Shown: positions 1-64,000 of the stretch, one piece after another
Position numbering within the stretch: position 1 is the stretch's first letter
Layout: every line of letters starts with the position of its first letter
Made by a program: the position numbers and the translations under genes
The notes under the pieces: model-generated
Seen by the model: only the letters and a program-made list of their open reading frames with translations
What the model was told of the DNA's origin: nothing
The model's database searches: none
Assembly (NCBI RefSeq): GCF_900176885.1
Contig: NZ_LT839648.1
Span: forward strand, 121,222 to 185,221
DNA length: 64,000 nucleotides
Source: Oceanobacillus senegalensis
GTDB lineage: Bacteria; Bacillota; Bacilli; Bacillales; Amphibacillaceae
Reading direction: 5' to 3'

Positions 1-63
1 CCTTATTTGTGGAAAAGTGTTGAGTCTAGTTTAGCAGTTACAATTGATTCAATTAATGAATAA
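1..63 (+). CDS. C-terminal tail of an unidentified ORF (partial)
   Basis: A reading frame is open from base 1 to a TAA at 61-63 and ends in the residues LAVTIDSINE. Only 20 codons are inside the window, so no family can be named. Its stop overlaps the start of the next broken ORF, which would fit a toxin/immunity-like or other two-gene unit, but that is a guess. Confidence 0.2.
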   Translation, partial: PYLWKSVESSLAVTIDSINE

Positions 64-305
64 TACGAAAGATGAGGCTGATTTAAATTTATGTATTAGA
101 GTATTTTTAGCTGTCGGGACACATGATGACTTTAGGGATACAAATAATTTACGATTTCTTAGTGAGGGTACCGAAGAAACGATAAATACTTTTTCATCAG
201 CAGCTAGCCTTACTTGAAGAGTGGGATGAAATTAATGATACATCTTTTATTTTAAGAGACTCTATTGACTTTTTCCTTGATTTTGAAGAACAAATTGGGG
301 AATAA
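56..305 (+). pseudogene. frameshifted small ORF of unknown family
   Basis: An ATG at 56 opens a frame that ends at TGA 215-217. The +1 frame continues with QQLALLEEWDEIND and ends at TAA 303-305. Joined near 195-210, the two halves give an acidic protein of about 82 residues with an FFLDFEEQ-like C-terminus. The simplest reading is one gene broken by a single frameshift. I do not recognise the family. Size and acidity resemble immunity proteins of polymorphic toxins, which is inference only. Confidence 0.4.
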
Positions 306-351
306 ACAATCAGAAAATTACGCTATACAGTAAATAATAAAGTACGGATGG

Positions 352-395
352 AAGAGGCTCTATGCAGGATTTTTCTGTGTAGGGTCTCTCTTTTA
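352..395 (+). terminator. Rho-independent terminator (AGAGGCTCT family)
   Basis: The arm AGAGGCTCTATGCAG pairs with CTGTGTAGGGTCTCT (with G-U pairs), followed by CTTTT. Near-identical hairpins occur at 21940-21985 and 56620-56665. Confidence 0.7.
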
Positions 396-415
396 CGTGC
401 TCATTTTATAAAATC

Positions 416-547
416 TTGTATCTCGGTATCATAGACATCGTATGGAAGCATTTTGTTGATAATATTAGAAATGTAAGAGATGCTGGAGGAAGCAGAGTGG
501 ATATGGTTGGAAAACTCGGTGATCTGGCCAAAAGGTGGAGGTGGTGA
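416..547 (+). other. possible 43-codon ORF relic
   Basis: A TTG-initiated frame encodes a short basic peptide containing the residues RDAGGSRVDMVGKLGDLAKR and stops at TGA 545-547. It lacks a clear start signal and lies between decayed ORFs. It could be the C-terminus of a lost larger protein. Unidentified. Nothing else was recognised between 396 and 659. Confidence 0.2.
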
Positions 548-659
548 GGAGATGTTGAAAAAGAATAACCCTGTTATTATATTATCTAAATTCAGGCAGA
601 TTCGTTATAACAATATATGAGAATTGATTCGTTTTTTAAGTTAATAAGTATAAGAGATT

Positions 660-697
660 GGAGTAGGTGATGCTGGTGACTTTCCCTACTCTTTTTT
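660..697 (+). terminator. Rho-independent terminator
   Basis: GAGTAGG pairs with CCTACTC and is followed by TTTTTT. It insulates the catabolic operon from the relics upstream. The stretch 698-863 is AT-rich with no ORF and probably holds the operon promoter. Confidence 0.7.
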
Positions 698-863
698 GGT
701 ATTCCATTGTAATCTCCAAATCTATAACGAATGATATTTTTAAAATAAAATAATCCACTTTATAGGTATCTATAATAAATTTTTAAAAAATTTAAATTAT
801 AATATTGATTTATAATTTTCAATCATTTAAAATAGTAAATGAATTACCAGATAATGATAAGTA

Positions 864-879
864 ATACCGATATACGGTA
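864..879 (+). promoter_or_regulatory. candidate IclR-family operator (copy 1)
   Basis: ATACCGATATACGGTA contains the perfect dyad TACCG-ATATA-CGGTA and ends about 24 bp before the first ATG of the acyl-CoA dehydrogenase operon. Related 15-mers lie at 9361-9375 and, inverted, at 11269-11284. Position close to the start suggests repression. Assignment to the two nearby IclR proteins is inference. Confidence 0.5.
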
Positions 880-902
880 AAATGATGGTGAGAGGTGAAG
901 GA

Positions 903-2057
903 ATGAATAAACTTGAATTACCAGTAGTTGAATTTACAACGGAACAAATGGAATTCAGAAAAGAAGTTCGCACATTCTTAGAAAATGAAAGAGCCAAAGG
1001 TACTTTCGAATCAAAATGTGATTCATGGCTTAGTGGGTATGATACAGAGTTTTCTAAGAAAATTGGAAGTAAGGGCTGGATAGGAATGACTTGGCCTAGG
1101 AAATATGGTGGTTCTGAAAAAAGCGCGATTGAACGTTATATCGTCATTGAAGAATTACTTGCAATTGGTGCCCCTGTCGCAGCTCATTGGTTTGCAGACA
1201 GACAAACGGGTCCATTGTTCCTAAGGTTTGGTACAGAGAAACAAAAACAATTCTTCCTACCAAAAATAACAGAAGGCTCCTGTTATTTTTCTATAGGTTT
1301 AAGTGAACCGAATTCAGGTTCTGATTTAGCATCTATTAGCTCGAAAGCGGAGAAGACAGAAGGTGGATGGATTCTCAATGGTGCTAAGACTTGGACTAGT
1401 GGTGCACAACATTCCCATTATATGGTTGTATTATGCAGGACTTCACCAAAAGACACGAATAATAGACATGATGGAATGAGTCAGTTAATTGTGGATCTAA
1501 AAAGTCCAGGAGTTAGCATTCGACCGATTCAGTTTTTAACGGGTGAAGAGCATTTCAATGAAGTGTTCTTTGAAAACGTTTTCGTACCAGAAGGAAATCT
1601 TGTAGGAAAAGAAGGTAATGGTTGGAAACAAAGCATGGCGGAACTTGCTTATGAGCGTAGTGGACCTGAAAGGATACTAAGCACATATCCATTACTGGAA
1701 GAATTGGTAAAAATAGTAAGAGAAAATAAGGACATTCAGGGTATGAAGGAAGCTATGAAACTAGTAGCACGTTTGAATAGTTATCGACTCATGTCTATAG
1801 GAATAGCACAGTACCTAGAAGAGGGAAGAGATGTAGCAATTGCGGCTGCACTGGTTAAAGATTTAGGTACTAAATTTGAAAAAAGTATTGCTGAAACTGC
1901 AAGATTGATCATTTCAAGTACACCATCAGTTCATTCAGTGAAACAATTTGAAAAGTATTTAGCACAGTCTATTCTACATTCTCCAGGCTTTACGCTTCGT
2001 GGTGGCACAACAGAAATTCTTCGTGGAATTGTAACGAAAGGAATGATTGCAGGATGA
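903..2057 (+). CDS. acyl-CoA dehydrogenase, larger subunit of a pair
   Basis: FAD-dependent alpha,beta-dehydrogenation of an acyl-CoA. The 384-residue protein has the ACAD order: helical N-terminus, middle beta domain with LSEPNSGSDLASI (FAD/substrate segment) and GAKTWTSGA, and a C-terminal helical domain ending GGTTEILRG, the usual C-terminal signature. The start at 903 is preferred over 882 because AGGTGAAGGA lies just upstream of 903. It overlaps the next dehydrogenase gene by 4 bp, so translation is probably coupled. Adjacent long/short ACAD pairs often form heterotetramers for bulky CoA esters such as steroid or cyclic acids; the substrate here is unknown. Confidence 0.88.
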   Translation: MNKLELPVVEFTTEQMEFRKEVRTFLENERAKGTFESKCDSWLSGYDTEFSKKIGSKGWIGMTWPRKYGGSEKSAIERYIVIEELLAIGAPVAAHWFADRQTGPLFLRFGTEKQKQFFLPKITEGSCYFSIGLSEPNSGSDLASISSKAEKTEGGWILNGAKTWTSGAQHSHYMVVLCRTSPKDTNNRHDGMSQLIVDLKSPGVSIRPIQFLTGEEHFNEVFFENVFVPEGNLVGKEGNGWKQSMAELAYERSGPERILSTYPLLEELVKIVRENKDIQGMKEAMKLVARLNSYRLMSIGIAQYLEEGRDVAIAAALVKDLGTKFEKSIAETARLIISSTPSVHSVKQFEKYLAQSILHSPGFTLRGGTTEILRGIVTKGMIAG

Positions 2058-3139
2058 GTGAAATGCATGAATTGATTATGGATTCAACCACCAAAATTTT
2101 TAAAGATATTTGTACAAAAGAATTGGTAGATCAAGCGGAAAAAGGGAGTTGGGCAGAAGAATTATGGAATGTTTTAGTGGATTCAGGGATAACGTCAGTT
2201 GGAGTACCTGAGTCTATAGGTGGAACTGGTGGAGATTATGTGGATGCCTTTCATATTCTTCGTCTTGCTGGGGAATTCGCAGTTCCACTCCCATTGTCCG
2301 AAACCTTAATTGTAAATTGGTTGTTAGCTGAACAAGGTGTAGGACCACAGAAGGAGCCGCTTACTTTTGGATTAGATTTAAATAGTAAGTTTAAACTTGA
2401 AAAAGAAAATGATGGGCTAATTGTTAATGGGAGCATAAATAATGTTCCATGGGCAAGGAATGCAAGTAAAGTTTTAGTACTTGGTGAATTAGATAGCCAC
2501 TCTGTTCTAATGTTATTACCTTTGGATCAAGCAACTTTTATTTATGAAAAAAGTAATTTAGCTGGTGAACCAAGGGATACTGTCGTATTTAATCATACTA
2601 TAATAAAAGATTTAGAAACATATGTAATAGAAGAAAAGGAATTAATGGAAAAGGCTTTGGAACTAGGCGGCTTATCAAAAGCTGCGATGATGAGTGGGGC
2701 AATAAACAGGGTGCTGGATTTAAGTGTACAGTATGTCAAAGAACGTGAACAATTTGGTCGACCACTCCATCGATTACAAGCTATTCAGCAACATATTGCT
2801 GTGTTATCTGGAGAAGCTGTTGCATCATTAACAATTACAAATAAAGCGATCGATATTTATGACAAGGAACTTAACGTTAATGAAATAGCAGATGCTAAAT
2901 TAAAGGTCAATGAATCAGCTGGTATTATTACAGAAATATCTCATCAAATTCATGGTGCAATCGGTGCTACTCATGAACATCAACTTCATCAATTAACAAG
3001 ACGTCTTTGGGCATGGAGAGATGAATTTGGAAATGAAAATTTCTGGGCGGAGAGATTAGCTGAAAATGTTATACATTCGAATGTAGATACCTTATGGGAA
3101 ATGATTACAGATCATAAAGTAAAAGAAACCATTAAATAG
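2054..3139 (+). CDS. acyl-CoA dehydrogenase family, smaller subunit of a pair
   Basis: A 361-residue ACAD homologue, shorter and more divergent than its neighbour. It keeps the N-terminal helical domain (GVPESIGGTGGDYVDAFHIL) and the C-terminal region (VKEREQFGRPL, QAIQQHIA, GAIGATHEHQLHQLTRR), while the middle domain lacks the GSDLA-type segment. That pattern fits the non-equivalent partner in a heteromeric ACAD. ATG overlaps the preceding stop (ATGA). The downstream hydratase follows after 11 bp with AGGAGG, so all three are one operon. Pairing is inferred from architecture and overlap. Confidence 0.82.
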   Translation: MSEMHELIMDSTTKIFKDICTKELVDQAEKGSWAEELWNVLVDSGITSVGVPESIGGTGGDYVDAFHILRLAGEFAVPLPLSETLIVNWLLAEQGVGPQKEPLTFGLDLNSKFKLEKENDGLIVNGSINNVPWARNASKVLVLGELDSHSVLMLLPLDQATFIYEKSNLAGEPRDTVVFNHTIIKDLETYVIEEKELMEKALELGGLSKAAMMSGAINRVLDLSVQYVKEREQFGRPLHRLQAIQQHIAVLSGEAVASLTITNKAIDIYDKELNVNEIADAKLKVNESAGIITEISHQIHGAIGATHEHQLHQLTRRLWAWRDEFGNENFWAERLAENVIHSNVDTLWEMITDHKVKETIK

Positions 3140-3150
3140 GAGGGATTTGT

Positions 3151-3957
3151 ATGGAAGACTTATTATTTACAGTTGAAAATAACATAGCAAAGATTACATT
3201 AAATAGACCGGAAAGCTTAAATGCGTTTAGTGAGGAAATGATAAACAAATGGATAGAAGCTCTTGAAACGGTGAGAGACTCAGATGAGATTAGAGCAGTC
3301 ATTGTTTCAGGAAATGGAAGAGCGTTTTGTTCTGGCGGAGATATAAAGGAAATGATTAAAGGTAACGGTTTTTATAAAAGCGAAACAGATATTTCTAGTA
3401 CAGCGCTTGCAAGAAAGAATTCTTTATGGAAAAAAGTACAGCGAGTTCCTCTATTACTAGAAGAAATTGATAAGCCAGTTATTGCTAAAGTACATGGTAT
3501 TGCCTTTGGTGCTGGACTTGATATGGCCCTCATGTGTGATATTCGCATTGTTGCAGAAGGCACAAAGCTATCGGAAAGCTATGTGAATGTTGGGCTTGTT
3601 CCTGGAGACGGAGCTGCTTACTTTCTCCCTAAACTAGTTGGAATGGATAAAGCACTAGATATGTTATGGACTGGAAAGGTAATAGAAGCAAAAGAGGCTA
3701 AGGAACTAGGATTAGTAACGTTTGTAGTTTCTGAAGATGAACTGGATTCATTTACAGAAGATTATGTACAAAAAATTGCAAATGGACCACAGCAGGCAAT
3801 TAGATTAATTAAACGGGCTGTATATCAAAGTAGAGAGATGAGTTTACGATCTTCTCTTGATATGATTTCGTCCTCTATGGGGCTAGTGACTGAATTAGAA
3901 GATTATAAGATTGGTGTTGAGGCAGTTAAGGAGAAGCGCAAAGCCAAATTTAATTAA
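3151..3957 (+). CDS. enoyl-CoA hydratase/isomerase (crotonase family)
   Basis: A 268-residue crotonase-fold protein, full length for the family. It shows AFCSGGDIKEM (first oxyanion-hole peptide) and the GIAFGAGLDMALMCDIRI core. The GLVPGDGAAYFLPKLVG segment, where the family usually has a catalytic acidic residue, carries Asp. It would hydrate the enoyl-CoA made by the two upstream dehydrogenases. AGGAGGG precedes the start. Substrate is not deducible; other crotonase reactions (isomerase, lyase) remain possible. Confidence 0.88.
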   Translation: MEDLLFTVENNIAKITLNRPESLNAFSEEMINKWIEALETVRDSDEIRAVIVSGNGRAFCSGGDIKEMIKGNGFYKSETDISSTALARKNSLWKKVQRVPLLLEEIDKPVIAKVHGIAFGAGLDMALMCDIRIVAEGTKLSESYVNVGLVPGDGAAYFLPKLVGMDKALDMLWTGKVIEAKEAKELGLVTFVVSEDELDSFTEDYVQKIANGPQQAIRLIKRAVYQSREMSLRSSLDMISSSMGLVTELEDYKIGVEAVKEKRKAKFN

Positions 3958-3979
3958 ACCAAGAGAAGGGAGACTTCGC

Positions 3980-4963
3980 ATGAAAAATAGATTAAAAGTA
4001 ATATTCATTACATTTATTGCTATTTTACTAGTAAGCGGTTGCAGTGGGGACGGAACAGGAGCGTCCTCTGAAAAAGAACGTGGGCAAATACTATCAACTG
4101 GTACAACAACTGGTGTGTTTTATCAATTAGGAGCCTTGTTAAGTACTATGTGGACGAATGAACTGGATCAACAAGTATTATCACAAGGATCAAATGGTAG
4201 TGTCGATAACTTAAATTTAATGCGACAAGGCGAAGTGACAATGGGTTTCTCTACTGTTAATGTAATTTATGAAGCTTATAACGGAGTAGGTAGCTTTGAA
4301 GGGAATAAATATGAAGATATAAGAATTCTCGCTAACTTATATCCTAATGTAAGTCATGTAATTGCTCTAGAGAATGCTGGGATTGATTCGATTGAAGATA
4401 TTAGCGGAAAATCATTTGTATTTGGTGCTCCAGGTAGTGCTACTGAAATTGAATCTGGTTTACTACTAGAATCCCATGGGGTTAATTTAGACAACGTAGA
4501 TTCAAACTATGTAGGTTTTACGGAAGCGGTTGATTTATTAAGGAATAATCAAGTTGATGCAGTTAATATCTATACGGGAGTTCCGTCATCAGCAGCAACT
4601 GAATTAATTTCAACGGTAGATTCAAAGATTATTAATTTTTCTGAAGAAGGGATTAATAAGTTGACAGATGAATCGAAATATCCTTGGAATCTTAAACATG
4701 TAATAGAAGCAGGAACCTATGATAATCAAGAAAAGGATGTTGTTACTGTTGGTCAATTTGCGGGTATTGCAGTTGATGCTAACGTATCCGAAGAAGTGGT
4801 TTATGAGCTTACTAAAGCACTTTGGGAGAATGTAGATGAATTGGAAGACGGTCATGCCATTGCCCAACAGTTTGATCCTGCTCTTGCAGTAGAAGGAACT
4901 GCAGATGTACCATTACATCCTGGTGCGGAGAAATATTATAAAGAAATTGGTGTTCTTGAATAA
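3980..4963 (+). CDS. TAXI-family TRAP transporter solute-binding lipoprotein
   Basis: An extracytoplasmic receptor of the TRAP-associated family. The start at 3980 follows AGAAGGGAG and gives a lipoprotein signal with the lipobox LVSGC. An upstream in-frame extension from 3911 would lie inside the hydratase gene and has no signal peptide, so it was rejected. The mature protein begins with the typical TAXI motif LSTGTTTGVFYQLGALLS. The fused permease lies 37 bp downstream. TAXI systems often carry glutamate or other carboxylates; here the catabolic neighbours suggest the acid fed to the CoA-transferase. Confidence 0.9.
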   Translation: MKNRLKVIFITFIAILLVSGCSGDGTGASSEKERGQILSTGTTTGVFYQLGALLSTMWTNELDQQVLSQGSNGSVDNLNLMRQGEVTMGFSTVNVIYEAYNGVGSFEGNKYEDIRILANLYPNVSHVIALENAGIDSIEDISGKSFVFGAPGSATEIESGLLLESHGVNLDNVDSNYVGFTEAVDLLRNNQVDAVNIYTGVPSSAATELISTVDSKIINFSEEGINKLTDESKYPWNLKHVIEAGTYDNQEKDVVTVGQFAGIAVDANVSEEVVYELTKALWENVDELEDGHAIAQQFDPALAVEGTADVPLHPGAEKYYKEIGVLE

Positions 4964-5000
4964 GGTTTCAGTTAAGAATCCGGTTTAAAGGAGGGAAAAC

Positions 5001-6962
5001 ATGAAAATATTTAAAAGGAAACCAGAAAATGAAGACTTAGCTGCTGTATCAGAAGAAGAGGGAGGTTCATTGCAAGTTAATTATATAGGTGTCTTTGCGA
5101 AAGTGGTATTGGCACTATGCGTGATATGGACCTTTTTTCAGGTATACATCAGTGGGTTTGGTGCGATGGATGCTATTAAATTTAGGGCATGGCACTTAGG
5201 GTTTTTACTGCTTTTAACTTTCTTACTTTATCCCGCTACAAAAAAAAGTAGCGGGAATAGAGTAAGACCAACTGTTTGGGATATCCTTTGTATTTTGATA
5301 ACTGTAATATCCCTAGGATACCTAATATTTACCTACGATGCATTTATTAGGGAACGAAGTGGAATTAATACAACATTAGACTATTGGATTGGTGGATTAG
5401 CCATTCTAATGTTGTTTGAAGCGAGCAGACGTGTGGTTGGAAAGGGATTAACAATCATTGCAGCAATTTTCCTTTTGTACAATTTCTTCGGAGTTTATAT
5501 TCCAGGAATACTAGGTCACTACGGATTTAGTTTGGAGCGTGTGATTAATGTTATGTATTGGGGAGGCCAAGGAATTTTTGGAATTGCCCTAGGGGTCTCA
5601 GCAACATATATTTTTGTCTTTGTTCTTTTTGGGGCATTTCTTAAAAATAGTGGCTTTACAGATTTTATTAATGATTTAGCATTAACCATTGCAGGTAGAA
5701 GTGCAGGAGGTCCAGCTAAGGTTGCAATTTTTGGAAGCGGATTCATGGGGATGATGAGTGGTAGTGCTGTTGGTAATGTGGTTACCACAGGTGCAGTGAC
5801 AATTCCTCTAATGAAAAAAACAGGTTTTAAACGAAAATTTGCTGGTGCGGTGGAAGCTGTTGCATCAACTGGTGGGTTAATGGCACCACCCGTGATGGGG
5901 GCTGCTGGGTTTATTATGGCACAATTTTTAGGTGTACCTTATACGGTTGTGGCCATTGCAGCAATCATACCTGCTTTGCTTTACTATACTACATTATTTA
6001 TGGTCGTTCATTTTGAAGCAAAGAATATGGGATTATCAGGTATTTCTAAGGAAAATATCCCGAATGCATTAGAAGTATTTAAAGAGCGGGGACACTTAAT
6101 TATTCCATTAATTGTTTTAATTGGTGCATTATTTTCCGGAGTGACACCTCTTTTTGCTGCTATATGGGCATTAGCATCTACGGTAATAGCTAGTTGGTTT
6201 AGAAGCGCAACAAGAATGAATTTGAAAAAAATCCTATTATCTATCGAAGAAGGCGCAAAAGGTGCCGTTAATGTAGGGATAGCCTGTGCAATAGTTGGTA
6301 TCGTAATTGGGACGATTTCGTTAACTAGTATAGGACTAGTAATTGGTAATAATGTTATTAGTATTGCCGGAGACAGTGTCTTCCTAGCAGCTTTATTAAC
6401 TATGGGTATAAGTATTGTTTTGGGAATGGGAATACCAGTTACAGCTGCGTATATCATCGTTGCAGCTATCGGTGTTCCAATCCTTATTACAATGGGAGTA
6501 TCCCCGTTATCTGCGCATATGTTTGCATTTTATTACGCTGCATTGTCCAGTATCACACCTCCAGTTGCCTTGGCTTCTTATGCAGCGGCAGGTATTGCAG
6601 GTACAGATTCCATGAAAGTTTCAATAGAGTCGTTAAAAATCGGGATTACTGGTTTCATTATCCCATTTTTCTTTTTATACAATCCTGTACTCTTGTTTGA
6701 TGGAGGTACGGTATGGGAAGGAATTTTAGCTGGAATTTCTGCAATTATAGGTGGGGTAATTCTTGCATCTGCGGTTAAAGGAAGAATATTAGCGAAAGTA
6801 AATGTACTTCAACGGTTATTCCTATTCGTTGCTGCATTTTTAATGATAAAACCAGGATTAATTGATGATCTTGTAGGAGTAGTAATAATTCTTACTTTGA
6901 TTGCCATACAACGCAATCAAATGAAAAGAGAATATTCTTCTGAAGAAACGGAAGTTGTGTAA
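5001..6962 (+). CDS. TRAP transporter fused permease (DctQM, TAXI-associated)
   Basis: A 653-residue polytopic membrane protein fusing a 4-TM DctQ-like part (about residues 30-200) to a DctM-like part with the conserved GxMxGSAVGNVVTTGAVTIPLM and GGLMAPPVMGAAGFIMA segments. Size and order match TRAP fused permeases partnered with TAXI receptors. AAAGGAGGG precedes the ATG. It imports an organic acid driven by an ion gradient. It follows the receptor gene and precedes a CoA-transferase, consistent with uptake followed by CoA activation. Confidence 0.92.
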   Translation: MKIFKRKPENEDLAAVSEEEGGSLQVNYIGVFAKVVLALCVIWTFFQVYISGFGAMDAIKFRAWHLGFLLLLTFLLYPATKKSSGNRVRPTVWDILCILITVISLGYLIFTYDAFIRERSGINTTLDYWIGGLAILMLFEASRRVVGKGLTIIAAIFLLYNFFGVYIPGILGHYGFSLERVINVMYWGGQGIFGIALGVSATYIFVFVLFGAFLKNSGFTDFINDLALTIAGRSAGGPAKVAIFGSGFMGMMSGSAVGNVVTTGAVTIPLMKKTGFKRKFAGAVEAVASTGGLMAPPVMGAAGFIMAQFLGVPYTVVAIAAIIPALLYYTTLFMVVHFEAKNMGLSGISKENIPNALEVFKERGHLIIPLIVLIGALFSGVTPLFAAIWALASTVIASWFRSATRMNLKKILLSIEEGAKGAVNVGIACAIVGIVIGTISLTSIGLVIGNNVISIAGDSVFLAALLTMGISIVLGMGIPVTAAYIIVAAIGVPILITMGVSPLSAHMFAFYYAALSSITPPVALASYAAAGIAGTDSMKVSIESLKIGITGFIIPFFFLYNPVLLFDGGTVWEGILAGISAIIGGVILASAVKGRILAKVNVLQRLFLFVAAFLMIKPGLIDDLVGVVIILTLIAIQRNQMKREYSSEETEVV

Positions 6963-6990
6963 AATTTATATGGATTGGGAGAGGTAGATA

Positions 6991-8205
6991 ATGAAAAGAC
7001 CTTTAGAGGATATTAGAGTTCTAGATTTATCACGTGTATATGCTGCTCCAGCTGGAACGATGATTTTAGGAGACTTAGGTGCAGAAGTAATTCGGATTGA
7101 GTCCTTGAAGGGATCAGACAGTATGCGGGAGTGGGGGCCATTTGTTAATGGGGAAAGTACGTATTATTTTTCAGCAAATCGTAATAAACGATCTATTACA
7201 TTAGATTTAAAAACGGAAAAGGGAAAAGAAGTATTTTTATATTTGGTAAAGAAAGCGGATGTAATAGTAGAAAATTTTAAAACCGGTACAATGGAACGGC
7301 TAGGTTTAGAATATGATTACTTGAAAACGATAAATGATCAAATCATTATGTGCTCCGTCACAGGATTTGGTCAGACCGGGCCATATAAGACTTACCCTGG
7401 TTTTGATCCAGTTATTCAAGCGATGAGTGGACTAATGGATGTGACAGGTCCTAAAGATGGAGAAGCAACTAAAGTTGGTGTACCAATTGCAGATATTTTA
7501 ACATCCAACTATGTAGCATTAAGTATTCTAGCTGCTATCCGCATGAGAGATTTTAATCAAGTAGGCCAACACATCGATTTGTCGTTACTCGATGTTCAAT
7601 TAAGTAATCTAGCAAATGTCTCCAGTAGTTTTTTAAATACTGGGGTTCTCGCAAAGAGATTAGGAAATAGTCATAACAACGTAGTACCATATCAAGTTTT
7701 CTATTGTAAAGATCACCCTATTATGTTGTGTGCTGGAAACAATGGTCTTTTTATGAAGCTATGTGATGTCTTAGGTCACTCAGAGTGGAAGACTGATCCA
7801 AGGTATGTCACGAATGAAAAAAGAATGGATAATGAAGATGAACTGGTTGAGAAAATTGGAGAAATTATAAAAAGGAAAACGGCAGATGAATGGTTAGCTT
7901 TATTTTCTGACGCAAAAATACCAGCGGGCAAAGTAAACACAGTAGATCAGGCCTTCGATGACCCTCAAGTAAAAGCGAGAGAAGGTGTAGAAATATTACA
8001 ACATCCTACAATTGGTGAAATAAAAATGACAAAAAGCCCGTTAAGGTTCTCTGGCTTAAACATTCAGAGTGAATATGCCCCACCATTATTAGGGGAACAT
8101 ACCGAAGAAGTTCTACTCGAGATTGGCTACAGTGAAGAAGAAGTTATGGAATTAAAAGAAAATGATATAATAGGTGGGAAGGTAGATAAAATATTAGATA
8201 GGTGA
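6991..8205 (+). CDS. class III CoA-transferase (CaiB/BaiF family)
   Basis: A 404-residue family III CoA-transferase. The N-terminal signature RVLDLSRVYAAPAGTMILGD, the ANRNKRSITLDLKTEKGK segment and VTGFGQTGPY are all typical. The likely catalytic Asp lies in VGVPIADILTS. It moves CoA from a donor CoA ester to a free carboxylic acid without ATP use. Being cotranscribed with a TRAP importer and beta-oxidation enzymes, it probably activates the imported acid. GGAGAGG precedes the ATG. The exact acid is unknown. Confidence 0.9.
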   Translation: MKRPLEDIRVLDLSRVYAAPAGTMILGDLGAEVIRIESLKGSDSMREWGPFVNGESTYYFSANRNKRSITLDLKTEKGKEVFLYLVKKADVIVENFKTGTMERLGLEYDYLKTINDQIIMCSVTGFGQTGPYKTYPGFDPVIQAMSGLMDVTGPKDGEATKVGVPIADILTSNYVALSILAAIRMRDFNQVGQHIDLSLLDVQLSNLANVSSSFLNTGVLAKRLGNSHNNVVPYQVFYCKDHPIMLCAGNNGLFMKLCDVLGHSEWKTDPRYVTNEKRMDNEDELVEKIGEIIKRKTADEWLALFSDAKIPAGKVNTVDQAFDDPQVKAREGVEILQHPTIGEIKMTKSPLRFSGLNIQSEYAPPLLGEHTEEVLLEIGYSEEEVMELKENDIIGGKVDKILDR

Positions 8206-8211
8206 TATTTC

Positions 8212-8988
8212 ATGAATGAAAAAACGTTTAAAAAAAATTATTCTATGCAGACGGTCCACCGTGCCGTACAAATTCTTCGTGCATTCTCAAGAGATAACAA
8301 AAGGCTTACTCTAACCGAATTAAATAGAATAACGGGAATCGGTAAATCGAGTTTACAACGATTACTATCTACCTTAACCATGGAGGGTTTGTTGCAAAAA
8401 AATGAAGATGATAAGCGATATCAACTTGGTTTAGATTTTATCTTTTTTGCTGAATTAGTTGAAAAGAATACGAGCCTATTGTCTATGTCCCATCCTGTTA
8501 TGGAGAGAATTAATCATGAAACAACAGAGAGTATTAGTTTGAGTGTGATTGAAAAGAATCAAAGAAAATGTATTCATCATATTGAAAGTAAGCATGAATT
8601 AACCGCTTTAACATATGTTGGTCAAACTTCTCCATTATATGCGGGTGCGTCAGCTAAAGTTTTACTAGCACATTTTACTGATCAGGATCTAGAGGGATAT
8701 ATGAATAACGTAGAATTAGAGCCATTAACAGAAAATACAATTATCTCAAAAGAATCACTTCTTCATGATTTAGAAACTATTAAGAAAAATGGTTATGCAT
8801 TAAGTAAAGGGGAGAGAGTTAAAGGTGCCATGTCTGTGAGTGTTCCAATTTTTGACCCTTTTTCAAAGATTTTTGCTTCGATAACTACTATTATTCCTTA
8901 TGCTAGGATGGATGAGTATGATATGAACGATGTTATTTCATTGATGGTGGAAGGATCAAAAGAAATAACGAGAAAACTAGCAATGTAA
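8212..8988 (+). CDS. IclR-family transcriptional regulator 1
   Basis: A 258-residue protein with an N-terminal winged HTH (SMQTVHRAVQILRAFSRDN, then GKSSLQRLLSTL) and the IclR effector domain (YVGQTSPLYAGASAKVLLA, RVKGAMSVSVPIFD). It closely resembles the second IclR protein at 9709, so the two are paralogues. It is the last gene of the operon, 6 bp after the CoA-transferase, so it is probably autoregulated through the operon promoter and the dyad at 864-879. The effector is likely the acid or its CoA ester (inference). Confidence 0.93.
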   Translation: MNEKTFKKNYSMQTVHRAVQILRAFSRDNKRLTLTELNRITGIGKSSLQRLLSTLTMEGLLQKNEDDKRYQLGLDFIFFAELVEKNTSLLSMSHPVMERINHETTESISLSVIEKNQRKCIHHIESKHELTALTYVGQTSPLYAGASAKVLLAHFTDQDLEGYMNNVELEPLTENTIISKESLLHDLETIKKNGYALSKGERVKGAMSVSVPIFDPFSKIFASITTIIPYARMDEYDMNDVISLMVEGSKEITRKLAM

Positions 8989-9004
8989 TAATGATTTTGT
9001 ATCG

Positions 9005-9041
9005 GAACCAGTGAGTTGTTGGGGCTTACTGGTTTTTTTGT
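9005..9041 (+). terminator. Rho-independent terminator of the first catabolic operon
   Basis: AACCAGTGAG pairs with CTTACTGGTT and is followed by TTTTTTG, 17 bp after the IclR stop. Confidence 0.8.
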
Positions 9042-9708
9042 GTAAGGATTTTTAGTATATCATATTAGTTTTGTTCCAGAGTAGAGACTTGAATTTGTGA
9101 ACTCTGTGGGTAAGGATTCCGACATATTTCTGCTATTAAATGGTAGTGGAGTTAACGTAACATACAAAGGAAATGGAAAAAATAGTGGATGAAGATCATT
9201 CAACTAAGTGATAATTCGGTAGTAGTTTTTAATTATGTCGAAATGTGAAGTAGAATCTTAATTTAAAAGTTATATAAAAATAGCAGCGTTTGTTTAAAGT
9301 TCCCATTTATTATTATATTGTATTATCAAAAAACTGATGATATACTAATAATGATAATAGTACCAATAATTGGAATAGTGTATCATTAATTAGTATAAAA
9401 TATAAATCAGAATCATAATTATTTATTAGATAATATTATTAATTTGGGTTATTGTGGGGAATTTGATTTAAAAAACCAATGATTCTTTTGAAGTTGCTAT
9501 AACCTATGTTTATGACGATTTCTTGGGATGGATATTTTGCAAAAGACTCGGAAGAAAATACTAATTTACTTAATGCAGCATGTAACGATATTAAGAATTA
9601 ATTATTACTAATAGCTTAAAAGCATTTTCATTGTAATCTTACGGAAAGCTGCTAATTTAAAAATGGTATATAAATATAGAATGTGTTGATAGACTGGAGA
9701 GATTATTA
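9042..9708 (+). other. gene-free interval with short coding relics
   Basis: No intact ORF. Around 9091-9192 one frame reads FVNSVGKDSDIFLLLNGSGV, which faintly recalls the second half of HPr-type phosphocarrier proteins. Around 9509-9600 another reads MTISWDGYFAKDSEEN and stops. Both are probably decayed fragments; the HPr resemblance is weak. The segment also holds the operator-like dyad at 9361 and presumably the promoter for the second IclR gene. Confidence 0.3.
9361..9375 (+). promoter_or_regulatory. candidate IclR-family operator (copy 2)
   Basis: TACCAATAATTGGAA has the dyad CCAAT-A-ATTGG and fits the consensus TACCRATAWAYGGWA except for the T at the ninth and tenth positions. It lies about 330 bp upstream of the second IclR gene, a possible autoregulatory site. 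It is weaker than the copies at 864 and 11269. Confidence 0.35.
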
Positions 9709-10467
9709 TTGAAACCTGATTCTATGCAAACAATCGATAGGGCTATGCTAATAATAAGGTCTTTCTCTGCTAAAGATAATGAGTTATCTCTAGCAGAATT
9801 ACACCGTAAGTTAGGTTTGTCAAAATCTAGCCTACAAAGAATATTGAATTCCCTAGTATTTCATGGACTCTTAGAGAAAGATGAAAAGAGAAAGGTGTAT
9901 AAACTGGGTATAGAATTATATTTTCTTGGTCAACTTGTAGAAAGAAATTCTCATCTGTTGTCCATTTCTAAACCATTTATGGAAGAATTACGTGATGAGT
10001 TGGGTGAATCTATAGCATTAAATATTCTTCATCAAAATGAAAGAAAGTGTATTGCTTATTTAGAAGGGAAACATGAACTTACAACCTTATCTTATGTAGG
10101 TCAAACTTCACCATTATATGCAGGTGCATCTGCTAAAGTCTTGTTAGCATTTTTGCCAACTGAAGAAGTAAATGGCATATTAGATGAAATAGTGTTTTCT
10201 CCTATCTCTAAAAATACAATTTTATCCAAAGAAAGATTAAAGAAGGAATTAAATAAAATAAAGGAAGAAGGATATTCTGTAAGTTTTGAAGAAAGGGTTG
10301 CAGGCGCATTTTCTATAAGTGCACCTATCTTTAATCGTTTTAATGAAATTATAGCAGCAGTCACTATTAGTGCACCCACAGTAAGGATAGACAATGAGAA
10401 GATTAAAGTATATATTAATCACGTTAAGATGACCGCAAACCTAATATCTAATCAATTAGATTATTAA
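9709..10467 (+). CDS. IclR-family transcriptional regulator 2
   Basis: A 252-residue IclR protein with HTH (SMQTIDRAMLIIRSFSAKDN, SKSSLQRILNSL) and effector domain (LSYVGQTSPLYAGASAKVLL, GAFSISAPIF). The sequence parallels the protein at 8212 almost segment by segment. The TTG at 9709 is preferred because CTGGAGAG lies 7 bp upstream; an ATG at 9724 is the alternative. It stands alone, between the first operon and the DctPQM genes, and is followed directly by an IS relic. It probably regulates the DctPQM/thiolase genes, the first operon, or both. Confidence 0.92.
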   Translation: MKPDSMQTIDRAMLIIRSFSAKDNELSLAELHRKLGLSKSSLQRILNSLVFHGLLEKDEKRKVYKLGIELYFLGQLVERNSHLLSISKPFMEELRDELGESIALNILHQNERKCIAYLEGKHELTTLSYVGQTSPLYAGASAKVLLAFLPTEEVNGILDEIVFSPISKNTILSKERLKKELNKIKEEGYSVSFEERVAGAFSISAPIFNRFNEIIAAVTISAPTVRIDNEKIKVYINHVKMTANLISNQLDY

Positions 10468-10496
10468 AAAGGCTGGGACAAAACCCAGTAATTACA

Positions 10497-10535
10497 AAGA
10501 GGTACCCTTTAATAACTTAGCGAGTACCTCTTTTT
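10497..10535 (+). terminator. hairpin with T-run
   Basis: AGAGGTAC pairs with GTACCTCT, followed by TTTT. It lies 30 bp after the second IclR stop, inside the left end of the IS relic, and can serve as its terminator. Confidence 0.6.
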
Positions 10536-11086
10536 ACATACAAAAGGACAACTATCACTGCAATTTGATAGAAAAGTCGAAGCATACAACAAGCAAATAC
10601 TAGAAAATGATGTTGGAAGTGAGCGAAAATATTTAAGTTCGAAGCGTAAAGCACCAAAGCAATATTGGAAGCAGTTCCAAGATTTTATCCTGCGCAAACA
10701 AAAATATCAAAATATATGGAGATTTTCGGAGATTGTAACAACTATTCAAAAACGGACACCGATGCCACTATTTTGGCAGTTCCGGGTTACGAAGGCAAAA
10801 GAAGGGACAACCGAGAAGTCTATATTAACGAAAAGTGGGAGTTTCAAAAAGAATATTTACGTACGAAGCTTTCAGACGAGAAACTGGTGAAAGTTACGGG
10901 AAGCGTAAAATAGATGTAGAACCAGTTTTTGGATTTTTGAAGGCTAATTTGTGCCACTTGCGTTTTTCCGTAAGAGGTAAATAGAAAGTTAAAAATGAAT
11001 TAGGATTTGCGCTTCTGACGGTACTTAAGGAAGTATATCGCCAGAAACAATAATCCAATAATAGAAGAAGGAAAAATTCTACAAAA

Positions 11087-11129
11087 AATGGTTCCAAGCA
11101 AATTTTAGTGCTTGGGACCATTTTTTTTG
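11087..11129 (+). terminator. hairpin with T-run at the right end of the IS relic
   Basis: TGGTTCCAAGCA pairs with TGCTTGGGACCA (one G-U), followed by TTTTTTTT. It would block transcription from the IS relic into the dctP region. Confidence 0.7.
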
Positions 11130-11268
11130 GCTAGTTATGTCCCCATTCCCTTTTATAACTAAACGGAATAGTTAAAAGACTGATTTTATAAAAGAGTCAG
11201 AAAATACTGTTGATTTTTTTAGTATTCTGAGTTAGTATTTAACTGTAATGTTATTAATTAGTATATCG

Positions 11269-11284
11269 TTCCATTTATCGGTAT
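11269..11284 (-). promoter_or_regulatory. candidate IclR-family operator (copy 3)
   Basis: TTCCATTTATCGGTAT on the + strand; its reverse complement ATACCGATAAATGGAA matches the dyad at 864-879 at 13 of 16 positions. It lies 56 bp before the dctP start, in the likely promoter region of the second catabolic unit. Confidence 0.5.
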
Positions 11285-11340
11285 GATATGCTGCAGATTT
11301 CTAATGAAGAGAAGTGACCTACTAAAAGGGAGGAATGTTT

Positions 11341-12435
11341 ATGAAGAAGTTTAGTTTTACAATTTTTAGTTTGTTTTTTATTTTAATGGTTTTAGTTGCA
11401 TGTAGTGATAGCTCTTCAGGAGAAAATGAAAGCGCAAACAATGGGTCGGGAACCGGAGCTGCTGGTGAAGTGTATGAATTGGATATTAATAATTGGCAGT
11501 CATCATCTCACCATTATGCTTACAATGTATGGGAGCCGTGGAAAGAACTTGTGGAAGAAAAAACAAATGGTCGTATTAATGTTAATATCCATCATGGTAG
11601 TGCCTTAGGAAAATCTTCTTCGGTATATCAAGATGTTAGTGGTGGGTTGTATGATGTTAGTTTAGTCGTTGCAAACTATTTTTACGATACAAATTTTTTC
11701 CCTTATACAATTGGAAATCTACCTTTTGCTTTTGAAGGACCGGAAGTAGCAGCAGATGTTTTAAAGGAATTTGGTGAAAAGTACGCAAATGAGGACTTGT
11801 CACAAGATATTATTGTTATGCCTCCGACTTCTACAGACGGATATGATTTGTTTTCAACTGAACCGATAAGAAGCATTGAAGACTTGGAAGATTTAAAAAT
11901 GCGAGTGAATGGTAAAAGTGAAAATGCTTTTGTTGAAGCATTAGACGGTGTTCCTGTTTCTCTATCAACAGAGGACACATACGAGGGGCTTGAGAGAGGT
12001 ATGATTGATACTGCATTTTATACCCCAATTGGAGCTGTTGGAATTCAGTATTATGAACCTGCACCTTACATTACGCAACTTGCAGTTTCAGTTACACCGG
12101 TAGTCCCTATTATGAACAAGGAATTTTATGAAAGTTTACCAGAAGACTTACAGCAAATATTCGATGAAGAGTTAAATCCAGCATTAACAGATCTTTTCAC
12201 TGAAAGTTATGTTACAGAATTAGAATCCTCTCATGAAGAGTTGAAAGAAGTAGTTGAGGGGCGTGGTGAGTTTATAACACTGGATGATACTGAATTTGAT
12301 AGATTTAGAGAATTAGGTAAGTCCGCTTGGGAAGCATGGATAGAAGATGCAAATAGTAAAGGATACGATGGGCAAGCAATGGTAGATGATTTTTTTAATA
12401 TATTGGAGGAATCTGATTATCCATTACCGTTTTAA
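11341..12435 (+). CDS. TRAP transporter solute receptor, DctP family
   Basis: Substrate-binding lipoprotein of a TRAP importer. The start at 11341 is chosen over 11335 because GGGAGGA abuts the earlier ATG but is 6 bp from this one. The N-terminus is a signal peptide with lipobox LVAC. The mature protein has DctP features, including SALGKSSSVYQDVSGGLYD and the LKMRVNG segment holding the conserved carboxylate-binding Arg. The matching small and large permeases follow. Substrate is probably an organic acid; no closer call is possible. Confidence 0.9.
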   Translation: MKKFSFTIFSLFFILMVLVACSDSSSGENESANNGSGTGAAGEVYELDINNWQSSSHHYAYNVWEPWKELVEEKTNGRINVNIHHGSALGKSSSVYQDVSGGLYDVSLVVANYFYDTNFFPYTIGNLPFAFEGPEVAADVLKEFGEKYANEDLSQDIIVMPPTSTDGYDLFSTEPIRSIEDLEDLKMRVNGKSENAFVEALDGVPVSLSTEDTYEGLERGMIDTAFYTPIGAVGIQYYEPAPYITQLAVSVTPVVPIMNKEFYESLPEDLQQIFDEELNPALTDLFTESYVTELESSHEELKEVVEGRGEFITLDDTEFDRFRELGKSAWEAWIEDANSKGYDGQAMVDDFFNILEESDYPLPF

Positions 12436-12488
12436 AATTATCATAAAAGGTTGTAGTTTTAGATTAGTTGCTTTGAATCGGTTAGGAG

Positions 12489-12995
12489 GTGATTGACCTG
12501 TACTTGCTAAATAAAGTTATTCATGGTTTAACAACTCTAACAAGATATATAGCTTTAACAACAATGACCTTAATGATGCTGTTTATCACTGTAGCTGTTG
12601 TTAGTAGATTATTTTTCTCACCTGTAATAGGTGATGTAGAAATTGTTCAATTAGGTATGGTTGTTCTTATAATGTGTGGATTAGCATACACCCAACAAGT
12701 TGGTGGCCACATATCTATTGAATTGGTGGTAAATAAATTTCCTGAAAAAGTACAACAATTTTGTGATATTGTAGCAAATTTATTTTCTTTAGTTGTAACT
12801 TTGATGATTGCTTATATATATTTAGAAGTTGCATTTAACCATAAAGATCATATGCAATTAAGTACAAATTTACTTGAAATTCCATATTATCCGTTTGATT
12901 TTATTATCGTTCTAGGATTTTTAATGTGGGGATTAGAATCTTTGTTAAAACTTATCAAGTCAATTATAGTAATATTTTCCTCACAAAACGAGTAG
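12489..12995 (+). CDS. TRAP transporter small permease, DctQ family
   Basis: A polytopic protein of about 165 residues with four predicted TM segments, as usual for DctQ. The start is uncertain. GTG 12489 lies inside the AGGAGGTGAT ribosome site; CTG 12498 has the best spacing (8 bp); TTG 12504 is the other option. All are in frame and differ by at most five residues. It sits between dctP and dctM, 15 bp before the latter, and acts with DctM in the membrane. Confidence 0.88.
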   Translation: MIDLYLLNKVIHGLTTLTRYIALTTMTLMMLFITVAVVSRLFFSPVIGDVEIVQLGMVVLIMCGLAYTQQVGGHISIELVVNKFPEKVQQFCDIVANLFSLVVTLMIAYIYLEVAFNHKDHMQLSTNLLEIPYYPFDFIIVLGFLMWGLESLLKLIKSIIVIFSSQNE

Positions 12996-13010
12996 AGAAG
13001 GAGGTTAGAT

Positions 13011-14318
13011 ATGGTGTCTGTTGAAATAGTAGGTCTGCTTGGGATAATTTTAATGTTCTTGCTTATGTTTTTACGGATTCCTATTGCTATTTCCATGGCA
13101 GTTCCGGCAGTTATAGGAATTCTTTATTTAAAAGATTGGAATACTTTAGCAACTGCAGTTGAGACAATAATCTGGGATCATAGCTTTAGTTATACGCTTA
13201 GCACTATTCCGATGTTCGTCTTAATGGGTGAATTATTATACATTTGTGGGATCAGTACAGAGTTGTTTACAACATTCCGACTATGGTTAAGCCGGATAAG
13301 AGGCGGGCTAGGAATGGCAACTATCGGATCATCTGCTGTTTTCGCAGCTGCATCTGGGTCTAGTTTGGCTAACACAGCAACAATGGGAGTTATTGCTTCT
13401 AAGGAAATGTTAAATGCTGGGTATAATAAGTCTATTACGGGTGGTTCAATAGTAGCTGGTGGAACGTTAGGTGTTCTAATTCCACCAAGTACACTATTTA
13501 TAGTTTATGGAATGATGACCGAACAATCTATTGGACAATTGCTAGTTGCAGGTATTATACCTGGAATACTACTTATGATATTTTACATGTTAACGGTTTA
13601 TGTAGTGATATTAATTAAACCAGGATGGGCTCCTGCCGCAAGTACAAAAGTAACTTGGAAAGAAAAATTTAACTCCTTAAAATCCACAATATGGGTTATA
13701 TTGTTATTTCTAATAGTAATAGGTGGGATGTATTTAGGATGGTTTAATCCTACAGAAGCAGCTGGAATTGGTGCTTTTACAACATTTGTAATTGCGTTAG
13801 TTAGAAGGAAACTTAACGTAAGGACATTTATTCAAGCACTGTCCGAGACCTTGAGAACAACTGGTTTTTTATTTGCCATTATTATTATGGCATTTATTCT
13901 TAATTATTTTTTAACTGTTACTAGAGTTCCACTTTTATTAGCTGATTTTCTTAATGGATTAACATTACCGTCGTTTGCTATATTTGCGATTATAATTCTA
14001 ATGTATATTTTATTAGGGGCTGTTATGGATGCGTTAGCTATGGTTGTCGTTACGCTTCCAATTATATTACCACTAATAAATATGATGGGATTAGACTTAA
14101 TATGGTTTGGTGTCATTATTGTTTTAGTGATGGAAATGGCAATGATTACACCTCCTGTTGGAATGAATTGCTTTGTGTTAAAGGGTGCAGCACCTGATTT
14201 ATCTTTAGAGGATATATTTAAAGGTACAATAATATTCACTATTCCAATACTTATTATGATTGCCATTCTATATTTGTTTCCACAATTAGCTTTATTCTTA
14301 CCGCAAGGAATGTATTAA
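13011..14318 (+). CDS. TRAP transporter large permease, DctM family
   Basis: A 435-residue polytopic membrane protein with the DctM hallmarks FAAASGSSLANTATMGVIASKEM and GTLGVLIPPSTLFIVYGMMTEQSIG in the first half, and a mirrored motif (MDALAMVVVTLPI, MAMITPPVGMNCFVLKG) in the second. The ribosome site GAAGGAGG lies 9 bp upstream. Completes a DctPQM importer. The gene-free 14319-14502 that follows shows no clear terminator. Confidence 0.93.
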   Translation: MVSVEIVGLLGIILMFLLMFLRIPIAISMAVPAVIGILYLKDWNTLATAVETIIWDHSFSYTLSTIPMFVLMGELLYICGISTELFTTFRLWLSRIRGGLGMATIGSSAVFAAASGSSLANTATMGVIASKEMLNAGYNKSITGGSIVAGGTLGVLIPPSTLFIVYGMMTEQSIGQLLVAGIIPGILLMIFYMLTVYVVILIKPGWAPAASTKVTWKEKFNSLKSTIWVILLFLIVIGGMYLGWFNPTEAAGIGAFTTFVIALVRRKLNVRTFIQALSETLRTTGFLFAIIIMAFILNYFLTVTRVPLLLADFLNGLTLPSFAIFAIIILMYILLGAVMDALAMVVVTLPIILPLINMMGLDLIWFGVIIVLVMEMAMITPPVGMNCFVLKGAAPDLSLEDIFKGTIIFTIPILIMIAILYLFPQLALFLPQGMY

Positions 14319-14502
14319 AGTTAGTTTGATTGAATAAGAGAAGAAATATTGTATTGTATCGTTCTACTATGGACATAATGAAGCATTTTGACTATGTTTT
14401 TTCGAATCAAACCTATAGGTAAATACTCGATATAGCAAATGAGGTGTATAAAATGAATTTGTAATCTTCAAATAAATTTGAAATGAATTGGAGGACTACA
14501 GA

Positions 14503-14684
14503 TTGAGTGTTCGGAAATGGTTGAAAGAAAATTTACCAGTTGGTGGCATGATTATAGAAATAGAAAGATTGATTTGGAAAAGTATGGTGGAAAAGGTGAA
14601 TACTCAATTCTTTGGTTTCTTCTACTGAAATCACTGTATCGTCAACATAAGTTCTTTAGCTTTCCAAGGTTTAAAGGTGATTAA
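14503..14684 (+). pseudogene. probable acyl-CoA dehydrogenase N-terminal fragment
   Basis: A TTG at 14503 with GGAGGA upstream starts SVRKWLKENLPVGG, resembling the N-terminus of one class of acyl-CoA dehydrogenases. The frame then shifts: the +1 frame reads WHDYRNRKIDLEKYGGKGE and stops at 14682-14684. The YGGKGE piece resembles the conserved W-KEYGG segment of the family. It is a short, frameshifted, deleted remnant. Family call is moderately uncertain. Confidence 0.4.
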
Positions 14685-14704
14685 ATCAGAAAAGGAGAGA
14701 GTGT

Positions 14705-15850
14705 ATGGGAAATAGAGAAGCTGTAATTGTAGAGGCTGCACGTTTGCCAGTGGGTAGAAGGAAAGGGGTTTATGCAGAGACAAGATCTGAGTATTTGTTG
14801 TCAACTGTTTTACAAGGGTTAGTAGAACGTTCTGGTATTGACCCAAAGGAGATTGAAGATGTTGTTGTTGGTTGCGTTACTCAGAACGAAGAACAGGGAA
14901 ATAACGTTTCCCGAATAGCAACCCTGATGGCTGGGTTACCTAAGGAAATTCCAGCCATGACAATAAACAGAAAATGTGGGTCCTCACAGCACGCTGTGAA
15001 TATCGCAGCTCAGGGAATTATTAGTGGTGATTACGATGTGGTTATCGCTGCTGGTATTGAAAATATGACACGGCATCCAATGGGTTCGGATAAAGTTCCT
15101 GAGCCAGAAGAATTACATGATTTATATGAAATTATACCCCAAGGAGAATCGGCTGATCGAATCGCTTCTAAGTGGGAAATTTCTCGGGAAGAACTGGATG
15201 AATATTCAGTTAGAAGCCATCAGTTGGCTGATAAAGCAACTAAAAAAGGTGATTTCAAGCGAGAAATCATTCCTATTGAAATTAAAAAAGAAGGTAAAAA
15301 AATAGAAGTAACTGAAGATGAGGGAATTCGTCCAACCTCATCCGTGGAAAATTTAGCATTATTAAAGCCAGCTTTTTCTGAAAATGGAAAAATAACAGCA
15401 GGTAATTCGAGCCAAATAAGTGATGGATCTGCAGGTGTATTAATTATGTCTAGAGAAAAAGCAGATTCTTTAGGATTAAAACCACGTGCGAAAATTATAG
15501 CTAGGGATGTTATTGGGTCAGATCCTACTATGATGCTTACAGGAACAATTCCAATAACACAACGAATATTAAAGAAAGCTAGTTTAACAGTTGAAGATAT
15601 CGATGTATTTGAATGCAATGAAGCGTTTGCATCCGTTGTTCTTGCCTGGATGAAAGAAATAAAACCAAATATTGAGAAAGTAAATCCACGAGGTAGTGCA
15701 ATTGCGCTGGGTCATCCGACGGGTGCGAGTGGGGCGAGGATTATGACCACACTTATTCATGAATTAGAGGATATGGATAAGAAATATGGCTTACAGGTGA
15801 TGTGTTGTGGTGGTGGAATGGCAACCGCAACGATTATTGAAAGAATATAG
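14705..15850 (+). CDS. thiolase (acetyl-CoA C-acyltransferase)
   Basis: A 381-residue thiolase that cleaves 3-ketoacyl-CoA with CoA. It has the nucleophilic Cys in NRKCGSSQHAVNIAAQ, the ECNEAFA segment, the NPRGSAIALGHPTGASGARI block with the catalytic His, and the C-terminal active-site Cys in QVMCCGGGMATATI. Length is full for the family. AAAGGAGAGAG precedes the ATG. It supplies the last step of the beta-oxidation-like route whose earlier steps lie at 903-3957; the dehydrogenase step between is represented only by the neighbouring SDR relic. Confidence 0.92.
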   Translation: MGNREAVIVEAARLPVGRRKGVYAETRSEYLLSTVLQGLVERSGIDPKEIEDVVVGCVTQNEEQGNNVSRIATLMAGLPKEIPAMTINRKCGSSQHAVNIAAQGIISGDYDVVIAAGIENMTRHPMGSDKVPEPEELHDLYEIIPQGESADRIASKWEISREELDEYSVRSHQLADKATKKGDFKREIIPIEIKKEGKKIEVTEDEGIRPTSSVENLALLKPAFSENGKITAGNSSQISDGSAGVLIMSREKADSLGLKPRAKIIARDVIGSDPTMMLTGTIPITQRILKKASLTVEDIDVFECNEAFASVVLAWMKEIKPNIEKVNPRGSAIALGHPTGASGARIMTTLIHELEDMDKKYGLQVMCCGGGMATATIIERI

Positions 15851-15864
15851 TTGGGAGTAATTGT

Positions 15865-16120
15865 ATGTTATTAGAAGGAAGTGGTAATTGTAACAGGTTC
15901 TGGAAGAGGTACTGGTCGTTGTACTAAGTATGGCTAAAAAGGTACAAAGCTTATAATTAATGATGTAGATGAAGATGTAGCAAATTCAGTAGTAAATGAG
16001 ATTGTGAAAGATGGAGTGAGGGCAGTTGCCTCGGTCGGAAGAGTTAAACCTAAAGATGCTAATAACTTAGTATATATAGCTTTAAAAGAGTTTGGGACAG
16101 TTAATGTTATCGACAATTAG
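15865..16120 (+). pseudogene. short-chain dehydrogenase/reductase (SDR) remnant
   Basis: After a frameshift near 15882 the frame reads VVIVTGSGRGTGR, a Rossmann TGxxxGxG motif, then meets an internal stop. It then continues GTKLIINDVDEDVANSVVNE, a run of decayed mid-domain sequence, and LKEFGTVNVIDN before TAG. This is the N-terminal half of an SDR; the catalytic Tyr-x-x-x-Lys half is missing. It lies 15 bp after the thiolase, so the operon once had a 3-hydroxyacyl-CoA dehydrogenase-like enzyme here (inference). Confidence 0.75.
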
Positions 16121-16175
16121 ATGATGAATCCATTTATTTGTACTTAAAGAATATTTTTGAAATGGGAGTGTTATC

Positions 16176-18266
16176 ATGGAAACAAAAACAGATAAACTTA
16201 GTTCTATGCTTTCCCCAAGGTCTATTGCAATTATAGGTGCTTCTGGAGATGAAAGAAAAATAGGTTATAAACCAGTTTCAAACTTAAAAGAAATAGGCTA
16301 TGACGGTAGTGTATTTCTAGTTAATCCTAAATACGAACAAATTGCTGGTTATCCATGTTATAAAGATATTGAGAGCTTGCCAACAAATATCGATCTCGTA
16401 TTAGTTTCTGTAAGTGCTGCAAATGTAATGGGAGTGTTGCATAAATTACGCGAACGTGCGGTAAGGAGTGTGATTATTTTAAGTTCTGGTTATGCAGAAG
16501 TTGGTGAGAAAGGAGCCCTTTTGCAACAGGAGATATCTGATTTTTCAGAAGAGAGCAACATCCCGATTTGTGGTCCGAATACAATAGGATTAGCTAATTT
16601 TAAAGAGAAATCGATTGCCTCTTTTTCAAGTTTGAAAGCTAGAGATTATGATCCAATAGCATTTGTAACTCAGAGTGGTGCATTAGGTACATTGACATAT
16701 ACGTTAGCAAATGAAATGGGAGTGGGTTTTCAATATTTTGTTTCTAGTGGAAACGAAGCAGGTGTAGATTTCTTTGATTATGTTAAATACTTTTCTACAC
16801 AGTCAGATATAAAGGTGATAGGTGGTTATTTAGAAGGTGCTAGAGATTTTAGTAAAATGGACCGTGCTTTAACAGCATGTGTTGATAATAATAAACCCTT
16901 AGTTTTAATGAAAGTAGGTAATTCTGAAAAAGGAGCCGATGCTGCGAGTTCTCATACAGCATCTATAGCGGGAAATGCTGAAGTATACAGAAGCTATTTG
17001 GAAATGAATAATGTTGTCCGAGTTTCAGATGAGGAAGAGTTAACTGATACATTAGCCATTTTTAATAAAACTGCTACACCAAAAAATCCTGGAGGAGTTG
17101 CAATTGTAACTCAGTCTGGTGGGGCCGGGATTATTATGTCAGATCAGTGTGAACAAAGAGATATTACCTTAGCTAATTTAACAACAGAAACAACTATGAA
17201 ATTAAAAGATACATTACCCGATTTTGCTTCGATTAAAAACCCAATTGATATTACGGCACAGGTTTCTCAAGAACCAAGTATAGTCGCTGATGCAGTTGAG
17301 ATTACATTGCGAGATAAAAATGTAGAATCAGTTATACTCTATTTACAAATGACAGATGATAAATTTCTACCAATTCTACCCAGATTATCAAAGATTGCTA
17401 AAGAAACAGATAAACGGTTAATCTTTTGTTGGGCTGGAATTATGCCAGAAACAAAAGCGGAATTATTTAAATATAAGAATATCTGTTGGATACCAAATCC
17501 GACAAGAACAATAAATGCATTGTCAAACGTTACGAAATATTATAATAGGCGTAGTTTAAATGTAAGAAGTGAATTAATTTCAAGAAATAAAAATGAAAGT
17601 TATTCTAAGTTAAAGGGTAAATTAAATGAATGGGAAAGTAAACAACTACTAAATCAGCATCATGTTTCAATTCCAGAAGGTAAAATGATTAACCAAATAG
17701 AGGAATTAAGAGAGAGTAATTTGAATTATCCATTAGTTATGAAAGCTGTTTCGTCTGAGATTGAACACAAAAGTGATTATGGCTTAGTTCAATTAAACAT
17801 TTCTACTTTTGATGAAGCTGTAAGTGCATATAAAATTATATTAAATAATAAACAAAAACATTGTAACAGTAAAAAATTAGATGGTGTCTTAATAGAAGAA
17901 ATGGCTCCAAAGGGGATAGAGGTAATCATTGGTGCGGTTCATGATAAATTCTTTGGACCATGTATTATGTTTGGTTTAGGGGGAATTTTTGTAGAAGTAA
18001 TGAAAGATGTTGTAGTTCTACCAGCACCCTTGAATCATAATCAAGCCATTCATATGATTCACTCTATCAAAAACTTTAAAGTTTTAGATGGAGCGCGAGG
18101 AGATGTGAAATATGATTTAGAAGCATTGGCAGATGTAATTGTTCATATATCAGAACTTTGTATGGATAAAAGTGATAGTCTAGTTGAGTTTGATATTAAC
18201 CCTCTAATTGTACATGAAAAAGGAAGAGGAGTTACTGCGGTAGATGCTTTTATTGTTGGAAAATAA
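16176..18266 (+). CDS. acyl-CoA synthetase, ADP/NDP-forming (fused alpha-beta)
   Basis: A 696-residue single-chain ligase of the acetate-CoA ligase (ADP-forming) superfamily. Domain order: CoA-binding Rossmann domain (SPRSIAIIGASGDERKIGY, about residues 10-110), succinyl-CoA-synthetase-like domains with SSHTASIAGNAEVY (catalytic phospho-His region), then a C-terminal ATP-grasp part (about 480-696; VMKAVSSEIEHKSDYG, GPCIMFGLGG, EFDINPLIV). It forms or conserves energy from an acyl-CoA. It gives the locus a second activation route beside the CoA-transferase. Ribosome site GGGAG is modest. Confidence 0.9.
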   Translation: METKTDKLSSMLSPRSIAIIGASGDERKIGYKPVSNLKEIGYDGSVFLVNPKYEQIAGYPCYKDIESLPTNIDLVLVSVSAANVMGVLHKLRERAVRSVIILSSGYAEVGEKGALLQQEISDFSEESNIPICGPNTIGLANFKEKSIASFSSLKARDYDPIAFVTQSGALGTLTYTLANEMGVGFQYFVSSGNEAGVDFFDYVKYFSTQSDIKVIGGYLEGARDFSKMDRALTACVDNNKPLVLMKVGNSEKGADAASSHTASIAGNAEVYRSYLEMNNVVRVSDEEELTDTLAIFNKTATPKNPGGVAIVTQSGGAGIIMSDQCEQRDITLANLTTETTMKLKDTLPDFASIKNPIDITAQVSQEPSIVADAVEITLRDKNVESVILYLQMTDDKFLPILPRLSKIAKETDKRLIFCWAGIMPETKAELFKYKNICWIPNPTRTINALSNVTKYYNRRSLNVRSELISRNKNESYSKLKGKLNEWESKQLLNQHHVSIPEGKMINQIEELRESNLNYPLVMKAVSSEIEHKSDYGLVQLNISTFDEAVSAYKIILNNKQKHCNSKKLDGVLIEEMAPKGIEVIIGAVHDKFFGPCIMFGLGGIFVEVMKDVVVLPAPLNHNQAIHMIHSIKNFKVLDGARGDVKYDLEALADVIVHISELCMDKSDSLVEFDINPLIVHEKGRGVTAVDAFIVGK

Positions 18267-18281
18267 TACTCTAAGTTTTAC

Positions 18282-18321
18282 GACAGAGGAAGAACTTTCA
18301 TCACTTTCTCTGTTTTCTTTC
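18282..18321 (+). terminator. Rho-independent terminator
   Basis: ACAGAGGAAG pairs with CTTTCTCTGT (G-U tolerated) and is followed by TTTTCTTT, just after the acyl-CoA synthetase gene. Confidence 0.6.
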
Positions 18322-18397
18322 TATACAAGGTTAGCATTTCACTTATCTACATTAGGATCCAATTCCTATAAATATCCTAGGGGGAGGAGGTAAATTG

Positions 18398-18690
18398 ATG
18401 ACCTCCATAGATGAATTAAAAGAATTATAAAAAAGTCCCTTTCTCATTCACGTTGGATTTGAAATCAGTGAATTTGAAGAGGGGAGTGTACAGATTAAGT
18501 TGCCTATAAAAAATGAGATATTAAATATAAACTATCTTAATTCATTTAATTCTGGAAAATTATTTGCTCGCGGGAATGTGCTTAAGAGGGGTGTCGAATT
18601 GAAATGACGGAATGTGAAATTGTATTTGTATATGGGAAAGGTAATAATTTTTCCAAAGGAATTGGATCATTCAAACCATTTAGAAAATAA
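18398..18690 (+). pseudogene. PaaI-family thioesterase remnant
   Basis: GGGGAGGAGG precedes ATG 18398. The frame has an early TAA, then reads FLIHVGFEISEFEEGSVQIK, like the N-terminus of PaaI hot-dog thioesterases. The central HGG-containing part is gone. GKLFARGNVLKRGVE then resembles the C-terminal beta strands, with one more frameshift before the end (SKGIGSFKPFRK). A stop, a deletion and a frameshift make it dead. It fits a former CoA-ester hydrolase of this catabolic cluster. Confidence 0.6.
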
Positions 18691-18790
18691 TAACAATGGC
18701 AACGATTAATCATATTTCGATTTTAAAAGTTAGTGGATTCATGAGTAGGCTTACCTTAATTATGGGTATGTGTCTGCGATGTGATATTAA

Positions 18791-18822
18791 CAGGACAAGG
18801 TACCTGACCCTCTGTCCCTCGT
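18791..18822. repeat. GGGAC/GTCCC-type dispersed hairpin (degenerate)
   Basis: AGGACAAGGTACCTGACC followed by CTCTGTCCCTC. A degenerate member of the hairpin family also seen at 38535, 39506, 42428, 60287 and 62761. No gene was seen between 18691 and 18949. Confidence 0.45.
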
Positions 18823-18949
18823 TTTATTTATGTAATTAAATACTAGTATAAATGCAGTATGAACTGGATTAGGTTCCCTGTTTCAATCTCCTTATCGGTG
18901 ATATAATAAGTACCATTAATTTATCTAGAGAAGAGGAATGTGTTTTTTC

Positions 18950-19879
18950 ATGTCAAATTCCAGAAGAGTAGATAAACATCCTAAACCGAAACGCACTTGG
19001 CTAAAAGTCAGTTTAGTAGTGGTACTAGTCCTGTTAGTCGGGGTGGGTACGTATTTTTTTTCGATATACAACCATGTGAATAAGACAGTTAATCAACAAA
19101 TGCATAAGCCGCTCCCATCGATTGACCATCATATTTCAAAAGAAAAAATGGAAGAGAAAGAACCCTTGAATATCCTACTATTAGGCGTGGACAAGCGACC
19201 TGGAGATAAAGGCCGTTCAGATTCTATCATCGTAATGAATTTAGATCCAGCGAACAACAAAATGCAGTTGATCAGTATTCCAAGAGATACTCGTACAGAA
19301 ATTGTTGGCAAAGGTTTTACCGACAAAATTAATCATGCCTATGCATATGGTGGACCTGATATGTCGATTGAAACGGTAGAGAATCTTCTAGATATTGAAT
19401 TAGACTACTATGTCCAAATGAATATGGAAGGGCTCATTGACCTGGTAGATGCCGTTGGTGGGATAACCGTAAATAATGAACTTGATTGGTATGATTCCAG
19501 CAGAAATTTCCACTATGCGAAAGGAGAATTGAACTTAGACGGTAGACTAACAATGGGGTTTGTACGAATGCGTTACCAAGATAGTAGAGGTGACTTTGGC
19601 AGAACAGAACGCCAACGAAAGGTTATTAAAGGACTAATTAAAAAAGGCGCAAGCATTGGAACGGTCCATAAAATCGATGATATCATGGATGTTCTTGGCA
19701 AAAACATGACAACCAATATGGACTTTGCCATTATGCGGGATCTGCTCCTTCATTATAAGGATGTACGTAAAAATGTTGTGAGTTATATGTTAAAAGGAAG
19801 TGGAACAAGGATTGATGGAACCTACTACTTGATTGTTCCAGATGAAGAAATTCAGAAAGTGAATGGTATGATAGAGTGA
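18950..19879 (+). CDS. LytR-CpsA-Psr (LCP) family cell-wall polymer ligase
   Basis: Membrane-anchored enzyme that transfers teichoic-acid-type glycopolymers onto peptidoglycan. About 309 residues: short basic N-terminus, one TM segment (VSLVVVLVLLVGVGTYFF), then the LCP domain with LLLGVDKRPGDKGRSDSIIV, ISIPRDTR and KINHAYAYGG, which carry the conserved Arg/Asp pyrophosphate-lipid residues. ATG 18950 is preferred over 18938 because GAGAAGAGGA abuts the earlier codon. It stands alone, with a terminator after it. Resembles the TagTUV proteins of B. subtilis. Confidence 0.9.
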   Translation: MSNSRRVDKHPKPKRTWLKVSLVVVLVLLVGVGTYFFSIYNHVNKTVNQQMHKPLPSIDHHISKEKMEEKEPLNILLLGVDKRPGDKGRSDSIIVMNLDPANNKMQLISIPRDTRTEIVGKGFTDKINHAYAYGGPDMSIETVENLLDIELDYYVQMNMEGLIDLVDAVGGITVNNELDWYDSSRNFHYAKGELNLDGRLTMGFVRMRYQDSRGDFGRTERQRKVIKGLIKKGASIGTVHKIDDIMDVLGKNMTTNMDFAIMRDLLLHYKDVRKNVVSYMLKGSGTRIDGTYYLIVPDEEIQKVNGMIE

Positions 19880-19911
19880 TTTTAGTGACAGAACCAAAGT
19901 GTGCCTTAATT

Positions 19912-19955
19912 AAGAAAGTCTTGTAGGGAATAATCTCTGCAAGGCTTCTTTTTTA
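19912..19955 (+). terminator. Rho-independent terminator
   Basis: AAGTCTTGTAG pairs with CTGCAAGGCTT, followed by CTTTTTT, 33 bp after the LCP gene. Confidence 0.8.
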
Positions 19956-20137
19956 TATTTCGGAGTCCGAATCCCACTGCGTAAAGGTGCTAAAATGCTG
20001 GTATGCTTGCAGTTTAAACAAGACAAGGTGCCTTTTCCTTGTTTTTTTGAATTTATTCATTTCATGTTGGATGAAAATCGATTAATAGCAAAAAATAAAA
20101 TGTCCCTATATGGATTATTTAGAATGGAGGTGATAGG

Positions 20138-20428
20138 ATGAGTACTTTAAAACGTATTGCATTAACATTATTAATCATCGGCGGAATCAATTGGGGGCTA
20201 ATTGGATTGTTCCAATTTGACTTAGTTGCGTCTCTTTTTGGTGGACAAGATGCTGGGTTATCTAGGGTTGTTTATACGTTAGTCGGAATAAGTAGTTTAT
20301 ATTGTTTAACCTTATTATTTGATACAAGAGATGATACCGTTCAAACTGGAAGGTTAAATTATGGGACAGAATTTGGAGAGGAATTTGACACTCCTAACGA
20401 ACGAAGAGATGATTTTGATAAAAAGTAA
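20138..20428 (+). CDS. DUF378 family small membrane protein
   Basis: A 96-residue protein with two TM helices. The residues LTLLIIGGINWGLIGLFQFD and VYTLVGISSLYCLTLL match the DUF378 (YuzA-like) family closely. The hydrophilic, acidic C-terminal tail of about 30 residues is longer than in the minimal family. GGAGGTGAT lies 9 bp before the ATG. Function unknown. Flanked by terminators, so it is transcribed alone. Confidence 0.88.
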   Translation: MSTLKRIALTLLIIGGINWGLIGLFQFDLVASLFGGQDAGLSRVVYTLVGISSLYCLTLLFDTRDDTVQTGRLNYGTEFGEEFDTPNERRDDFDKK

Positions 20429-20456
20429 GAAATAAGGGGGGCAGCCCCAATACGTA

Positions 20457-20505
20457 AAACAACGGGATTCGCCAAAAATTTTCTGGTGAATCCCGTTGTT
20501 TTTTA
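20457..20505 (+). terminator. Rho-independent terminator
   Basis: AACAACGGGATTC pairs perfectly at its ends with GAATCCCGTTGTT, followed by TTTT. Confidence 0.85.
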
Positions 20506-20683
20506 GTTGGCGTTGACGAACCATGTCGCATTTGAAATATATTTGTAACATCCACTTAACATGTGTGAAATTATTCCATGTTAGACTATGAACTGTCGAA
20601 AATTTTAATAGGAAAATAATAATAGATATATAGTTTGGTATTTTTTACATACATAATATAGACTTTCAGGAGTGGGGATTAAA

Positions 20684-21847
20684 ATGAAAAAGCTGATTTT
20701 AACACTATCTACAGTTGCTCTGGTAGGCTTTATGAGTCCTTATGGTGCGACCGTTGTAGATGCTAGTAATGATATAGACGAAGTGAAAAGTGAACGATCG
20801 GAGCTTGAAAAGAAACTGTCAGACACGGAAGAAGAAATTGCAGATGTTTTACTCGAATTAAAAGAGTTGAATGAAGAAATTGAGGGCGTAGAGGAATCGT
20901 TAAGACAGAATCAAAACATGCTCGATGAAACGAATAAGGAAATTTCAGATACCGAGAAGGAAGTAGAAAAATTACGAAACCAGATTACTGAATTAGAAGA
21001 AGCGATTGAGAAACGATATGAAATTTTAAAAGACCGAGCTGCTTCCTATCAAGAATCTGGAGGAACCATGAGCTATTTAGAAGTTATTTTTGGATCTGAA
21101 AGCTTTGGTGATTTCATTAGTAGGGTAACAACAGTAAATAAAATCACAAACTCCGACAAGAACCTGATTGAAAGTCAAAAAGAAGACAAAAGATTAGTAG
21201 AAGAAAAAAAGCAAGAAGTAGAGGACAAGCTTGAGAAATCCAAACAGTTGAAAGCGGAACTGGAAGAAATGCAAGCTTTAATTGAAGATCAAAAAGCACA
21301 GAACGAAAAAAGAAAAGCTGCACTAAAAGAAAAAGAACAGGAATTACAAGAGAAAAAAGAGAAGCTAGAAATAAGAGATAGTGAGCTAGCAGCTATTCAA
21401 GAAAGAATTAATAATCCTTCACAACTTTCAATAAGTAGCTCTAATAGTGTTTCCAGCGGTTCACGTGGTGGACTCTTTGCTTGGCCAACAGACGGTGGTT
21501 ATATCTCTAGTGGAATGGGTCCAAGATGGGGAAGAAGCCATAATGGAACAGACATCGCACGTACAGACAGAAGTACTGTACCACCTATCTATGCCGTATT
21601 GGGTGGTGTCGTTGAATCGGCAGGGTTTAACAGTGGCGGTTATGGTAATCGAGTCGTGATTAGACATGACAATGGTATGAAAACAACTTATTCCCACATG
21701 TCATCCATTAGTGTAAGTGCCGGACAAAAAGTAAGCAAAGGCCAAAAGATTGGTATCATGGGTGCAACTGGAAGATCAACCGGTATTCACTTACATCTCG
21801 AAGTATATAAAAATGGAACCCGTGTAGACCCAGAAAATTATTTGTAA
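20684..21847 (+). CDS. M23-family murein hydrolase with coiled coil (EnvC/CwlO-associated type)
   Basis: Secreted cell-wall endopeptidase or hydrolase activator. Start 20684 (MKKLILTL) lies downstream of CAGGAGTGGGG; GTG 20672 falls inside that site. It has a signal peptide ending near VVDAS and a long coiled coil (about residues 25-240, rich in E/K/Q), followed by an M23 domain with GMGPRWGRSHNGTDIA (His and Asp zinc ligands) and IHLHLEVYKNG (HxH). Both zinc motifs are intact, so catalysis is plausible. Single gene with its own terminator family copy at 21940. Confidence 0.9.
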   Translation: MKKLILTLSTVALVGFMSPYGATVVDASNDIDEVKSERSELEKKLSDTEEEIADVLLELKELNEEIEGVEESLRQNQNMLDETNKEISDTEKEVEKLRNQITELEEAIEKRYEILKDRAASYQESGGTMSYLEVIFGSESFGDFISRVTTVNKITNSDKNLIESQKEDKRLVEEKKQEVEDKLEKSKQLKAELEEMQALIEDQKAQNEKRKAALKEKEQELQEKKEKLEIRDSELAAIQERINNPSQLSISSSNSVSSGSRGGLFAWPTDGGYISSGMGPRWGRSHNGTDIARTDRSTVPPIYAVLGGVVESAGFNSGGYGNRVVIRHDNGMKTTYSHMSSISVSAGQKVSKGQKIGIMGATGRSTGIHLHLEVYKNGTRVDPENYL

Positions 21848-21939
21848 AATCCTAAGGGACTGCCCTTACGGTGTTAATCTATAGTGCACATAATAAATGG
21901 ATATTTTCGTTCTTTTCATTATAAAATAAAATGCTAAAA

Positions 21940-21985
21940 AAAGAGGCTCTAGCCAGAAAATTTTCTGTCTAGAGTCTCTTTTTTC
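21940..21985 (+). terminator. Rho-independent terminator (AGAGGCTCT family, copy 2)
   Basis: AGAGGCTCTAGCCAG pairs with CTGTCTAGAGTCTCT, followed by TTTTTT. The remaining 21986-22190 shows no gene. Confidence 0.8.
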
Positions 21986-22190
21986 CTACTTCATAATAAA
22001 ATCCTAGTGTCCGATAGGGTCGGAACAGTCATTAATCAATCTCGAGTGAATGAAAAAATGGGCAACGGTTGTGATGCGTATAGATTTCATAGAACCGCAT
22101 CGACAGATCCCTCGTCTCTAAGTATCCCCTGAATTTCACCACCCACCTTTTATATGGTACAATGACCTAGCAATGATAAGGAAGGCGGTG

Positions 22191-23465
22191 ATGTGGATGA
22201 GGAGTGACAAATCATGGTATCAACTGGATAATGCTGGTAAACTATATTCCTCTATTATATCTTCTCGGGCTACCACTCTATTTCGACTATCTACTACACT
22301 TACATCTCCAGTCGAATCCATTCACTTGCAACGTGCATTGGAATTGACGTTGGAACGTTTTCCATTTTTTAAGGTTCAATTAAAACAAGGTTTCTTTTGG
22401 TATTATTTTGAAGGAACGGAGCAAACACCAAAGGTAGAAGAGGAAATGTATTATCCATGCATGAGTTTATCAATTAAGAAGCGTGGATCCTTTCCGTATC
22501 GGGTATTATATTTTAAAAACAGAATTTCCTTGGAATTATCCCATAGTATGACGGATGGTACCGGTGGGTTGAAGTTTTTATATGAACTGGTTAGGCAATA
22601 CCTTCATTTGAGGGAATCTATACCATTAAAACAGGAGAAAATAAGTCAAGAGGAGATTCGATTAGAAACCGAAAATGCATTTCGGAAATATTATGATAAA
22701 AAAATTCCTGCTCCCCGTTCACCATTCAGGAATACGTTTAAGCTACCGATCCTATTAGATAATAAGGGACAATACCATATTGTTACGGGAATTATGAGGG
22801 TAGAGGAATTAAAGAAAAGGGCAAAGGAATATGACGCTTCCATTACCATTTTCCTCACTGCGGTTTATATCGAGAGTCTTCTACATATTCAAGAAAGAAC
22901 GTCAAGACGGAGACGACCGATTGTGATGAATGTTCCCGTTAACATGCGTTCTTTTTTTGAAAGTAAGACCATGAGGAACTTTTTCATAAGTATGACACCT
23001 TCTATTGATGCAAGGCTTGGTGCGTACAAATTTGAGGAAATTATTCAGGAGCTTAAGATTGAGTTTAGCCGTTTACTCACACCAAAAAAATTAAAGCAGC
23101 ATATAAAGCGAAGTGTGATTAGTGAGCAAAATTTAGGGTTACGATTAATGCCGTCCCCTATCAAGAATATGGTTGCGCCGACGATTTACTCTTTTTTCGG
23201 GGAAGGTAACTATACAAGTGGCTTATCCAACTTGGGAATGGTTCATGTAGATAGGGAATTAAAGGAGTTTATCGAACGAATTGAGTGCTATCCTCCGCCA
23301 AGCATTGGCAATAAAGTGAAGGCTATGTTACTTAGTTATGACGGAAATGTGTATCTTTCTTTTGGAAATTTATCGAAAGACCGGATGCTTGAGCGGGAAT
23401 TTTTTCGTCGGATTCGGAAGCTAGGAATACATGTGATGATTGAAACGAATGATGAGGTGAATTAA
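22191..23465 (+). CDS. condensation-fold acyltransferase (alcohol acetyltransferase-like)
   Basis: About 424 residues. ELSHSMTDGTGGLKFLYEL carries an H-x-x-x-D-G active-site motif of the CoA-dependent acyltransferase/condensation fold, and the protein begins with the typical 'two-substrate channel' N-terminal half (LQRALELTLERFPFFKVQLK). Several starts are possible (22173, 22191, 22197); AGGAAGG favours 22191. The next gene begins 1 bp after its stop, so they form a two-gene operon. Substrate unknown; likely a lipid or alcohol acceptor. A degraded copy of residues near 300-360 lies at 52551-52722. Confidence 0.7.
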   Translation: MWMRSDKSWYQLDNAGKLYSSIISSRATTLFRLSTTLTSPVESIHLQRALELTLERFPFFKVQLKQGFFWYYFEGTEQTPKVEEEMYYPCMSLSIKKRGSFPYRVLYFKNRISLELSHSMTDGTGGLKFLYELVRQYLHLRESIPLKQEKISQEEIRLETENAFRKYYDKKIPAPRSPFRNTFKLPILLDNKGQYHIVTGIMRVEELKKRAKEYDASITIFLTAVYIESLLHIQERTSRRRRPIVMNVPVNMRSFFESKTMRNFFISMTPSIDARLGAYKFEEIIQELKIEFSRLLTPKKLKQHIKRSVISEQNLGLRLMPSPIKNMVAPTIYSFFGEGNYTSGLSNLGMVHVDRELKEFIERIECYPPPSIGNKVKAMLLSYDGNVYLSFGNLSKDRMLEREFFRRIRKLGIHVMIETNDEVN

Positions 23466-23466
23466 A

Positions 23467-24186
23467 ATGGCCTATTGTCCAAAGTGCGGTATTGAGGTGG
23501 AAGGGGATAATCGCCCTTGCCCACTATGCAGCTTTCCTATCCCAAAAGTAACAGAAGAGAATGAAACGGTTGCTCGGGTTCCTAAATTTCCGCAAGCTGC
23601 CAATCCATATCCTGCTCACTTTCGAGGCGTTCTCAATCGTATCTTTGTTTTCAGCACATTATTGATATTTGTAGCTATTTGTCTCATGTTTTATATTGAT
23701 TACGAATTAAATGAAATGTTGACTTGGTCCAGGTATAGTAATTTAAGTATGTTTGCAGGATGGGTCTTGTTATACTTTTCATTTGGTTATGTCCAAAGCT
23801 ACTATAAAGTCATTATCGGAATCGGCTTAGATGCGTTATTTTTATTATTTGGCCTTGATGTGTTCAACGGGAAGCTGGAGTGGTTCTTTCCTTTGGCATT
23901 TCCCATTGTAGCTGGGACAACGGTCATCAGTGTAGGCTACTGGAGCGCTATTCGATTACTGACTGTGAGGCGCTTTAATGTGATTGGTCTTTTCTTCATT
24001 ACACTCGTTATCCTATTCATGTGGATTAATTTCTTTATTCAAAGCTATCGAAATGAAGTGAATCTGCTGAATTGGATTATTGTTACCGTCCTACAGCTTT
24101 TACCCGTTTTATTCATTATGATTTACGTCAAGTACGGTATGTCTGAACGGATGAAACAAAAGATAGCGAGAAAGTTTCATTTGTAG
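23467..24186 (+). CDS. zinc-ribbon integral membrane protein (DUF6320-like)
   Basis: A 239-residue protein. The N-terminus has a rubredoxin-like zinc ribbon (C4-x2-C7 ... C18-x2-C21), followed by six or so TM helices. I believe it belongs to the DUF6320 type often found beside alcohol-acetyltransferase-like proteins in Firmicutes; this is from memory. Its ATG follows the acyltransferase stop after one base, so the products probably act together at the membrane. Function unknown. Confidence 0.65.
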   Translation: MAYCPKCGIEVEGDNRPCPLCSFPIPKVTEENETVARVPKFPQAANPYPAHFRGVLNRIFVFSTLLIFVAICLMFYIDYELNEMLTWSRYSNLSMFAGWVLLYFSFGYVQSYYKVIIGIGLDALFLLFGLDVFNGKLEWFFPLAFPIVAGTTVISVGYWSAIRLLTVRRFNVIGLFFITLVILFMWINFFIQSYRNEVNLLNWIIVTVLQLLPVLFIMIYVKYGMSERMKQKIARKFHL

Positions 24187-24360
24187 AGGGATATAGGGAA
24201 CAGCGCCCCGCTTGATAGTAAAGAGACGCGGAGGGAAGGAACATTGGTTCAAATTCGATTAGAGGAGCGGGATAATGTACCTCTGTCCTGCCGTAATGAG
24301 AGGGCGTATAAATGAAGGGAACGCGAAATGATAATGGAGTATTCTTATAGTTACCATAAT

Positions 24361-24398
24361 AAAAACCGATTCTTCTGTTCTTTTTAGAATCGGTTTAA
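24361..24398. terminator. bidirectional terminator
   Basis: AAACCGATTCT pairs with AGAATCGGTTT. T-runs suit the minus strand better. It lies between the membrane-protein gene (+) and the micro-ORF at 24483-24560 (-), and can serve both. Between 24187 and 24360 no gene was seen. Confidence 0.7.
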
Positions 24399-24482
24399 TG
24401 GATCACTTTTTCTTATTTTTGAATAAGACATGGTTACATCCTTTCTCTATGTAATGAAGTATGCGCCTGAATCCCACTCCCA

Positions 24483-24560
24483 CTATCTACGGTAAAGTTT
24501 TTCATAAGCATTAGCATATAATTCAAAAGCCTCTTTTATTGCTTGTTTAATTTGTCTCAT
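24483..24560 (-). CDS. 25-residue micro-ORF of unknown function
   Basis: On the minus strand GAGAGGAGGAACGACAG precedes ATG (24560), giving MRQIKQAIKEAFELYANAYE plus KLYRR and a TAG. It is short, helical and amphipathic, with a strong ribosome site and a terminator at 24361-24398 directly downstream. These three signals together support a real small protein. No family is recognised. Confidence 0.5.
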   Translation of the reverse strand: MRQIKQAIKEAFELYANAYEKLYRR

Positions 24561-24938
24561 CTGTCGTTCCTCCTCTCTTTTGTTAATTCTATTATCTTAG
24601 AAATGGGACAAATTGACAAAGTCTGTGGAATCGTTAACATTCCTCATGAAAACGACAACAACGCAAATGAAACCGAGAACATCTCCATTTTTCTTACCAT
24701 TTCACCTTTTTTCTCCTGTTTTTTAATGAAAGTGTAGCTTTCATATCTTTGAGGGGGGAGGTTCTGAGGTGATCCCCCAACTAAATTGATTCATATAGGG
24801 GGTGATAAGCCTGTTTGGGTTGCGGATTCTATATTGATCCTAAAGTTAAATCGACTTTTATTCTATAAAAAGATAGTAGCCCAAAAGCATGGCCTTGGTT
24901 TTGGGCTACTAATGTTAGTATGTTTGGGGTGCACTACA
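24561..24938. other. gene-free interval
   Basis: No supported gene. It contains the hairpin TAGCCCAAAA/TTTTGGGCTA (24877-24910), which reads on the minus strand into a T-rich stretch and likely terminates the AbrB-type gene. It also holds a GGGGG/CCCCC hairpin near 24751-24777. Confidence 0.5.
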
Positions 24939-26027
24939 TCATGCTTGATTCTTTACAGTGGGTGCGATGATTTTCTTTTGGGCTGTGTTTTTGTAAAAAA
25001 ATTTTAACGCTGGCATGACGATTAGGAAAATAAATAGTAATCTAAAAATCTGGAAAACTGTTACCATCGAAACGTCTGCTCCAATGGCATCTGCTAATAA
25101 AACCATTTGATCTAGTCCGCCTGGTGCGGTACTTAAGAAGCTGGTTGCAAATGAAAAGCCTAGCATAATAGATAGTACAAAACTGGTGCCGAACGTTAAA
25201 GCGATTAAACCGATGGAACTGAATACGCCAGCAAGTAAATAGCGTTTTGGTAATTTAATCATATGTGGTTTTAATGCTAAACCGATATGTGCACCAATAC
25301 ATAAGAGTGCAATATTCATGATAGAAGGGGGCACGACAGGGATAGTAACAGAACCCAGATTTAGACCAATCGCAATTAGAACAGGTGTTAGAAAATAAGC
25401 GATAGGCATATGGATACGTTTTGCAAGAAGAGAAACCAACCAAGAGACTAATATCAGAAGGATTAACCCGATAGTAAGGCTTGAACTGACTTCTGGCTTT
25501 GTGGCAACCTGACTTGCAACGATAAATGGAACAATGACAACAACAAGTAAAAGACGAACCACATGAAAGTATGTAATCGCCGCTAAGTCGACGTCTTTTT
25601 CTTCTTCAGCAAATACAACGATTTGTGCAATACCACCAGGAATGGTGCTAAGAATCATCGACTTGAAGGAAAGCTTAGACCATTTACTTAATAAATAAGC
25701 TAATCCAATAGACCCCGCTATAAGTACAATATTTAGTAGAAACATGTAGATTAGTAGAATTCCAAGATTATTAAAAAGTGCTAAATCGAATTGTTGGCCG
25801 ATGGTAAGGCCTAGAACAACAAGCCCGATATCACGTAGTCTTGGAGACCACCTTAGGGATCCTTTATAAATGAATTGAAACAAAAGTAGTGAAAAAATAG
25901 GACCTAACATCCAAGGAATAGGGACATGGAGAAAGCTAAATATGTTAGCACCTATAACAGCTATAAAAAAGACGATTAAAATTTCCTTGTTGAAAATCGC
26001 ATGTAAGACTTTTAATCGGTCCTTCAT
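24939..26027 (-). CDS. AbrB-family membrane transporter/regulator (duplicated AbrB domain)
   Basis: A polytopic protein of about 362 residues from the AbrB/'ammonia monooxygenase' membrane family, with two repeated AbrB domains. FLHVPIPWMLGPIFSLLLFQ and PIAYFLTPVLIAIGLNLGS mark the domain starts, and STIPGGIAQ and STAPGGLDQMVLLADAIGAD are the paired conserved loops. ATG 26027 or 26033 are preferred, after GAAAGGGGCG; an extension to 26111 is unlikely. It lies 94 bp after the dioxygenase gene in the same direction, so it may be the last gene of the aromatic cluster, possibly a transporter of a ring-cleavage substrate (inference). Confidence 0.8.
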   Translation of the reverse strand: MKDRLKVLHAIFNKEILIVFFIAVIGANIFSFLHVPIPWMLGPIFSLLLFQFIYKGSLRWSPRLRDIGLVVLGLTIGQQFDLALFNNLGILLIYMFLLNIVLIAGSIGLAYLLSKWSKLSFKSMILSTIPGGIAQIVVFAEEEKDVDLAAITYFHVVRLLLVVVIVPFIVASQVATKPEVSSSLTIGLILLILVSWLVSLLAKRIHMPIAYFLTPVLIAIGLNLGSVTIPVVPPSIMNIALLCIGAHIGLALKPHMIKLPKRYLLAGVFSSIGLIALTFGTSFVLSIMLGFSFATSFLSTAPGGLDQMVLLADAIGADVSMVTVFQIFRLLFIFLIVMPALKFFYKNTAQKKIIAPTVKNQA

Positions 26028-26120
26028 GAACATCGCCCCTTTCTTTGTAAGTGTAAAAATGAAGATACAGTGCTCAGCTTGCTTTCTGCGTTGCTGAACA
26101 CTGTTCGTCAAAAAGGATAG

Positions 26121-27098
26121 TTATTTCACTTTCGCAATTTCCTTCTCGCGATCTTTAACATCGTCACGACGGTGATCTCCCCAAACGGTTGAACCATATT
26201 TTAAGTATTCTTCGTACGTCCACTTGACTGGTTCCCAATCAGGTTCAAAGATTAAGTAGCCATTTGTGAATATTTCCAAACGAAGACCGCTACCAGGATC
26301 TTTTACGTAAATAAACATCGCCTGTGAAATTCCGTGTTTTCCTGGTCCTACAAAACTTAATTCATCTTCACTTAAAATATCCGCAGCACGTAATAAATCT
26401 TGAGCATTGTCTAGCCAATATGCGATATGGTGCATTTCATTTGGTCCTTTGCATCTTTCGGAAGACATCATAGCTACGTCATGTACTAAATTGGTAACAC
26501 TCAACCAGCTTGCAACTTGTTTGTCGTCTGGATTAACAAAGTATTCACGTAGTTTAAACCCAAGTTTCTCAACTAAGTAATTAACAATGATTTCGTTATC
26601 AACAGATGTTAATAAGTTTACATGATCAATTCGGCGAGGGGAAACCCCTTTTGCCCATGATTTATAGGTTTGATTTTTTAGGATTGATTTGCGGTTGGCA
26701 TCTGCTTCTGGTTTTTCCATATCAAAATAAATTTCAAAGCGATGGCCACTAGGCAATTCAAAACGAATCGCACGGCCTTGCCCAACTTCTTCACCAGGCT
26801 CAATCCAACGAACTTCGGCCCCAGCATCTTGCAGGAGACGAGCAAATGTATCCACATCTTCACGGCGTCTCGCTTTCCAGCCAATATGATCAATAAAAGA
26901 TGTTTCTCCAGCTGTAATGGATAATGTATGATGTTCGAAGTCGCCCCATGCGCGTAAATAGTGAGTGCCATCCACTTCACAAGTTTCTTCTAATCCAATC
27001 ACGTCTTTAAAGAACCGTAATGATTGTTCAAGATTCTCCGATACTAATGCAACATGCCCTAACTTTGCTATTTCTGGTGCATAATAAAATTTTTCCAT
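26121..27098 (-). CDS. extradiol ring-cleavage dioxygenase (catechol 2,3-dioxygenase type, VOC fold)
   Basis: Fe(II)-dependent meta-cleavage of a catechol. The 325-residue protein has two VOC domains, the length of the type I extradiol family. The C-terminal domain carries the probable metal triad H159 (RIDHVNLL), H223/H224 (EMHHIAYWLD) and E275 (GLRLEIFTNGY). The family-typical ending GSTVWGD is present. Genes downstream on the same strand order as oxygenase, hydrolase and dioxygenase give a complete hydroxylation-cleavage-hydrolysis route like HsaA-HsaC-HsaD. The catechol substrate cannot be read from sequence. Confidence 0.9.
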   Translation of the reverse strand: MEKFYYAPEIAKLGHVALVSENLEQSLRFFKDVIGLEETCEVDGTHYLRAWGDFEHHTLSITAGETSFIDHIGWKARRREDVDTFARLLQDAGAEVRWIEPGEEVGQGRAIRFELPSGHRFEIYFDMEKPEADANRKSILKNQTYKSWAKGVSPRRIDHVNLLTSVDNEIIVNYLVEKLGFKLREYFVNPDDKQVASWLSVTNLVHDVAMMSSERCKGPNEMHHIAYWLDNAQDLLRAADILSEDELSFVGPGKHGISQAMFIYVKDPGSGLRLEIFTNGYLIFEPDWEPVKWTYEEYLKYGSTVWGDHRRDDVKDREKEIAKVK

Positions 27099-27232
27099 AA
27101 AAATTCACCCCATCAAAGATAATAAATTTTTTTCTTATATATTTGGCTGATTTCTAAAAGCATTGTTGTTAATGCATAAAATAGATATGATGCGCAATAC
27201 TTAATACGAAAAAAGGTGCGTAAATACCGTTA

Positions 27233-27340
27233 CGGAAATACACTACGCTTTCCACGGGCGCTACTGAGCCCCCTCCGTGCTGTCGCACTACGTGGTCTCA
27301 CCGAGGCTTTTCATCCCGCAGTAGTCTCCGTGTATTTCCT
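27233..27340. repeat. dispersed palindromic repeat (GGAAATACAC...GTGTATTTCC)
   Basis: CGGAAATACACTACGCTTTCC at the left faces CTCCGTGTATTTCC at the right. The interior is GC-rich relative to surroundings. Partial copies lie near 31697, 45420-45560 and 57231. It separates the dioxygenase from the oxygenase gene. The 27341-27593 remainder shows no gene. Confidence 0.65.
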
Positions 27341-27593
27341 TCGCTAATTTTGAGCATAATCTTCTATTATTATTTCAGCTATGGTTAATGTAGGAAGACC
27401 AATCGACTTCTTGAAACTGCCCGCAGTGGAAATTAACGTGTATCAACAAACATTATTGTTCTATAAGTATTAAGCTAATAAGTAAAGTTACATCGACGTG
27501 CACTAATAAACTTCATTAGTTGCATCACACAATCCTTCCACCGCAACACTAAAACCAACAAAGTATAAGAAAACAGCCTACGTTTAAAAGGTC

Positions 27594-28763
27594 TTAACCT
27601 TGAATTCCTGTGTCGATGCCGAATAGGTGTCTTCCATATCCGGTTACAGCATCCTCATAAAGGGAAGTGATATGAGTAGCGATTGCCATCAAGTCACGTG
27701 TGAAAAGTTCAACAGGATGGCCTTTTAATAATGCATGACCGCCAAGTGTCAGTAAGCTTTTCACACCGATGTGAACACATTTGTCAATAATCGATGCGCG
27801 AATGGCTTTGTAACGGGCTCCTTCATATGGTCCGCCTTTGTCACGCTCCATTAAGGCAATATATTGATTCATAAGAGCATCTACCGCTTCCATTTCCATG
27901 CTTAGCTCTGCAAGGACGCGCTGGCTGGATGGTGATTCATTTTCTTTCACACCGGAAAAACGTACACGACCAGCCGTGTGTTTAGTGAATTCATCGATGA
28001 CACGATGGGCGCCACCAACTGCCATCGCAGCAAAACCAACATAAAATCCAGGATAGAAAGGGGTATTGTAGTATAGATAATCTTGGTCAAAATCTTCTTC
28101 TGGTGGCTGGCTACATTCAATGATTTTATTAAAGCGTAAGATTGCTTCTGGTTTGACAAATACATTATCCACAATCAACGTATTACTTCCTGAGCCACGT
28201 AATCCAAGAGAATTCCAGTTTTCTTGGATCTCTAGGTCATTTACATTTAAGCAAATTCCAACACGTTCTGGTTTGTCCGCATCCTCAAATTGCATGAACG
28301 CACCGACACCAACCCATTCTGAATAGTTAATACCGCTTACAAAATGATACGTTCCTGAAACGCGATATCCACCGTCACAAGCTTCTACTTTTCCGATGGG
28401 AGCAAATACGTCTGCAACAAATCCATCTGATTCAACGACCTCATCACGTAATGGTTTAGGCAAATAAGATACCCAAGCATTGTGTAGAGAAAAGAAGCAT
28501 GTAAGCCAAGCAGCTGATAAATTGTGATAGCCTACTGTACCAATAAAGTCTACATACGTTTTCCAATCTAATTGTGGATACCCATAATCTTTCGGCAACA
28601 GCAAACGATGAATTTCCTCCGTGCGAATCGCATCTGCTACATTAGTGGAGACGGTTGCATTTAAATCCGCTTGTTCCGCCTCTTTTTCAGCTAATTGTCC
28701 AATACGTTTTCCTTTTTCCATTATCTCTTCATAAAGTGAAGTTTTATTTTTAACAAGTACCAT
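27594..28763 (-). CDS. flavin-dependent aromatic monooxygenase, oxygenase component (ACAD-fold, HsaA/HpaH-like)
   Basis: A 389-residue acyl-CoA-dehydrogenase-fold protein of the group D flavin monooxygenase type. It hydroxylates a phenol to a catechol with reduced flavin. Support: an ACAD-like N-terminus (IHRLLLPKDYGYPQLDWKTY), a middle domain (YRVSGTYHFVSGINYSEWVG, LRGSGSNTLIVDNVFV), and a C-terminus without the ACAD catalytic Glu context. Reduced flavin would come from the reductase at 33605. The next gene is the meta-cleavage hydrolase. AAAGGGTGG precedes the ATG. Alternatives: another ACAD-fold hydroxylase. Confidence 0.82.
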   Translation of the reverse strand: MVLVKNKTSLYEEIMEKGKRIGQLAEKEAEQADLNATVSTNVADAIRTEEIHRLLLPKDYGYPQLDWKTYVDFIGTVGYHNLSAAWLTCFFSLHNAWVSYLPKPLRDEVVESDGFVADVFAPIGKVEACDGGYRVSGTYHFVSGINYSEWVGVGAFMQFEDADKPERVGICLNVNDLEIQENWNSLGLRGSGSNTLIVDNVFVKPEAILRFNKIIECSQPPEEDFDQDYLYYNTPFYPGFYVGFAAMAVGGAHRVIDEFTKHTAGRVRFSGVKENESPSSQRVLAELSMEMEAVDALMNQYIALMERDKGGPYEGARYKAIRASIIDKCVHIGVKSLLTLGGHALLKGHPVELFTRDLMAIATHITSLYEDAVTGYGRHLFGIDTGIQG

Positions 28764-28792
28764 AGAACCACCCTTTCATTTTCTTATTCCTA

Positions 28793-29686
28793 TTATTTGG
28801 CAACCGTTTCTCTTACTTCAGAGGAAAAAAAGTCGGCAACCATTTGATTGACTATTTCCGGTTGATCAGTTTGGCATTGATGTCCACAGTTGTCTAAGTA
28901 TTCGAATTCCACTTCCGGTAGCATGGCATCTAACTTATAACCAGTTTCAACTGGTGCCACTTTATCTTGTTTCCCCCAAATGAATTTGCTAGGAATTTTC
29001 AATTTAGGCAGTGAATCTTTTAAGGAATACCGATCCCACAGCTTTGGTTCATTATTCATTTTTTCTAGGTAGGCACCGAATGCCTCATTAGCCTCTTTAA
29101 CACCTTCTCGATTTGCGGCGCGATGGCGTAGTTGAATTAGTTCTTCTGGCACCTCTGTACCTTCTGCCATATTACGTGTCATAAAGTTACGTAAGGATTT
29201 TTCGGTGTAATCATACCCAATGACTTCTAGGAAGGATCGCATTTTTCTAAGCGGTGTTTCTTGCATTGCTTGATAAATCGTATTACTACCGATATAGACG
29301 ATTTTGTTCACCTTTTCTGGATGATCAATAGCATATTTTGCAGCAACATAGGCACCTTGTGAGTTCCCTACCAAATAAACCTCATCCAAGCAAAGGGCTT
29401 CAATAAAATCATGCACATGGTCTACTAAACTTTGATGTCCCTTTACTGGCCATGCATGTTCACGTGTATCCGTGAATCCCATGGATAACTGATCTGGTGC
29501 ATATGCACGAAATCCTGCTTCTGCTAATGCTGGTAGCATCAAGCGCCATCCAGCTGCCCCGCAAGCTCCAGGGCCGGCCCCGTGTAATAGGATAACTGCA
29601 GGTCCTTCTGTGCCTGCCCAAGAATAATGTGTTCGAACCCCATTAGCTAATACCCAACTATTATGAAAACCTTCAAACATTGTCAT
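28793..29686 (-). CDS. alpha/beta hydrolase, meta-cleavage product hydrolase type
   Basis: A C-C bond hydrolase for the ring-fission product. About 297 residues with the alpha/beta fold: HGAGPGACGAAGW (oxyanion loop), nucleophile elbow GNSQGA, acid in WGKQDKVAPVE and His in NCGHQCQTDQPE. ATG 29686 follows GGAGGTACG; the longer frame to 29740 is unlikely. The gene order hydrolase-oxygenase-dioxygenase on the minus strand suggests an operon read from about 29.7 kb leftwards. It is divergent from the V4R/PucR regulator gene. HsaD/BphD-like by motif; substrate unknown. Confidence 0.85.
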   Translation of the reverse strand: MTMFEGFHNSWVLANGVRTHYSWAGTEGPAVILLHGAGPGACGAAGWRLMLPALAEAGFRAYAPDQLSMGFTDTREHAWPVKGHQSLVDHVHDFIEALCLDEVYLVGNSQGAYVAAKYAIDHPEKVNKIVYIGSNTIYQAMQETPLRKMRSFLEVIGYDYTEKSLRNFMTRNMAEGTEVPEELIQLRHRAANREGVKEANEAFGAYLEKMNNEPKLWDRYSLKDSLPKLKIPSKFIWGKQDKVAPVETGYKLDAMLPEVEFEYLDNCGHQCQTDQPEIVNQMVADFFSSEVRETVAK

Positions 29687-29867
29687 GAAATCGTACCTCC
29701 AAAAAATGTAATATCTTTTATTTATAGGTACATTGTACAATCGTATTTTTCAGAACATAATATCACTTTTTATGGAAAAATAGTCAAAATGTTTATAAAA
29801 TTATTGAATGTTAATTTTCCTTTAAGTATTATAAATATAAACACTGTCAGAATAGGGGGGAATGTTT

Positions 29868-31664
29868 ATGAATGATGTAGTCTTCGATAAGTCAGATTCA
29901 ACAAGTATTTTAATGTCAACTAATGCATTTCTTACACTAAATAATAATTTGGAAAAAAATATAGGATCGTATAAAACAAAGGGATTTTTATTCCGTTTTG
30001 GGAAAGAGTTTGGCATGGAACGCGCTAAAAATAATACCGAAAAATTATCTAAGAAACGAAAAGTCGGAAAAATGCATACAAAATTAGGCCATGTTCAGGA
30101 TGTGAAATTTGAAGGAGAAATCATTCGACATCCAGATGGATCCATTGAATGCTTGAATACAGGAGGAAAGTGGATTAAGTCATTTGAAGCGGAATTATAT
30201 GTAAAAAGTGGGAGGTTAGCAACGGAGCCTGTTTGCCACACACTTTGTGGATTTGCCAGTGGAGCCCTGTCGTATGAGTTCGGTGAATCCATTATTGCTG
30301 TAGAAACCAAATGTGTGGCAAAAGGGGATGATTGTTGTGAATTTGAAATTCGTTTAGAGAAGGACTGGTTACCGGAAAAAGGAGAGCTTATTTCCCTCTA
30401 CCAAAATGATAATATTTTATCGGAATTAGAAATGACCTACGATGCGTTGCTACATCATAAACTATTACTGGAGAAACTCTCTGTCTTTCAAACGCAACTA
30501 ACGCAGAATGTCACGGAAAAATATACGATGGAAGAACTTGTTGAAGAGGCCTACCGCTTGCTGCAAATCCCCATTGTCGTAGAAGACCTTCATGGTAATC
30601 TATTAAAGCAAAGTGGACTGGATGAAGATCATCAAAAGCATATTCAAAAAAATCCAGCAAGCTTAATAGAGTATAAAAGAGATATAAACGTGGGGCATTA
30701 CGAAGGGGATGACTATTTTAAAGTAGTTTCACCTGTCGTAATTAATAAAAAAAATTATGCAACTTGTTCTCTAATTTACTTTTCACCTAAAGAAATGGAA
30801 AAGACCGATTATTTGTTTTTAGAAAAAGTCTCCAATGTTGTTGCCCTATGTATGTTGTATGAAGAAGCTCAATTCGGGGAACAGCAACGTATGCGAAATT
30901 CAATTGTGGAGCGGCTAATGCATAATCCAAATATAAAATCCATTGAATCTAGTTTTAAATTTTTGCCATTTCCATTTCAACTTCCTTTTTCAACTGCGGT
31001 GCTACAATTAGAGAATGTCGAAACAGATACGGAACTTATTGATTATCAGCAACAACTCATGCAACTTTCGAAGTTGGTTGAAACATTGAATTTATCTACC
31101 ATTCTCGCGGTGATTGGAGATGAAATAATCTTAGTAAACTCTCATCATGATGAGCAAAGAAAATTCCAAACGGTCTGTAAAAAGTTCTTAAAAAAAATGT
31201 CTCAACAAAATCCTGGTTACTCCTATTCTTTAGGCTTGAGTCGTATGTTTACAGAGTTAACTGATTTTAAACAGGCATTAAGTGAAGCACGTGTCGCACA
31301 ACGGTTTCCTAATAAACAGGCCCTAACCGAATACGAAGAATTAGGGATGATAGGTGATGTATTATCTGGTATGAGTTTGGAACAAATTCATAATATGGCG
31401 AAAAAGACACTAAAGGGTTTATATGACTTTAAAAATAAACGAAAAAAGGAACTGCTCCATACCCTATATATTTATTTAATGAATGGACAACGCATTAAAG
31501 AAACGATGGATTATTTACATTTGTCTATCGGAGGGATCCAATACCGAATAAAAAAAATAGAAGAATTATTACATGGAAGTTTGAAAAATGCACCAGTAGC
31601 CGCACATATCTTGCTCATTATTCAGGCTCTTATTTTAGTAGGCGAATTGGAGTTTGATAGTTAG
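29868..31664 (+). CDS. aromatic-sensing regulator: XylR-N and V4R sensor with PucR-type HTH
   Basis: About 598 residues. Residues about 35-120 resemble XylR_N (FLFRFGKEFGMERA). A V4R domain follows (VCHTLCGFASGALSYEFGES, then ETKCVAKGDDCCEFEIR), the sensor used by XylR/DmpR/PoxR. The C-terminus (about 540-595; LYIYLMNGQRIKETMDYLHL, IQYRIKKIEELL) is a PucR-type HTH_30, with a GAF/PucR-like middle. There is no sigma-54 AAA domain. So sensor and output come from different regulator classes. Start 29868 is preferred over 29862 because GGGGGG is too close to 29862. Divergent from the hydrolase-led operon, so it probably controls it in response to an aromatic. Confidence 0.85.
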   Translation: MNDVVFDKSDSTSILMSTNAFLTLNNNLEKNIGSYKTKGFLFRFGKEFGMERAKNNTEKLSKKRKVGKMHTKLGHVQDVKFEGEIIRHPDGSIECLNTGGKWIKSFEAELYVKSGRLATEPVCHTLCGFASGALSYEFGESIIAVETKCVAKGDDCCEFEIRLEKDWLPEKGELISLYQNDNILSELEMTYDALLHHKLLLEKLSVFQTQLTQNVTEKYTMEELVEEAYRLLQIPIVVEDLHGNLLKQSGLDEDHQKHIQKNPASLIEYKRDINVGHYEGDDYFKVVSPVVINKKNYATCSLIYFSPKEMEKTDYLFLEKVSNVVALCMLYEEAQFGEQQRMRNSIVERLMHNPNIKSIESSFKFLPFPFQLPFSTAVLQLENVETDTELIDYQQQLMQLSKLVETLNLSTILAVIGDEIILVNSHHDEQRKFQTVCKKFLKKMSQQNPGYSYSLGLSRMFTELTDFKQALSEARVAQRFPNKQALTEYEELGMIGDVLSGMSLEQIHNMAKKTLKGLYDFKNKRKKELLHTLYIYLMNGQRIKETMDYLHLSIGGIQYRIKKIEELLHGSLKNAPVAAHILLIIQALILVGELEFDS

Positions 31665-31768
31665 ATTTTCGAGCTGTCGTCCAGAGCAAAAGTACAGAAG
31701 CGGAAATACACTGTGCTTTACGTGGGCGGCTTTTCTTCGTGTGATGTTAAGCTAATGAAATCATTACA

Positions 31769-31823
31769 AAAGGCTAGAAGACTCCACCCTAGTTACGTAC
31801 TAGGATGGAGTCTTCTAGCCTTC
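31769..31823. terminator. long bidirectional hairpin terminator
   Basis: AAGGCTAGAAGACTCCACC pairs with GGATGGAGTCTTCTAGCCTT, a near-perfect stem of about 23 bp between the convergent regulator (+) and MFS (-) genes. Partial palindromic-repeat sequence (GCGGAAATACACTG) precedes it near 31697. Confidence 0.85.
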
Positions 31824-31861
31824 ATTATTGAAATTCTAGAGGAATCACATTTTAACGATAG

Positions 31862-33133
31862 CTATTCGACATCCACGGTTGCTGCTGTTTGTGCATCTGG
31901 TTGGCTCACTAAAACTTTACGTTTGCTTGTAAATAATAGCATTAGTCCACATAGTGCACATAATACACTTATTATTAATACACCTGTGTTAAAACCAATT
32001 CGAGTGCTATCACCAACATTAGATACTAAATAACCAGTTAGAGCAGGTCCAATAACGGCCGCTAAAGCATTGATAGCTAAAGTAAAACCTGAGATGGTTC
32101 CAATTAAGTTTTTAGGTACTATTATTGAATTAATTGTTGTAAAAAGTGGAAGTAAACATGCATTAAGCACTAATCCTAACCCTAGTAAAGGAACGGCTAA
32201 AATCGGTGTAGTGAAAATTGTCGTCATTCCAAAAGAGATAGCACTTATAAGTAAAATGGAAATTAAGACGGCAGTATAGGATTTGTCAATACTTTTTTTC
32301 CTTTTGAAAAGGAAATCAGCAAGTTTACCGATACCAATAGCAACGAATATCCCTGAAATCCCTATTCCCGCCATAACCGTTCCCATGTTCTGTGATTCTA
32401 GTCCAACAATTTGTGTTAAATAAATTGGTGCCCAAGTAACGACCCAAGTAATAATCCACATTCCTACAAATCCTACTGCTATAACAGAGAGGATGAAAGG
32501 GTTTAATACAATTTTAATAACATCTTTAAATTCCGCGTTATTCTGTTTGGTTGGTTGATCCTGAACAGACTCAACAATTGGTTCTTTGGGCCTTTCTTTT
32601 AAGAAAAGGAAAATAATTGCCCAAACTAAACTAGCTGCTCCTAAAGTAGCAAAGGAATGTTTCCAACCAAAATTAGCTAATAATATGACAAGGACTGGTG
32701 CAAATACATACGTACCTACTGTTGTACCAGATGTCATAAGCGCAATTGCCAGACCACGTGACTCACTTGCAAACCATTTAGAAATGTGTGCTACACATAG
32801 TCCATAGGTTCCACCTTCAAAAAAACCTAGTACAGTACGAATAACGATTAATCCAGTAAAGCTTTCCACTAAATAAGCACCTGTCAGGGAAACTGTCCAA
32901 CCAAGAGCAATCATGATTAATAAATACTTTGTATTGAACCGGTAAGTTAGAGAACCAATTATTATACTACCGATTGCGTAGGCAAAGAAGAAACTACTGC
33001 TAGGTAAACCGAATTGTTCATAACTTATATCTAACCCACTCATAATCGGCTCAGCTGCTAACCCATAAATACTTTTATCTGTATAGTTTAATACAGATAT
33101 CGAGAAGAGCATTACTAAAACAACCCACTTCAA
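31862..33133 (-). CDS. MFS transporter (anion:cation symporter-like)
   Basis: About 423 residues, 12 TM segments. MFS motifs: SVLNYTDKSIYGLA early, FFEGGTYGLCVAHISKWF and ESRGLAIALMTSGTTVGTYV between helices 4 and 5, KERPKEP cytoplasmic loop, and KLADFLFKRKK at mid-protein. This is the ACS-like pattern for organic/aromatic acids. GGAGGAGG is 8 bp before TTG 33133, favoured over ATG 33151, which lies in that site. It probably imports the substrate of the flanking aromatic cluster (inference). Confidence 0.82.
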   Translation of the reverse strand: MKWVVLVMLFSISVLNYTDKSIYGLAAEPIMSGLDISYEQFGLPSSSFFFAYAIGSIIIGSLTYRFNTKYLLIMIALGWTVSLTGAYLVESFTGLIVIRTVLGFFEGGTYGLCVAHISKWFASESRGLAIALMTSGTTVGTYVFAPVLVILLANFGWKHSFATLGAASLVWAIIFLFLKERPKEPIVESVQDQPTKQNNAEFKDVIKIVLNPFILSVIAVGFVGMWIITWVVTWAPIYLTQIVGLESQNMGTVMAGIGISGIFVAIGIGKLADFLFKRKKSIDKSYTAVLISILLISAISFGMTTIFTTPILAVPLLGLGLVLNACLLPLFTTINSIIVPKNLIGTISGFTLAINALAAVIGPALTGYLVSNVGDSTRIGFNTGVLIISVLCALCGLMLLFTSKRKVLVSQPDAQTAATVDVE

Positions 33134-33185
33134 TAAAAAAACCTCCTCCATTTTTTCCCTCTTTAAACTTTAAACAACCGTTGAA

Positions 33186-33199
33186 AGATAACGCTTACA
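33186..33199. promoter_or_regulatory. possible catabolite-responsive element (cre)
   Basis: AGATAACGCTTACA matches TGWAANCGNTNWCA at 12 of 14 positions, about 53 bp upstream of the MFS start. A CcpA site here would be sensible for a catabolic transporter. The match is not exact. Confidence 0.3.
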
Positions 33200-33604
33200 A
33201 TACTAAAACAAAAGTGGTTCCTCCTTTCTTTTTTTAGGTAGATGTAACTCCTCAAATACCGAAAAGTTAACAGAAGAATTGGAAATGTGCATCTGCTTGT
33301 TGCTTGAATCAGATATTAAATGAATAAATTTTCTTTGACAAGTCCAATTTATTGAATAAAAATACTTTTCTAACATTTAAAGTAAGATTTAATAATGTTT
33401 TTTTAATCATGTTAAATAGTCAAGAAATGTTGATATATATAGATTTTTCATTATTTTTAGCGTAGAAATAGTGAAAAGTTGATTTGTAGATTTCCATAAA
33501 TTTTATTTTTTTTAGTGGTTTTTTCAATAATAAGAGTAATTATAAATTTTTTGTTGTTTTTCTATAATCGAAATAAGTTTCAAAGAAAATGGGGGGACAC
33601 AAAA

Positions 33605-34087
33605 ATGGAAGATCGTTTATTCAGAAATGCAATGGGAAGTTTTGCAACAGGGGTTACGGTAATTACAACGGAGGCAAATGGAATTACACATGGAATGACA
33701 GCAAACGCTTTTATGTCACAATCTTTGGATCCAAAACTCGTTATTATCTCGTTAAAAGAAGATGCGCAAATGTTAGCAAAAATTAAGGAAAGTGGGCATT
33801 TTTCTGTGAATATTCTTGCTGAAGAACAACAAGATTTATCGATGATTTTTGCGGGGCAAATCATGAGTGAACAAGAAGTTGAATTTGATTATCTAGACGG
33901 AAAACCTGTTATTCCAGGCGCACTTGCACAAGTTGCCTGTGACGTGAAATCTGCATACGTAGAAGGGGATCATACCCTTTTCATCGGTCAAGTAACAGAT
34001 GTTCATTTAGCAGAAGGGAATCCGCTAATTTTCTTTAAAGGAAAATATCAAACATTAGAGAAAGAATTAGTTTCCAATTCTAATTAA
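33605..34087 (+). CDS. flavin reductase (HpaC/HsaB-like), reductase component
   Basis: A 160-residue flavin reductase domain protein that uses NAD(P)H to reduce FMN or FAD for the oxygenase. Support: NAMGSFATGVTVITTEANGI, THGMTANAFMSQSLDPKLV and HFSVNILAEEQQDL, all typical. Start 33605 follows GGGGGGAC; longer in-frame start 33515 is unlikely. It is followed 35 bp later by the FAD-synthetase-like gene, so they are cotranscribed. It complements the minus-strand oxygenase as a two-component monooxygenase. Confidence 0.88.
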   Translation: MEDRLFRNAMGSFATGVTVITTEANGITHGMTANAFMSQSLDPKLVIISLKEDAQMLAKIKESGHFSVNILAEEQQDLSMIFAGQIMSEQEVEFDYLDGKPVIPGALAQVACDVKSAYVEGDHTLFIGQVTDVHLAEGNPLIFFKGKYQTLEKELVSNSN

Positions 34088-34122
34088 AAACAAACGAAAC
34101 AAAAAGGGGTGAGAAAATCCTT

Positions 34123-34974
34123 ATGAAAACAATCTATTTAGATTCCAGTAATTTGGAATACTGGCAAAATCGTTCCACATCGAATGTCATGGCACTAGGG
34201 TTTTTTGATGGACTTCATAAAGGTCATAAACAAGTCATTCAGACAGCAGGTGAATTAGCAAAAGAAAAAAAGGTTTCCTTTTCTGTCATGAGCTTTTTTC
34301 CACACCCAAAAACCGTTCTATCCAATGACAATGCCGATTTTGACTACCTAATGCCACTTTCTAAAAAGGCTTCTATTTTAGAATACCTGGGTGTTGATAC
34401 GTTCTATATAGTGAAATTTGATAAGGATTTTCTTTCCCTTCTTCCAAAACAGTTCGTAACTAGCTATCTGCTTGATCTGGGAGTTGTTCATGCTGTAGCG
34501 GGGTTTGATTTTTCTTATGGATATCGGGGAAAAGGCAATATTGACCGTCTTAAAAGTGATTCTGCAAATCAAATTGACGTCACAAAAGTGGGCAAGGTCG
34601 ATTTATATGGAAAAAAGATGAGCTCAACGTGGATACGTGAACTTATAGCAGCAGGTGAAGTAGGACAGTTAGCGAATATTCTCGGCAGGTTTTACGAAAC
34701 GGAAGGATATTGGGATGGAGAGAGCTTTCAATTAGCGCCATATTATATGCTTCCTGCAGCAGGCTATTATAAGGTATCTGTAAAAAGGAAAGGGAAAATA
34801 CGAGAAACAGAGGTATTTATTCCTGCTAGTCGAAATGGAATTTATTTAACCGACAACATGAAAAGAACATTCCCACTGAATGAGCGTTTAGATATAATTT
34901 GGTCCCATAAAATAGGGGACGTGGGGCTAGGTACAATGTCCCACAAGTTCGGATATGTTCCTGTTACTAATTAG
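34123..34974 (+). CDS. FAD synthetase-like protein (RibF N-terminal domain, divergent C-terminus)
   Basis: A 283-residue RibF-like protein. The N-terminal nucleotidyltransferase domain is intact: ALGFFDGLHKGHKQVIQTA with the HxGH-like GLHKGH, FFPHPKTVL, DFSYGYRGKG and STWIRELIAAGEVGQLANIL. The C-terminus lacks the riboflavin kinase signature (no GRTLGFPTAN), so it may only adenylate FMN to FAD. Being cotranscribed with the flavin reductase, it probably raises FAD supply for the monooxygenase. That is inference. A housekeeping ribF would lie elsewhere. Confidence 0.8.
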   Translation: MKTIYLDSSNLEYWQNRSTSNVMALGFFDGLHKGHKQVIQTAGELAKEKKVSFSVMSFFPHPKTVLSNDNADFDYLMPLSKKASILEYLGVDTFYIVKFDKDFLSLLPKQFVTSYLLDLGVVHAVAGFDFSYGYRGKGNIDRLKSDSANQIDVTKVGKVDLYGKKMSSTWIRELIAAGEVGQLANILGRFYETEGYWDGESFQLAPYYMLPAAGYYKVSVKRKGKIRETEVFIPASRNGIYLTDNMKRTFPLNERLDIIWSHKIGDVGLGTMSHKFGYVPVTN

Positions 34975-35006
34975 ATTTCTTTTAACCGCTTTTTTCTGCG
35001 GGTGTT

Positions 35007-35038
35007 AGACTGTGTGTGTTGGCACTCAGTCTGTTTTT
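35007..35038 (+). terminator. Rho-independent terminator
   Basis: AGACTG pairs with CAGTCT over a 14-bp loop, followed by GTTTTTAT, just after the FAD-synthetase-like gene. Modest stem. Confidence 0.5.
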
Positions 35039-35154
35039 ATTTTTGGTGACGGAATCCAAAGAGAAGCCCCCCTTGCTTCTTGTTAATTGAAATATTTAGC
35101 TGTATTACACGTATATATAGGTAAGGATAGTTATCTTCAAGGGGGGCTAACTTT

Positions 35155-35574
35155 ATTAAGAGGTTCTTATATTATTTCGGTTGGACTGTTGGTATTGGAT
35201 TTATCATTTATTTGGGGATTAATTTTCAGGTTCGATTAGAAAGGGAAGCAAGTATGAATTTTGAAATCATGCCTGTTGTATTATTTGGATCCATATTTCC
35301 GATTGTTATCGGACTCTTACTTAGATTACCCACGTTGATTATAGAAAGGAAGCAAAAGAAACAATGGTCATTTGATTGGGTAAAGTTTACGGCGATTGTA
35401 TTGCCTTCTTTCTATATTATAACGATGTCGATATTACCATTTACCCCTTTAGGAGAAGGCTTCCTTAAAATATCGGAGATCATTATGATTGGAAGTCCAA
35501 CCATTCAAGTCATCGCTGGAGTTGTTTTGGTTATAGCTCTTTGGATAGTTTCATCCAAAAGTAGTAATAACTAA
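35155..35574 (+). CDS. small membrane protein with probable ATT start
   Basis: About 139 residues, four TM segments. The conventional start, TTG 35212, has no ribosome site and would cut through the first TM helix. The frame is open from 35131, and AAGGGGGGC (35139-35147) lies 8 bp before ATT 35155, which gives KRFLYYFGWTVGIGFIIYLG as a complete first helix. ATT starts are rare but known (infC). Otherwise unknown function; no neighbours in an operon. Confidence 0.55.
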   Translation: MKRFLYYFGWTVGIGFIIYLGINFQVRLEREASMNFEIMPVVLFGSIFPIVIGLLLRLPTLIIERKQKKQWSFDWVKFTAIVLPSFYIITMSILPFTPLGEGFLKISEIIMIGSPTIQVIAGVVLVIALWIVSSKSSNN

Positions 35575-35635
35575 CTGTATGACCCTTAATGAGAATTTAT
35601 TTATGTAATGATTACAAACTATCTTTTTTCAAAAA

Positions 35636-35676
35636 AATCACCTCTGTTATTCATTTATGACAGAAGGTGATTTTTA
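35636..35676. terminator. hairpin terminator (TCACCTCTGT type, copy 1)
   Basis: ATCACCTCTGT pairs with ACAGAAGGTGAT, followed by TTTTTA. A near-identical hairpin with similar flanking ACAAACTAT lies at 46018-46060. Confidence 0.85.
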
Positions 35677-35773
35677 TATTTAGGGAGTAAATTTATTAAG
35701 CATTCATAAAAATAAAAGTAAATACTCAATATTCCATTAGCGTGGGGAATATCGGCTTTCTTTATGTCGAATT

Positions 35774-36259
35774 TTACTTAGTGTATGTTTTCTGTGTTTT
35801 GTAGGAAAGCCGCCTTATGAACTTTTGTAATAGAAACCCTATAAGCAAACCTGGAATTATACTTAATATTGGAAGCCAAATTGGTCCGAGGAATATACCG
35901 AATATAGTTAGTTTAGACGAAAAGATAGTTCCCACAGTCACAAAATAGGCACAAAATACGAATGGTAAAAACGAATAAGGTTTTTTCCCTCCACCTGCAT
36001 CTTTAAAGGCGTCCCATATTGTAAAAATATACAAGCATGGATAAAACATAACCCATTGGTAATCAGCCTGTTGACTCGCTTTTAAAATTTCCCCCTGAAA
36101 ACTTAGAAGTATGACCTCGTTTAAATTTCCTTGAACATTGACCAAAAACTCTAAGGAAATCAATACAATTCCTTTGATATATTTTCCGTTTAATAATTGG
36201 CCAAAACCAGGTATTGCGATGCTCCATATAAGTTTTCCAGTTGCATTTTTATCTGCCAT
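35774..36259 (-). CDS. hydrophobic membrane protein (TM2-like)
   Basis: A 161-residue protein with about four TM segments. Its N-terminal SIAIPGFGQLLNGKYIKGIV resembles the 'PGxGQxxnGkyxKG' motif of TM2/DUF5683 proteins. The C-terminus is basic. It begins 19 bp after the DUF3231 stop, with a weak ribosome site, so the two may be cotranscribed. Function unknown. Confidence 0.6.
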   Translation of the reverse strand: MADKNATGKLIWSIAIPGFGQLLNGKYIKGIVLISLEFLVNVQGNLNEVILLSFQGEILKASQQADYQWVMFYPCLYIFTIWDAFKDAGGGKKPYSFLPFVFCAYFVTVGTIFSSKLTIFGIFLGPIWLPILSIIPGLLIGFLLQKFIRRLSYKTQKTYTK

Positions 36260-36278
36260 GTCATTTCATTAGCCCGCC

Positions 36279-37289
36279 TTAATTCTTTTTAGCTAAATCT
36301 GTACGATTTGGAGCCATAGGAGGCTGTTCAAGCCATTTATTTTTAATCATAATATTAGCTCCGTCCTCTGAAAATTTCTGTATCTCGACTGATAATCTGT
36401 TATACATCCCTCCCAAATCCATCCTAGGACTTTGGGCAATAGCAGTACCATAAAAGCCAATACTCAAAGAAATTAAAGTTGTTGTATAATACATTAATAA
36501 TTTATCAGAAAATGTATAGGCTGTACTTTTGGTTATATCTGCATCCCATGTCATAGGTACGGGGAGATTACCTTCTTTTAATTTTTCACTAAATAATCTA
36601 ATATGCTTTTTTCCAATTTCTATTCCTCTTGTAAGGAATTTCTTGACATCCTTCGATTGGGCAACTTGACTAAATCCAGTTAATAAAGCTGTTCCTAAAG
36701 CATTTCTTTGGATATTAGCATAAAGGTTAGTCACTTCTGTTCCTATTAAAGATCTTTTTTCGCCTAAAATATCCCATATAAAGCCTTGCTTCTTTACAAA
36801 GTCTGCTTCATCGTGAGTGGGAAAGTATGGTGGCCTTATATATAACCCCTTTGATAACAATAAGTCTTTTGCCATCTCGTATAATTCTATGGTCTCTGAT
36901 AGACATTCTTTATAGAAGGCGGTAATGTCTGATCTCACGGCAAAGGATAAGCTAGATCCATATGTTGTAAGTCCTATTGAGCTCATTTGGTGTACAAATG
37001 TTAATGCATAACTGTCAGCGTATAATCTTGGGGCGGTTAAATCAACATCTTCCTCGACTTTTAATCCATGAGGGACTTTATGTTTCTCCTCCGTAAGTAT
37101 CGTATTGATTTTCTTTAAATGTGCTTGAGATAACTTCAAAGAATGCTCAATTACAGTCTTTATTTCTGTATCCTCAGCTTTTTCACGGAAATAGCTTAGC
37201 ATACATACACTTGCACTATCTTGCGTGTATTGATTAAATAGCTGTGTTATTTCCCCTGATGTCAGTTTTACTTGTTTTTCCTGTTCCAC
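36279..37289 (-). CDS. DUF3231 family protein
   Basis: A 336-residue protein made of two DUF3231 repeats of about 165 residues, a ferritin-like helical fold common in spore-forming Bacillaceae. Recognisable pieces are SYFREKAEDTEIKTVIEHSL near the N-terminus and LMYYTTTLISLSIGFYGTAI with MYNRLSVEIQKFSEDGANIM near the C-terminus. No signal peptide. GGAGG lies 8-12 bp before the ATG. Biochemical role unknown; a spore or stress role is possible. Confidence 0.82.
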   Translation of the reverse strand: MEQEKQVKLTSGEITQLFNQYTQDSASVCMLSYFREKAEDTEIKTVIEHSLKLSQAHLKKINTILTEEKHKVPHGLKVEEDVDLTAPRLYADSYALTFVHQMSSIGLTTYGSSLSFAVRSDITAFYKECLSETIELYEMAKDLLLSKGLYIRPPYFPTHDEADFVKKQGFIWDILGEKRSLIGTEVTNLYANIQRNALGTALLTGFSQVAQSKDVKKFLTRGIEIGKKHIRLFSEKLKEGNLPVPMTWDADITKSTAYTFSDKLLMYYTTTLISLSIGFYGTAIAQSPRMDLGGMYNRLSVEIQKFSEDGANIMIKNKWLEQPPMAPNRTDLAKKN

Positions 37290-37492
37290 TTTTAAAAACC
37301 TCCACTATTGAATAACTTCCTTGCTGGTTATTCTTTATCATTAAATGTAATTTATGCGGTATTGAACTTTAGGGACAGTGGGGGTTAATAAAGAATATTG
37401 ATAGTGGGTAAGGTGCTCTCCTAACAGTTTTATTATTTATCCATAATTCTACAAAATGCAATAAGAACTGTCCCAATCCCTACTGAGCATCC

Positions 37493-37559
37493 GGAATCAT
37501 CGTTCGACAACTAAGATTAAAAATTTCCAGGGAAATTGTCGATGTTTTTCAGAAAATGT
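37493..37559 (+). repeat. dispersed 65-bp repeat, copy 1
   Basis: CGTTCGACAA then TTTCCAGGGAAATTGTCGAT and TTTTTCAGAAAATGTA. Copy 2 (38889-38960) reads CGTTCGGCAA, TTTCCCGAGAAATTGTCGAT and TTTTTCTGGAAATGTA. No gene was seen between 37290 and 37555. Confidence 0.6.
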
Positions 37560-37945
37560 ACGAACGTAGCGGTATTGCTGTCATTTATGTAACCGTGCTA
37601 CGGTCTGTTGAAGTGATAGGAAGATTCCTCAAATTGGTAACGTGCACTTTCTCTGGTTACAACAAAACCATATCGAGCAGTGATTGTAGGGCGCTCACCT
37701 ATATTTTCCGGCAAAAAGAGAAAGCGCTTGAAACGTTCATTGAAACAGGGAATGGTTCATTAAATACGAGATTAATGAAAGCGCATTCCGGGATTCCGGT
37801 AGAATATATCTCTCATGAAGAACTGAAAACGAAGCTAAAGAATATGAAAGCAATTATTCGAACAGGGGAAGCGACCCCATTTGCAAATGTCATCTTGCAA
37901 CAGGCGTTATATTTTAAAGGAATTGAGGTGAGTGTAATTGGCTGA
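37556..37945 (+). pseudogene. rbsD: rbsD (D-ribose pyranase) remnant
   Basis: From about 37726 the frame reads [16 protein letters not shown] and [20 protein letters not shown], matching the C-terminal half of RbsD, including the conserved RTGE-xTP-AN segment. The N-terminal half is unrelated sequence running into the upstream repeat. It is directly followed by an rbsA relic, as in a normal ribose operon. A deletion of the rbsD 5' end is the best reading. Confidence 0.75.
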
Positions 37946-38334
37946 AATACCTATTATAGAAATGAGCCAAATTAGCAAATCATTTTCCGGTAACCAAGTA
38001 CTAAAAGATGTGGATTTCGACTTTCGAAAATATCGTGAAAATGATGGTGGACCGTGAGCTTGGTGAACGTTACCATGAGAAAAATAACGCGATTGGTGAT
38101 GTCCTATTTGAGGTAGACAATCTGGCATCCAAAGGGGGCTTTCAAAATGTTAGCTTTAAGGTCAAACAAGGGGAAATACTTGGTGTAGCTGGATTAATGG
38201 GGGCAGGACGAACAGAAGTAATGGAAACCATATTCGACTATCGTAAAAAGCAAAGTGGATCAGTCAATTTTTCAAAAATAAATCTTACCAAAAAAGGAAA
38301 GTGTTCAACTTGTAAGCGTTTGCATTCATTGTAA
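37938..38334 (+). pseudogene. rbsA: rbsA (ribose ABC transporter ATPase) remnant
   Basis: A TTG at 37938 starts IIEMSQISKSFSGNQVLKDV, the RbsA N-terminus, but the frame stops at 38054-38056 and the first Walker A is missing. Another frame resumes VDRELGERYHEKNNAIGD, then FKVKQGEILGVAGLMGAGRT, the linker and second ABC domain, and ends at SGSVNF. So most of the first ATPase domain and nearly all of the second are lost. Confidence 0.85.
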
Positions 38335-38429
38335 AACGTTTTTCTCATTTTGTAAAATCAGTACAAGTGATAGGAACTATCTTAATAACCTCTACATACT
38401 CCGAAAGTTAGAACTTATTATTGGGGGGG

Positions 38430-38530
38430 GGGTGGACGTCCTATACGGGGAAAAATGATGTATATAGCACTGTCTCGGTTGTCTGTGAAATCTTAGTTAT
38501 TTTGAGAACTGTTTATCATATTTCTTGCAA
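38430..38530 (+). repeat. local repeat, copy 1
   Basis: GGTGGACG, GGGGAAAAATG and GTATATAGCACTGTCTC followed by TCTGTGA and ACTGTTTATCATA. The same string order recurs at 39298-39418. It includes an unusual run of eleven G residues near 38432-38442. Confidence 0.6.
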
Positions 38531-38534
38531 GGGT

Positions 38535-38593
38535 AGAGGGAAGAAGGGGAAGGTTATTGGCACCAGATAAAGTAACCTGGCACCGCGTCCCTC
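38535..38593. repeat. GGGAC-type dispersed hairpin
   Basis: GAGGGAAGAAGGGGAAGGTT ... AACCTGGCACCGCGTCCCTC. It resembles the element at 42428-42497, including the GGTTATTGGC/GGTCATTGGC string. Confidence 0.55.
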
Positions 38594-38622
38594 GATTGAA
38601 GTACCCCCTCTGTCTCTAGCCT

Positions 38623-38778
38623 TTAAATTTTTGGTTCAAATGTTTTGCAGTCTGTTTCCTCACTATTGGCTGCCTTTTTTCCCTTATGACTAACTACATA
38701 TATAGATTTAGCATGACATTTATTCCCGGGTCCCCAATACTTACAGCTATTAACTTCACATAGAACATCTTGAGCCAT
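38623..38778 (-). CDS. DUF1540 domain protein
   Basis: A 51-residue cysteine-rich protein on the minus strand. ATAGAGGAGGTGAGATACG precedes ATG 38778. The sequence MAQDVLCEVNSCKYWGPGNK, then CHAKSIYVVSHKGKK and ETDCKTFEPK, matches the DUF1540 pattern C-x4-C-x8-C-...-C (C7, C12, C21, C44). Such proteins probably bind a metal. Common in sporulating Bacillaceae. Function unknown. Too short to be picked by length-limited ORF calls. Confidence 0.92.
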   Translation of the reverse strand: MAQDVLCEVNSCKYWGPGNKCHAKSIYVVSHKGKKAANSEETDCKTFEPKI

Positions 38779-38888
38779 CGTATCTCACCTCCTCTATAAT
38801 ATCATTCACTAATATAAAATTTTTGATACAGGGTGGATAAGTGGAAGAGGTAAGAGTGAGTTTCCCCCATGCTATTTGCTGCTTCACT

Positions 38889-38960
38889 TATGCTCCACCC
38901 AGCGTTCGGCAAAAAGAATGAATATTTCCCGAGAAATTGTCGATATTTTTCTGGAAATGT
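38889..38960 (+). repeat. dispersed 65-bp repeat, copy 2
   Basis: Same as 37493-37559: CGTTCGGCAA, TTTCCCGAGAAATTGTCGAT, TTTTTCTGGAAATGTA. Between 38961 and 39297 nothing intact was seen; a minus-strand frame at 39041-39235 (SFLQPVNHVIESRKSSFRCF) might be an IS transposase tail. Confidence 0.6.
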
Positions 38961-39297
38961 AATAATATCTTCCTAACTCCTTTTGGGGTGCACTACAAAC
39001 ATGTCCCATTGATTCTGAATTACATAGTTACAGGATTTATTTATGAACTCAGCGGATTCACATGCTTTTTCAACCGATCATTTACATAAGATGTTTCCAA
39101 CCTAGCACCTACACTAATATTATTTCTAGTCACTTTTATTTTTTTGATGAAACATCTAAAACTGGATTTTCTACTCTCTATCACGTGATTAACTGGCTGT
39201 AAGAAACTTAGCGAGAAGAATTCGAGATACCTCAAAAATATTTGGTGGGAGTCAGGCAGTTAGGTAAACTCCTGATTGGAGATTCACATTAGTATTA

Positions 39298-39418
39298 GGA
39301 GGATGGACGATTCCAATATGGGGAAAAAATGGATGTATGTAGCACTGTCTCCATCGTCTGTGAGATTTAGATGATGGTTACCGTTAGTAACCGTAATTGA
39401 AAGAACCGTTTATCATAG
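39298..39418 (+). repeat. local repeat, copy 2
   Basis: GGATGGACG, GGGGAAAAAATGG, GTATGTAGCACTGTCTC, TCTGTGAGAT and ACCGTTTATCATA parallel 38430-38530. Its right end runs straight into the tenA fragment copy. Confidence 0.6.
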
Positions 39419-39505
39419 CAAAAGAATATGAACTAGTATTCTGGGAGATGTCATATACCTCTGAAAAATGATTGGTCGAAAAGGTACGACGTCTATTAAG
39501 TATGA
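39411..39505 (+). pseudogene. duplicated 3' end of tenA
   Basis: ATCATAGCAAAAGAATATGA, then TATTCTGGGAGATGTCATA and CGAAAAGG...CGTCTATT align with the tenA tail at 42329-42438 over about 95 bp. The copy reads FIIAKEYELVFWEMSYTSEK and then a stop. Only the last 30 codons are present, followed by the same GGGAC-type hairpin that follows the real tenA. Confidence 0.85.
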
Positions 39506-39540
39506 GGGACACGGGGTCAATGCACCTGACCCCGCGTCCC
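39506..39540. repeat. GGGAC-type dispersed hairpin
   Basis: GGGACACGGGGTCA ... TGACCCCGCGTCCC; the CGGGGTCA/TGACCCCG arms pair perfectly. It lies just past the convergent transporter stop at 39551 and may act as terminator. Confidence 0.7.
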
Positions 39541-39550
39541 ACGCCTTTAC

Positions 39551-41026
39551 TTATTCTTCATTATTAAGATTATCTTTTCTTTCTGTAATTTCACTTTTTT
39601 CCTCTCTCCACCATAAAGCTTCTTCAGGATTCTCTAAAATACCCTTGATTTCATGCTTTTCCTCTACAGCAGGCGGCTGACCTCTGAGTGATTTCCCCGA
39701 AGTTTCAACAACAAAAAATGCAACAATAATGATGCCGAGAATGGAAGCAAAGATAATATAGTACGCTGGAACCATCCTGCTCATTGTTGCACTGATTAAC
39801 CATGAAACAACCAATGGAGCAGTACCACCAAATACGGATGTAGCTATATTATACGTAATGGCCAATGATCCATATCGTACTTCCGTAAAATAGAGTGAAG
39901 GCAATAATGATGGCATGACACCCTGAAAAGATGCAAGCAAAGCACCCAATATCATTAAACCAAAGAAGACCAGCCAATTATTACCGCTTCCAATTAATAA
40001 AAAGGACGGGACTGACAAAATAATCATACCAATTAAACCAAACATAATAACCCGCTTATTTCCAATCCTGTCACTAAAATACCCTGCCATTAAGACAAAT
40101 GGAATCATAATGACCATTACAACCAATATTAGTAACAGTCCCTTTGTATCCCCATAACCAAGTACAGCATTTAAATGGGAAGGCATATAAGTTAAAATCA
40201 CGTAGTAGACAGTATTATAAAAAGAAACTAACCCTAAACCAATGAGTAATGACCTGCGATGATATACGAAAATATTTTTTAGGGATGCTGTTGGTTTATT
40301 ATCGTCCTCTTCTTCCGTATCTTTGGATTCAAAAGCTGGTGTTTCTTCCAAATTGTTACGGAGATAAAGTCCAATGATCCCAATAGGTGCAGCTATGATG
40401 AATGGGATTCGCCATCCCCACTCATGCATGGTTTCCGATCCTAGTACAAATGTTAATAGTGTAACAATTCCCGCACCAGTAATGTACCCCACTAAAGTAC
40501 CTACCTCAAGGCCGCTCGATAAAAATCCACGTTTCTTATCAGCCGTTGACTCTGCAATGAAAGTCATTGCACCAGAATACTCTCCACCTGCCGAAAAACC
40601 CTGAACTAATCTAGCAACAAGCAATAATATAGGTGCGGCTATGCCAATTGAAGAATAGGTAGGAAGCAGGCCAATACAAAGTGTGGCAATCGCCATAATG
40701 ATTAACGTAATAGCCAGTACTTTTTTTCGTCCTATACGGTCACCCAGCATTCCAAAAAACAATCCACCAAATGGGCGAACTAAGAAGGCAACTGCAAATG
40801 TAGCAAAACTGAACACTAATTGTAATGGACCACTGAACTCAGGGAAAAACAATGCACCCAGAACAACAGCGAGATAGGAATAAATACCAAAATCAAACCA
40901 TTCCATTGCGTTACCAATTGCCGTTGCCACAACTGATTTCTTCGCTAATTGTGTGTCAACAACTGTTATATCATCCTTATTTAGGCGTTGCACTTTATTT
41001 TTTCGTTGTTTTTTCTTTTTAGCCAA
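39551..41026 (-). CDS. MFS transporter, metabolite:H+ symporter (MHS) type
   Basis: A 491-residue, 12-TM transporter. GNAMEWFDFGIYSYLAVVLG in helix 1, RPFGGLFFGMLGDRIGRKKV in loop 2-3 and GFSAGGEYSGAMTFIAEST in helix 5 are hallmarks of the MHS family (ProP, ShiA, citrate or osmolyte carriers). Both termini are hydrophilic; the basic N-terminus has KKKKQRKNK. Start ATG 41026 follows GAGAGGAGAA. Substrate may be an osmolyte such as proline or betaine; not determined. Single gene. Confidence 0.88.
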   Translation of the reverse strand: MAKKKKQRKNKVQRLNKDDITVVDTQLAKKSVVATAIGNAMEWFDFGIYSYLAVVLGALFFPEFSGPLQLVFSFATFAVAFLVRPFGGLFFGMLGDRIGRKKVLAITLIIMAIATLCIGLLPTYSSIGIAAPILLLVARLVQGFSAGGEYSGAMTFIAESTADKKRGFLSSGLEVGTLVGYITGAGIVTLLTFVLGSETMHEWGWRIPFIIAAPIGIIGLYLRNNLEETPAFESKDTEEEDDNKPTASLKNIFVYHRRSLLIGLGLVSFYNTVYYVILTYMPSHLNAVLGYGDTKGLLLILVVMVIMIPFVLMAGYFSDRIGNKRVIMFGLIGMIILSVPSFLLIGSGNNWLVFFGLMILGALLASFQGVMPSLLPSLYFTEVRYGSLAITYNIATSVFGGTAPLVVSWLISATMSRMVPAYYIIFASILGIIIVAFFVVETSGKSLRGQPPAVEEKHEIKGILENPEEALWWREEKSEITERKDNLNNEE

Positions 41027-41530
41027 CTAATTTTCTCCTCTCAACTATTCCTTATTTAATCCTGACTCGTTGAAATGTATATTAATTTTTTGTATTAGAC
41101 ACCACCATATACCCAACAATTGTTGTTATTTCCATTTTTATTCGGTCACTAAAATCACTTTTATTTTTTGAAAAGCCTGTTTACCGTATCGACATGAAGA
41201 AAACCCCACCACCGCTGATTTATTTTCAAAACAACAGTAGGGGAAAAGGAGAAAAATGTCAATTATTTTGATAATTTATTTAAAATTAATTTTTAAGTAA
41301 ATACCGTTACAATGGGGGTTATCGCATTATCCATTAAATTTTATAAAAAACATTCACAAATACTTTTGATGTTCCCCCAAAAAGTTAGGATTTTATATTA
41401 AGCTGATTATCGACTTCTAGCGTTTCATCTAATGTGACTATTTCGAGAAAATCTTGACACCAACACCTGTCTTTGGTCCCTTGAAAATATTGGTAGGTAT
41501 GTTATGGTAAATTTGTAAAATTAAATACGT

Positions 41531-41620
41531 TTCTGCTAGGGGTGCCTGTAGGCTGAGACAAGATGGATTTCTTGATCCCTTTGAACCTGATCTGGTTAAT
41601 ACCAGCGGAGGGAAGTGGAA
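41531..41620 (+). ncRNA. TPP riboswitch (THI box)
   Basis: The canonical pieces occur in order: CTAGGGGTGCCTG, GGCTGAGA, GATCCCTTTGAACCTGATCTG, GGTTAATACCAGCG, GGAGGGAAGTGG. It lies 117 bp upstream of the tenA start and senses thiamine pyrophosphate. Gene-free 41027-41530 upstream is AT-rich and contains the promoter. Confidence 0.97.
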
Positions 41621-41693
41621 GAGCGCTGATGCTATCATGGAATAGAACCAATAAAGACTATTCGAATAATAGTTGAACAAGGCGTGTATCCAT

Positions 41694-41730
41694 TTCCTCC
41701 TCCATAGACGGAAACGAAAAAAGGGGAGGA
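41694..41730 (+). promoter_or_regulatory. ribosome-site sequestering hairpin of tenA
   Basis: TTCCTCCTCC (41694-41703) can pair with the tenA ribosome site GGGGAGGA (41723-41730) plus the next A. This is the probable off-state expression platform, so control would be translational. Inferred from pairing only. Confidence 0.6.
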
Positions 41731-41736
41731 ATTTTT

Positions 41737-42426
41737 TTGCGTTTTACAGAAGAATTAAAAGAAGCAACCAAAGATAGCTGGGAGCTGAGCATGAACCATC
41801 CGTTTGTTCAAGGTATTGTCAAAGGTGACTTACCACTGGAAACATTTAAAAACTACATTTTGCAGGACATCTATTATTTAAAGCATTACGGGAAAGTGCA
41901 TGCTTTTGCAGCAGCACATGCCGATGATTTTCACGTTTCAGCAACTCTTGCAGAAAAAGCGAAAAAGACTGCTGAAGCAGAATTGACGGTGCATAAGGAG
42001 CATGCCGAAATTTTAGGGATTTCGGAGGAAGAAGTGGAGAATTTCCAACCGGCACCAACGGCCTATGCTTATACATCCCATTTATATCGGGCCGCATTAT
42101 CGGGAAGTCTACCTCAGATTGTCGCTGCCATGCTTCCATGTTATTGGCTATATGCGGACATTGGTAGGAAATATAAGGATGCTAAACCTGGAGAAAAAAT
42201 CTATCAAAACTGGCTGAATATGTATGCTAGTGAGCCGTTCCAGGAATCTACACAGGAAATGATTGATCTGCTCGATAACTTGGCAGACCAGTCCAGCGCG
42301 GCAGAAAGAGAGAAAATCAAAGAGCAGTTTGTGATAGCAAAAGAATATGAACTAGCATTCTGGGAGATGTCCTATACCTTTGAAACATGGTTGTCGAAAA
42401 AGGAACATGTAGAAACGTCTATTTAG
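41737..42426 (+). CDS. tenA: thiaminase II / aminopyrimidine aminohydrolase TenA
   Basis: A 229-residue TenA protein that salvages the thiamine pyrimidine (releases HMP). LRFTEELKEATKDSWELSMN and HPFVQGIVKGDLPLETFKNYILQDIYYL near the N-terminus, PCYWLYADIG with the catalytic Cys in the middle, and YELAFWEMSYTFE at the C-terminus are typical. TTG 41737 follows AGGGGAGGA. It is under a TPP riboswitch and has no other thiamine gene in its transcript, so it probably acts alone in salvage. A copy of its last 30 codons lies at 39411-39505. Confidence 0.95.
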   Translation: MRFTEELKEATKDSWELSMNHPFVQGIVKGDLPLETFKNYILQDIYYLKHYGKVHAFAAAHADDFHVSATLAEKAKKTAEAELTVHKEHAEILGISEEEVENFQPAPTAYAYTSHLYRAALSGSLPQIVAAMLPCYWLYADIGRKYKDAKPGEKIYQNWLNMYASEPFQESTQEMIDLLDNLADQSSAAEREKIKEQFVIAKEYELAFWEMSYTFETWLSKKEHVETSI

Positions 42427-42427
42427 T

Positions 42428-42497
42428 GTGAGGGGGCAGAGGGACGAGGGGAAAGGTCATTGGCTTTGGGTCAAGGAACCTGAACCTGCGTCCCGCT
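42428..42497. repeat. GGGAC-type dispersed hairpin
   Basis: GAGGGACGAGGGGAAAGGTC ... AACCTGAACCTGCGTCCCGC. It lies between the convergent tenA and tatC genes and overlaps the tatC 3' end; the last dozen codons of tatC are encoded in it. Confidence 0.65.
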
Positions 42498-43212
42498 TTT
42501 TCATTACGATTTTGGATAAATGGATGCTGACTTCATATAGCAGTATTAGCGGTAGGGAAACGATAATCGGCATAATAAAATCTGGTGGCGTTAGCATCGT
42601 GCAGATGATGATTAAGATAAAATAAGCGTATTTTCTTATTTTTATCATATAATCCGGTGTCAGAATTCCAAGCGTGGTTAAGAACATCGTGATGACTGGC
42701 AATTCGAATAAAATAGCGAATGGTAGGGTAATCCGGAATAAAAAAGTAAAATATCCTCCCACGGTTAACATTACCTTAAATAAGCCCCCTGAAAACGATA
42801 GAATAAAAGGAAAAATCAGGTGTATAAACATCGTATAGCCAAATGCGAGACCTCCAAGAAATAATAGAAATAGAAAAGGGATATAGGACAGTGAAATTTT
42901 TCGTTCATGGGCGGTGAGAGCTGGTTTAACAAATGCCCATATCTCATAGGCGAGTACAGGAATGATTCCAGCAATAGCGACTAATCCCGCCATTCGAAAA
43001 TAAATCCAGATAATTTCGGATGGACTGATAACCATTAATTCCATATCAATATCATCCATAAAAAAAGCATAAAGATCCTCTACAAAAATAAATCCAGCGA
43101 TAAAAAACAGTATGAATAAGCTGAATGTAACGATGAGACGATTTCGTAATTCCGTTAAGTGTCCGACCACATCCATCTCATTCATCTTCTTAGAACCCCA
43201 CTTTAACTTCAT
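42457..43212 (-). CDS. tatC: twin-arginine translocase subunit TatC
   Basis: A 251-residue TatC with six TM segments. HLTELRNRLIVTFSLF at the N-terminus and FVKPALTAHERK in the following loop, then FAFGYTMFIHLIFPFIL and TPPDFIMPIIVSLPLILLYE, match the family. It recognises twin-Arg signal peptides. The C-terminal DAGSGSLTQSQ lies inside a dispersed repeat and is not typical TatC sequence. ATG 43212 or 43185 can start it. TatA is encoded 100 bp upstream on the same strand; the PhoX substrate is divergent. Confidence 0.95.
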   Translation of the reverse strand: MKLKWGSKKMNEMDVVGHLTELRNRLIVTFSLFILFFIAGFIFVEDLYAFFMDDIDMELMVISPSEIIWIYFRMAGLVAIAGIIPVLAYEIWAFVKPALTAHERKISLSYIPFLFLLFLGGLAFGYTMFIHLIFPFILSFSGGLFKVMLTVGGYFTFLFRITLPFAILFELPVITMFLTTLGILTPDYMIKIRKYAYFILIIICTMLTPPDFIMPIIVSLPLILLYEVSIHLSKIVMKKRDAGSGSLTQSQ

Positions 43213-43312
43213 TGTTTAATTCCACATCCTTTCCTATTCATAAAGGAAGATGTAAGGTTGCCCCTACATCTTATAATCATGAGATATTTTTGACGGCGTA
43301 AATGTTATAGTA

Positions 43313-43522
43313 TCAGGTATTTTTCTCTACCTTATCCGTCTGCGGTTTATTGTCCTCTACCTCCTCCTTTGTTAGGTCATCCGCAGCACTTTTAAATTCC
43401 TTTAGTGTTTGTCCAGTCGCCTTGCCAATTTCCGGTAGCTTCTTTGGTCCGAAAATAACTAAGGCAATGATTAAAATTAAAATTAATCCTGGAATGCCTA
43501 TCGTTGCCAATATATTCACCAT
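43313..43522 (-). CDS. tatA: Tat translocase subunit TatA
   Basis: A 69-residue TatA: one N-terminal TM ([20 protein letters not shown]), the [20 protein letters not shown] hinge and amphipathic helix, then an acidic tail. It forms the protein-conducting part with TatC, next downstream. TatA-TatC next to a Tat-dependent phosphatase parallels the TatAd-TatCd-PhoD arrangement of B. subtilis. Confidence 0.95.
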
Positions 43523-43740
43523 CCTTTTAAACTGTACTGACTATAGATGAAAGGAAGTATCATCCATTTCTAAACGTATTCTAACATGATTTTCTAGTAA
43601 ATTTATCGACCATTACTAGAATTTAACAAATATTTACAGTCTATTATTATTACCTTAACTTTCCATTGTTAGTCTAATAATAGAGGTTCATAGAATACAC
43701 CATGAATTGCCCCGATGGAAATGTAAAGGAGGAGTCTTCA

Positions 43741-45186
43741 ATGGATAACAAATCAAATATGGACAGACGTCATTTTTTAAAGGTTAGTGGGATTTCAGCG
43801 GCGACATTAGCGTTGGGAGCTACGGGAGTCCTTTCCTTAAGTGGAAATGGAAATAAAGCATTGGCAGCATCTGCTAAAGGAAAGGGATCATTTGGTGGAT
43901 ATGGTCCACTGGCAAAAGACCCTGGTGGCGTGATGAATCTACCAAAAGGCTTTCAGTATCGAATTATCTCTGAGGAAGGCAAGAAGCTATCGGATGGTCG
44001 GCCTATTCCAGGTATGTTTGATGGGATGGCAGCATTTCAGGGAAAAAATAATACAACGGTTCTTGTGCGTAACCATGAATTGACTGGAAGTACAGACAAC
44101 CCAGTAATAGGAAAAAATCCATACGATAAAGAGAATACTGGCGGAACAACAGCGCTGATTGTTGGGGCGAATCGTCGAGTACACAAGGAATATGTAACAT
44201 CTGCAGGTACGATTCGTAACTGTGCGGGTGGAGGAACACCTTGGGGAACGTGGATTACGTGTGAGGAAACACGAGAAACCGGACATGGCTATGTTTTTGA
44301 AGTCGACCCGCATGATCCGGAAAACAATTTATCCAGAACGCCTATCCGAGAAATGGGTTCCTTCTCCCATGAGGCGGTGGATGTGGATCCTGCAACAGGT
44401 ATTGTCTATTTGACTGAAGACGATGGTCCAGAAAGCTATTTCTATCGTTTTCTTCCAAATGACCGAAGCCAAAAAATTGGTTCCCTTCATAAGGGTGGAG
44501 TACTACAAGCTGCGGCGTTTGAAGAAATGAGCTCCAACCAAATGAGTGACTATTACACTGGTAATCGATATGGTGTGGTTTGGAAGGATGTAGACCCGGA
44601 AAAGCCAACATTAGATGCACGAAATAAAGGGTGTATTCAATTTTCACGTCTGGAAGGCTGTCATTTTGTAAATGGGGTATTCTGGTTTTCGGATACGGAT
44701 GCAGGTGAAAAGGAATTAGGGCGAATTTATCGTTATATTCCAGCTACTAATACATTGGAAATCTTTTATGAATCCACGACAACCAATGACCTCGAGGCCC
44801 CAGATAATGTCACCGTCACACCATGGGGAGATTTATGGATTGTGGAAGATGGTCCTGGTACCGATCGAATTATTGGATTAACACCAGAAGGAGAAACCTA
44901 TGTCTTTGCTGAAAATGTACTGAATAACTCAGAACTAGCCGGGCCAACCTTTTCTCCGGATGGGAAAACTTTATTTGTAAACATCCAATCACCTGGAATC
45001 ACACTAGCCATCTGGGGACCTTTCGCACGTAGGAATGCAGCAAGAGGCCGTATGATGGGACATGCAGCACCGCCTGAAATTTACGGACCAAAAATTTCCG
45101 ACAGCCTTGCTACTTATGCAGAGGTACAAGGAATCTCCACACTAGAAGCTGCCGCATTACAGCGACATGGCATGCCAATTGTGTAA
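43741..45186 (+). CDS. PhoX-family (DUF839) Tat-exported phosphatase-like protein
   Basis: A 481-residue secreted protein. Start 43741 follows AAAGGAGGAG; the longer frame from 43702 is untranslated. The twin-Arg signal is MDRRHFLKVSGISAATLALG, then a processing site near KALAAS. The mature protein has the PhoX/DUF839 motif series: VRNHELTGSTDN, GGTTALIVG, WGTWITCEETRETGHGYVFE, FSHEAVDVDPATGIVYLTED and DNVTVTPWGDLWIVEDGPG. PhoX enzymes are Ca/Fe-dependent alkaline phosphatases. Located divergently from tatAC, which probably export it. Confidence 0.88.
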   Translation: MDNKSNMDRRHFLKVSGISAATLALGATGVLSLSGNGNKALAASAKGKGSFGGYGPLAKDPGGVMNLPKGFQYRIISEEGKKLSDGRPIPGMFDGMAAFQGKNNTTVLVRNHELTGSTDNPVIGKNPYDKENTGGTTALIVGANRRVHKEYVTSAGTIRNCAGGGTPWGTWITCEETRETGHGYVFEVDPHDPENNLSRTPIREMGSFSHEAVDVDPATGIVYLTEDDGPESYFYRFLPNDRSQKIGSLHKGGVLQAAAFEEMSSNQMSDYYTGNRYGVVWKDVDPEKPTLDARNKGCIQFSRLEGCHFVNGVFWFSDTDAGEKELGRIYRYIPATNTLEIFYESTTTNDLEAPDNVTVTPWGDLWIVEDGPGTDRIIGLTPEGETYVFAENVLNNSELAGPTFSPDGKTLFVNIQSPGITLAIWGPFARRNAARGRMMGHAAPPEIYGPKISDSLATYAEVQGISTLEAAALQRHGMPIV

Positions 45187-45333
45187 GTTTTAAGGCAGGA
45201 GGCAGATTTGAAGTGCCTTTCCCTGGTCTATCCGCTTCATTCTACGTGCTCGAGAAGAAGCAATAACGAGTACATCGATGTGTAGAAAGATAAAAAGGTA
45301 AGCGTAACATCCATTCATTTTTAAGAACTACAT

Positions 45334-45366
45334 AAATCCCATCTACAAAAATGTAGGTGGGATTTA
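45334..45366 (+). terminator. hairpin terminator
   Basis: AAATCCCATCTACA pairs perfectly with TGTAGGTGGGATTT. The T-run is weak (ATTATTAG). Located 148 bp after the PhoX gene. Confidence 0.6.
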
Positions 45367-45419
45367 TTAGATTCTTTATGTTTTATTCTTTATTTAAATA
45401 AAAACCGATTTACTACGTA

Positions 45420-45560
45420 CGATTTTTCGCTGACGAAGCCTTCCTTGTCCTGCGAGAAAAGCACGTATCTAGACCTGAGTAGGAAGTGGTTTTCCGTTAC
45501 GGAGGCTGAGGCCGTACCCGCGGAAAAAAAGCGACTGTCCGTAGTGGAATCAACGTTGCA
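45420..45560. repeat. degenerate dispersed repeat (GC-rich)
   Basis: Contains GAGGCTGAGGCCGTACCCGCG and CGACTGTCCGTAG with CTGACGAAGCC. It is a GC-rich island in AT-rich surroundings and resembles the 27233-27340 element family in its flanking strings. Confidence 0.4.
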
Positions 45561-45746
45561 CCAATATGGAATAGAGTTAATACACATCATATCTATTATA
45601 AGCATAAGCAATATTCTCTTAAAAAACTGCTTTATCGACAAATCTCTCCATTAAATTTCACAAATTGTTCAAAAATGACAGACTATTTAGTGTTTATTTG
45701 TTGTATAATTGTTAATGAACGAACAAATAACATTATTAAAAACCTA

Positions 45747-45785
45747 AACTCAAAAAACATAGATACTCTCTATGAATTTTGAGTT
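45747..45785 (+). promoter_or_regulatory. 5' leader stem-loop before the FbpB-like gene
   Basis: AACTCAAAA pairs with TTTTGAGTT, and inner CATAG pairs with CTATG around an ATACTCT loop. It ends 9 bp before the ribosome site AAAGGAGAGG. No T-run follows, so a translational or stability element is more likely than a terminator. Confidence 0.5.
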
Positions 45786-45812
45786 ATTGATATGAAAGGA
45801 GAGGGCTGATTT

Positions 45813-45968
45813 ATGTTTAAAGGAGTAACCCCTTATGATGAATTGGTCAATAAATATAAAGAAGAATTGTTAAATGATGAACAATTAATGGAACGTTTTG
45901 AGGAAAAATTCGAGGAAAGACTAGCAGCAAAAGGGAAAAAGAAAAAAGAAGAACGTTCACTTAGTTAA
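45813..45968 (+). CDS. FbpB-like small basic protein
   Basis: A 51-residue charged helical protein: MFKGVTPYDELVNKYKEELL, then MERFEEKFEERLAAKGKKKK. It resembles FbpB-type proteins, small basic partners of the Fur-regulated FsrA sRNA in B. subtilis, in the 'ELV-KxKxELL' start and the helical E/K-rich body. AAAGGAGAGG precedes the ATG. No Fur box was identified, so the iron link is weak. A stem-loop lies in the leader. Confidence 0.5.
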   Translation: MFKGVTPYDELVNKYKEELLNDEQLMERFEEKFEERLAAKGKKKKEERSLS

Positions 45969-46017
45969 CTACCATTTTTACGATTTGTACCGTAAATACA
46001 AACTATATCTTCTAAAC

Positions 46018-46060
46018 AATCACCTCTGTCACTCATTTTTGACAGAAGGTGATTTTTTTA
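46018..46060. terminator. hairpin terminator (TCACCTCTGT type, copy 2)
   Basis: TCACCTCTGTC pairs with GACAGAAGGTGA, followed by TTTTTTTA, 50 bp after the FbpB-like gene. Nearly identical to 35636-35676. Confidence 0.88.
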
Positions 46061-46157
46061 TTGCAAGATCTTCTAATAAGTAGTTTGAATTTGTGCTCTA
46101 AAAGTTCTTGTGACATAATATTTATTGCGATATATAAGGTTAAGAAGGAGATTTTGA

Positions 46158-46436
46158 ATGAATAAGACAGACTTAATTAATCAAGTAGCAGAGAAAAGTG
46201 AATTATCGAAGAAAGACGCAACACAAGCAGTGGGAGCTGTGTTAGATTCTATTATGGAATCAATGAAAAACGGTGAAACTGTTCAACTAATAGGTTTCGG
46301 AAATTTTGAGGTTCGAGAACGTTCAGCGAGAAAAGGACGAAATCCACAGACTGGTGAGGAAATTGACATTCCTGCAAGTAAAGTTCCTGCATTTAAGCCA
46401 GGTAAAGCACTTAAAGATATTGTTAAAGACGCATAA
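46158..46436 (+). CDS. hup: HU-type histone-like DNA-binding protein
   Basis: A 92-residue HU protein, full length. [20 protein letters not shown] at the N-terminus, the [20 protein letters not shown] arm and [23 protein letters not shown] at the C-terminus are all canonical. It compacts and bends DNA. AGAAGGAG precedes the ATG and a terminator follows. A separate main HU copy is common in this group, so this may be one of two. Confidence 0.96.
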
Positions 46437-46460
46437 AATCACTATAAAAAATATGAACCA

Positions 46461-46503
46461 TAAAAAGTAATCCATCTGTATTACAGATGGATTACTTTTC
46501 TTT
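46461..46503 (+). terminator. Rho-independent terminator
   Basis: AAAAGTAATCCATCTGTA pairs with TACAGATGGATTACTTTT, followed by CTTTC, just after the HU gene. Confidence 0.85.
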
Positions 46504-46615
46504 CATTTTAGAAGTTAAACTTCTACCAGATGCCCCCCCCACGACTACCTGCACGATGGTGAACTAGCTTCATAGAATAATTAGGATGAGCATAATAATT
46601 ATGTAGGATGATGGG

Positions 46616-47296
46616 TTGAGAAAAATCTATATATTTGGGTTCACGTTTTTTTAAGTCTCGCTTTGTTTGGTTGTGATCGAATCGATGATGATAGGGAAGG
46701 TGCAGATGAAGGGGTTACCGAAAAAAGGAAGTTCAGGAAGAGGACAAAGAACATCGCAAGGATGGAGAGGAACCTCAAAATGGAGAGGAAAACACGAAGG
46801 AAGAGAGGGATGATTAGGATACCTTAGTGCTTCACACTGGCTCGACGGAAACCGTCATGAGGAAGAAAGAGGGAATGGGGCGAGGAAGTGAAGGTGATTC
46901 CTTATCAGCTACAACCCTATGGCATTTCTTATCGATTGGATGAAATGTTCGGTGCTCCGAAGTGCAAAACCAGACAATCACCTATACCTCTGTAAACGAT
47001 ATGTTTCATCTAACAGTAGAAGTCATCGAAAATACCAATCTCGAAACACGGTATCGAGCCTACAAGAAAAATATGAAGCGGAAGGGTATGAGGAAAAAGG
47101 GGAATTGGTAAACGCACCGATAGAAGAAAATGGACTAACGGGAGAAATGCAATACTATGCCTATCCAGTGAATGGATTTTATGTTTATGGGGTAGATGGA
47201 CATGTGCTTGTAATTACATATGTGTATCCTTTAGTGGGCGGGGATAGAATGCTCCCACTGTTGGAGGGTTTTCGGAAGTCCATTCGTTTGGAGTGA
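46616..47296 (+). pseudogene. frameshifted lipoprotein gene
   Basis: TTG 46616 after TAGGATG starts LRKIYIFGFTFF; a slip in the T-run at 46646-46652 puts the frame into LSLALFGCD, a lipobox. After a second shift near 46720 it reads KEVQEEDKEHRKDGEE, a hydrophilic linker, to a stop. Further pieces are ISYRLDEMFGAP, TITYTSVNDMFHLTVEVIEN and LQEKYEAEGYEEKGELVNAP ending LEGFRKSIRLE. At least four shifts break one lipoprotein of about 220 residues. Family unknown. Confidence 0.65.
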
Positions 47297-47566
47297 GGTT
47301 TGTTATATCTTTTATAAATAGAATAGACGTGTGTGATGAAGCATGGCTTTGTTTCGGCATGCTTTTTATTTTTGTTTACTACTAACATCGAGAAATTCCA
47401 ATAAAAGCAAGGGTAAGATTGGATTTTTGATAAATATTGTAAGGCCCCCAACTAGCGCAATATCCCGCGGTATTTTCCACCAGTTCCAACTGCTCTCTCA
47501 ACTAAAAATCTTCCATAAATTAATAAATCACCTGGTTTGTGTCATTCTAAAGGTGAGGTGAGTGTG

Positions 47567-48250
47567 ATGAGAGGGTTATTTCGTGTAATGGTTATTGGTT
47601 TTATGTGTGTGTTGTTGCCTGTTGTGGTGCAGGCGGAGGAACATGGTACGAAGCTGGATGAGGAATTTGATATTGATCTGTCGGGGTATGAGTTGCATAC
47701 GATTGGTACGTTTAATCAAATTGGCTACAAAATTACACCACTCGCGCATTTATACTTCGGTATTATCGAGCGAGAAAAAGAGTGGATGGATGAGCCTAGG
47801 CTTTATATAAAGGGCAATAAGGGCTATGTCCACCTGTGGAAGGATGATGGGACAAACGTACTTTATCATGTGAAAAAGCAGGAAAGCGGAGAATGGCAAA
47901 TCATGGATGTCAAACGGAAAATCATTAATCGATTACCAGTATCCAAAGCAGATTTACATGATGTATTGATTGAACGACTTATTGAACCAATCAGTCAAGC
48001 GGTACAAAATTATTATGGAGAATCAAAGCTTTGGTATAGGGGGATGGAAAAAATCCTTAAAATTGAGGAGGATGAAGAAGACCATACGTTTCTTTTAACC
48101 ATTCAAGTCCAAACCTTTGAAGGGGCACACAATCCACCATATGGCGAAGAAACCATCACCTTTCAAATAGATGGCAGTGATGTAAAGACGCTTCATTATC
48201 GACATCGAGATATACCGAAAGAAGAATGGGGAGGATTGGAATTGCGGTAA
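47567..48250 (+). CDS. secreted protein of unknown function
   Basis: About 227 residues. ATG 47567 follows AGGTGAGGTGAGTG; the signal peptide MRGLFRVMVIGFMCVLLPVV is cut near VQAEE. The mature part is acidic with repeated Tyr/Trp-containing strands (YFGIIEREKEWMDEPRLYIK, GYVHLWKDDGTNVLYHV). It follows the lipoprotein pseudogene after 270 bp. No family recognised. Confidence 0.6.
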   Translation: MRGLFRVMVIGFMCVLLPVVVQAEEHGTKLDEEFDIDLSGYELHTIGTFNQIGYKITPLAHLYFGIIEREKEWMDEPRLYIKGNKGYVHLWKDDGTNVLYHVKKQESGEWQIMDVKRKIINRLPVSKADLHDVLIERLIEPISQAVQNYYGESKLWYRGMEKILKIEEDEEDHTFLLTIQVQTFEGAHNPPYGEETITFQIDGSDVKTLHYRHRDIPKEEWGGLELR

Positions 48251-48375
48251 TTTTGATTAAAGGGGGAGGGGGATGTTCCATTTCTCTTTATGTATAGGCT
48301 ATTGGTATGGTTCAATAGAGTTAACTACATCATAAAGAATATTACATAAGAATTGGTGAGTAAGGAGTAATAGCA

Positions 48376-48825
48376 ATGAGTGTTTCTATAAACGATGAAA
48401 TCGAGGAGCTTTATCAGAGATTAATTGCTACCTGGAATAAACGTGATGCCAAGGGGATGGCTGATCTATATTCAGGACAGGGAGTTCAAATTGGTTTTGA
48501 TGGAAGTAAATTAGTTGGAAGGAAAGAGATTTTAGCTCATCTTCAACCTATATTTGACGAACATCAAACCCCGCCTTTTGTAACTAAAATAAAATCCATA
48601 CGACCATTAGGAGTGGATACAGCTATTTTGCATGCCATTGCAGGAATGATTCCACCGGGTAAAGAAGAAATCGACCCCAATCTAAACGCACATCAAACAC
48701 TGGTTGTAGTGAAAAAGGCTGATAATAGCTTACAAATTGAACTATTTCAAAATACCCCTGCCCAGTTCCATGGTAGACCTGAGTTACAGGAGCAAATGAC
48801 AGAAGAGTTAAGGCAACTGCTTTAG
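48376..48825 (+). CDS. SnoaL/NTF2-like (SgcJ/EcaC type) small protein
   Basis: A 149-residue alpha+beta barrel protein. ISINDEIEELYQRLIATWNKRDAKGMADLY is the typical N-terminal helix pair, and SGQGVQIGFDGSKLVGRKEI with LHAIAGMIPPG follow. The end (ELFQNTPAQFHGRPELQEQM) is the 'QNTPAxxHGRPE' tail seen in SgcJ/EcaC proteins. Probably a small-molecule-binding or isomerase-like fold; no assigned reaction. Ribosome site AAGGAG. Confidence 0.78.
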   Translation: MSVSINDEIEELYQRLIATWNKRDAKGMADLYSGQGVQIGFDGSKLVGRKEILAHLQPIFDEHQTPPFVTKIKSIRPLGVDTAILHAIAGMIPPGKEEIDPNLNAHQTLVVVKKADNSLQIELFQNTPAQFHGRPELQEQMTEELRQLL

Positions 48826-48960
48826 TAACTCTATCTTATGAAGCGAATCGGTTATAAACGTTAAATAAGACAATCGAAAAGGGGTTGTCTAATTTTAAGT
48901 AGTTCGGCTTTCATGGAGAAAAATTTAGATACCTATTCTCAAATAGACGAGGTGAATGTT

Positions 48961-49056
48961 TTGGATAATGAACTAATCATCATTTTCTTGGCTTGTTTTT
49001 CTGCCATGATTGGGGGCTTGGTTGCATTAAAGGCAAGGAAACGGAATAATAAGTAG
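48961..49056 (+). CDS. 31-residue single-TM peptide
   Basis: TTG 48961 follows GAGGTG; it encodes LDNELIIIFLACFSAMIGGL, then VALKARKRNNK. One TM helix with a short acidic N-terminus and a basic tail. An in-frame extension to ATG 48913 exists but has no ribosome site. Unknown function. The terminator at 49138 lies downstream. Confidence 0.4.
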   Translation: MDNELIIIFLACFSAMIGGLVALKARKRNNK

Positions 49057-49137
49057 AGGTAACTTATTAGTACGAAGGTTATTGAATAAGGATGATAAGC
49101 CTTAATGATATGAAGTATTTACCTTTCAGCAAAAGGG

Positions 49138-49170
49138 GCAATTGCGAAACAGGGCAGTTGCTTTTTCTTT
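49138..49170 (+). terminator. Rho-independent terminator
   Basis: GCAATTGC pairs with GCAGTTGC (G-U), followed by TTTTTCTTTTG. Confidence 0.65.
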
Positions 49171-49261
49171 TGTTATCGAGCAAGTAGAGTATAAAATGAT
49201 TTGTAACAATTGAAATAGTAAACACATTGATTTTTGTTGAGGGAAATTAGGATATTACATG

Positions 49262-49879
49262 ATGAAACCAGTAAGGAAGAATAATAGTTTCATTGCAATA
49301 GTTACATTAGTATTCGTCATTTTATTTGTAGCGTATGATAACACCTCGGAAGAATCAAGTGCTTAGTTGGACGGCGACTCTCAACATAACACTTGGTGAG
49401 ACTCCCGAACTAGATTCAACAGAAGGTGCTTCAGACATCGACAACAGTAAAACAGGAATCATGGATAAGGAAGAAGATACATCAAAGCCTACTCCTGAGA
49501 AAACAGATCATGCCCCTACTGATACTATTGCGAGTTTGCAAGAAGCGTACCTCGAAAAATTAAATGCTGCTAAAAAAGAAGTGGAAGAATTAGAACCAAC
49601 CGATTCATCGACATTTGCTTTGAAAAATTAGATAGATGGGAAATTTGGGATAACGTATTGAACGAAATTTACCAAGAGCTAAAGGAGCAAATTGCCACCA
49701 GTAGAGATGGAAAGCTTGCGAGCAGAACAACGAGATTGGCTAACCTATAGAGTGATAGTGCATTGGAAGTATCGCTAAAATATAAAGGTGGTACAAAGGA
49801 ACAGTTAGAATATGTGGCTGTGCTTGCAAATCTTACAGAAGAAAGATGCTATGAATTAGTTGAAGAATATATGAACTAG
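49262..49879 (+). pseudogene. LprI/DUF1311-type lysozyme-inhibitor-like gene, multiply frameshifted
   Basis: ATG 49262 gives an N-terminal membrane anchor (FIAIVTLVFVILFVAYD), then a stop. The +1 frame continues with SLQEAYLEKLNAAKKEVEEL to a stop at 49629. Another frame then gives RWEIWDNVLNEIYQELKEQI, LRAEQRDWLTYR (the DUF1311 core) and DSALEVSLKYKGGTKEQLEY with TEERCYELVEEYM. At least three frameshifts. The family normally protects against lysozyme. Confidence 0.8.
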
Positions 49880-49912
49880 TTTTTGTAGACTTTTAGGAGA
49901 AAGAGGGATTAG

Positions 49913-50353
49913 ATGGATATTACGAATCCAGCGGGTTTTCAGAACAGATTTCTGTCAAGATTTTTAGATTTCATCATTACTTTTTTGATAACAGGAATTT
50001 TATCACAGCTTTTATACGGGGGGTTTTATGATGGAAATCATTATTACCTCACCGATTTATTTGGGGTGCTCTATTACCTGCTATTGCCTATTTTATGGCA
50101 CGGATACACCATAGGACGACGAATGGCAGGGAATCGCATTGTTAGAGTGGATGGTAGAAAACTAGGCATTGGCACGATGCTATTGAGGGATTTGGTTGCA
50201 GGCATTATCTATGCTTTGACATTAGGAATAGGGCTCATCGTAAGTGCTTTTATGATAGGGATTAGAGAAGATAAGCGAGCGCTTCATGATTTTATTGCAC
50301 AAACCTATGTTACAACAGATCCGCCATCAACATTTAAAAATAGTGAGCAATAA
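49913..50353 (+). CDS. RDD family membrane protein
   Basis: A 146-residue protein with three or four TM segments. NRFLSRFLDFIITFLITGIL at the N-terminus (with R and D for the RDD motif) and WHGYTIGRRMAGNRIVRVDG, LLRDLVAGIIYALTLG and DKRALHDFIAQTYV are typical. Family roles include Na+/H+ exchange or unknown. It follows the LprI pseudogene by 34 bp. AGGAGAAAGAGG precedes the ATG. Confidence 0.85.
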   Translation: MDITNPAGFQNRFLSRFLDFIITFLITGILSQLLYGGFYDGNHYYLTDLFGVLYYLLLPILWHGYTIGRRMAGNRIVRVDGRKLGIGTMLLRDLVAGIIYALTLGIGLIVSAFMIGIREDKRALHDFIAQTYVTTDPPSTFKNSEQ

Positions 50354-50449
50354 AACCTCCAATCGATTCACTGCAGCCTATTATAAAGACGAATAGTTAT
50401 GCATCACTTGGTAAAAATAACCTTAAGTCTAAGGTTAGGGTGATTTTTA

Positions 50450-51013
50450 ATGAAAAAACGCATTTCTCTTTTCTTCCTTATTTTATCAGCTTTCCTTTGT
50501 GGAGGATTCCATGGAGCAGTATATGTAAAGGCGGATGATAAACCTAAACCTCTTGAGGAATTTTATCCTGAGTTTGGCTATACAACGGCAGAAGAGGCTA
50601 TCCAGGAATTTGAATCGCATTTTGACCAGGACGTCCAACTTCCGCTTCGAATTCCTCCCATCCCTTTCACGCATTATATGGGAAAGTTTAGTGATTTAGA
50701 GGGGGATATCAATGATTCCTTAGAATTGATGTTCATTAATGAGGATTCTCCTGAAAATCATTACAAAGTAGAGGTACGTCTAATTGAGGCAAAACTTGAG
50801 GTTCCAGAAAGGTATATTGTTAAAAAGGTTCAGCTAAACAACGGGGATGAAGCCATATATATGCAAATTCATGGAGCGGCTTATGGGTTAGTTTTTGAGA
50901 AAGGGAATTGGCAATATATACTAAGTGTTGATCGGAGAGTTTCCGATAGGGTCACGGATGAGGTATTGGTTCAAATTGCTGAGTCAATTGATTATGTTGG
51001 AGATGGTGGTTGA
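50450..51013 (+). CDS. secreted protein of unknown function
   Basis: 187 residues with a signal peptide (MKKRISLFFLILSAFLCGGF, cleaved near VYVKA). The mature region holds EFYPEFGYTTAEEAIQEFES, FTHYMGKFSDLEGDINDSLE and YMQIHGAAYGLVFEKGNWQY. No family is recognised. The ribosome site is weak (TAGGGTGA). It is followed by a terminator. Confidence 0.55.
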   Translation: MKKRISLFFLILSAFLCGGFHGAVYVKADDKPKPLEEFYPEFGYTTAEEAIQEFESHFDQDVQLPLRIPPIPFTHYMGKFSDLEGDINDSLELMFINEDSPENHYKVEVRLIEAKLEVPERYIVKKVQLNNGDEAIYMQIHGAAYGLVFEKGNWQYILSVDRRVSDRVTDEVLVQIAESIDYVGDGG

Positions 51014-51079
51014 TGGATTTGGTTTTTCATTCACCAAAAGAAGACGGTTTTTTGCTCAAACTCAATCATTTAGGTGAGA

Positions 51080-51111
51080 TCCTGTAGAGAGGTGTTCTGC
51101 AGGTTTTTTTG
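51080..51111 (+). terminator. Rho-independent terminator
   Basis: CCTGTAGA pairs with TCTGCAGG, followed by TTTTTTT. Confidence 0.75.
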
Positions 51112-51348
51112 TGGATTTTTTTGGATGGACGGAGGGAGATGGTTCCTCGTTCTAGATATTGATTAGATTACGAATTGTTTTGAAAAGCAACCCTATCCTT
51201 CAGCGCATTGGTGGGATAAAGGTTGAAAAAAATGGCACAGGAAGAATCGTCTTTATTCTACAAAAATATGATAATATATACTAATGGTCTATTTTTCCTA
51301 AACGGAGTAGAAACATATCATGCAACTTAAAGATATAGGAGGAATAGT

Positions 51349-52293
51349 ATGAAACGTCATTCAGCGATGATCATTTTTGTTATTGGCGCCTGTTGTTTCG
51401 GTCTTAATCCATTATTTGTTAAATTAGGCTATGCGGACGGATGGAGCCTGGGCGAGATTAATGTTGTACAGGTTATCATAGCCTTAACCGTTCTTTGGAT
51501 AGTCGGAATTCTGTCCATCAAACGTCATCCGTGGGTAATTCGGAAGCTTACGGGGAAGAAAGTGATTTCTTTGATTGTTGCCGGGAGCTTTACCGGACTG
51601 ACTAGTATCCTCTATTATGGTGCGATGCAGTATTTACCAGCGTCCCTGGCTGTTGTGTTATTGTTCCAATTCGTATGGGTCGGCGTGTTGTTTGATTGGA
51701 TATTCAACCGGCAAAAACCAACGAAGCAAACGGTACTAGCTGTGATGCTAACCTTAGTTGGTGTATGCTTTGCAGCAGGGTTATGGAATGGTGGTTTTTC
51801 CGATATTTCTCTAATTGGATTTGTATTAGGGATTGGTTCTGCATTCTCCTATACTGCGTTTGTCTTTGTCAGTGGACGTGTAGCTACTGACGTTCCTGCA
51901 ACTATTCGAACACCCATCATGATCACAGGAGCGGGAATATTAACCTTTATTGTTTTCCCACCACATCTCACATTAAACGAAGGTGTGTTAGAAGGAAATA
52001 TATGGATTTATGCAGCAGGGGTGGCCCTTTGTGGCTTAATTTTAACCCCATTCCTTTTTGCCATTTCTACCCCGCATTTATCCGGAAGCTTTGCTACGAT
52101 TCTAGGTTCAGTAGAATTACCTGTGTCCGTTATCGTTGCCGCTATAGGCCTATCCGAGCATATCACACTATCTAGATGGTTTGGCGTGATTCTCATTCTT
52201 CTGGCAATCGTATTAGGCGAATTGCGAAGCATTTGGAAATACATTCAAATTAAAAAACATAACGTTGATAGAAGTAGGCAGTATGGGGCGTAG
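51349..52293 (+). CDS. EamA-type DMT-family transporter
   Basis: A 314-residue, ten-TM protein with two EamA repeats. FVIGACCFGLNPLFVKLGYA opens the first, SLIGFVLGIGSAFSYTAFVF the second. The residues ILGSVELPVSVIVAAIGLSEHITLSRWFGVILI end in the typical EamA tail. Probable exporter of a metabolite. ATAGGAGGAAT precedes the ATG. Single gene; substrate unknown. Confidence 0.88.
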   Translation: MKRHSAMIIFVIGACCFGLNPLFVKLGYADGWSLGEINVVQVIIALTVLWIVGILSIKRHPWVIRKLTGKKVISLIVAGSFTGLTSILYYGAMQYLPASLAVVLLFQFVWVGVLFDWIFNRQKPTKQTVLAVMLTLVGVCFAAGLWNGGFSDISLIGFVLGIGSAFSYTAFVFVSGRVATDVPATIRTPIMITGAGILTFIVFPPHLTLNEGVLEGNIWIYAAGVALCGLILTPFLFAISTPHLSGSFATILGSVELPVSVIVAAIGLSEHITLSRWFGVILILLAIVLGELRSIWKYIQIKKHNVDRSRQYGA

Positions 52294-52352
52294 GGACAGG
52301 TGCAGACCATTGAAAACGTCCACTAAAAAAATTCATCCTCATAAAAACATAA

Positions 52353-52420
52353 GAAATACCTCCAGATTTTGCTAATGGGGATTGCCAAAGCCCCATGAAA
52401 CAAAATTTGGAGGTATTTTT
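52353..52420. repeat. compound hairpin (possible terminator or MITE end)
   Basis: AAATACCTCCAGATTTTG pairs with CAAAATTTGGAGGTATTT, with an inner ATGGGG/CCCCAT hairpin, and TTTTT follows. A cruciform-like structure 60 bp after the EamA gene; probably its terminator. After it (52421-52550) short decayed frames, such as NPILKLLKDERDF, are visible but unidentified. Confidence 0.55.
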
Positions 52421-52550
52421 AATGCCCAAATGCCTAGATAGGTCATATTTTTTCTGTATGAATCCACACTATTTTTGATAATCCTATACTTAAACTCTTA
52501 AAAGATGAACGTGATTTTAGTTTTATTAATGATAGTTATACCGTAAAAGT

Positions 52551-52722
52551 AAAGTAGCATATTAAGCGAAGTGTGATTAGGGAGCGAAATTTAGGGTGAT
52601 GACTCATGCCCTCATCTATCAAGAATAGGCTTGCGCCGACATTCTATGCTTTTTCGAGAAAGGTTAACGATACAAGTGGCTTATCCAACTTGGGAAAGCT
52701 CGTGTAGAAAGAGAATGGTAGG
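52551..52722 (+). pseudogene. degraded partial copy of the 22191 acyltransferase gene
   Basis: Aligns to 23093-23262: AGCGAAGTGTGATTAG, TATCAAGAATA, TTGCGCCGAC and ACAAGTGGCTTATCCAACTT are shared. Frameshifts and stops interrupt it. It corresponds to residues about 300-360 of that protein. Only the internal segment is present. Confidence 0.85.
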
Positions 52723-52776
52723 AGTCTAGTGAAAGAATATATACCTCTACTCCTATAAATTATTTTTTATAAATCG

Positions 52777-52805
52777 TTTACACCTATAAAAAATTTTGAT
52801 AGTAT
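52777..52805 (+). promoter_or_regulatory. gnt operon promoter
   Basis: -35 TTTACA (52777-52782), 17-bp spacer, -10 TAGTAT (52800-52805). The -10 overlaps the operator below. Confidence 0.7.
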
Positions 52806-52819
52806 ACTTGTATACAAGT
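52804..52819 (+). promoter_or_regulatory. GntR operator
   Basis: ATACTTGTATACAAGT, an almost exact copy of the B. subtilis GntR operator dyad (ATACTTGTATACAAGTAT). Repression would be relieved by gluconate. Confidence 0.85.
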
Positions 52820-52867
52820 GTTCCGGTATTCTGGAATACAGATTTTATAGTAAAAGAGGTGATTGGT

Positions 52868-53593
52868 TTGAAAGGGCTTTATCCTATTAAAAGATTACGG
52901 GAAGCTTCCATTGGACAACAGGTGGCTGCTGATTTACGTATGCGAATTCTTTCTGATGAACTGGAAATGGGGAGCATTGTATCCGAAAACAAATTGTCGG
53001 AGGAATATCAAGTGAGTCGGTCCCCTGTACGAGAAGCCTTGAAAGTATTGGAAAAAGAGGGGCTCGTCCAGTTACAAAGAATGGGTGTCAAGGTGATTGG
53101 ATTTACACAAAAAAATATTGATGAGATTTATGATGTACGACTGATGGTTGAATCCTTTGTCTTTAATCATCTATTAGAAGAAGAAAATAATGATGAGCTG
53201 GTTAGGGATTTACATAAAATATATGAAATGATGAAAATCGCTATTAAATATAAAGATCCGGACGAATTTTCATTTAAAGATATCGAATTTCATGAAACCG
53301 TTATTCACTCTATTCAACATCGTTACATCAGTTTGATTTGGGACAATATTAAGCCGGTTGTTGAATGTTTTATTTTATTGGATATGAGACATCGGATGGA
53401 AGAAAATTATGAAGACTTAGAACGGGTTATGCGAAATCATGAGCTGCTCATCCAAACCATTCAGGAAAAAGATAAGAAGTTAAAGGAGAAGGCCTTTTAC
53501 GATAATTTTAAAAATGTGAAGAAACAATCGGATGGTTTGTGGGATAATCCGGAAGCCTTGAAAAAGGCGAGTGAGTATCTTGAACAAAAATAA
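52868..53593 (+). CDS. gntR: gluconate operon repressor GntR (GntR/FadR type)
   Basis: About 241 residues. The N-terminal winged HTH is IGQQVAADLRMRILSDELEM, then SRSPVREALKVLEKEGLVQL; the C-terminal half is an FCD effector domain (DVRLMVESFVFNHLL, FHETVIHSIQHRYI). TTG 52868 follows GAGGTGATT; a longer start at 52796 would include the operator. It lies first in a gnt operon and has the classical operator upstream. The gntK relic overlaps its 3' end. Confidence 0.92.
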   Translation: MKGLYPIKRLREASIGQQVAADLRMRILSDELEMGSIVSENKLSEEYQVSRSPVREALKVLEKEGLVQLQRMGVKVIGFTQKNIDEIYDVRLMVESFVFNHLLEEENNDELVRDLHKIYEMMKIAIKYKDPDEFSFKDIEFHETVIHSIQHRYISLIWDNIKPVVECFILLDMRHRMEENYEDLERVMRNHELLIQTIQEKDKKLKEKAFYDNFKNVKKQSDGLWDNPEALKKASEYLEQK

Positions 53594-53760
53594 ATATGTG
53601 ATTGGTGTTGACATACGAAAGCGGTGTTATTCGTGAAGGAATGCCAATTTTTGTTAGCCTTTCTCGAACATGGGAGTAGGAAGATGAAAAAAATGGCACC
53701 ATACCAATTAGGGGGTTAATCCTCCATAACTTTCAACATCCAGAAGAATATACAACATAA
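53580..53760 (+). pseudogene. gntK: gluconate kinase (gntK) relic
   Basis: TTG 53580, overlapping the gntR stop, starts NKNKYVIGVDI, the N-terminus of FGGY-type gluconate kinases, followed at once by a different sequence and a stop. In Bacillus the order is gntR-gntK-gntP-gntZ, and here about 1.5 kb of kinase is missing. A clean internal deletion is the best explanation. Confidence 0.7.
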
Positions 53761-53778
53761 GATTGGAGAGTTTATTAA

Positions 53779-55140
53779 ATGATGGAAAACATTATTCCCT
53801 TGATTATTGTAGCCTTAGGCGTAGGGGTTTTACTATTACTTATTACTAAATTTGAACTAGATACATTTATTTCTCTTATTATCACAGCTTTTCTTGTTGC
53901 CTTAGCACTTGGCATGCCACTAGAAGACATTGTCGGGTCCATTGAAAGTGGGATGGGTGGAACACTAGGTAGTATCGCATTAATCTTTGGTTTTGGTGCT
54001 ATTCTCGGTAGATTAGTTGCTGACGCAGGTGGTGCACAGCGAATTGCGGTTACCTTAATTAATAAATTTGGAGAAAAACATATCCAATGGGCAGTAGTGA
54101 TTGCCTCCTTTATTATTGGTATTGCATTGTTCTTTGAAGTTGGTCTTGTACTATTAATTCCTATTATCTTCCAAATTGCCAAACAATTAAAGGTATCTCC
54201 ACTATACTTGGGAATCCCGATGGCGACTGCATTATCTGTAACACATGGGTTTTTACCACCACATCCAGGTCCGACTGTTATTGCTCAGCAATACGAAGCG
54301 AACATTGGAATGGTGTTAATATACGGGATCATTATTTCTATTCCCGCTGTTATTATTGCAGGTCCTTTGTTTACAAAGGTAATTCAAAAACTTTCGCCTG
54401 ATTCTTTCAATAAAGTTGGAAGTATTGATTCAATTGGTAACACAAAGACATTTAAATTAGAAGAGACTCCAAGTTTCGGTATTAGTGTTTTAACATCTTT
54501 ACTACCAGTTATCTTAATGGCGATTGCAACGATTGCTGATTTAATCCAGGACCTTGGAAATGTTGGAGATAACGTCGTTTTTGCCATTATCCATCTGATT
54601 GGTGAACCAACTACGGCATTACTACTTTCTGTATTGCTTGCTATCTATACAATGGGTATTAAACGGAACATCCCGATGAAACAAGTCATGAGTTCTGCGG
54701 AAGAATCAATCCGTTCAATTGGTATGATGCTTCTAATCATCGGTGGTGGAGGTGTCTTAAAACAGGTTCTCATTGATGGTGGTGTTGGTGACTCTGTTGC
54801 TGCATTATTTGAAAATACGACCATGTCACCACTTGTATTAGCATGGCTGATTGCGGCAATTTTACGTATTGCCCTTGGTTCAGCAACCGTTGCAGCACTT
54901 ACAACAGCAGGATTAGTCATTCCGTTGATGCAGGGTTCTGGCGTTGATCCAGCGCTAATGGTACTTGCAACAGGTGCAGGTAGTTTGATTGCTTCGCACG
55001 TAAATGATGCTGGTTTCTGGATGTTCAAGGAATTCTTTGGTTTAAACTTAAAAGAAACGTTCTCCACATGGACTGTACTAGAATCCATTATATCTGTTGT
55101 TGGTCTACTTGGTGTCTTAGTTCTTAATTTATTTGTTTAA
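53779..55140 (+). CDS. gntP: gluconate permease GntP
   Basis: A 453-residue polytopic GntP-family gluconate:H+ symporter. Typical pieces are GLVLLIPIIFQIAKQLKVSP, VTHGFLPPHPGPTVIAQQYE and ALGSATVAALTTAGLVIPLM. It sits after the gntR gene and gntK relic and 15 bp before gntZ. TTGGAGAG precedes the ATG. Other sugar acids cannot be excluded, but the GntR operator and gntZ make gluconate most likely. Confidence 0.93.
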   Translation: MMENIIPLIIVALGVGVLLLLITKFELDTFISLIITAFLVALALGMPLEDIVGSIESGMGGTLGSIALIFGFGAILGRLVADAGGAQRIAVTLINKFGEKHIQWAVVIASFIIGIALFFEVGLVLLIPIIFQIAKQLKVSPLYLGIPMATALSVTHGFLPPHPGPTVIAQQYEANIGMVLIYGIIISIPAVIIAGPLFTKVIQKLSPDSFNKVGSIDSIGNTKTFKLEETPSFGISVLTSLLPVILMAIATIADLIQDLGNVGDNVVFAIIHLIGEPTTALLLSVLLAIYTMGIKRNIPMKQVMSSAEESIRSIGMMLLIIGGGGVLKQVLIDGGVGDSVAALFENTTMSPLVLAWLIAAILRIALGSATVAALTTAGLVIPLMQGSGVDPALMVLATGAGSLIASHVNDAGFWMFKEFFGLNLKETFSTWTVLESIISVVGLLGVLVLNLFV

Positions 55141-55155
55141 AGGATGTGTCACATA

Positions 55156-56556
55156 ATGGGAAATACAATTGGTGTATATGGTCTAGGTGTCATGGGAGCA
55201 AGTATTGCAAAGAATATGGTAAATAAAGGAGAACGGGTTGCTGTTTATAATTATACTCCTGACCTCACGGAGAAATTTGTAGAAGATTTTCCGAATGATA
55301 GAGCAGCAGCGTTTGATGATTTAGAGGAATTTATTCGTTCATTGGAAGTGCCACGGAAAATATTTTTAATGGTAACAGCTGGCCCTGTAGTGGATTCGGT
55401 GATTAAATCACTGATCCCGTTATTAGATAAAGGCGATATTATCATGGATGGTGGGAATTCCGATTTCCATGATTCCAATAGAAGATATCATGAATTGAAG
55501 GGCCAAGATCTTCACTTTATTAGTGTCGGTGTTTCAGGTGGGGAAGAAGGTGCCTTGAACGGACCAGCATTAATGCCAAGTGGTGACAAAGACGCCTATC
55601 AGCAGGTTGCACCGATTCTCGAAAAGATTGCAGCAAAGGTAGATGGAAAACCATGCTGTTCGTATTTAGGCCCCGAAGGATCGGGACATTATGTAAAAAT
55701 GGTCCATAATGGAATTGAATATGCCGATATGCAGTTAATTACAGAGGCTTATCAATTCCTTCGTGAAAAGGTAGGGTTATCGGTTGAAGAAATTTCGGAA
55801 GTGTTTACGGCATGGAATGAAACAGATCTAGAGAGTTACCTTATAGAGATAACCGCAGATATTTTAAAGAAAAAGGATGAGGAAACCGGAAAACCGATGG
55901 TCGATGTTATCTTAGATAAAGCAGGCCATAAAGGTACGGGAAAATGGACAAGCCAGGAAGCCTTGGACACCGGTACACCTTCCTCTATCTTGACAGAAGC
56001 TGTATTTGCGAGGTATTTGTCTGCGATGAAAGAAGAAAGAATTCTAGCAGAAAAGCAACTGGAAGGTCCCAAACCTTCTGATGAAAAGTTGGATAAAAAT
56101 GACTGGATTAACGTGGTAAAAGAAGCGCTTTTTATGGGAAAAATTTGTGCCTATGCCCAAGGATTTAATCAATATCGGGCAGCTGCCAGTGAATATGGTT
56201 GGTCTTTAGATTTAGGAGAGATTGCCTTGATTTTCCGTGATGGTTGTATTATTCGAGCAGACTTCCTGAATACCATTAGTGAGGCGTTTAAAGAAAATCC
56301 GAAATTAACTAATTTACTGCTTGCACCATACTTCCTGGAAAAAAGTAATCAGTATCAATCGTCCTTGCGCAAGGTTGTGATGAAAGGCATGGAATTTGGC
56401 TTGGCATTGCCATGTCTCAGCTCATCCTTAACCTACTATGATGGCTACCGCTCCGCCCAGTCAGGTGCTAACATGATACAAGCACAACGAGATTACTTCG
56501 GAGCGCACACATACGAACGAAATGATAAGGAAGGAACTTTCCATACCGAATGGTGA
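55156..56556 (+). CDS. gntZ: 6-phosphogluconate dehydrogenase, decarboxylating
   Basis: 466 residues. N-terminal Rossmann motif GVYGLGVMGASIAKNMVNKG, MDGGNSDFHDSNRRY, SVGVSGGEEGALNGPALMPS (substrate), GSGHYVKMVHNGIEYADMQL (catalytic Lys/Asn) and the C-terminal LPCLSSSLTYYDGYRSAQ are all present. It oxidises 6-phosphogluconate to ribulose-5-phosphate. ATG 55156 follows AAAGGATG; an earlier ATG 55144 lies in that site. With the kinase lost, it can act only on 6-phosphogluconate made elsewhere. Confidence 0.94.
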   Translation: MGNTIGVYGLGVMGASIAKNMVNKGERVAVYNYTPDLTEKFVEDFPNDRAAAFDDLEEFIRSLEVPRKIFLMVTAGPVVDSVIKSLIPLLDKGDIIMDGGNSDFHDSNRRYHELKGQDLHFISVGVSGGEEGALNGPALMPSGDKDAYQQVAPILEKIAAKVDGKPCCSYLGPEGSGHYVKMVHNGIEYADMQLITEAYQFLREKVGLSVEEISEVFTAWNETDLESYLIEITADILKKKDEETGKPMVDVILDKAGHKGTGKWTSQEALDTGTPSSILTEAVFARYLSAMKEERILAEKQLEGPKPSDEKLDKNDWINVVKEALFMGKICAYAQGFNQYRAAASEYGWSLDLGEIALIFRDGCIIRADFLNTISEAFKENPKLTNLLLAPYFLEKSNQYQSSLRKVVMKGMEFGLALPCLSSSLTYYDGYRSAQSGANMIQAQRDYFGAHTYERNDKEGTFHTEW

Positions 56557-56619
56557 ATGGATGAAGCTACTCGGTAAGGGAGGACTTTAACTATATCTCA
56601 TAATCAATAGCATGCTCAG

Positions 56620-56665
56620 GAAAGAGGCCCTGTACAGATTTTATCTGTGAGGGTCTCTTTTTTTG
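56620..56665 (+). terminator. gnt operon terminator (AGAGGCTCT family, copy 3)
   Basis: AAAGAGGCCCTGTACAGA pairs with TCTGTGAGGGTCTCTTT, followed by TTTT. Confidence 0.85.
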
Positions 56666-56853
56666 TTGTATATAACCAACGTCTTTCTCAATCCATAGAC
56701 ATAGCTTGGATTGTAGGGGTAGACCGCCACTCCCATGCCAAAATGAGAATAGGACAAAGGAAATGAAACTGAAAATTAGGTATAACTTGTGAATGGCTGA
56801 ATAAATATATACCGTTGCGAGCATAAAAATGATGCAATAAGGAGGAGGTGAAT

Positions 56854-57132
56854 ATGTTGAGAGAGTTCTTTCTTTTTAATAAGATGATTACGCCAACTAT
56901 TATAAAAGTTCTATTTTGGATTGGAGTTGTCGGCTCAGTCATTGTTGGTATTATGCAGTTTATAACTGGTTTAGTTACTCCATATGGTGGTGGATTCGTC
57001 GTTTTTGTGGGATTACTTACGATTGTTTTAGGGCCATTATTTGCTCGAGTGTATTGTGAACTTTTAATATTATTTTTTAAAATGCATGAAACCATGCAGG
57101 AAATGAATGAAAAAATAAATACAAACGACTAG
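56854..57132 (+). CDS. DUF4282-like small membrane protein
   Basis: A 92-residue protein with two TM helices separated by a glycine-rich turn: TPTIIKVLFWIGVVGSVIVG and GGFVVFVGLLTIVLGPLFAR, then VYCELLILFFKMHETMQEMN at the C-terminus. This matches the DUF4282 pattern. AAGGAGGAGG precedes ATG 56854. Unknown function; single gene. Confidence 0.8.
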   Translation: MLREFFLFNKMITPTIIKVLFWIGVVGSVIVGIMQFITGLVTPYGGGFVVFVGLLTIVLGPLFARVYCELLILFFKMHETMQEMNEKINTND

Positions 57133-57427
57133 GTCATGCAGGATACATGGATGAAAAACATCATACTACATATAATCGAGACTGGACAAAAGTAAAGTAT
57201 TTAACTCAAAAGACGAACAACGCACTATGTAGCGAAGTATATTTCCGCAGCGGTTTTTATTCACCAATCCCGTTCGTCTTTTGCTTAAAAAAATACTTTT
57301 TTCCCAGCCTCGGTTTTTTTTTGGATGTTTGGATTGGCACCGAACAGAGGATTTTTGTGCGGAGTCTACTTTGCAGTCTATTGGATAAAAGCAAAATGGA
57401 ATAGTGTTGAAAAAGATTGAATCCTTA

Positions 57428-57455
57428 TTGACAAATAGATGTAATACCGTAAAAT
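57428..57455 (+). promoter_or_regulatory. probable sigma-A promoter
   Basis: TTGACA (57428-57433), 16-bp spacer, TAAAAT (57450-57455). It points to the small ORFs that follow. The 57133-57427 stretch holds a partial palindromic repeat (TATTTCCGCAGCGG near 57239) and no gene. Confidence 0.5.
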
Positions 57456-57466
57456 AGAACTATATA

Positions 57467-57565
57467 ATGAAGGAATATCTTGGAAACTATGAATTACGAC
57501 CTGTTGTGTGGGCACCAGGGGCGTATGGAGTTAATGGTACAACCGGCCTAATTAATGTGGAGTGA
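57467..57565 (+). other. 32-codon ORF downstream of a promoter
   Basis: ATG 57467 starts KEYLGNYELRPVVWAPGAYG, then VNGTTGLINVE, TGA. It has no ribosome site but lies 12 bp after a good -10. Could be a leaderless message, a fragment, or non-coding RNA. Confidence 0.25.
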
Positions 57566-57681
57566 ATCCGTTTAATTGGGTTTTTATTTTATCTTTAATA
57601 GAAGTAATATTCTGACGCCTGATGTGAATTATAACGTAATGGGGAAATGGATCAAACGATGAAAAAGGGGTGTACATCATT

Positions 57682-57909
57682 ATGTATGCGATATTCCCAA
57701 CGCGAAAAAGGTCAAATGTAAAAAGAACAGAGAGTAAGTTGTACACTTTAGTAGAAAGGAAGGAAATGAAAGAGAAAGCAATCGATGAACAAGGAAGATC
57801 CCTTGTCATGTCCTTACGTGAATATCTAGCAAATCCAAAAAGCATGAAATATAACACGGTAATGAAAAAGGCGAAACACTATATAAAAAAGAATCAGGAT
57901 TATTATTAG
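57682..57909 (+). CDS. small basic protein of unknown function
   Basis: 75 residues, rich in Lys: MYAIFPTRKRSNVKRTESKL, then REYLANPKSMKYNTVMKKAK. AAAAAGGGGTG lies 10 bp upstream of ATG 57682. No domain recognised. It is convergent with the AbiGi-like gene; a GGACGGA/TCCGTCC hairpin (57963-57986) lies between. Confidence 0.5.
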   Translation: MYAIFPTRKRSNVKRTESKLYTLVERKEMKEKAIDEQGRSLVMSLREYLANPKSMKYNTVMKKAKHYIKKNQDYY

Positions 57910-57989
57910 TTGGGTCTATCCAGCTTATTGATGATTCACTTTATTGTATTTTTCAAAGGCATAGGACGGAGTAATAGTCCTCCGTCCCG

Positions 57990-58721
57990 CTATTCCGTGA
58001 ACACAATTTCTCCATAATAATCTGGAAGCCTTTCTCGTAATTTTTTACTATATTCTTTTGGGATAAGAATTCTTAAAATATCATCCATGGAAAATGCTAG
58101 ACTACCAGTCATTCTCCATTCCCTTGCTAGATAGGAATTTGCTAAGTCCTTTGTAGAATTGGAAATGTCCAGTGGTTGTATAAATGCAAAGATATCATTC
58201 CATAAAAACTCGCTTATCTGGTTTAATAATGTGACTTCTTCTAATTCCTCTGACACCGGAGAGTAACCACCAAGCAGGTTTTTCAATTGTTCTACGCTCT
58301 TCACACAATCACGGATATGATCTGAAAACCAATCCATTCTATTTATTATCCTTTCTTGGTTTGTATCGGTATCTCGCTCGTTCTGTAATCTATCCCCAGT
58401 TATATAAAAGACTGGATTTGCCCCATTAGAAATAAGGAAGTCTCGATGAAAAACCAACCCAAAACGAAATGCATTCATTTTATTCTGTACGTATGATGTA
58501 TCATAGAAAGAAATTATTTCTGGAAATAAAATATCCTTCTTTTTTAAATCCGTACGTAATGTTAAAATATTCTCTAGGTCGATAGAAGGTGTATCTTGAT
58601 GTAGATGCCTACTTTGAATAATCTGAACTAAAAGATTGAACTGTTCTTCTTTGGGAAGATGTCGTCCTACAATATGTGTCCATTCCGTTGAAAGACTGTT
58701 TTGTACCATTTCCATCATCAT
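57990..58721 (-). CDS. AbiGi-like protein (abortive infection antitoxin family)
   Basis: 243 residues. The N-terminal WTHIVGRHLPKEEQFNLLVQ, central MNAFRFGLVFHRDFLISNGANPVFYI and C-terminal AREWRMTGSLAFSMDDILRI plus IPKEYSKKLRERLPDYYGEIVF fit the AbiGi pattern (HhxGR-P-EEQF; FGLxF-xxFL-xxGaxPVxY; REWR; hIIP). In lactococcal AbiG this protein is the antitoxin of a phage-defence pair. No nucleotidyltransferase toxin (AbiGii) lies nearby, so it is an orphan. Recognition is from memory, so moderate. Confidence 0.6.
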   Translation of the reverse strand: MMMEMVQNSLSTEWTHIVGRHLPKEEQFNLLVQIIQSRHLHQDTPSIDLENILTLRTDLKKKDILFPEIISFYDTSYVQNKMNAFRFGLVFHRDFLISNGANPVFYITGDRLQNERDTDTNQERIINRMDWFSDHIRDCVKSVEQLKNLLGGYSPVSEELEEVTLLNQISEFLWNDIFAFIQPLDISNSTKDLANSYLAREWRMTGSLAFSMDDILRILIPKEYSKKLRERLPDYYGEIVFTE

Positions 58722-58948
58722 CCGCCTCCTTTTTCTATCTACTATATGAAAGGAAATAGAATATATGATTAGCGATTAATCCTGATTCCTCTTTATTTCT
58801 CATTTTTCCAAAAATAGTTACGTGGTCCGATTGTTTTCATCGATTCCCCTTGATAAACTTTTAATAGAAGGAAAGGTTCCATTCCCTTCATTCATCAAGT
58901 TGTCGACTCTCTTAGAATAACGTTTATTCATTAAAGGAGGAGAACAAT

Positions 58949-60247
58949 TTGGCAAATCGACAAGGCGTTTGGTTTGAAGCGACTGGCAGAAAATTAGATT
59001 CTGGCTTGGTAGAACAATTAAGAATCAATCGACAAAAGGACCCAAATGAAACGAGTACGACTGAAATTCCTGTCATTGTCTATTTAAAGAAGGACTGTGA
59101 ATCGAATGTAAAAGATGAGCTTTGCCAAACATGTAATGTAGATTCTCACAATAAACTTGATAGAGAACTTCCCATTATTCATGGTATGAAAGGGCACTTA
59201 ACACCTAGGATGATTAAACACATCAAGGATCATGAAGCGGTCGATCGTATCTTTTATGACCGCGAAGTAACTGCTTTTTTAGACATTGCTAGTAAACAAA
59301 TTGGAGCCATAAATGTACAAAAACAACTGCAATTATCGGGAAAAGGAATAACGATTGCGGTAATTGACACGGGAATTCATCCTCATGAAGACTTTACCAA
59401 CCCATCTAATCGAATTGTAGCCTTTCAGGATTTTGTCAATGGAAAAGAAGCTCCTTATGATGATAATGGGCACGGAACCCATTGTGCCGGTGATGCTGCT
59501 GGTAATGGGTATCTATCGAATGGTCAATATATGGCACCAGCACCAGAGGCCTCTATTATTGGAGTAAAGGTATTAAATGAAAATGGTGGTGGACGATTAT
59601 CAACGATCATAGAAGGCGTTGAATGGTGTATTAATCATAGAGTGGAGCATAACATTCGTATCATTTCCCTTTCGTTAGGGGCTGAAGCTTATGAATCTTT
59701 CCGAGATGACCCGCTATCCATCGTTGTACAAGAAGCATGGCAAAAGGGCATTGTTGTATGTGCTGCTGCAGGTAATAGTGGGCCTTATCCATATACGATT
59801 GGTACTCCAGCGATCAATCCATTTATTATTACAGTCGGGTCTACGAATGACCAAAATACGTTAGAGCGTGCGGATGATGTGATTGCCGATTACTCAAGCA
59901 GAGGGCCATCGATAGATTATTTCGTAAAACCAGATATTTATGCACCAGGTACGAATATTATTGCACCTTTAGCTCCAGGTTCTATGACAGAATCCCAACT
60001 ACCAGAAATGATTGTCGATGGGGATTATATCCAATTATCAGGCACATCCATGGCAACACCAATTTGCGCAGGTGTAGTGGCTCTCATGTTAGAAGCGAAC
60101 CCAAATCTTAGTCCAAATGATGTGAAAGCCATTTTAAAAGCGACATCACAACCCACATTAAGAGACACCTGGGGGAATATCCATGCAGAAGCCGCTGTGG
60201 AAATGGCGATTGGGACTGGTTCACGTGCAACAGTTTCTAAAGGTTAA
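58949..60247 (+). CDS. aprX: S8 subtilisin-like serine protease, AprX type
   Basis: 432 residues without a signal peptide, as in intracellular AprX. The catalytic triad is intact: D140 in AVIDTGIHPHEDF, H175 in DDNGHGTHCAGDAAGNG and S367 in LSGTSMATPICAGVVALML; the oxyanion Asn lies in AAAGNSG. The N-terminal region (about 1-115) is the propeptide-like part (HGMKGHLTPRMIKHIKDHEA). TTG 58949 follows AAAGGAGGAG. Single gene; a GGGAC-type hairpin follows. Confidence 0.9.
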   Translation: MANRQGVWFEATGRKLDSGLVEQLRINRQKDPNETSTTEIPVIVYLKKDCESNVKDELCQTCNVDSHNKLDRELPIIHGMKGHLTPRMIKHIKDHEAVDRIFYDREVTAFLDIASKQIGAINVQKQLQLSGKGITIAVIDTGIHPHEDFTNPSNRIVAFQDFVNGKEAPYDDNGHGTHCAGDAAGNGYLSNGQYMAPAPEASIIGVKVLNENGGGRLSTIIEGVEWCINHRVEHNIRIISLSLGAEAYESFRDDPLSIVVQEAWQKGIVVCAAAGNSGPYPYTIGTPAINPFIITVGSTNDQNTLERADDVIADYSSRGPSIDYFVKPDIYAPGTNIIAPLAPGSMTESQLPEMIVDGDYIQLSGTSMATPICAGVVALMLEANPNLSPNDVKAILKATSQPTLRDTWGNIHAEAAVEMAIGTGSRATVSKG

Positions 60248-60286
60248 CGCACTGTGAAACGGCTCTAGTTGACAGAGGTTGAAAAA

Positions 60287-60336
60287 GAGGGACGGTTCGT
60301 TTGATGTTACCGTTTTGGTCCATCAGAGTCGTCCCG
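60287..60336. repeat. GGGAC-type dispersed hairpin
   Basis: GAGGGACGGTTCGTTTGATG ... CATCAGAGTCGTCCCG. Sits 40 bp after the protease gene. Close in sequence to the 62761 element. Confidence 0.65.
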
Positions 60337-60712
60337 ATTCCTTCTCTATTTCTTTAGACCTTACCCAATGATATGGTATACTTTTGTTACAACCTCTACT
60401 ATTCTACTTAAGTAGAATGTATCCCCATATATCTTCTATGTAAATTCACTTCTATTGATTCATTCCGACATCCTATATTGGTGCTTCTCGTATTTCCTTT
60501 GCATTGTCTCGCCATTCCTTCTATTAAGGTGTTTTTTTACGCTTTCAGAAGGACATCGGTACTGGAAGCGATGATTGGGCTGAGGAGTGAAATATACTTT
60601 TCCCTCTGTCCCACTACCACCTTAATTTGTCCTATATCGACGAATAACTTTGGTGAGTCTTTATATCATACTAATTTATCACCTTGTAACTAGCAGTCAG
60701 ACCTCACCTCAA

Positions 60713-60745
60713 GTCCGTAAATCCTTGATTCGGTCGGATTTACAG
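60713..60745. terminator. weak hairpin
   Basis: GTAAATCC pairs with GGATTTAC. No T-run. No gene was seen in 60337-60900; a promoter for the next gene probably lies near 60800. Confidence 0.35.
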
Positions 60746-60900
60746 AACATAGGCCTGTAGGAGGTGTTACTATAGGAAATGGGAAAACCTTTGTTTCTCT
60801 TTATTAGTGGGGATAAATAGAAACCCCTACGGATAGAAGATTCAATTTATCTTGTAAAATTCGGCCAAAAGCTTCATTATATAAGAAAGGAGGCTCGAAA

Positions 60901-61602
60901 ATGAGACACGATATTCAACCGAATGAGCGAGCTTTCTCGACGAAGGAAGTAGCAGAAGAATTAGATGTATCCGCAGCGACGATACGAAGATATGGACAGG
61001 TTTTAGAACGGAAGGGTTATGAATTTTTTAAGGACGGGGATCGACGGATATTCGTCCGCTCGGATATTGAGGTACTGGTCGCACTTCGTGATACAGAGAA
61101 ATCCCATGAGGATAAAGCGGAGGAACTGGTTCAGGAACAAAGAGAGAAGTTGAAGCAATCGACAGAGCTTGCTGTTTTAAACACCTATGACCAGGCGTTA
61201 AAGGACCCGGCCCGGTTAGGTGAATTTTTCCAAGCATTAACGATGGAACTGGCAGCCGCAAGAGAAGTGAATGCCCAGCTGTCCAACGATATGACTGCGC
61301 TGAAAACAAAGGTAGCCCAGCTCCAGCAAGACCACCATGTCATTAGCTCCGGCCTAGGGAATTTCTCACAAAGGACCTCTCAAAATATGGAGAAACTAAC
61401 GGAACAGCAAAAAAAGCATTATGAGGAACTGCTACAACAGGAGAGAGAGAAAAGTGAAGCCCTCAAGAAGGAATTACAGCAAATGCGCGAGGAACAAAAA
61501 AAAGAATGGCAGTCCCAGAATGAATTTAATAAGCGTCTTGAAGAATCCGTAAATCGGCCTAAAGGAGCGCTAGCGAAAATTCTGGGGTTGTTTCAGAAAT
61601 AA
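60901..61602 (+). CDS. MerR-like HTH protein with long coiled coil (DUF3967/RacA type)
   Basis: 233 residues. The N-terminal about 70 residues form a MerR-like winged HTH (FSTKEVAEELDVSAATIRRY, FKDGDRRIFVRSDIEVLVAL). The rest is a coiled coil rich in E/K/Q (residues about 75-215) with a short basic C-terminal end (GALAKILGLFQK). That architecture matches DUF3967 proteins and the chromosome-anchoring RacA. GAAAGGAGG precedes the ATG. A DNA-binding, structural role is likely; target unknown. Confidence 0.7.
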   Translation: MRHDIQPNERAFSTKEVAEELDVSAATIRRYGQVLERKGYEFFKDGDRRIFVRSDIEVLVALRDTEKSHEDKAEELVQEQREKLKQSTELAVLNTYDQALKDPARLGEFFQALTMELAAAREVNAQLSNDMTALKTKVAQLQQDHHVISSGLGNFSQRTSQNMEKLTEQQKKHYEELLQQEREKSEALKKELQQMREEQKKEWQSQNEFNKRLEESVNRPKGALAKILGLFQK

Positions 61603-61608
61603 TAGAGT

Positions 61609-61642
61609 GAACACTTGAATCTTTCGTGATTTAAGTGTTTTT
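61609..61642 (+). terminator. Rho-independent terminator
   Basis: AACACTTGAATC pairs with GATTTAAGTGTT (with one G-U), followed by TTTT. Confidence 0.75.
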
Positions 61643-61759
61643 TGATGTAAAAAGCGACAAGAGCATTCTTCACACCATCTTTACACCGCTTAAAATTACC
61701 TGCATATTACTCTAGTAAACTATTAATTGGATCATCAGGTTAATAGGGAGGACTTTTGT

Positions 61760-62740
61760 ATGAAGATGAAGAGGAATGTCGTGGCGGGTACTGCAGCTAT
61801 TGGGGCTTTGGTGGCAGCCCAGCCTGTGTTAGCAGCGGAACAGCCACCACTATTTCAATATCAAGATGGGGAATTAAAGGTAACGCAAATTGCACAATAT
61901 GATAGTGGAGAGGGCGAAGGTGGAACGGAAATCATGGCCTATGATTCAGGATTACAGCGTGCATTTGTTACAAATGGTGCTGCCGGAGGATTTGATATTC
62001 TATCCTTTTCTGACCTTCAATCAGGTGAATTTGCACAAGTAGATTCAGAGAAACGTGTATTACTTTCTGATTTTAAATTGAAAAATGTAGATGATATAAC
62101 GAGTATTGCATCCCATCCGACAAAGGATTTAATTGCAATTTCAGCAGTAAGTAATCCGAAGACAAATCCGGGATACATTGTGTTTGCAACAAAAGACGGG
62201 GAATATGTTAACCATGTTCTTGTTGGTTCTATGCCAGATATGGTGACATTCACACTAGATGGAACGAAGGCGCTTGTTGCCAATGAGGGGGAACCATATG
62301 ATGATTATACCATGGACCCGGCTGGATCCATCTCTATCATCGATGTAACAAGTAATCATTTTTACGTGAACCACCTAAGCTTTAACGATGCTGTGTTAGA
62401 TGAAAAGGTACGTGTGTCCTCTAAAGGGAAAGCATTACAGCAGTTAGAACCTGAATACATAACCGTTTCCGATGATAGTAAAACAGCATATGTTGCAATG
62501 CAGGAAAATAATGCCATTGCCACCATTGATCTAGAAACGGAAAAAATAGTAGATGTCAAAGGGCTTGGTGTGAAGGGTCATTCGGTATCAGGAAATGAGC
62601 TAGATGCTAAAAGTAATGGAGAGACTAACATCGAAAGGCAGCCTCTTCTTGGTTACTATATGCCGGATGCGATTCATACCTTTACCGTAGCTGACAAAAC
62701 ATATATTTTAACACCAAAACGCCTTTTGGATAAACAGTAA
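61760..62740 (+). CDS. truncated choice-of-anchor I / alkaline phosphatase-like secreted protein
   Basis: 326 residues. Start 61760 follows GGGAGGAC; a signal peptide (NVVAGTAAIGALVAAQPVLA) follows. The body is a beta-propeller-type surface protein: GGTEIMAYDSGLQRAFVTNG, VDDITSIASHPTKDLIAISA, GSMPDMVTFTLDGTKALVANEGEPYDDYTMDPAGSISIIDV (matches choice-of-anchor I). It ends abruptly after LGYYMPDAIHTFTVADKTYI with LTPKRLLDKQ, where the family continues for 200 or more residues. So the 3' part was lost, and a repeat hairpin lies 20 bp on. Confidence 0.7.
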   Translation: MKMKRNVVAGTAAIGALVAAQPVLAAEQPPLFQYQDGELKVTQIAQYDSGEGEGGTEIMAYDSGLQRAFVTNGAAGGFDILSFSDLQSGEFAQVDSEKRVLLSDFKLKNVDDITSIASHPTKDLIAISAVSNPKTNPGYIVFATKDGEYVNHVLVGSMPDMVTFTLDGTKALVANEGEPYDDYTMDPAGSISIIDVTSNHFYVNHLSFNDAVLDEKVRVSSKGKALQQLEPEYITVSDDSKTAYVAMQENNAIATIDLETEKIVDVKGLGVKGHSVSGNELDAKSNGETNIERQPLLGYYMPDAIHTFTVADKTYILTPKRLLDKQ

Positions 62741-62760
62741 TGATGAAAGATTGATTGATG

Positions 62761-62813
62761 AGGGACGGTTCTTTTGATGCTGATCAACATTATCAGCATC
62801 AAGAACCGTCCCT
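62761..62813. repeat. GGGAC-type dispersed hairpin
   Basis: AGGGACGGTTCT...TGATGCTGAT faces ATCAGCATCA...AGAACCGTCCCT, a stem of more than 20 bp. Terminator-like for the truncated gene. Confidence 0.85.
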
Positions 62814-62914
62814 TTAAATATCAATAATCTAACAATCTAATACACTATCATTTACAATTCCGAGTGGATTAGTATATATTGAAGGATAGGAATAGTCGAA
62901 AGGATGAAACAAAT

Positions 62915-63445
62915 ATGATAGCTAATAGTAAGAATAATCAACTAAAAATTGGCAAAGATGATGCACCTGTAAAATTAGAAGCATTTATGAATGTAGCTTG
63001 TAAAGGAAGTGCTTCGATTTATCGTTTGGCAAAACAAGTATTGCCAGAATACATTGAAAGCGGCAAATTACAAGTGATTATTAAATTATATGATAAACCA
63101 CGCGAGGAACTTATTCTTGGTTCGCTTGTACACTGGTCATTGGATTACTCCAATCCAGAGCAAGCCATCCATGCTGTAACAGATCTTTTAGACAAACACC
63201 CATCCTGGATGGAGCTTTCCAACAAAGAATTGAAACAACAAATCGTAAGGGATTATGGTCTATCCCCCGAAGAACGTTTAGAAAATGTTGATGTAAGTTT
63301 AGCTATTACAAAAGAAGCCATCGAACGTGAAATAACAAAAGTACCAACACTATTTTTCAATGGCGAAATATTACTAGGCTTCACGTATGAATTAGAACCG
63401 CAAGATTTGCGAAATGCAGTGGAGAATGCATTAGCAAAGGTATAA
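62915..63445 (+). CDS. DsbA-like thioredoxin-fold protein lacking CXXC
   Basis: 176 residues. The fold is DsbA/thioredoxin_4-like: APVKLEAFMNVACKGSASIY at the N-terminal strand-helix, and KVPTLFFNGEILLG with the cis-Pro near the C-terminus. Where the active site CXXC should be, the sequence is ACKGS, so only one Cys remains. It has no signal peptide. ATG 62915 follows GAAAGGATG. Not a classical oxidoreductase; perhaps FrnE-like isomerase or a binding protein. Confidence 0.75.
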   Translation: MIANSKNNQLKIGKDDAPVKLEAFMNVACKGSASIYRLAKQVLPEYIESGKLQVIIKLYDKPREELILGSLVHWSLDYSNPEQAIHAVTDLLDKHPSWMELSNKELKQQIVRDYGLSPEERLENVDVSLAITKEAIEREITKVPTLFFNGEILLGFTYELEPQDLRNAVENALAKV

Positions 63446-63478
63446 TGGGACCGTTCTAACGACGCCATATCCTATGGG

Positions 63479-63513
63479 AGAAGTGTACTATTTTGTAGTG
63501 CACTTCTTTTTTA
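63479..63513 (+). terminator. Rho-independent terminator
   Basis: GAAGTGTACTA pairs with TAGTGCACTTC, followed by TTTTTT. Confidence 0.85.
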
Positions 63514-63703
63514 TTGTAGGGATAGTTTTAATATGGCATATTGTACGTATGTTTGGCAGTACCGAAAGCACGACCAAAAGCACCATCCAAGGTACTAAAA
63601 TAAATCCTACTAAATGCTCTTATCTTGTTTCCAATAAAATAGATTGGTAGAATATGTTTAGGAAATTATTCTTAAAAGTCTATTTATACGAGGGGGAAGT
63701 TTG

Positions 63704-64000
63704 GTGAGAAAGAGAAAAAGATTTTTATCTGCCATGGGTATTATGATGGCCTTTCTTTTCCTTGTACCTAGTACAATTGGTGCAGCGACATTATTCCCGG
63801 ATTTGGAAAGGGTGCCATGGGCTGAGGAAGAGATTATTTACTTACATGAGGAAGAGGTAGTAAATGGACTACCAGATGGAACATTTGGGGTATCGGATCA
63901 TATTAGACGAGCGGATGCAGCTCTAATGTTAGCAAGGGCTAAACATTTAGACACAGAGAATGTTGCATCACCATCATCATTTCCGGATGTAAAGGAAGAT
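63704..64000 (+). CDS. S-layer homology (SLH) domain protein, 5' part
   Basis: 99 codons before the window ends. GTG 63704 after AGGGGGAAG gives a signal peptide (FLSAMGIMMAFLFLVPSTIG), then an SLH domain: FPDLERVPWAEEEIIYLHEE, VNGLPDGTFGVSDHIRRADA, ALMLARAKHL. The next SLH repeat (SFPDVKED) is beginning. It anchors to pyruvylated cell-wall polymer. The full length is not known. Confidence 0.88.
   Translation, partial: MRKRKRFLSAMGIMMAFLFLVPSTIGAATLFPDLERVPWAEEEIIYLHEEEVVNGLPDGTFGVSDHIRRADAALMLARAKHLDTENVASPSSFPDVKED

Follow-up and report, generated by a model that had tools for sequence, protein, structure and literature searches.

A conserved, probable meta-cleavage gene cluster in Oceanobacillus senegalensis with a putative two-component aromatic hydroxylase and a RibF paralogue lacking the riboflavin-kinase motif

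A 64,000-nt stretch of the Oceanobacillus senegalensis genome (GCF_900176885.1, contig NZ_LT839648.1, positions 121,222-185,221 of the forward strand; hereafter, the window) carries a compact gene cluster that we interpret, with a probability of about two in three, as the upper catabolic module serving a single imported aromatic compound with one hydroxyl group; the likeliest candidates are phenols substituted at position 2 or 3 and phenolic acids. The cluster itself is confirmed: the seven genes that a preliminary description had placed within ~9 kb are all present in the ORF listing, and for all seven proteins the fold assigned there is borne out by Pfam and NCBIfam profiles. The features are, in window coordinates:

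24939-26027, minus strand: AbrB-family (PF05145) membrane protein (Pfam, 251.8 bits; TIGR03082, 238 bits)
26121-27098, minus strand: Type I (VOC) extradiol catecholic dioxygenase (TIGR03211, 291.2 bits; tree; metal ligands H159, H224 and E275)
27144-27579, no strand: composite dispersed repeat between the oxygenase and dioxygenase genes (repeat matches across the genome)
27594-28763, minus strand: oxygenase component of a putative ACAD-fold group D two-component flavin-dependent monooxygenase (profiles, tree, Foldseek, aligned residues)
28793-29740, minus strand: alpha/beta-fold meta-cleavage-product C-C hydrolase (Pfam, NCBIfam, motifs, solved relative 2d0d)
29862-31664, plus strand: PheR-type regulator with XylR_N-V4R sensor, GGDEF-like domain and PucR helix-turn-helix (Pfam; MopR sensor match)
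31773-31819, no strand: 20-bp terminator-like hairpin where the regulator and MFS genes converge (terminator scan)
31862-33151, minus strand: MFS transporter (Pfam MFS_1, 168 bits)
33515-34087, plus strand: flavin reductase, the reductase component (PF01613, 134.3 bits)
34123-34974, plus strand: RibF paralogue with an FMN adenylyltransferase domain and a riboflavin-kinase-like C-terminal domain, predicted to be kinase-dead (PF06574, 152.4 bits; motif counts; model)

Relatives of the cluster were collected by an alignment-based profile search of genome contigs, which yielded 123 stretches and 99 relatives, the best 80 of which were kept; a single-protein version of the search gave no relative. 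The cluster is not a chance pattern: in three other genera, six of its genes, AbrB among them, recur in unchanged order with 55-83% identity. The gene order, on which the preliminary description had staked its reading, is kept in Niallia, Neobacillus and a plasmid of Peribacillus asahii (loci L072, L078 and L079). The gene for the AbrB-type membrane protein, an eighth member absent from that description, closes the conserved block that reads leftward and occupies the same place in all three loci at 57-65% identity; its start was set at an ATG, the ORF listing giving a longer, TTG-started frame. The P. asahii CK1 plasmid (NZ_CP085716.1, 6617-18945) has the AbrB gene and the same order as the window, with identities of 82% for the dioxygenase, 75% for the oxygenase, 80% for the hydrolase, 61% for the regulator and 55% for the MFS protein. 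It differs in carrying hydratase, acetaldehyde dehydrogenase and aldolase genes between those for the reductase and the RibF paralogue, the latter two proteins being 58% and only 38% identical to their window counterparts. Genes of 502-504 aa encode HpaB-type hydroxylases in L063, L064 and L066 and aldehyde dehydrogenases in L067 and L069. Scans for promoters (29 sites; shuffle mean, 34.5) and terminators (7 sites, the hairpin at 31773-31819 included; shuffle mean, 7.4) gave no excess over shuffles; the operon limits therefore rest on gene spacing and synteny. No Rfam family was found in 24000-37500 at E up to 0.1.

The oxygenase belongs, judging from its sequence, to the group D two-component flavin-dependent phenolic hydroxylases of the HPAH-C2/HsaA/PheA1 sort and is thus a putative phenol hydroxylase. 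In a maximum-likelihood tree of 95 rows, it falls with L072, L078 and L079 in a 4-row clade (100/100) nested in clades of 15 (100/100) and 53 rows (100/100), with HsaA and HPAH outside all three, whereas the four ACAD-like proteins included from this genome group together (100/100) apart from it. The best folds recovered by Foldseek are HPAH-C2, Rv3094c and HsaA. The tree and the fold matches rule out an ordinary acyl-CoA dehydrogenase, an affiliation that the preliminary description had named as fatal to its proposal, and phmmer agrees. Residues H94, S143 and H364 align with H120, S171 and H396 of HPAH-C2, of which H120 and H396 are presumably active-site histidines. Among 51 sequences, S143 and H94 are invariant and H364 is kept in at least 90%; an excerpt of PMC10696468 describes S171 of HPAH as the flavin-N5 serine. 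The score with the HsaA equivalog (NF045629) is 153.9 bits, short of the 450-bit cut-off. IppA1A2, considered as a model, was rejected, as it makes hydroquinone and not catechol according to an excerpt of PMC12442392. The route proposed earlier for Bacillaceae, from phenol through catechol to ring fission and hydrolysis, is supported, as are the conserved order and an oxygenase outside the acyl-CoA dehydrogenases.

The metal ligands previously assigned to the dioxygenase proved right: H159, H224 and E275 align with H153, H214 and E265 of XylE, which we take to be its metal ligands, and form a 2-His-1-carboxylate site in the C-terminal domain, as in Type I extradiol dioxygenases (VOC). The protein scores 291.2 bits with the catechol 2,3-dioxygenase equivalog TIGR03211, below the cut-off of 320.2. 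Its closest named relative, the BphC encoded on Geobacillus pBt40 (presumably BphC_JF8), reaches only 55.3% identity, with 89% of the query aligned. It is likely nearest to this Mn-dependent BphC and, by the same identity, may itself use Mn; unlike the window gene, that of pBt40 adjoins Rieske ring-hydroxylating dioxygenase genes. BLC23O, 19% identical to BphC-JF8 according to an excerpt of PMC8671467, was considered and left aside. In the hydrolase, the GNSQG motif noted earlier is present at residues 125-129, with S127 as the serine, and the GKQD and CGHQ motifs place the presumed Asp at 259 and His at 287. Its best solved relative is 2d0d, a 2-hydroxy-6-oxo-7-methylocta-2,4-dienoate hydrolase (E=8.7e-33).

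The regulator has the domain order XylR_N-V4R-GGDEF-like-PucR helix-turn-helix (Pfam; XylR_N at 21.8 bits, just under the cut-off of 23), and its sensor matches the MopR phenol sensor 5kbe (E=5.5e-14). The same architecture occurs in Parageobacillus L073 and in the genome's own paralogue at L017. Thus, the hybrid V4R/PucR regulator of the preliminary description stands as an architecture but not as a novelty, because the PheR-position regulator of Parageobacillus, only 25% identical to it, already combines XylR_N, V4R and PucR. For the MFS protein, weak resemblance to TIGR00893 (160.8 of 395) and TIGR00895 (75.9 of 418.6) suggests a putative transporter of the anion/aromatic-acid type; the AbrB-type protein is a probable auxiliary transporter. 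Using three reference transporters from the window's own larger clade, a search that would miss other families in other clades, we found a transporter beside a cluster gene in 7/14 (window clade), 19/22, 3/9 and 0/4 loci across the larger clade's four subclades and in 0/21 and 0/9 loci of two other clades, these being counts of related loci rather than independent events, with a DctM-type transporter at L084 uncounted. The subclades were drawn from an earlier tree; the clades of 53, 22, 15 and 10 rows have the same row counts in the final one.

Among described systems, the phe operon of Geobacillus and Parageobacillus comes closest, not HsaA-D; the cluster varies a phenol-degradation kit that is already known and does not represent a system of a new kind. 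According to excerpts of the reports, the phe operon of the G. stearothermophilus DSM 6285 and P. thermoglucosidasius plasmids (PMC2590616; HSUL 2, PMC8696081) shares with the window the flavin reductase, the extradiol dioxygenase, the XylR_N-V4R-PucR regulator and the ACAD-fold oxygenase, with 40% identity between the window protein and the one in the PheA1 position on Parageobacillus plasmids; the phe genes listed there include a tautomerase, a decarboxylase, a ferredoxin and linked lower genes, without transporter or RibF. The window, in contrast, has transporters, the hydrolase, the RibF paralogue and a dioxygenase from a different clade, and yields no tblastn match (E up to 1e-3) for the tautomerase, decarboxylase, ferredoxin and lower genes of the phe type. 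The chromosomal phenol locus PtPL of P. thermoglucosidasius, as given in the legend to Figure 8 of PMC8696081, likewise unites pucR, ribF, flavin reductase, dioxygenase and hydrolase, but the hydroxylase there goes by the name HpaB and is not of the ACAD fold, and ribF is listed there only as riboflavin kinase/FMN adenylyltransferase.

The oxygenase identity and a regulator with PheR architecture and a MopR-like sensor would also suit a further pathway for phenol and cresols on a par with the phe operon, acting on simple phenol or a methylphenol, with the transporters incidental. We consider this unlikely, as a stronger candidate for phenol is present in the same genome, a second oxygenase-dioxygenase-hydrolase-regulator cluster ~38 kb past the window's end (L017), whose dioxygenase passes the TIGR03211 cut-off (353.3 of 320.2). 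Since the window dioxygenase stays below that cut-off, the two probably take different catechols. Moreover, the PheA1 and L017 clades are separate from the window clade, the three transporter types sought occur in 0/30 of their loci, and references for tautomerase, decarboxylase and ferredoxin had no match in the window by tblastn (E up to 1e-3).

HsaABCD of steroid-degrading Actinobacteria, the pathway model of the preliminary description, have the same reaction order and fold classes, but the window proteins fall far below all four equivalog cut-offs (HsaA, 154 of 450 bits; HsaB, 110 of 230; HsaC, 37 of 450; HsaD, 113 of 400), which rules out orthology, and HsaA lies outside the window's oxygenase clades; this model gives way to the nearer phe operon. 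The pBt40 BphC is annotated as a 2,3-dihydroxybiphenyl enzyme, and the nearest solved structures of the hydrolase are isopropylbenzene- and carbazole-type hydrolases, which presumably serve the pathways of these two compounds. Together with the JF8 substrate order quoted in an excerpt of PMC8671467, these matches hint at a bulky phenolic (biaryl or steroid-like), as the preliminary description had suggested, a substrate compatible with the mechanism set out below but, in view of the HsaC and HsaD scores and of the Pfam results, in which the cluster proteins include no steroid or biphenyl-opening gene, quite an improbable one.

References for hydratase, aldolase and acetaldehyde dehydrogenase also found no counterpart in the window by tblastn (E up to 1e-3). 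Elsewhere in the genome, there are candidates for the hydratase (G000:C4:2871131, 77%) and, at about C4:689.8-691.7 kb, for the aldolase (49%) and acetaldehyde dehydrogenase (56%); since none of these lies near the cluster, and since the aldolase shares just 49% identity with the linked type, we assume that the route is completed. That references for tautomerase, decarboxylase and aldehyde dehydrogenase (the last confirmed as Aldedh) match nothing in the window at E up to 1e-3 fits the hydrolytic branch, the route of 3-substituted catechols according to an excerpt of PMC2590616. The oxygenase-dioxygenase gap of 495 bases, compared with 93, 49 and 58 bases in L072, L078 and L079, is largely a dispersed genomic repeat, with at least 48 matches in the genome for its 211-base core and at least 51 for the whole gap, this copy included in each case. 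As RNA, the repeat folds no better than expected (z -0.69), and its insertion might lower dioxygenase expression. That the module is decaying and its pathway no longer works is very improbable: the repeat lies inside the operon and the lower genes adjoining the reductase in P. asahii were not found in the window, but all eight ORFs are open (ORF listing), the key residues checked in the oxygenase, dioxygenase, hydrolase, regulator and RibF paralogue are present, and lower-pathway homologues exist elsewhere in the genome.

For the upper module acting on a substituted phenol or phenolic acid, the sequence shows the protein families, key residues, gene order, kinase-motif loss and the lower-pathway homologues; we infer the substrate, the direction of transport, the regulation and the role in FAD supply. 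The MFS and AbrB-type membrane proteins would import the aromatic compound, and the PheR-type regulator would sense the phenolic via XylR_N-V4R and switch on the leftward operon that diverges from its own gene. FADH2 made by the flavin reductase would serve the ACAD-fold oxygenase, which would convert the phenol into a 3-substituted catechol by hydroxylation; ring opening beside the hydroxyls would then fall to the extradiol dioxygenase, and cleavage of the ring-opened ketone by the hydrolase would give a carboxylic acid plus 2-hydroxypenta-2,4-dienoate. The hydratase, aldolase and acetaldehyde dehydrogenase encoded elsewhere may convert the latter to pyruvate and acetyl-CoA. Beside the reductase, the RibF paralogue would turn FMN into FAD, topping up the cofactor of the hydroxylase.

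The preliminary description had credited the cluster with its own flavin supply. Because the kinase motif is gone, this narrows to its own FMN-to-FAD step; the riboflavin kinase step falls away. The FMN-adenylyltransferase motifs GxFDGxHxxH and GxDxYG are present in 54/54 RibF paralogues and [SG]STxIR in 52/54, whereas the riboflavin-kinase motif GxxxGxxxGxPTxN occurs in 0/54 paralogues versus 21/21 housekeeping RibFs with the relaxed pattern used (a stricter one matched 7/19 housekeeping RibFs); alignment confirmed its absence from the window protein. The model of the latter (pLDDT 91.5) has FAD synthetases among its best PDB matches over almost the whole length, and the paralogue seems to make FAD on the spot. 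At the thresholds used, it occurs in the same 9/159 family genomes as the oxygenase. It is not essential, as 24/80 loci (the best 80 of 99 relatives, some stretches ending at contig ends) show none in the stretch examined. The reductase has its best five matches, at 77-80%, in L144, L081, L095, L090 and L084, but is only 57-58% identical to the reductases beside orthologous upper modules.

We give even odds to a broader proposal, namely, that Bacillales aromatic-degradation operons have a dedicated kinase-dead RibF paralogue converting FMN to FAD and co-induced with the hydroxylase, and that reductase and RibF form a portable 'cofactor cassette' swapped under different upper modules, as in the window. 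A ribF gene beside a flavin reductase already appears in the phenol-locus legend of PMC8696081 (Figure 8, in an excerpt); our literature search found no paper on the kinase loss or spread of the paralogue. The clade map, part with and part without transporters, supplies substrate hypotheses for dozens of unassigned Gram-positive clusters. If the proposal is true, a gene that usually carries the annotation riboflavin kinase/FAD synthetase would be a specialised FMN adenylyltransferase that marks, in many Bacillales, the operons for two-component aromatic hydroxylases. Inducible FAD supply would then belong to the pathway itself, which would be useful for reconstituting such hydroxylases, where the supply of reduced flavin matters.

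All seven genes named in the preliminary description were recovered at the locus by ORF calling, and their fold-level families agreed with it (Pfam, NCBIfam). The block has an eighth member, and a hairpin in it is probably a terminator common to the regulator and MFS genes.

Bases 121222-185221 of contig C4: the window, in a genome of 4.3 Mb in 4 contigs
Window 24939-26027: AbrB-type membrane protein, the eighth gene
Window 27144-27579: repeat found dispersed through the genome and palindromic in part, GGAAATACAC...GTGTATTTCC
Window 31773-31819: hairpin of 20 base pairs where the regulator and MFS genes converge

The relatives compared were the best 80 of 99 in named genomes; ORF calling and BLAST served to read the genes around them, and best matches were sought among the proteins of these 80 loci and of two plasmid loci. 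For the six upper genes (AbrB, dioxygenase, oxygenase, hydrolase, regulator and MFS), the top three matches (55-83%) all lie in L072, L078 and L079, the loci of a Peribacillus asahii plasmid, Niallia endozanthoxylica and Neobacillus sp. PS3-12, where these genes stand in the same order as in the window; the expected conservation of gene order in other Bacillaceae was thus borne out. The flavin reductase has top five matches of 77-80% and counterparts of 57-58% in the syntenic loci (none was found in the L078 stretch examined), and the RibF paralogue has top four matches of 67-73% and syntenic counterparts of 34-38%. Because the best matches of this pair, unlike those of the upper genes, fall outside the three loci, in Aquibacillus, Oceanobacillus, Psychrobacillus and Aliibacillus, the cluster is a mosaic in which a reductase-RibF pair of another lineage fills the same position. 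The oxygenase-dioxygenase gap measures 495 bases in the window vs 93, 49 and 58 in L072, L078 and L079. The extra sequence matches dispersed repeats with at least some fifty matches in the genome: the repeat at 27144-27579, with at least 48 matches to its 211-base core, resembles MITE or REP families, and a second repeat is nested with it (query 15-178 of the gap).

The oxygenase scored 153.9 bits against the HsaA model (cut-off 450) and 133.5 against the HPAH model (cut-off 650; both NCBIfam). A maximum-likelihood tree built from 95 rows puts it in a fully supported clade with those of L078, L079 and L072, and four ACAD-like proteins from the window's own genome make up a separate 100/100 clade, which sets it apart from ordinary acyl-CoA dehydrogenases, as had been supposed. 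HsaA and HPAH fall outside the Bacillales clades, on long branches that make the deep joins uncertain (program warning). The structures nearest to its AlphaFold2 model (pLDDT 92.4) are HPAH-C2, Rv3094c and HsaA. Its H94, S143 and H364 align with HPAH H120, S171 and H396, of which the two histidines are active-site residues, and D118 occupies the position of HPAH S146. HPAH S171 is described in PMC10696468 as stabilising the C4a-hydroperoxyflavin. Parageobacillus plasmids carry a protein 40% identical to the oxygenase at the pheA1 position, in a locus whose gene order matches the phe operon of PMC2590616; the strain with that operon is reported there to have grown on phenol and 2-, 3- and 4-methylphenol. 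The PheA of strain A7, whose counterpart is named HpaB in PMC8696081, is different from the window's oxygenase.

The hybrid V4R/PucR regulator was described correctly in its domains: XylR_N (21.8 bits, slightly below the cut-off), V4R, GGDEF-like and PucR HTH in Pfam. It does not stand as a novelty. The regulators of the Parageobacillus plasmid locus and of a second cluster in the same genome have the same four domains, and the sensor aligns with MopR (C125, E148, C151, C159, H72 and W104 with C155, E178, C181, C189, H106 and W134, presumably zinc ligands and phenol contacts), so the protein is of the known PheR kind. Three near full-length regulator matches occur in the genome, one with a stop inside the match, and each adjoins an aromatic cluster, the third having an HpaB-type hydroxylase. 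The second cluster, L017 (G000:C4:218001-238000, 5457-12848), has a V4R-PucR regulator, oxygenase, catechol 2,3-dioxygenase and hydrolase, from which a RibF paralogue and a flavin reductase diverge, and is a probable phenol pathway; an ISL3 transposase lies near it. Two more extradiol-dioxygenase loci of this genome are L063 (G000:C4:1702001-1722000, 9192-15257), with an HpaB-type hydroxylase, flavin reductase and V4R-PucR regulator, and L071 (C4:2128001-2148000, 8355-10637).

The window dioxygenase keeps the 2-His-1-Glu site and scores 29 bits below the catechol 2,3-dioxygenase cut-off of NCBIfam, which the L017 enzyme exceeds. Its nearest named relative seen is BphC of Geobacillus pBt40 (55.3%), annotated as manganese-dependent; in a 90-row tree it belongs to a 33-row clade (100/97) apart from PheB, with pBt40 BphC just outside. 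Among solved structures, 2d0d is nearest to the hydrolase. The window gave no tblastn match (E up to 1e-3) to reference sequences of the other branch: a tautomerase, a decarboxylase and an aldehyde dehydrogenase. Since a hydrolase is present without matches to that branch, and hydrolysis is the sole way on for the ketone derived from 3-methylcatechol according to PMC2590616, the likeliest intermediate would be a 3-substituted catechol. A hydratase (77% to an Aquibacillus gene) lies elsewhere in the genome, and an aldolase (49%) and acetaldehyde dehydrogenase (56%) lie in another place, apart from it.

The RibF paralogue has a good FMN-adenylyltransferase domain and, in the alignment, a deletion at the housekeeping G(D/E)xRGRxxGxPTAN-type motif. 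GxFDGxHxxH is found in 54 of 54 full-length paralogues and [SG]STxIR in 52, and the kinase motif is found in none, vs 21 of 21 housekeeping RibFs. The model (pLDDT 91.5) resembles FAD synthetases along its length, so the C-terminal domain seems to be the remnant of a dead kinase. At thresholds chosen by the analyst, the paralogue (E up to 1e-57) and the oxygenase (E up to 1e-80) are each present in 9 of 159 family genomes, own included, and the sets are identical; the paralogue search's hit in the next best genome (2e-51; L041) keeps the kinase motif. Among the best 80 of 99 named loci, 56 have a paralogue and 24 lack one in the stretch examined; in 34 the paralogue and a flavin reductase are direct neighbours on one strand. 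It adjoins the reductase in HpaB-type clusters too (L064, L066) and is therefore not tied exclusively to the ACAD-fold oxygenase type; weaker paralogues adjoin a reductase in L067 and L069. The ribF-flavin reductase neighbourhood is already in print, for a chromosomal phenol locus (Figure 8 legend of PMC8696081). No paper on RibF kinase loss or a general RibF-reductase pairing was found in the literature searched.

Clusters of the L017 oxygenase clade include sulfatase-family and sulfatase-modifying-factor (FGE-like) genes: L023 (13443-16929), L027 (5405-8724), L024 (11262-14654) and L144, assigned by Pfam for L023 and two L024 ORFs, by BLAST for L144 and by ORF sizes alone for L027. These genes suggest that aryl sulfates may feed the pathway. 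In L024 (G083:C8:78001-98000), a stop codon divides the RibF paralogue into two ORFs (5047-5894), and the FGE-like gene is likewise in two. In L114, a gene that separates dioxygenase and oxygenase (7468-8961) encodes a TcuA-like FAD-binding dehydrogenase, with MmgE/PrpD and isocitrate-lyase-family genes nearby; tricarboxylate-type genes are unusual partners of meta-cleavage genes. By ORF size alone, L115-L119, L121, L122 and L139 have a similar layout.

Transporters adjoining a cluster gene were counted as relatives of three references (the window MFS, the L018 MFS and the L019 xanthine-permease-like protein), with loci placed into clades by hand from the oxygenase tree, the window itself, L125, L153, L132 and the own paralogue left out, and L084 and L086 (oxygenases of two subclades each) counted once. 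They occur in 7 of 14 loci of the window clade, in 19/22, 3/9 and 0/4 of the remaining subclades within the 53-row clade, and in 0/21 of the L017 clade and 0/9 of the PheA1 clade, the references being from the window's larger clade, so that transporters of other families in other clades would escape the count. In the 19/22 subclade, four of five sampled unknown ORFs are LigB-type dioxygenases (that of L106 being in a neighbouring cluster); the one compared with NCBIfam best matched 3-carboxyethylcatechol dioxygenase (199.8 vs 291). The counts and these ORFs suggest charged, transported phenolics such as hydroxyphenylpropanoids for the window's larger clade and phenol for the other two, a lead only because related loci are non-independent.

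The window cluster is a real, conserved, mosaic catabolic module. Judged from its genes, it would be a variant of the phe-type system for meta-cleavage in Gram-positive bacteria, one that carries an interesting RibF paralogue.
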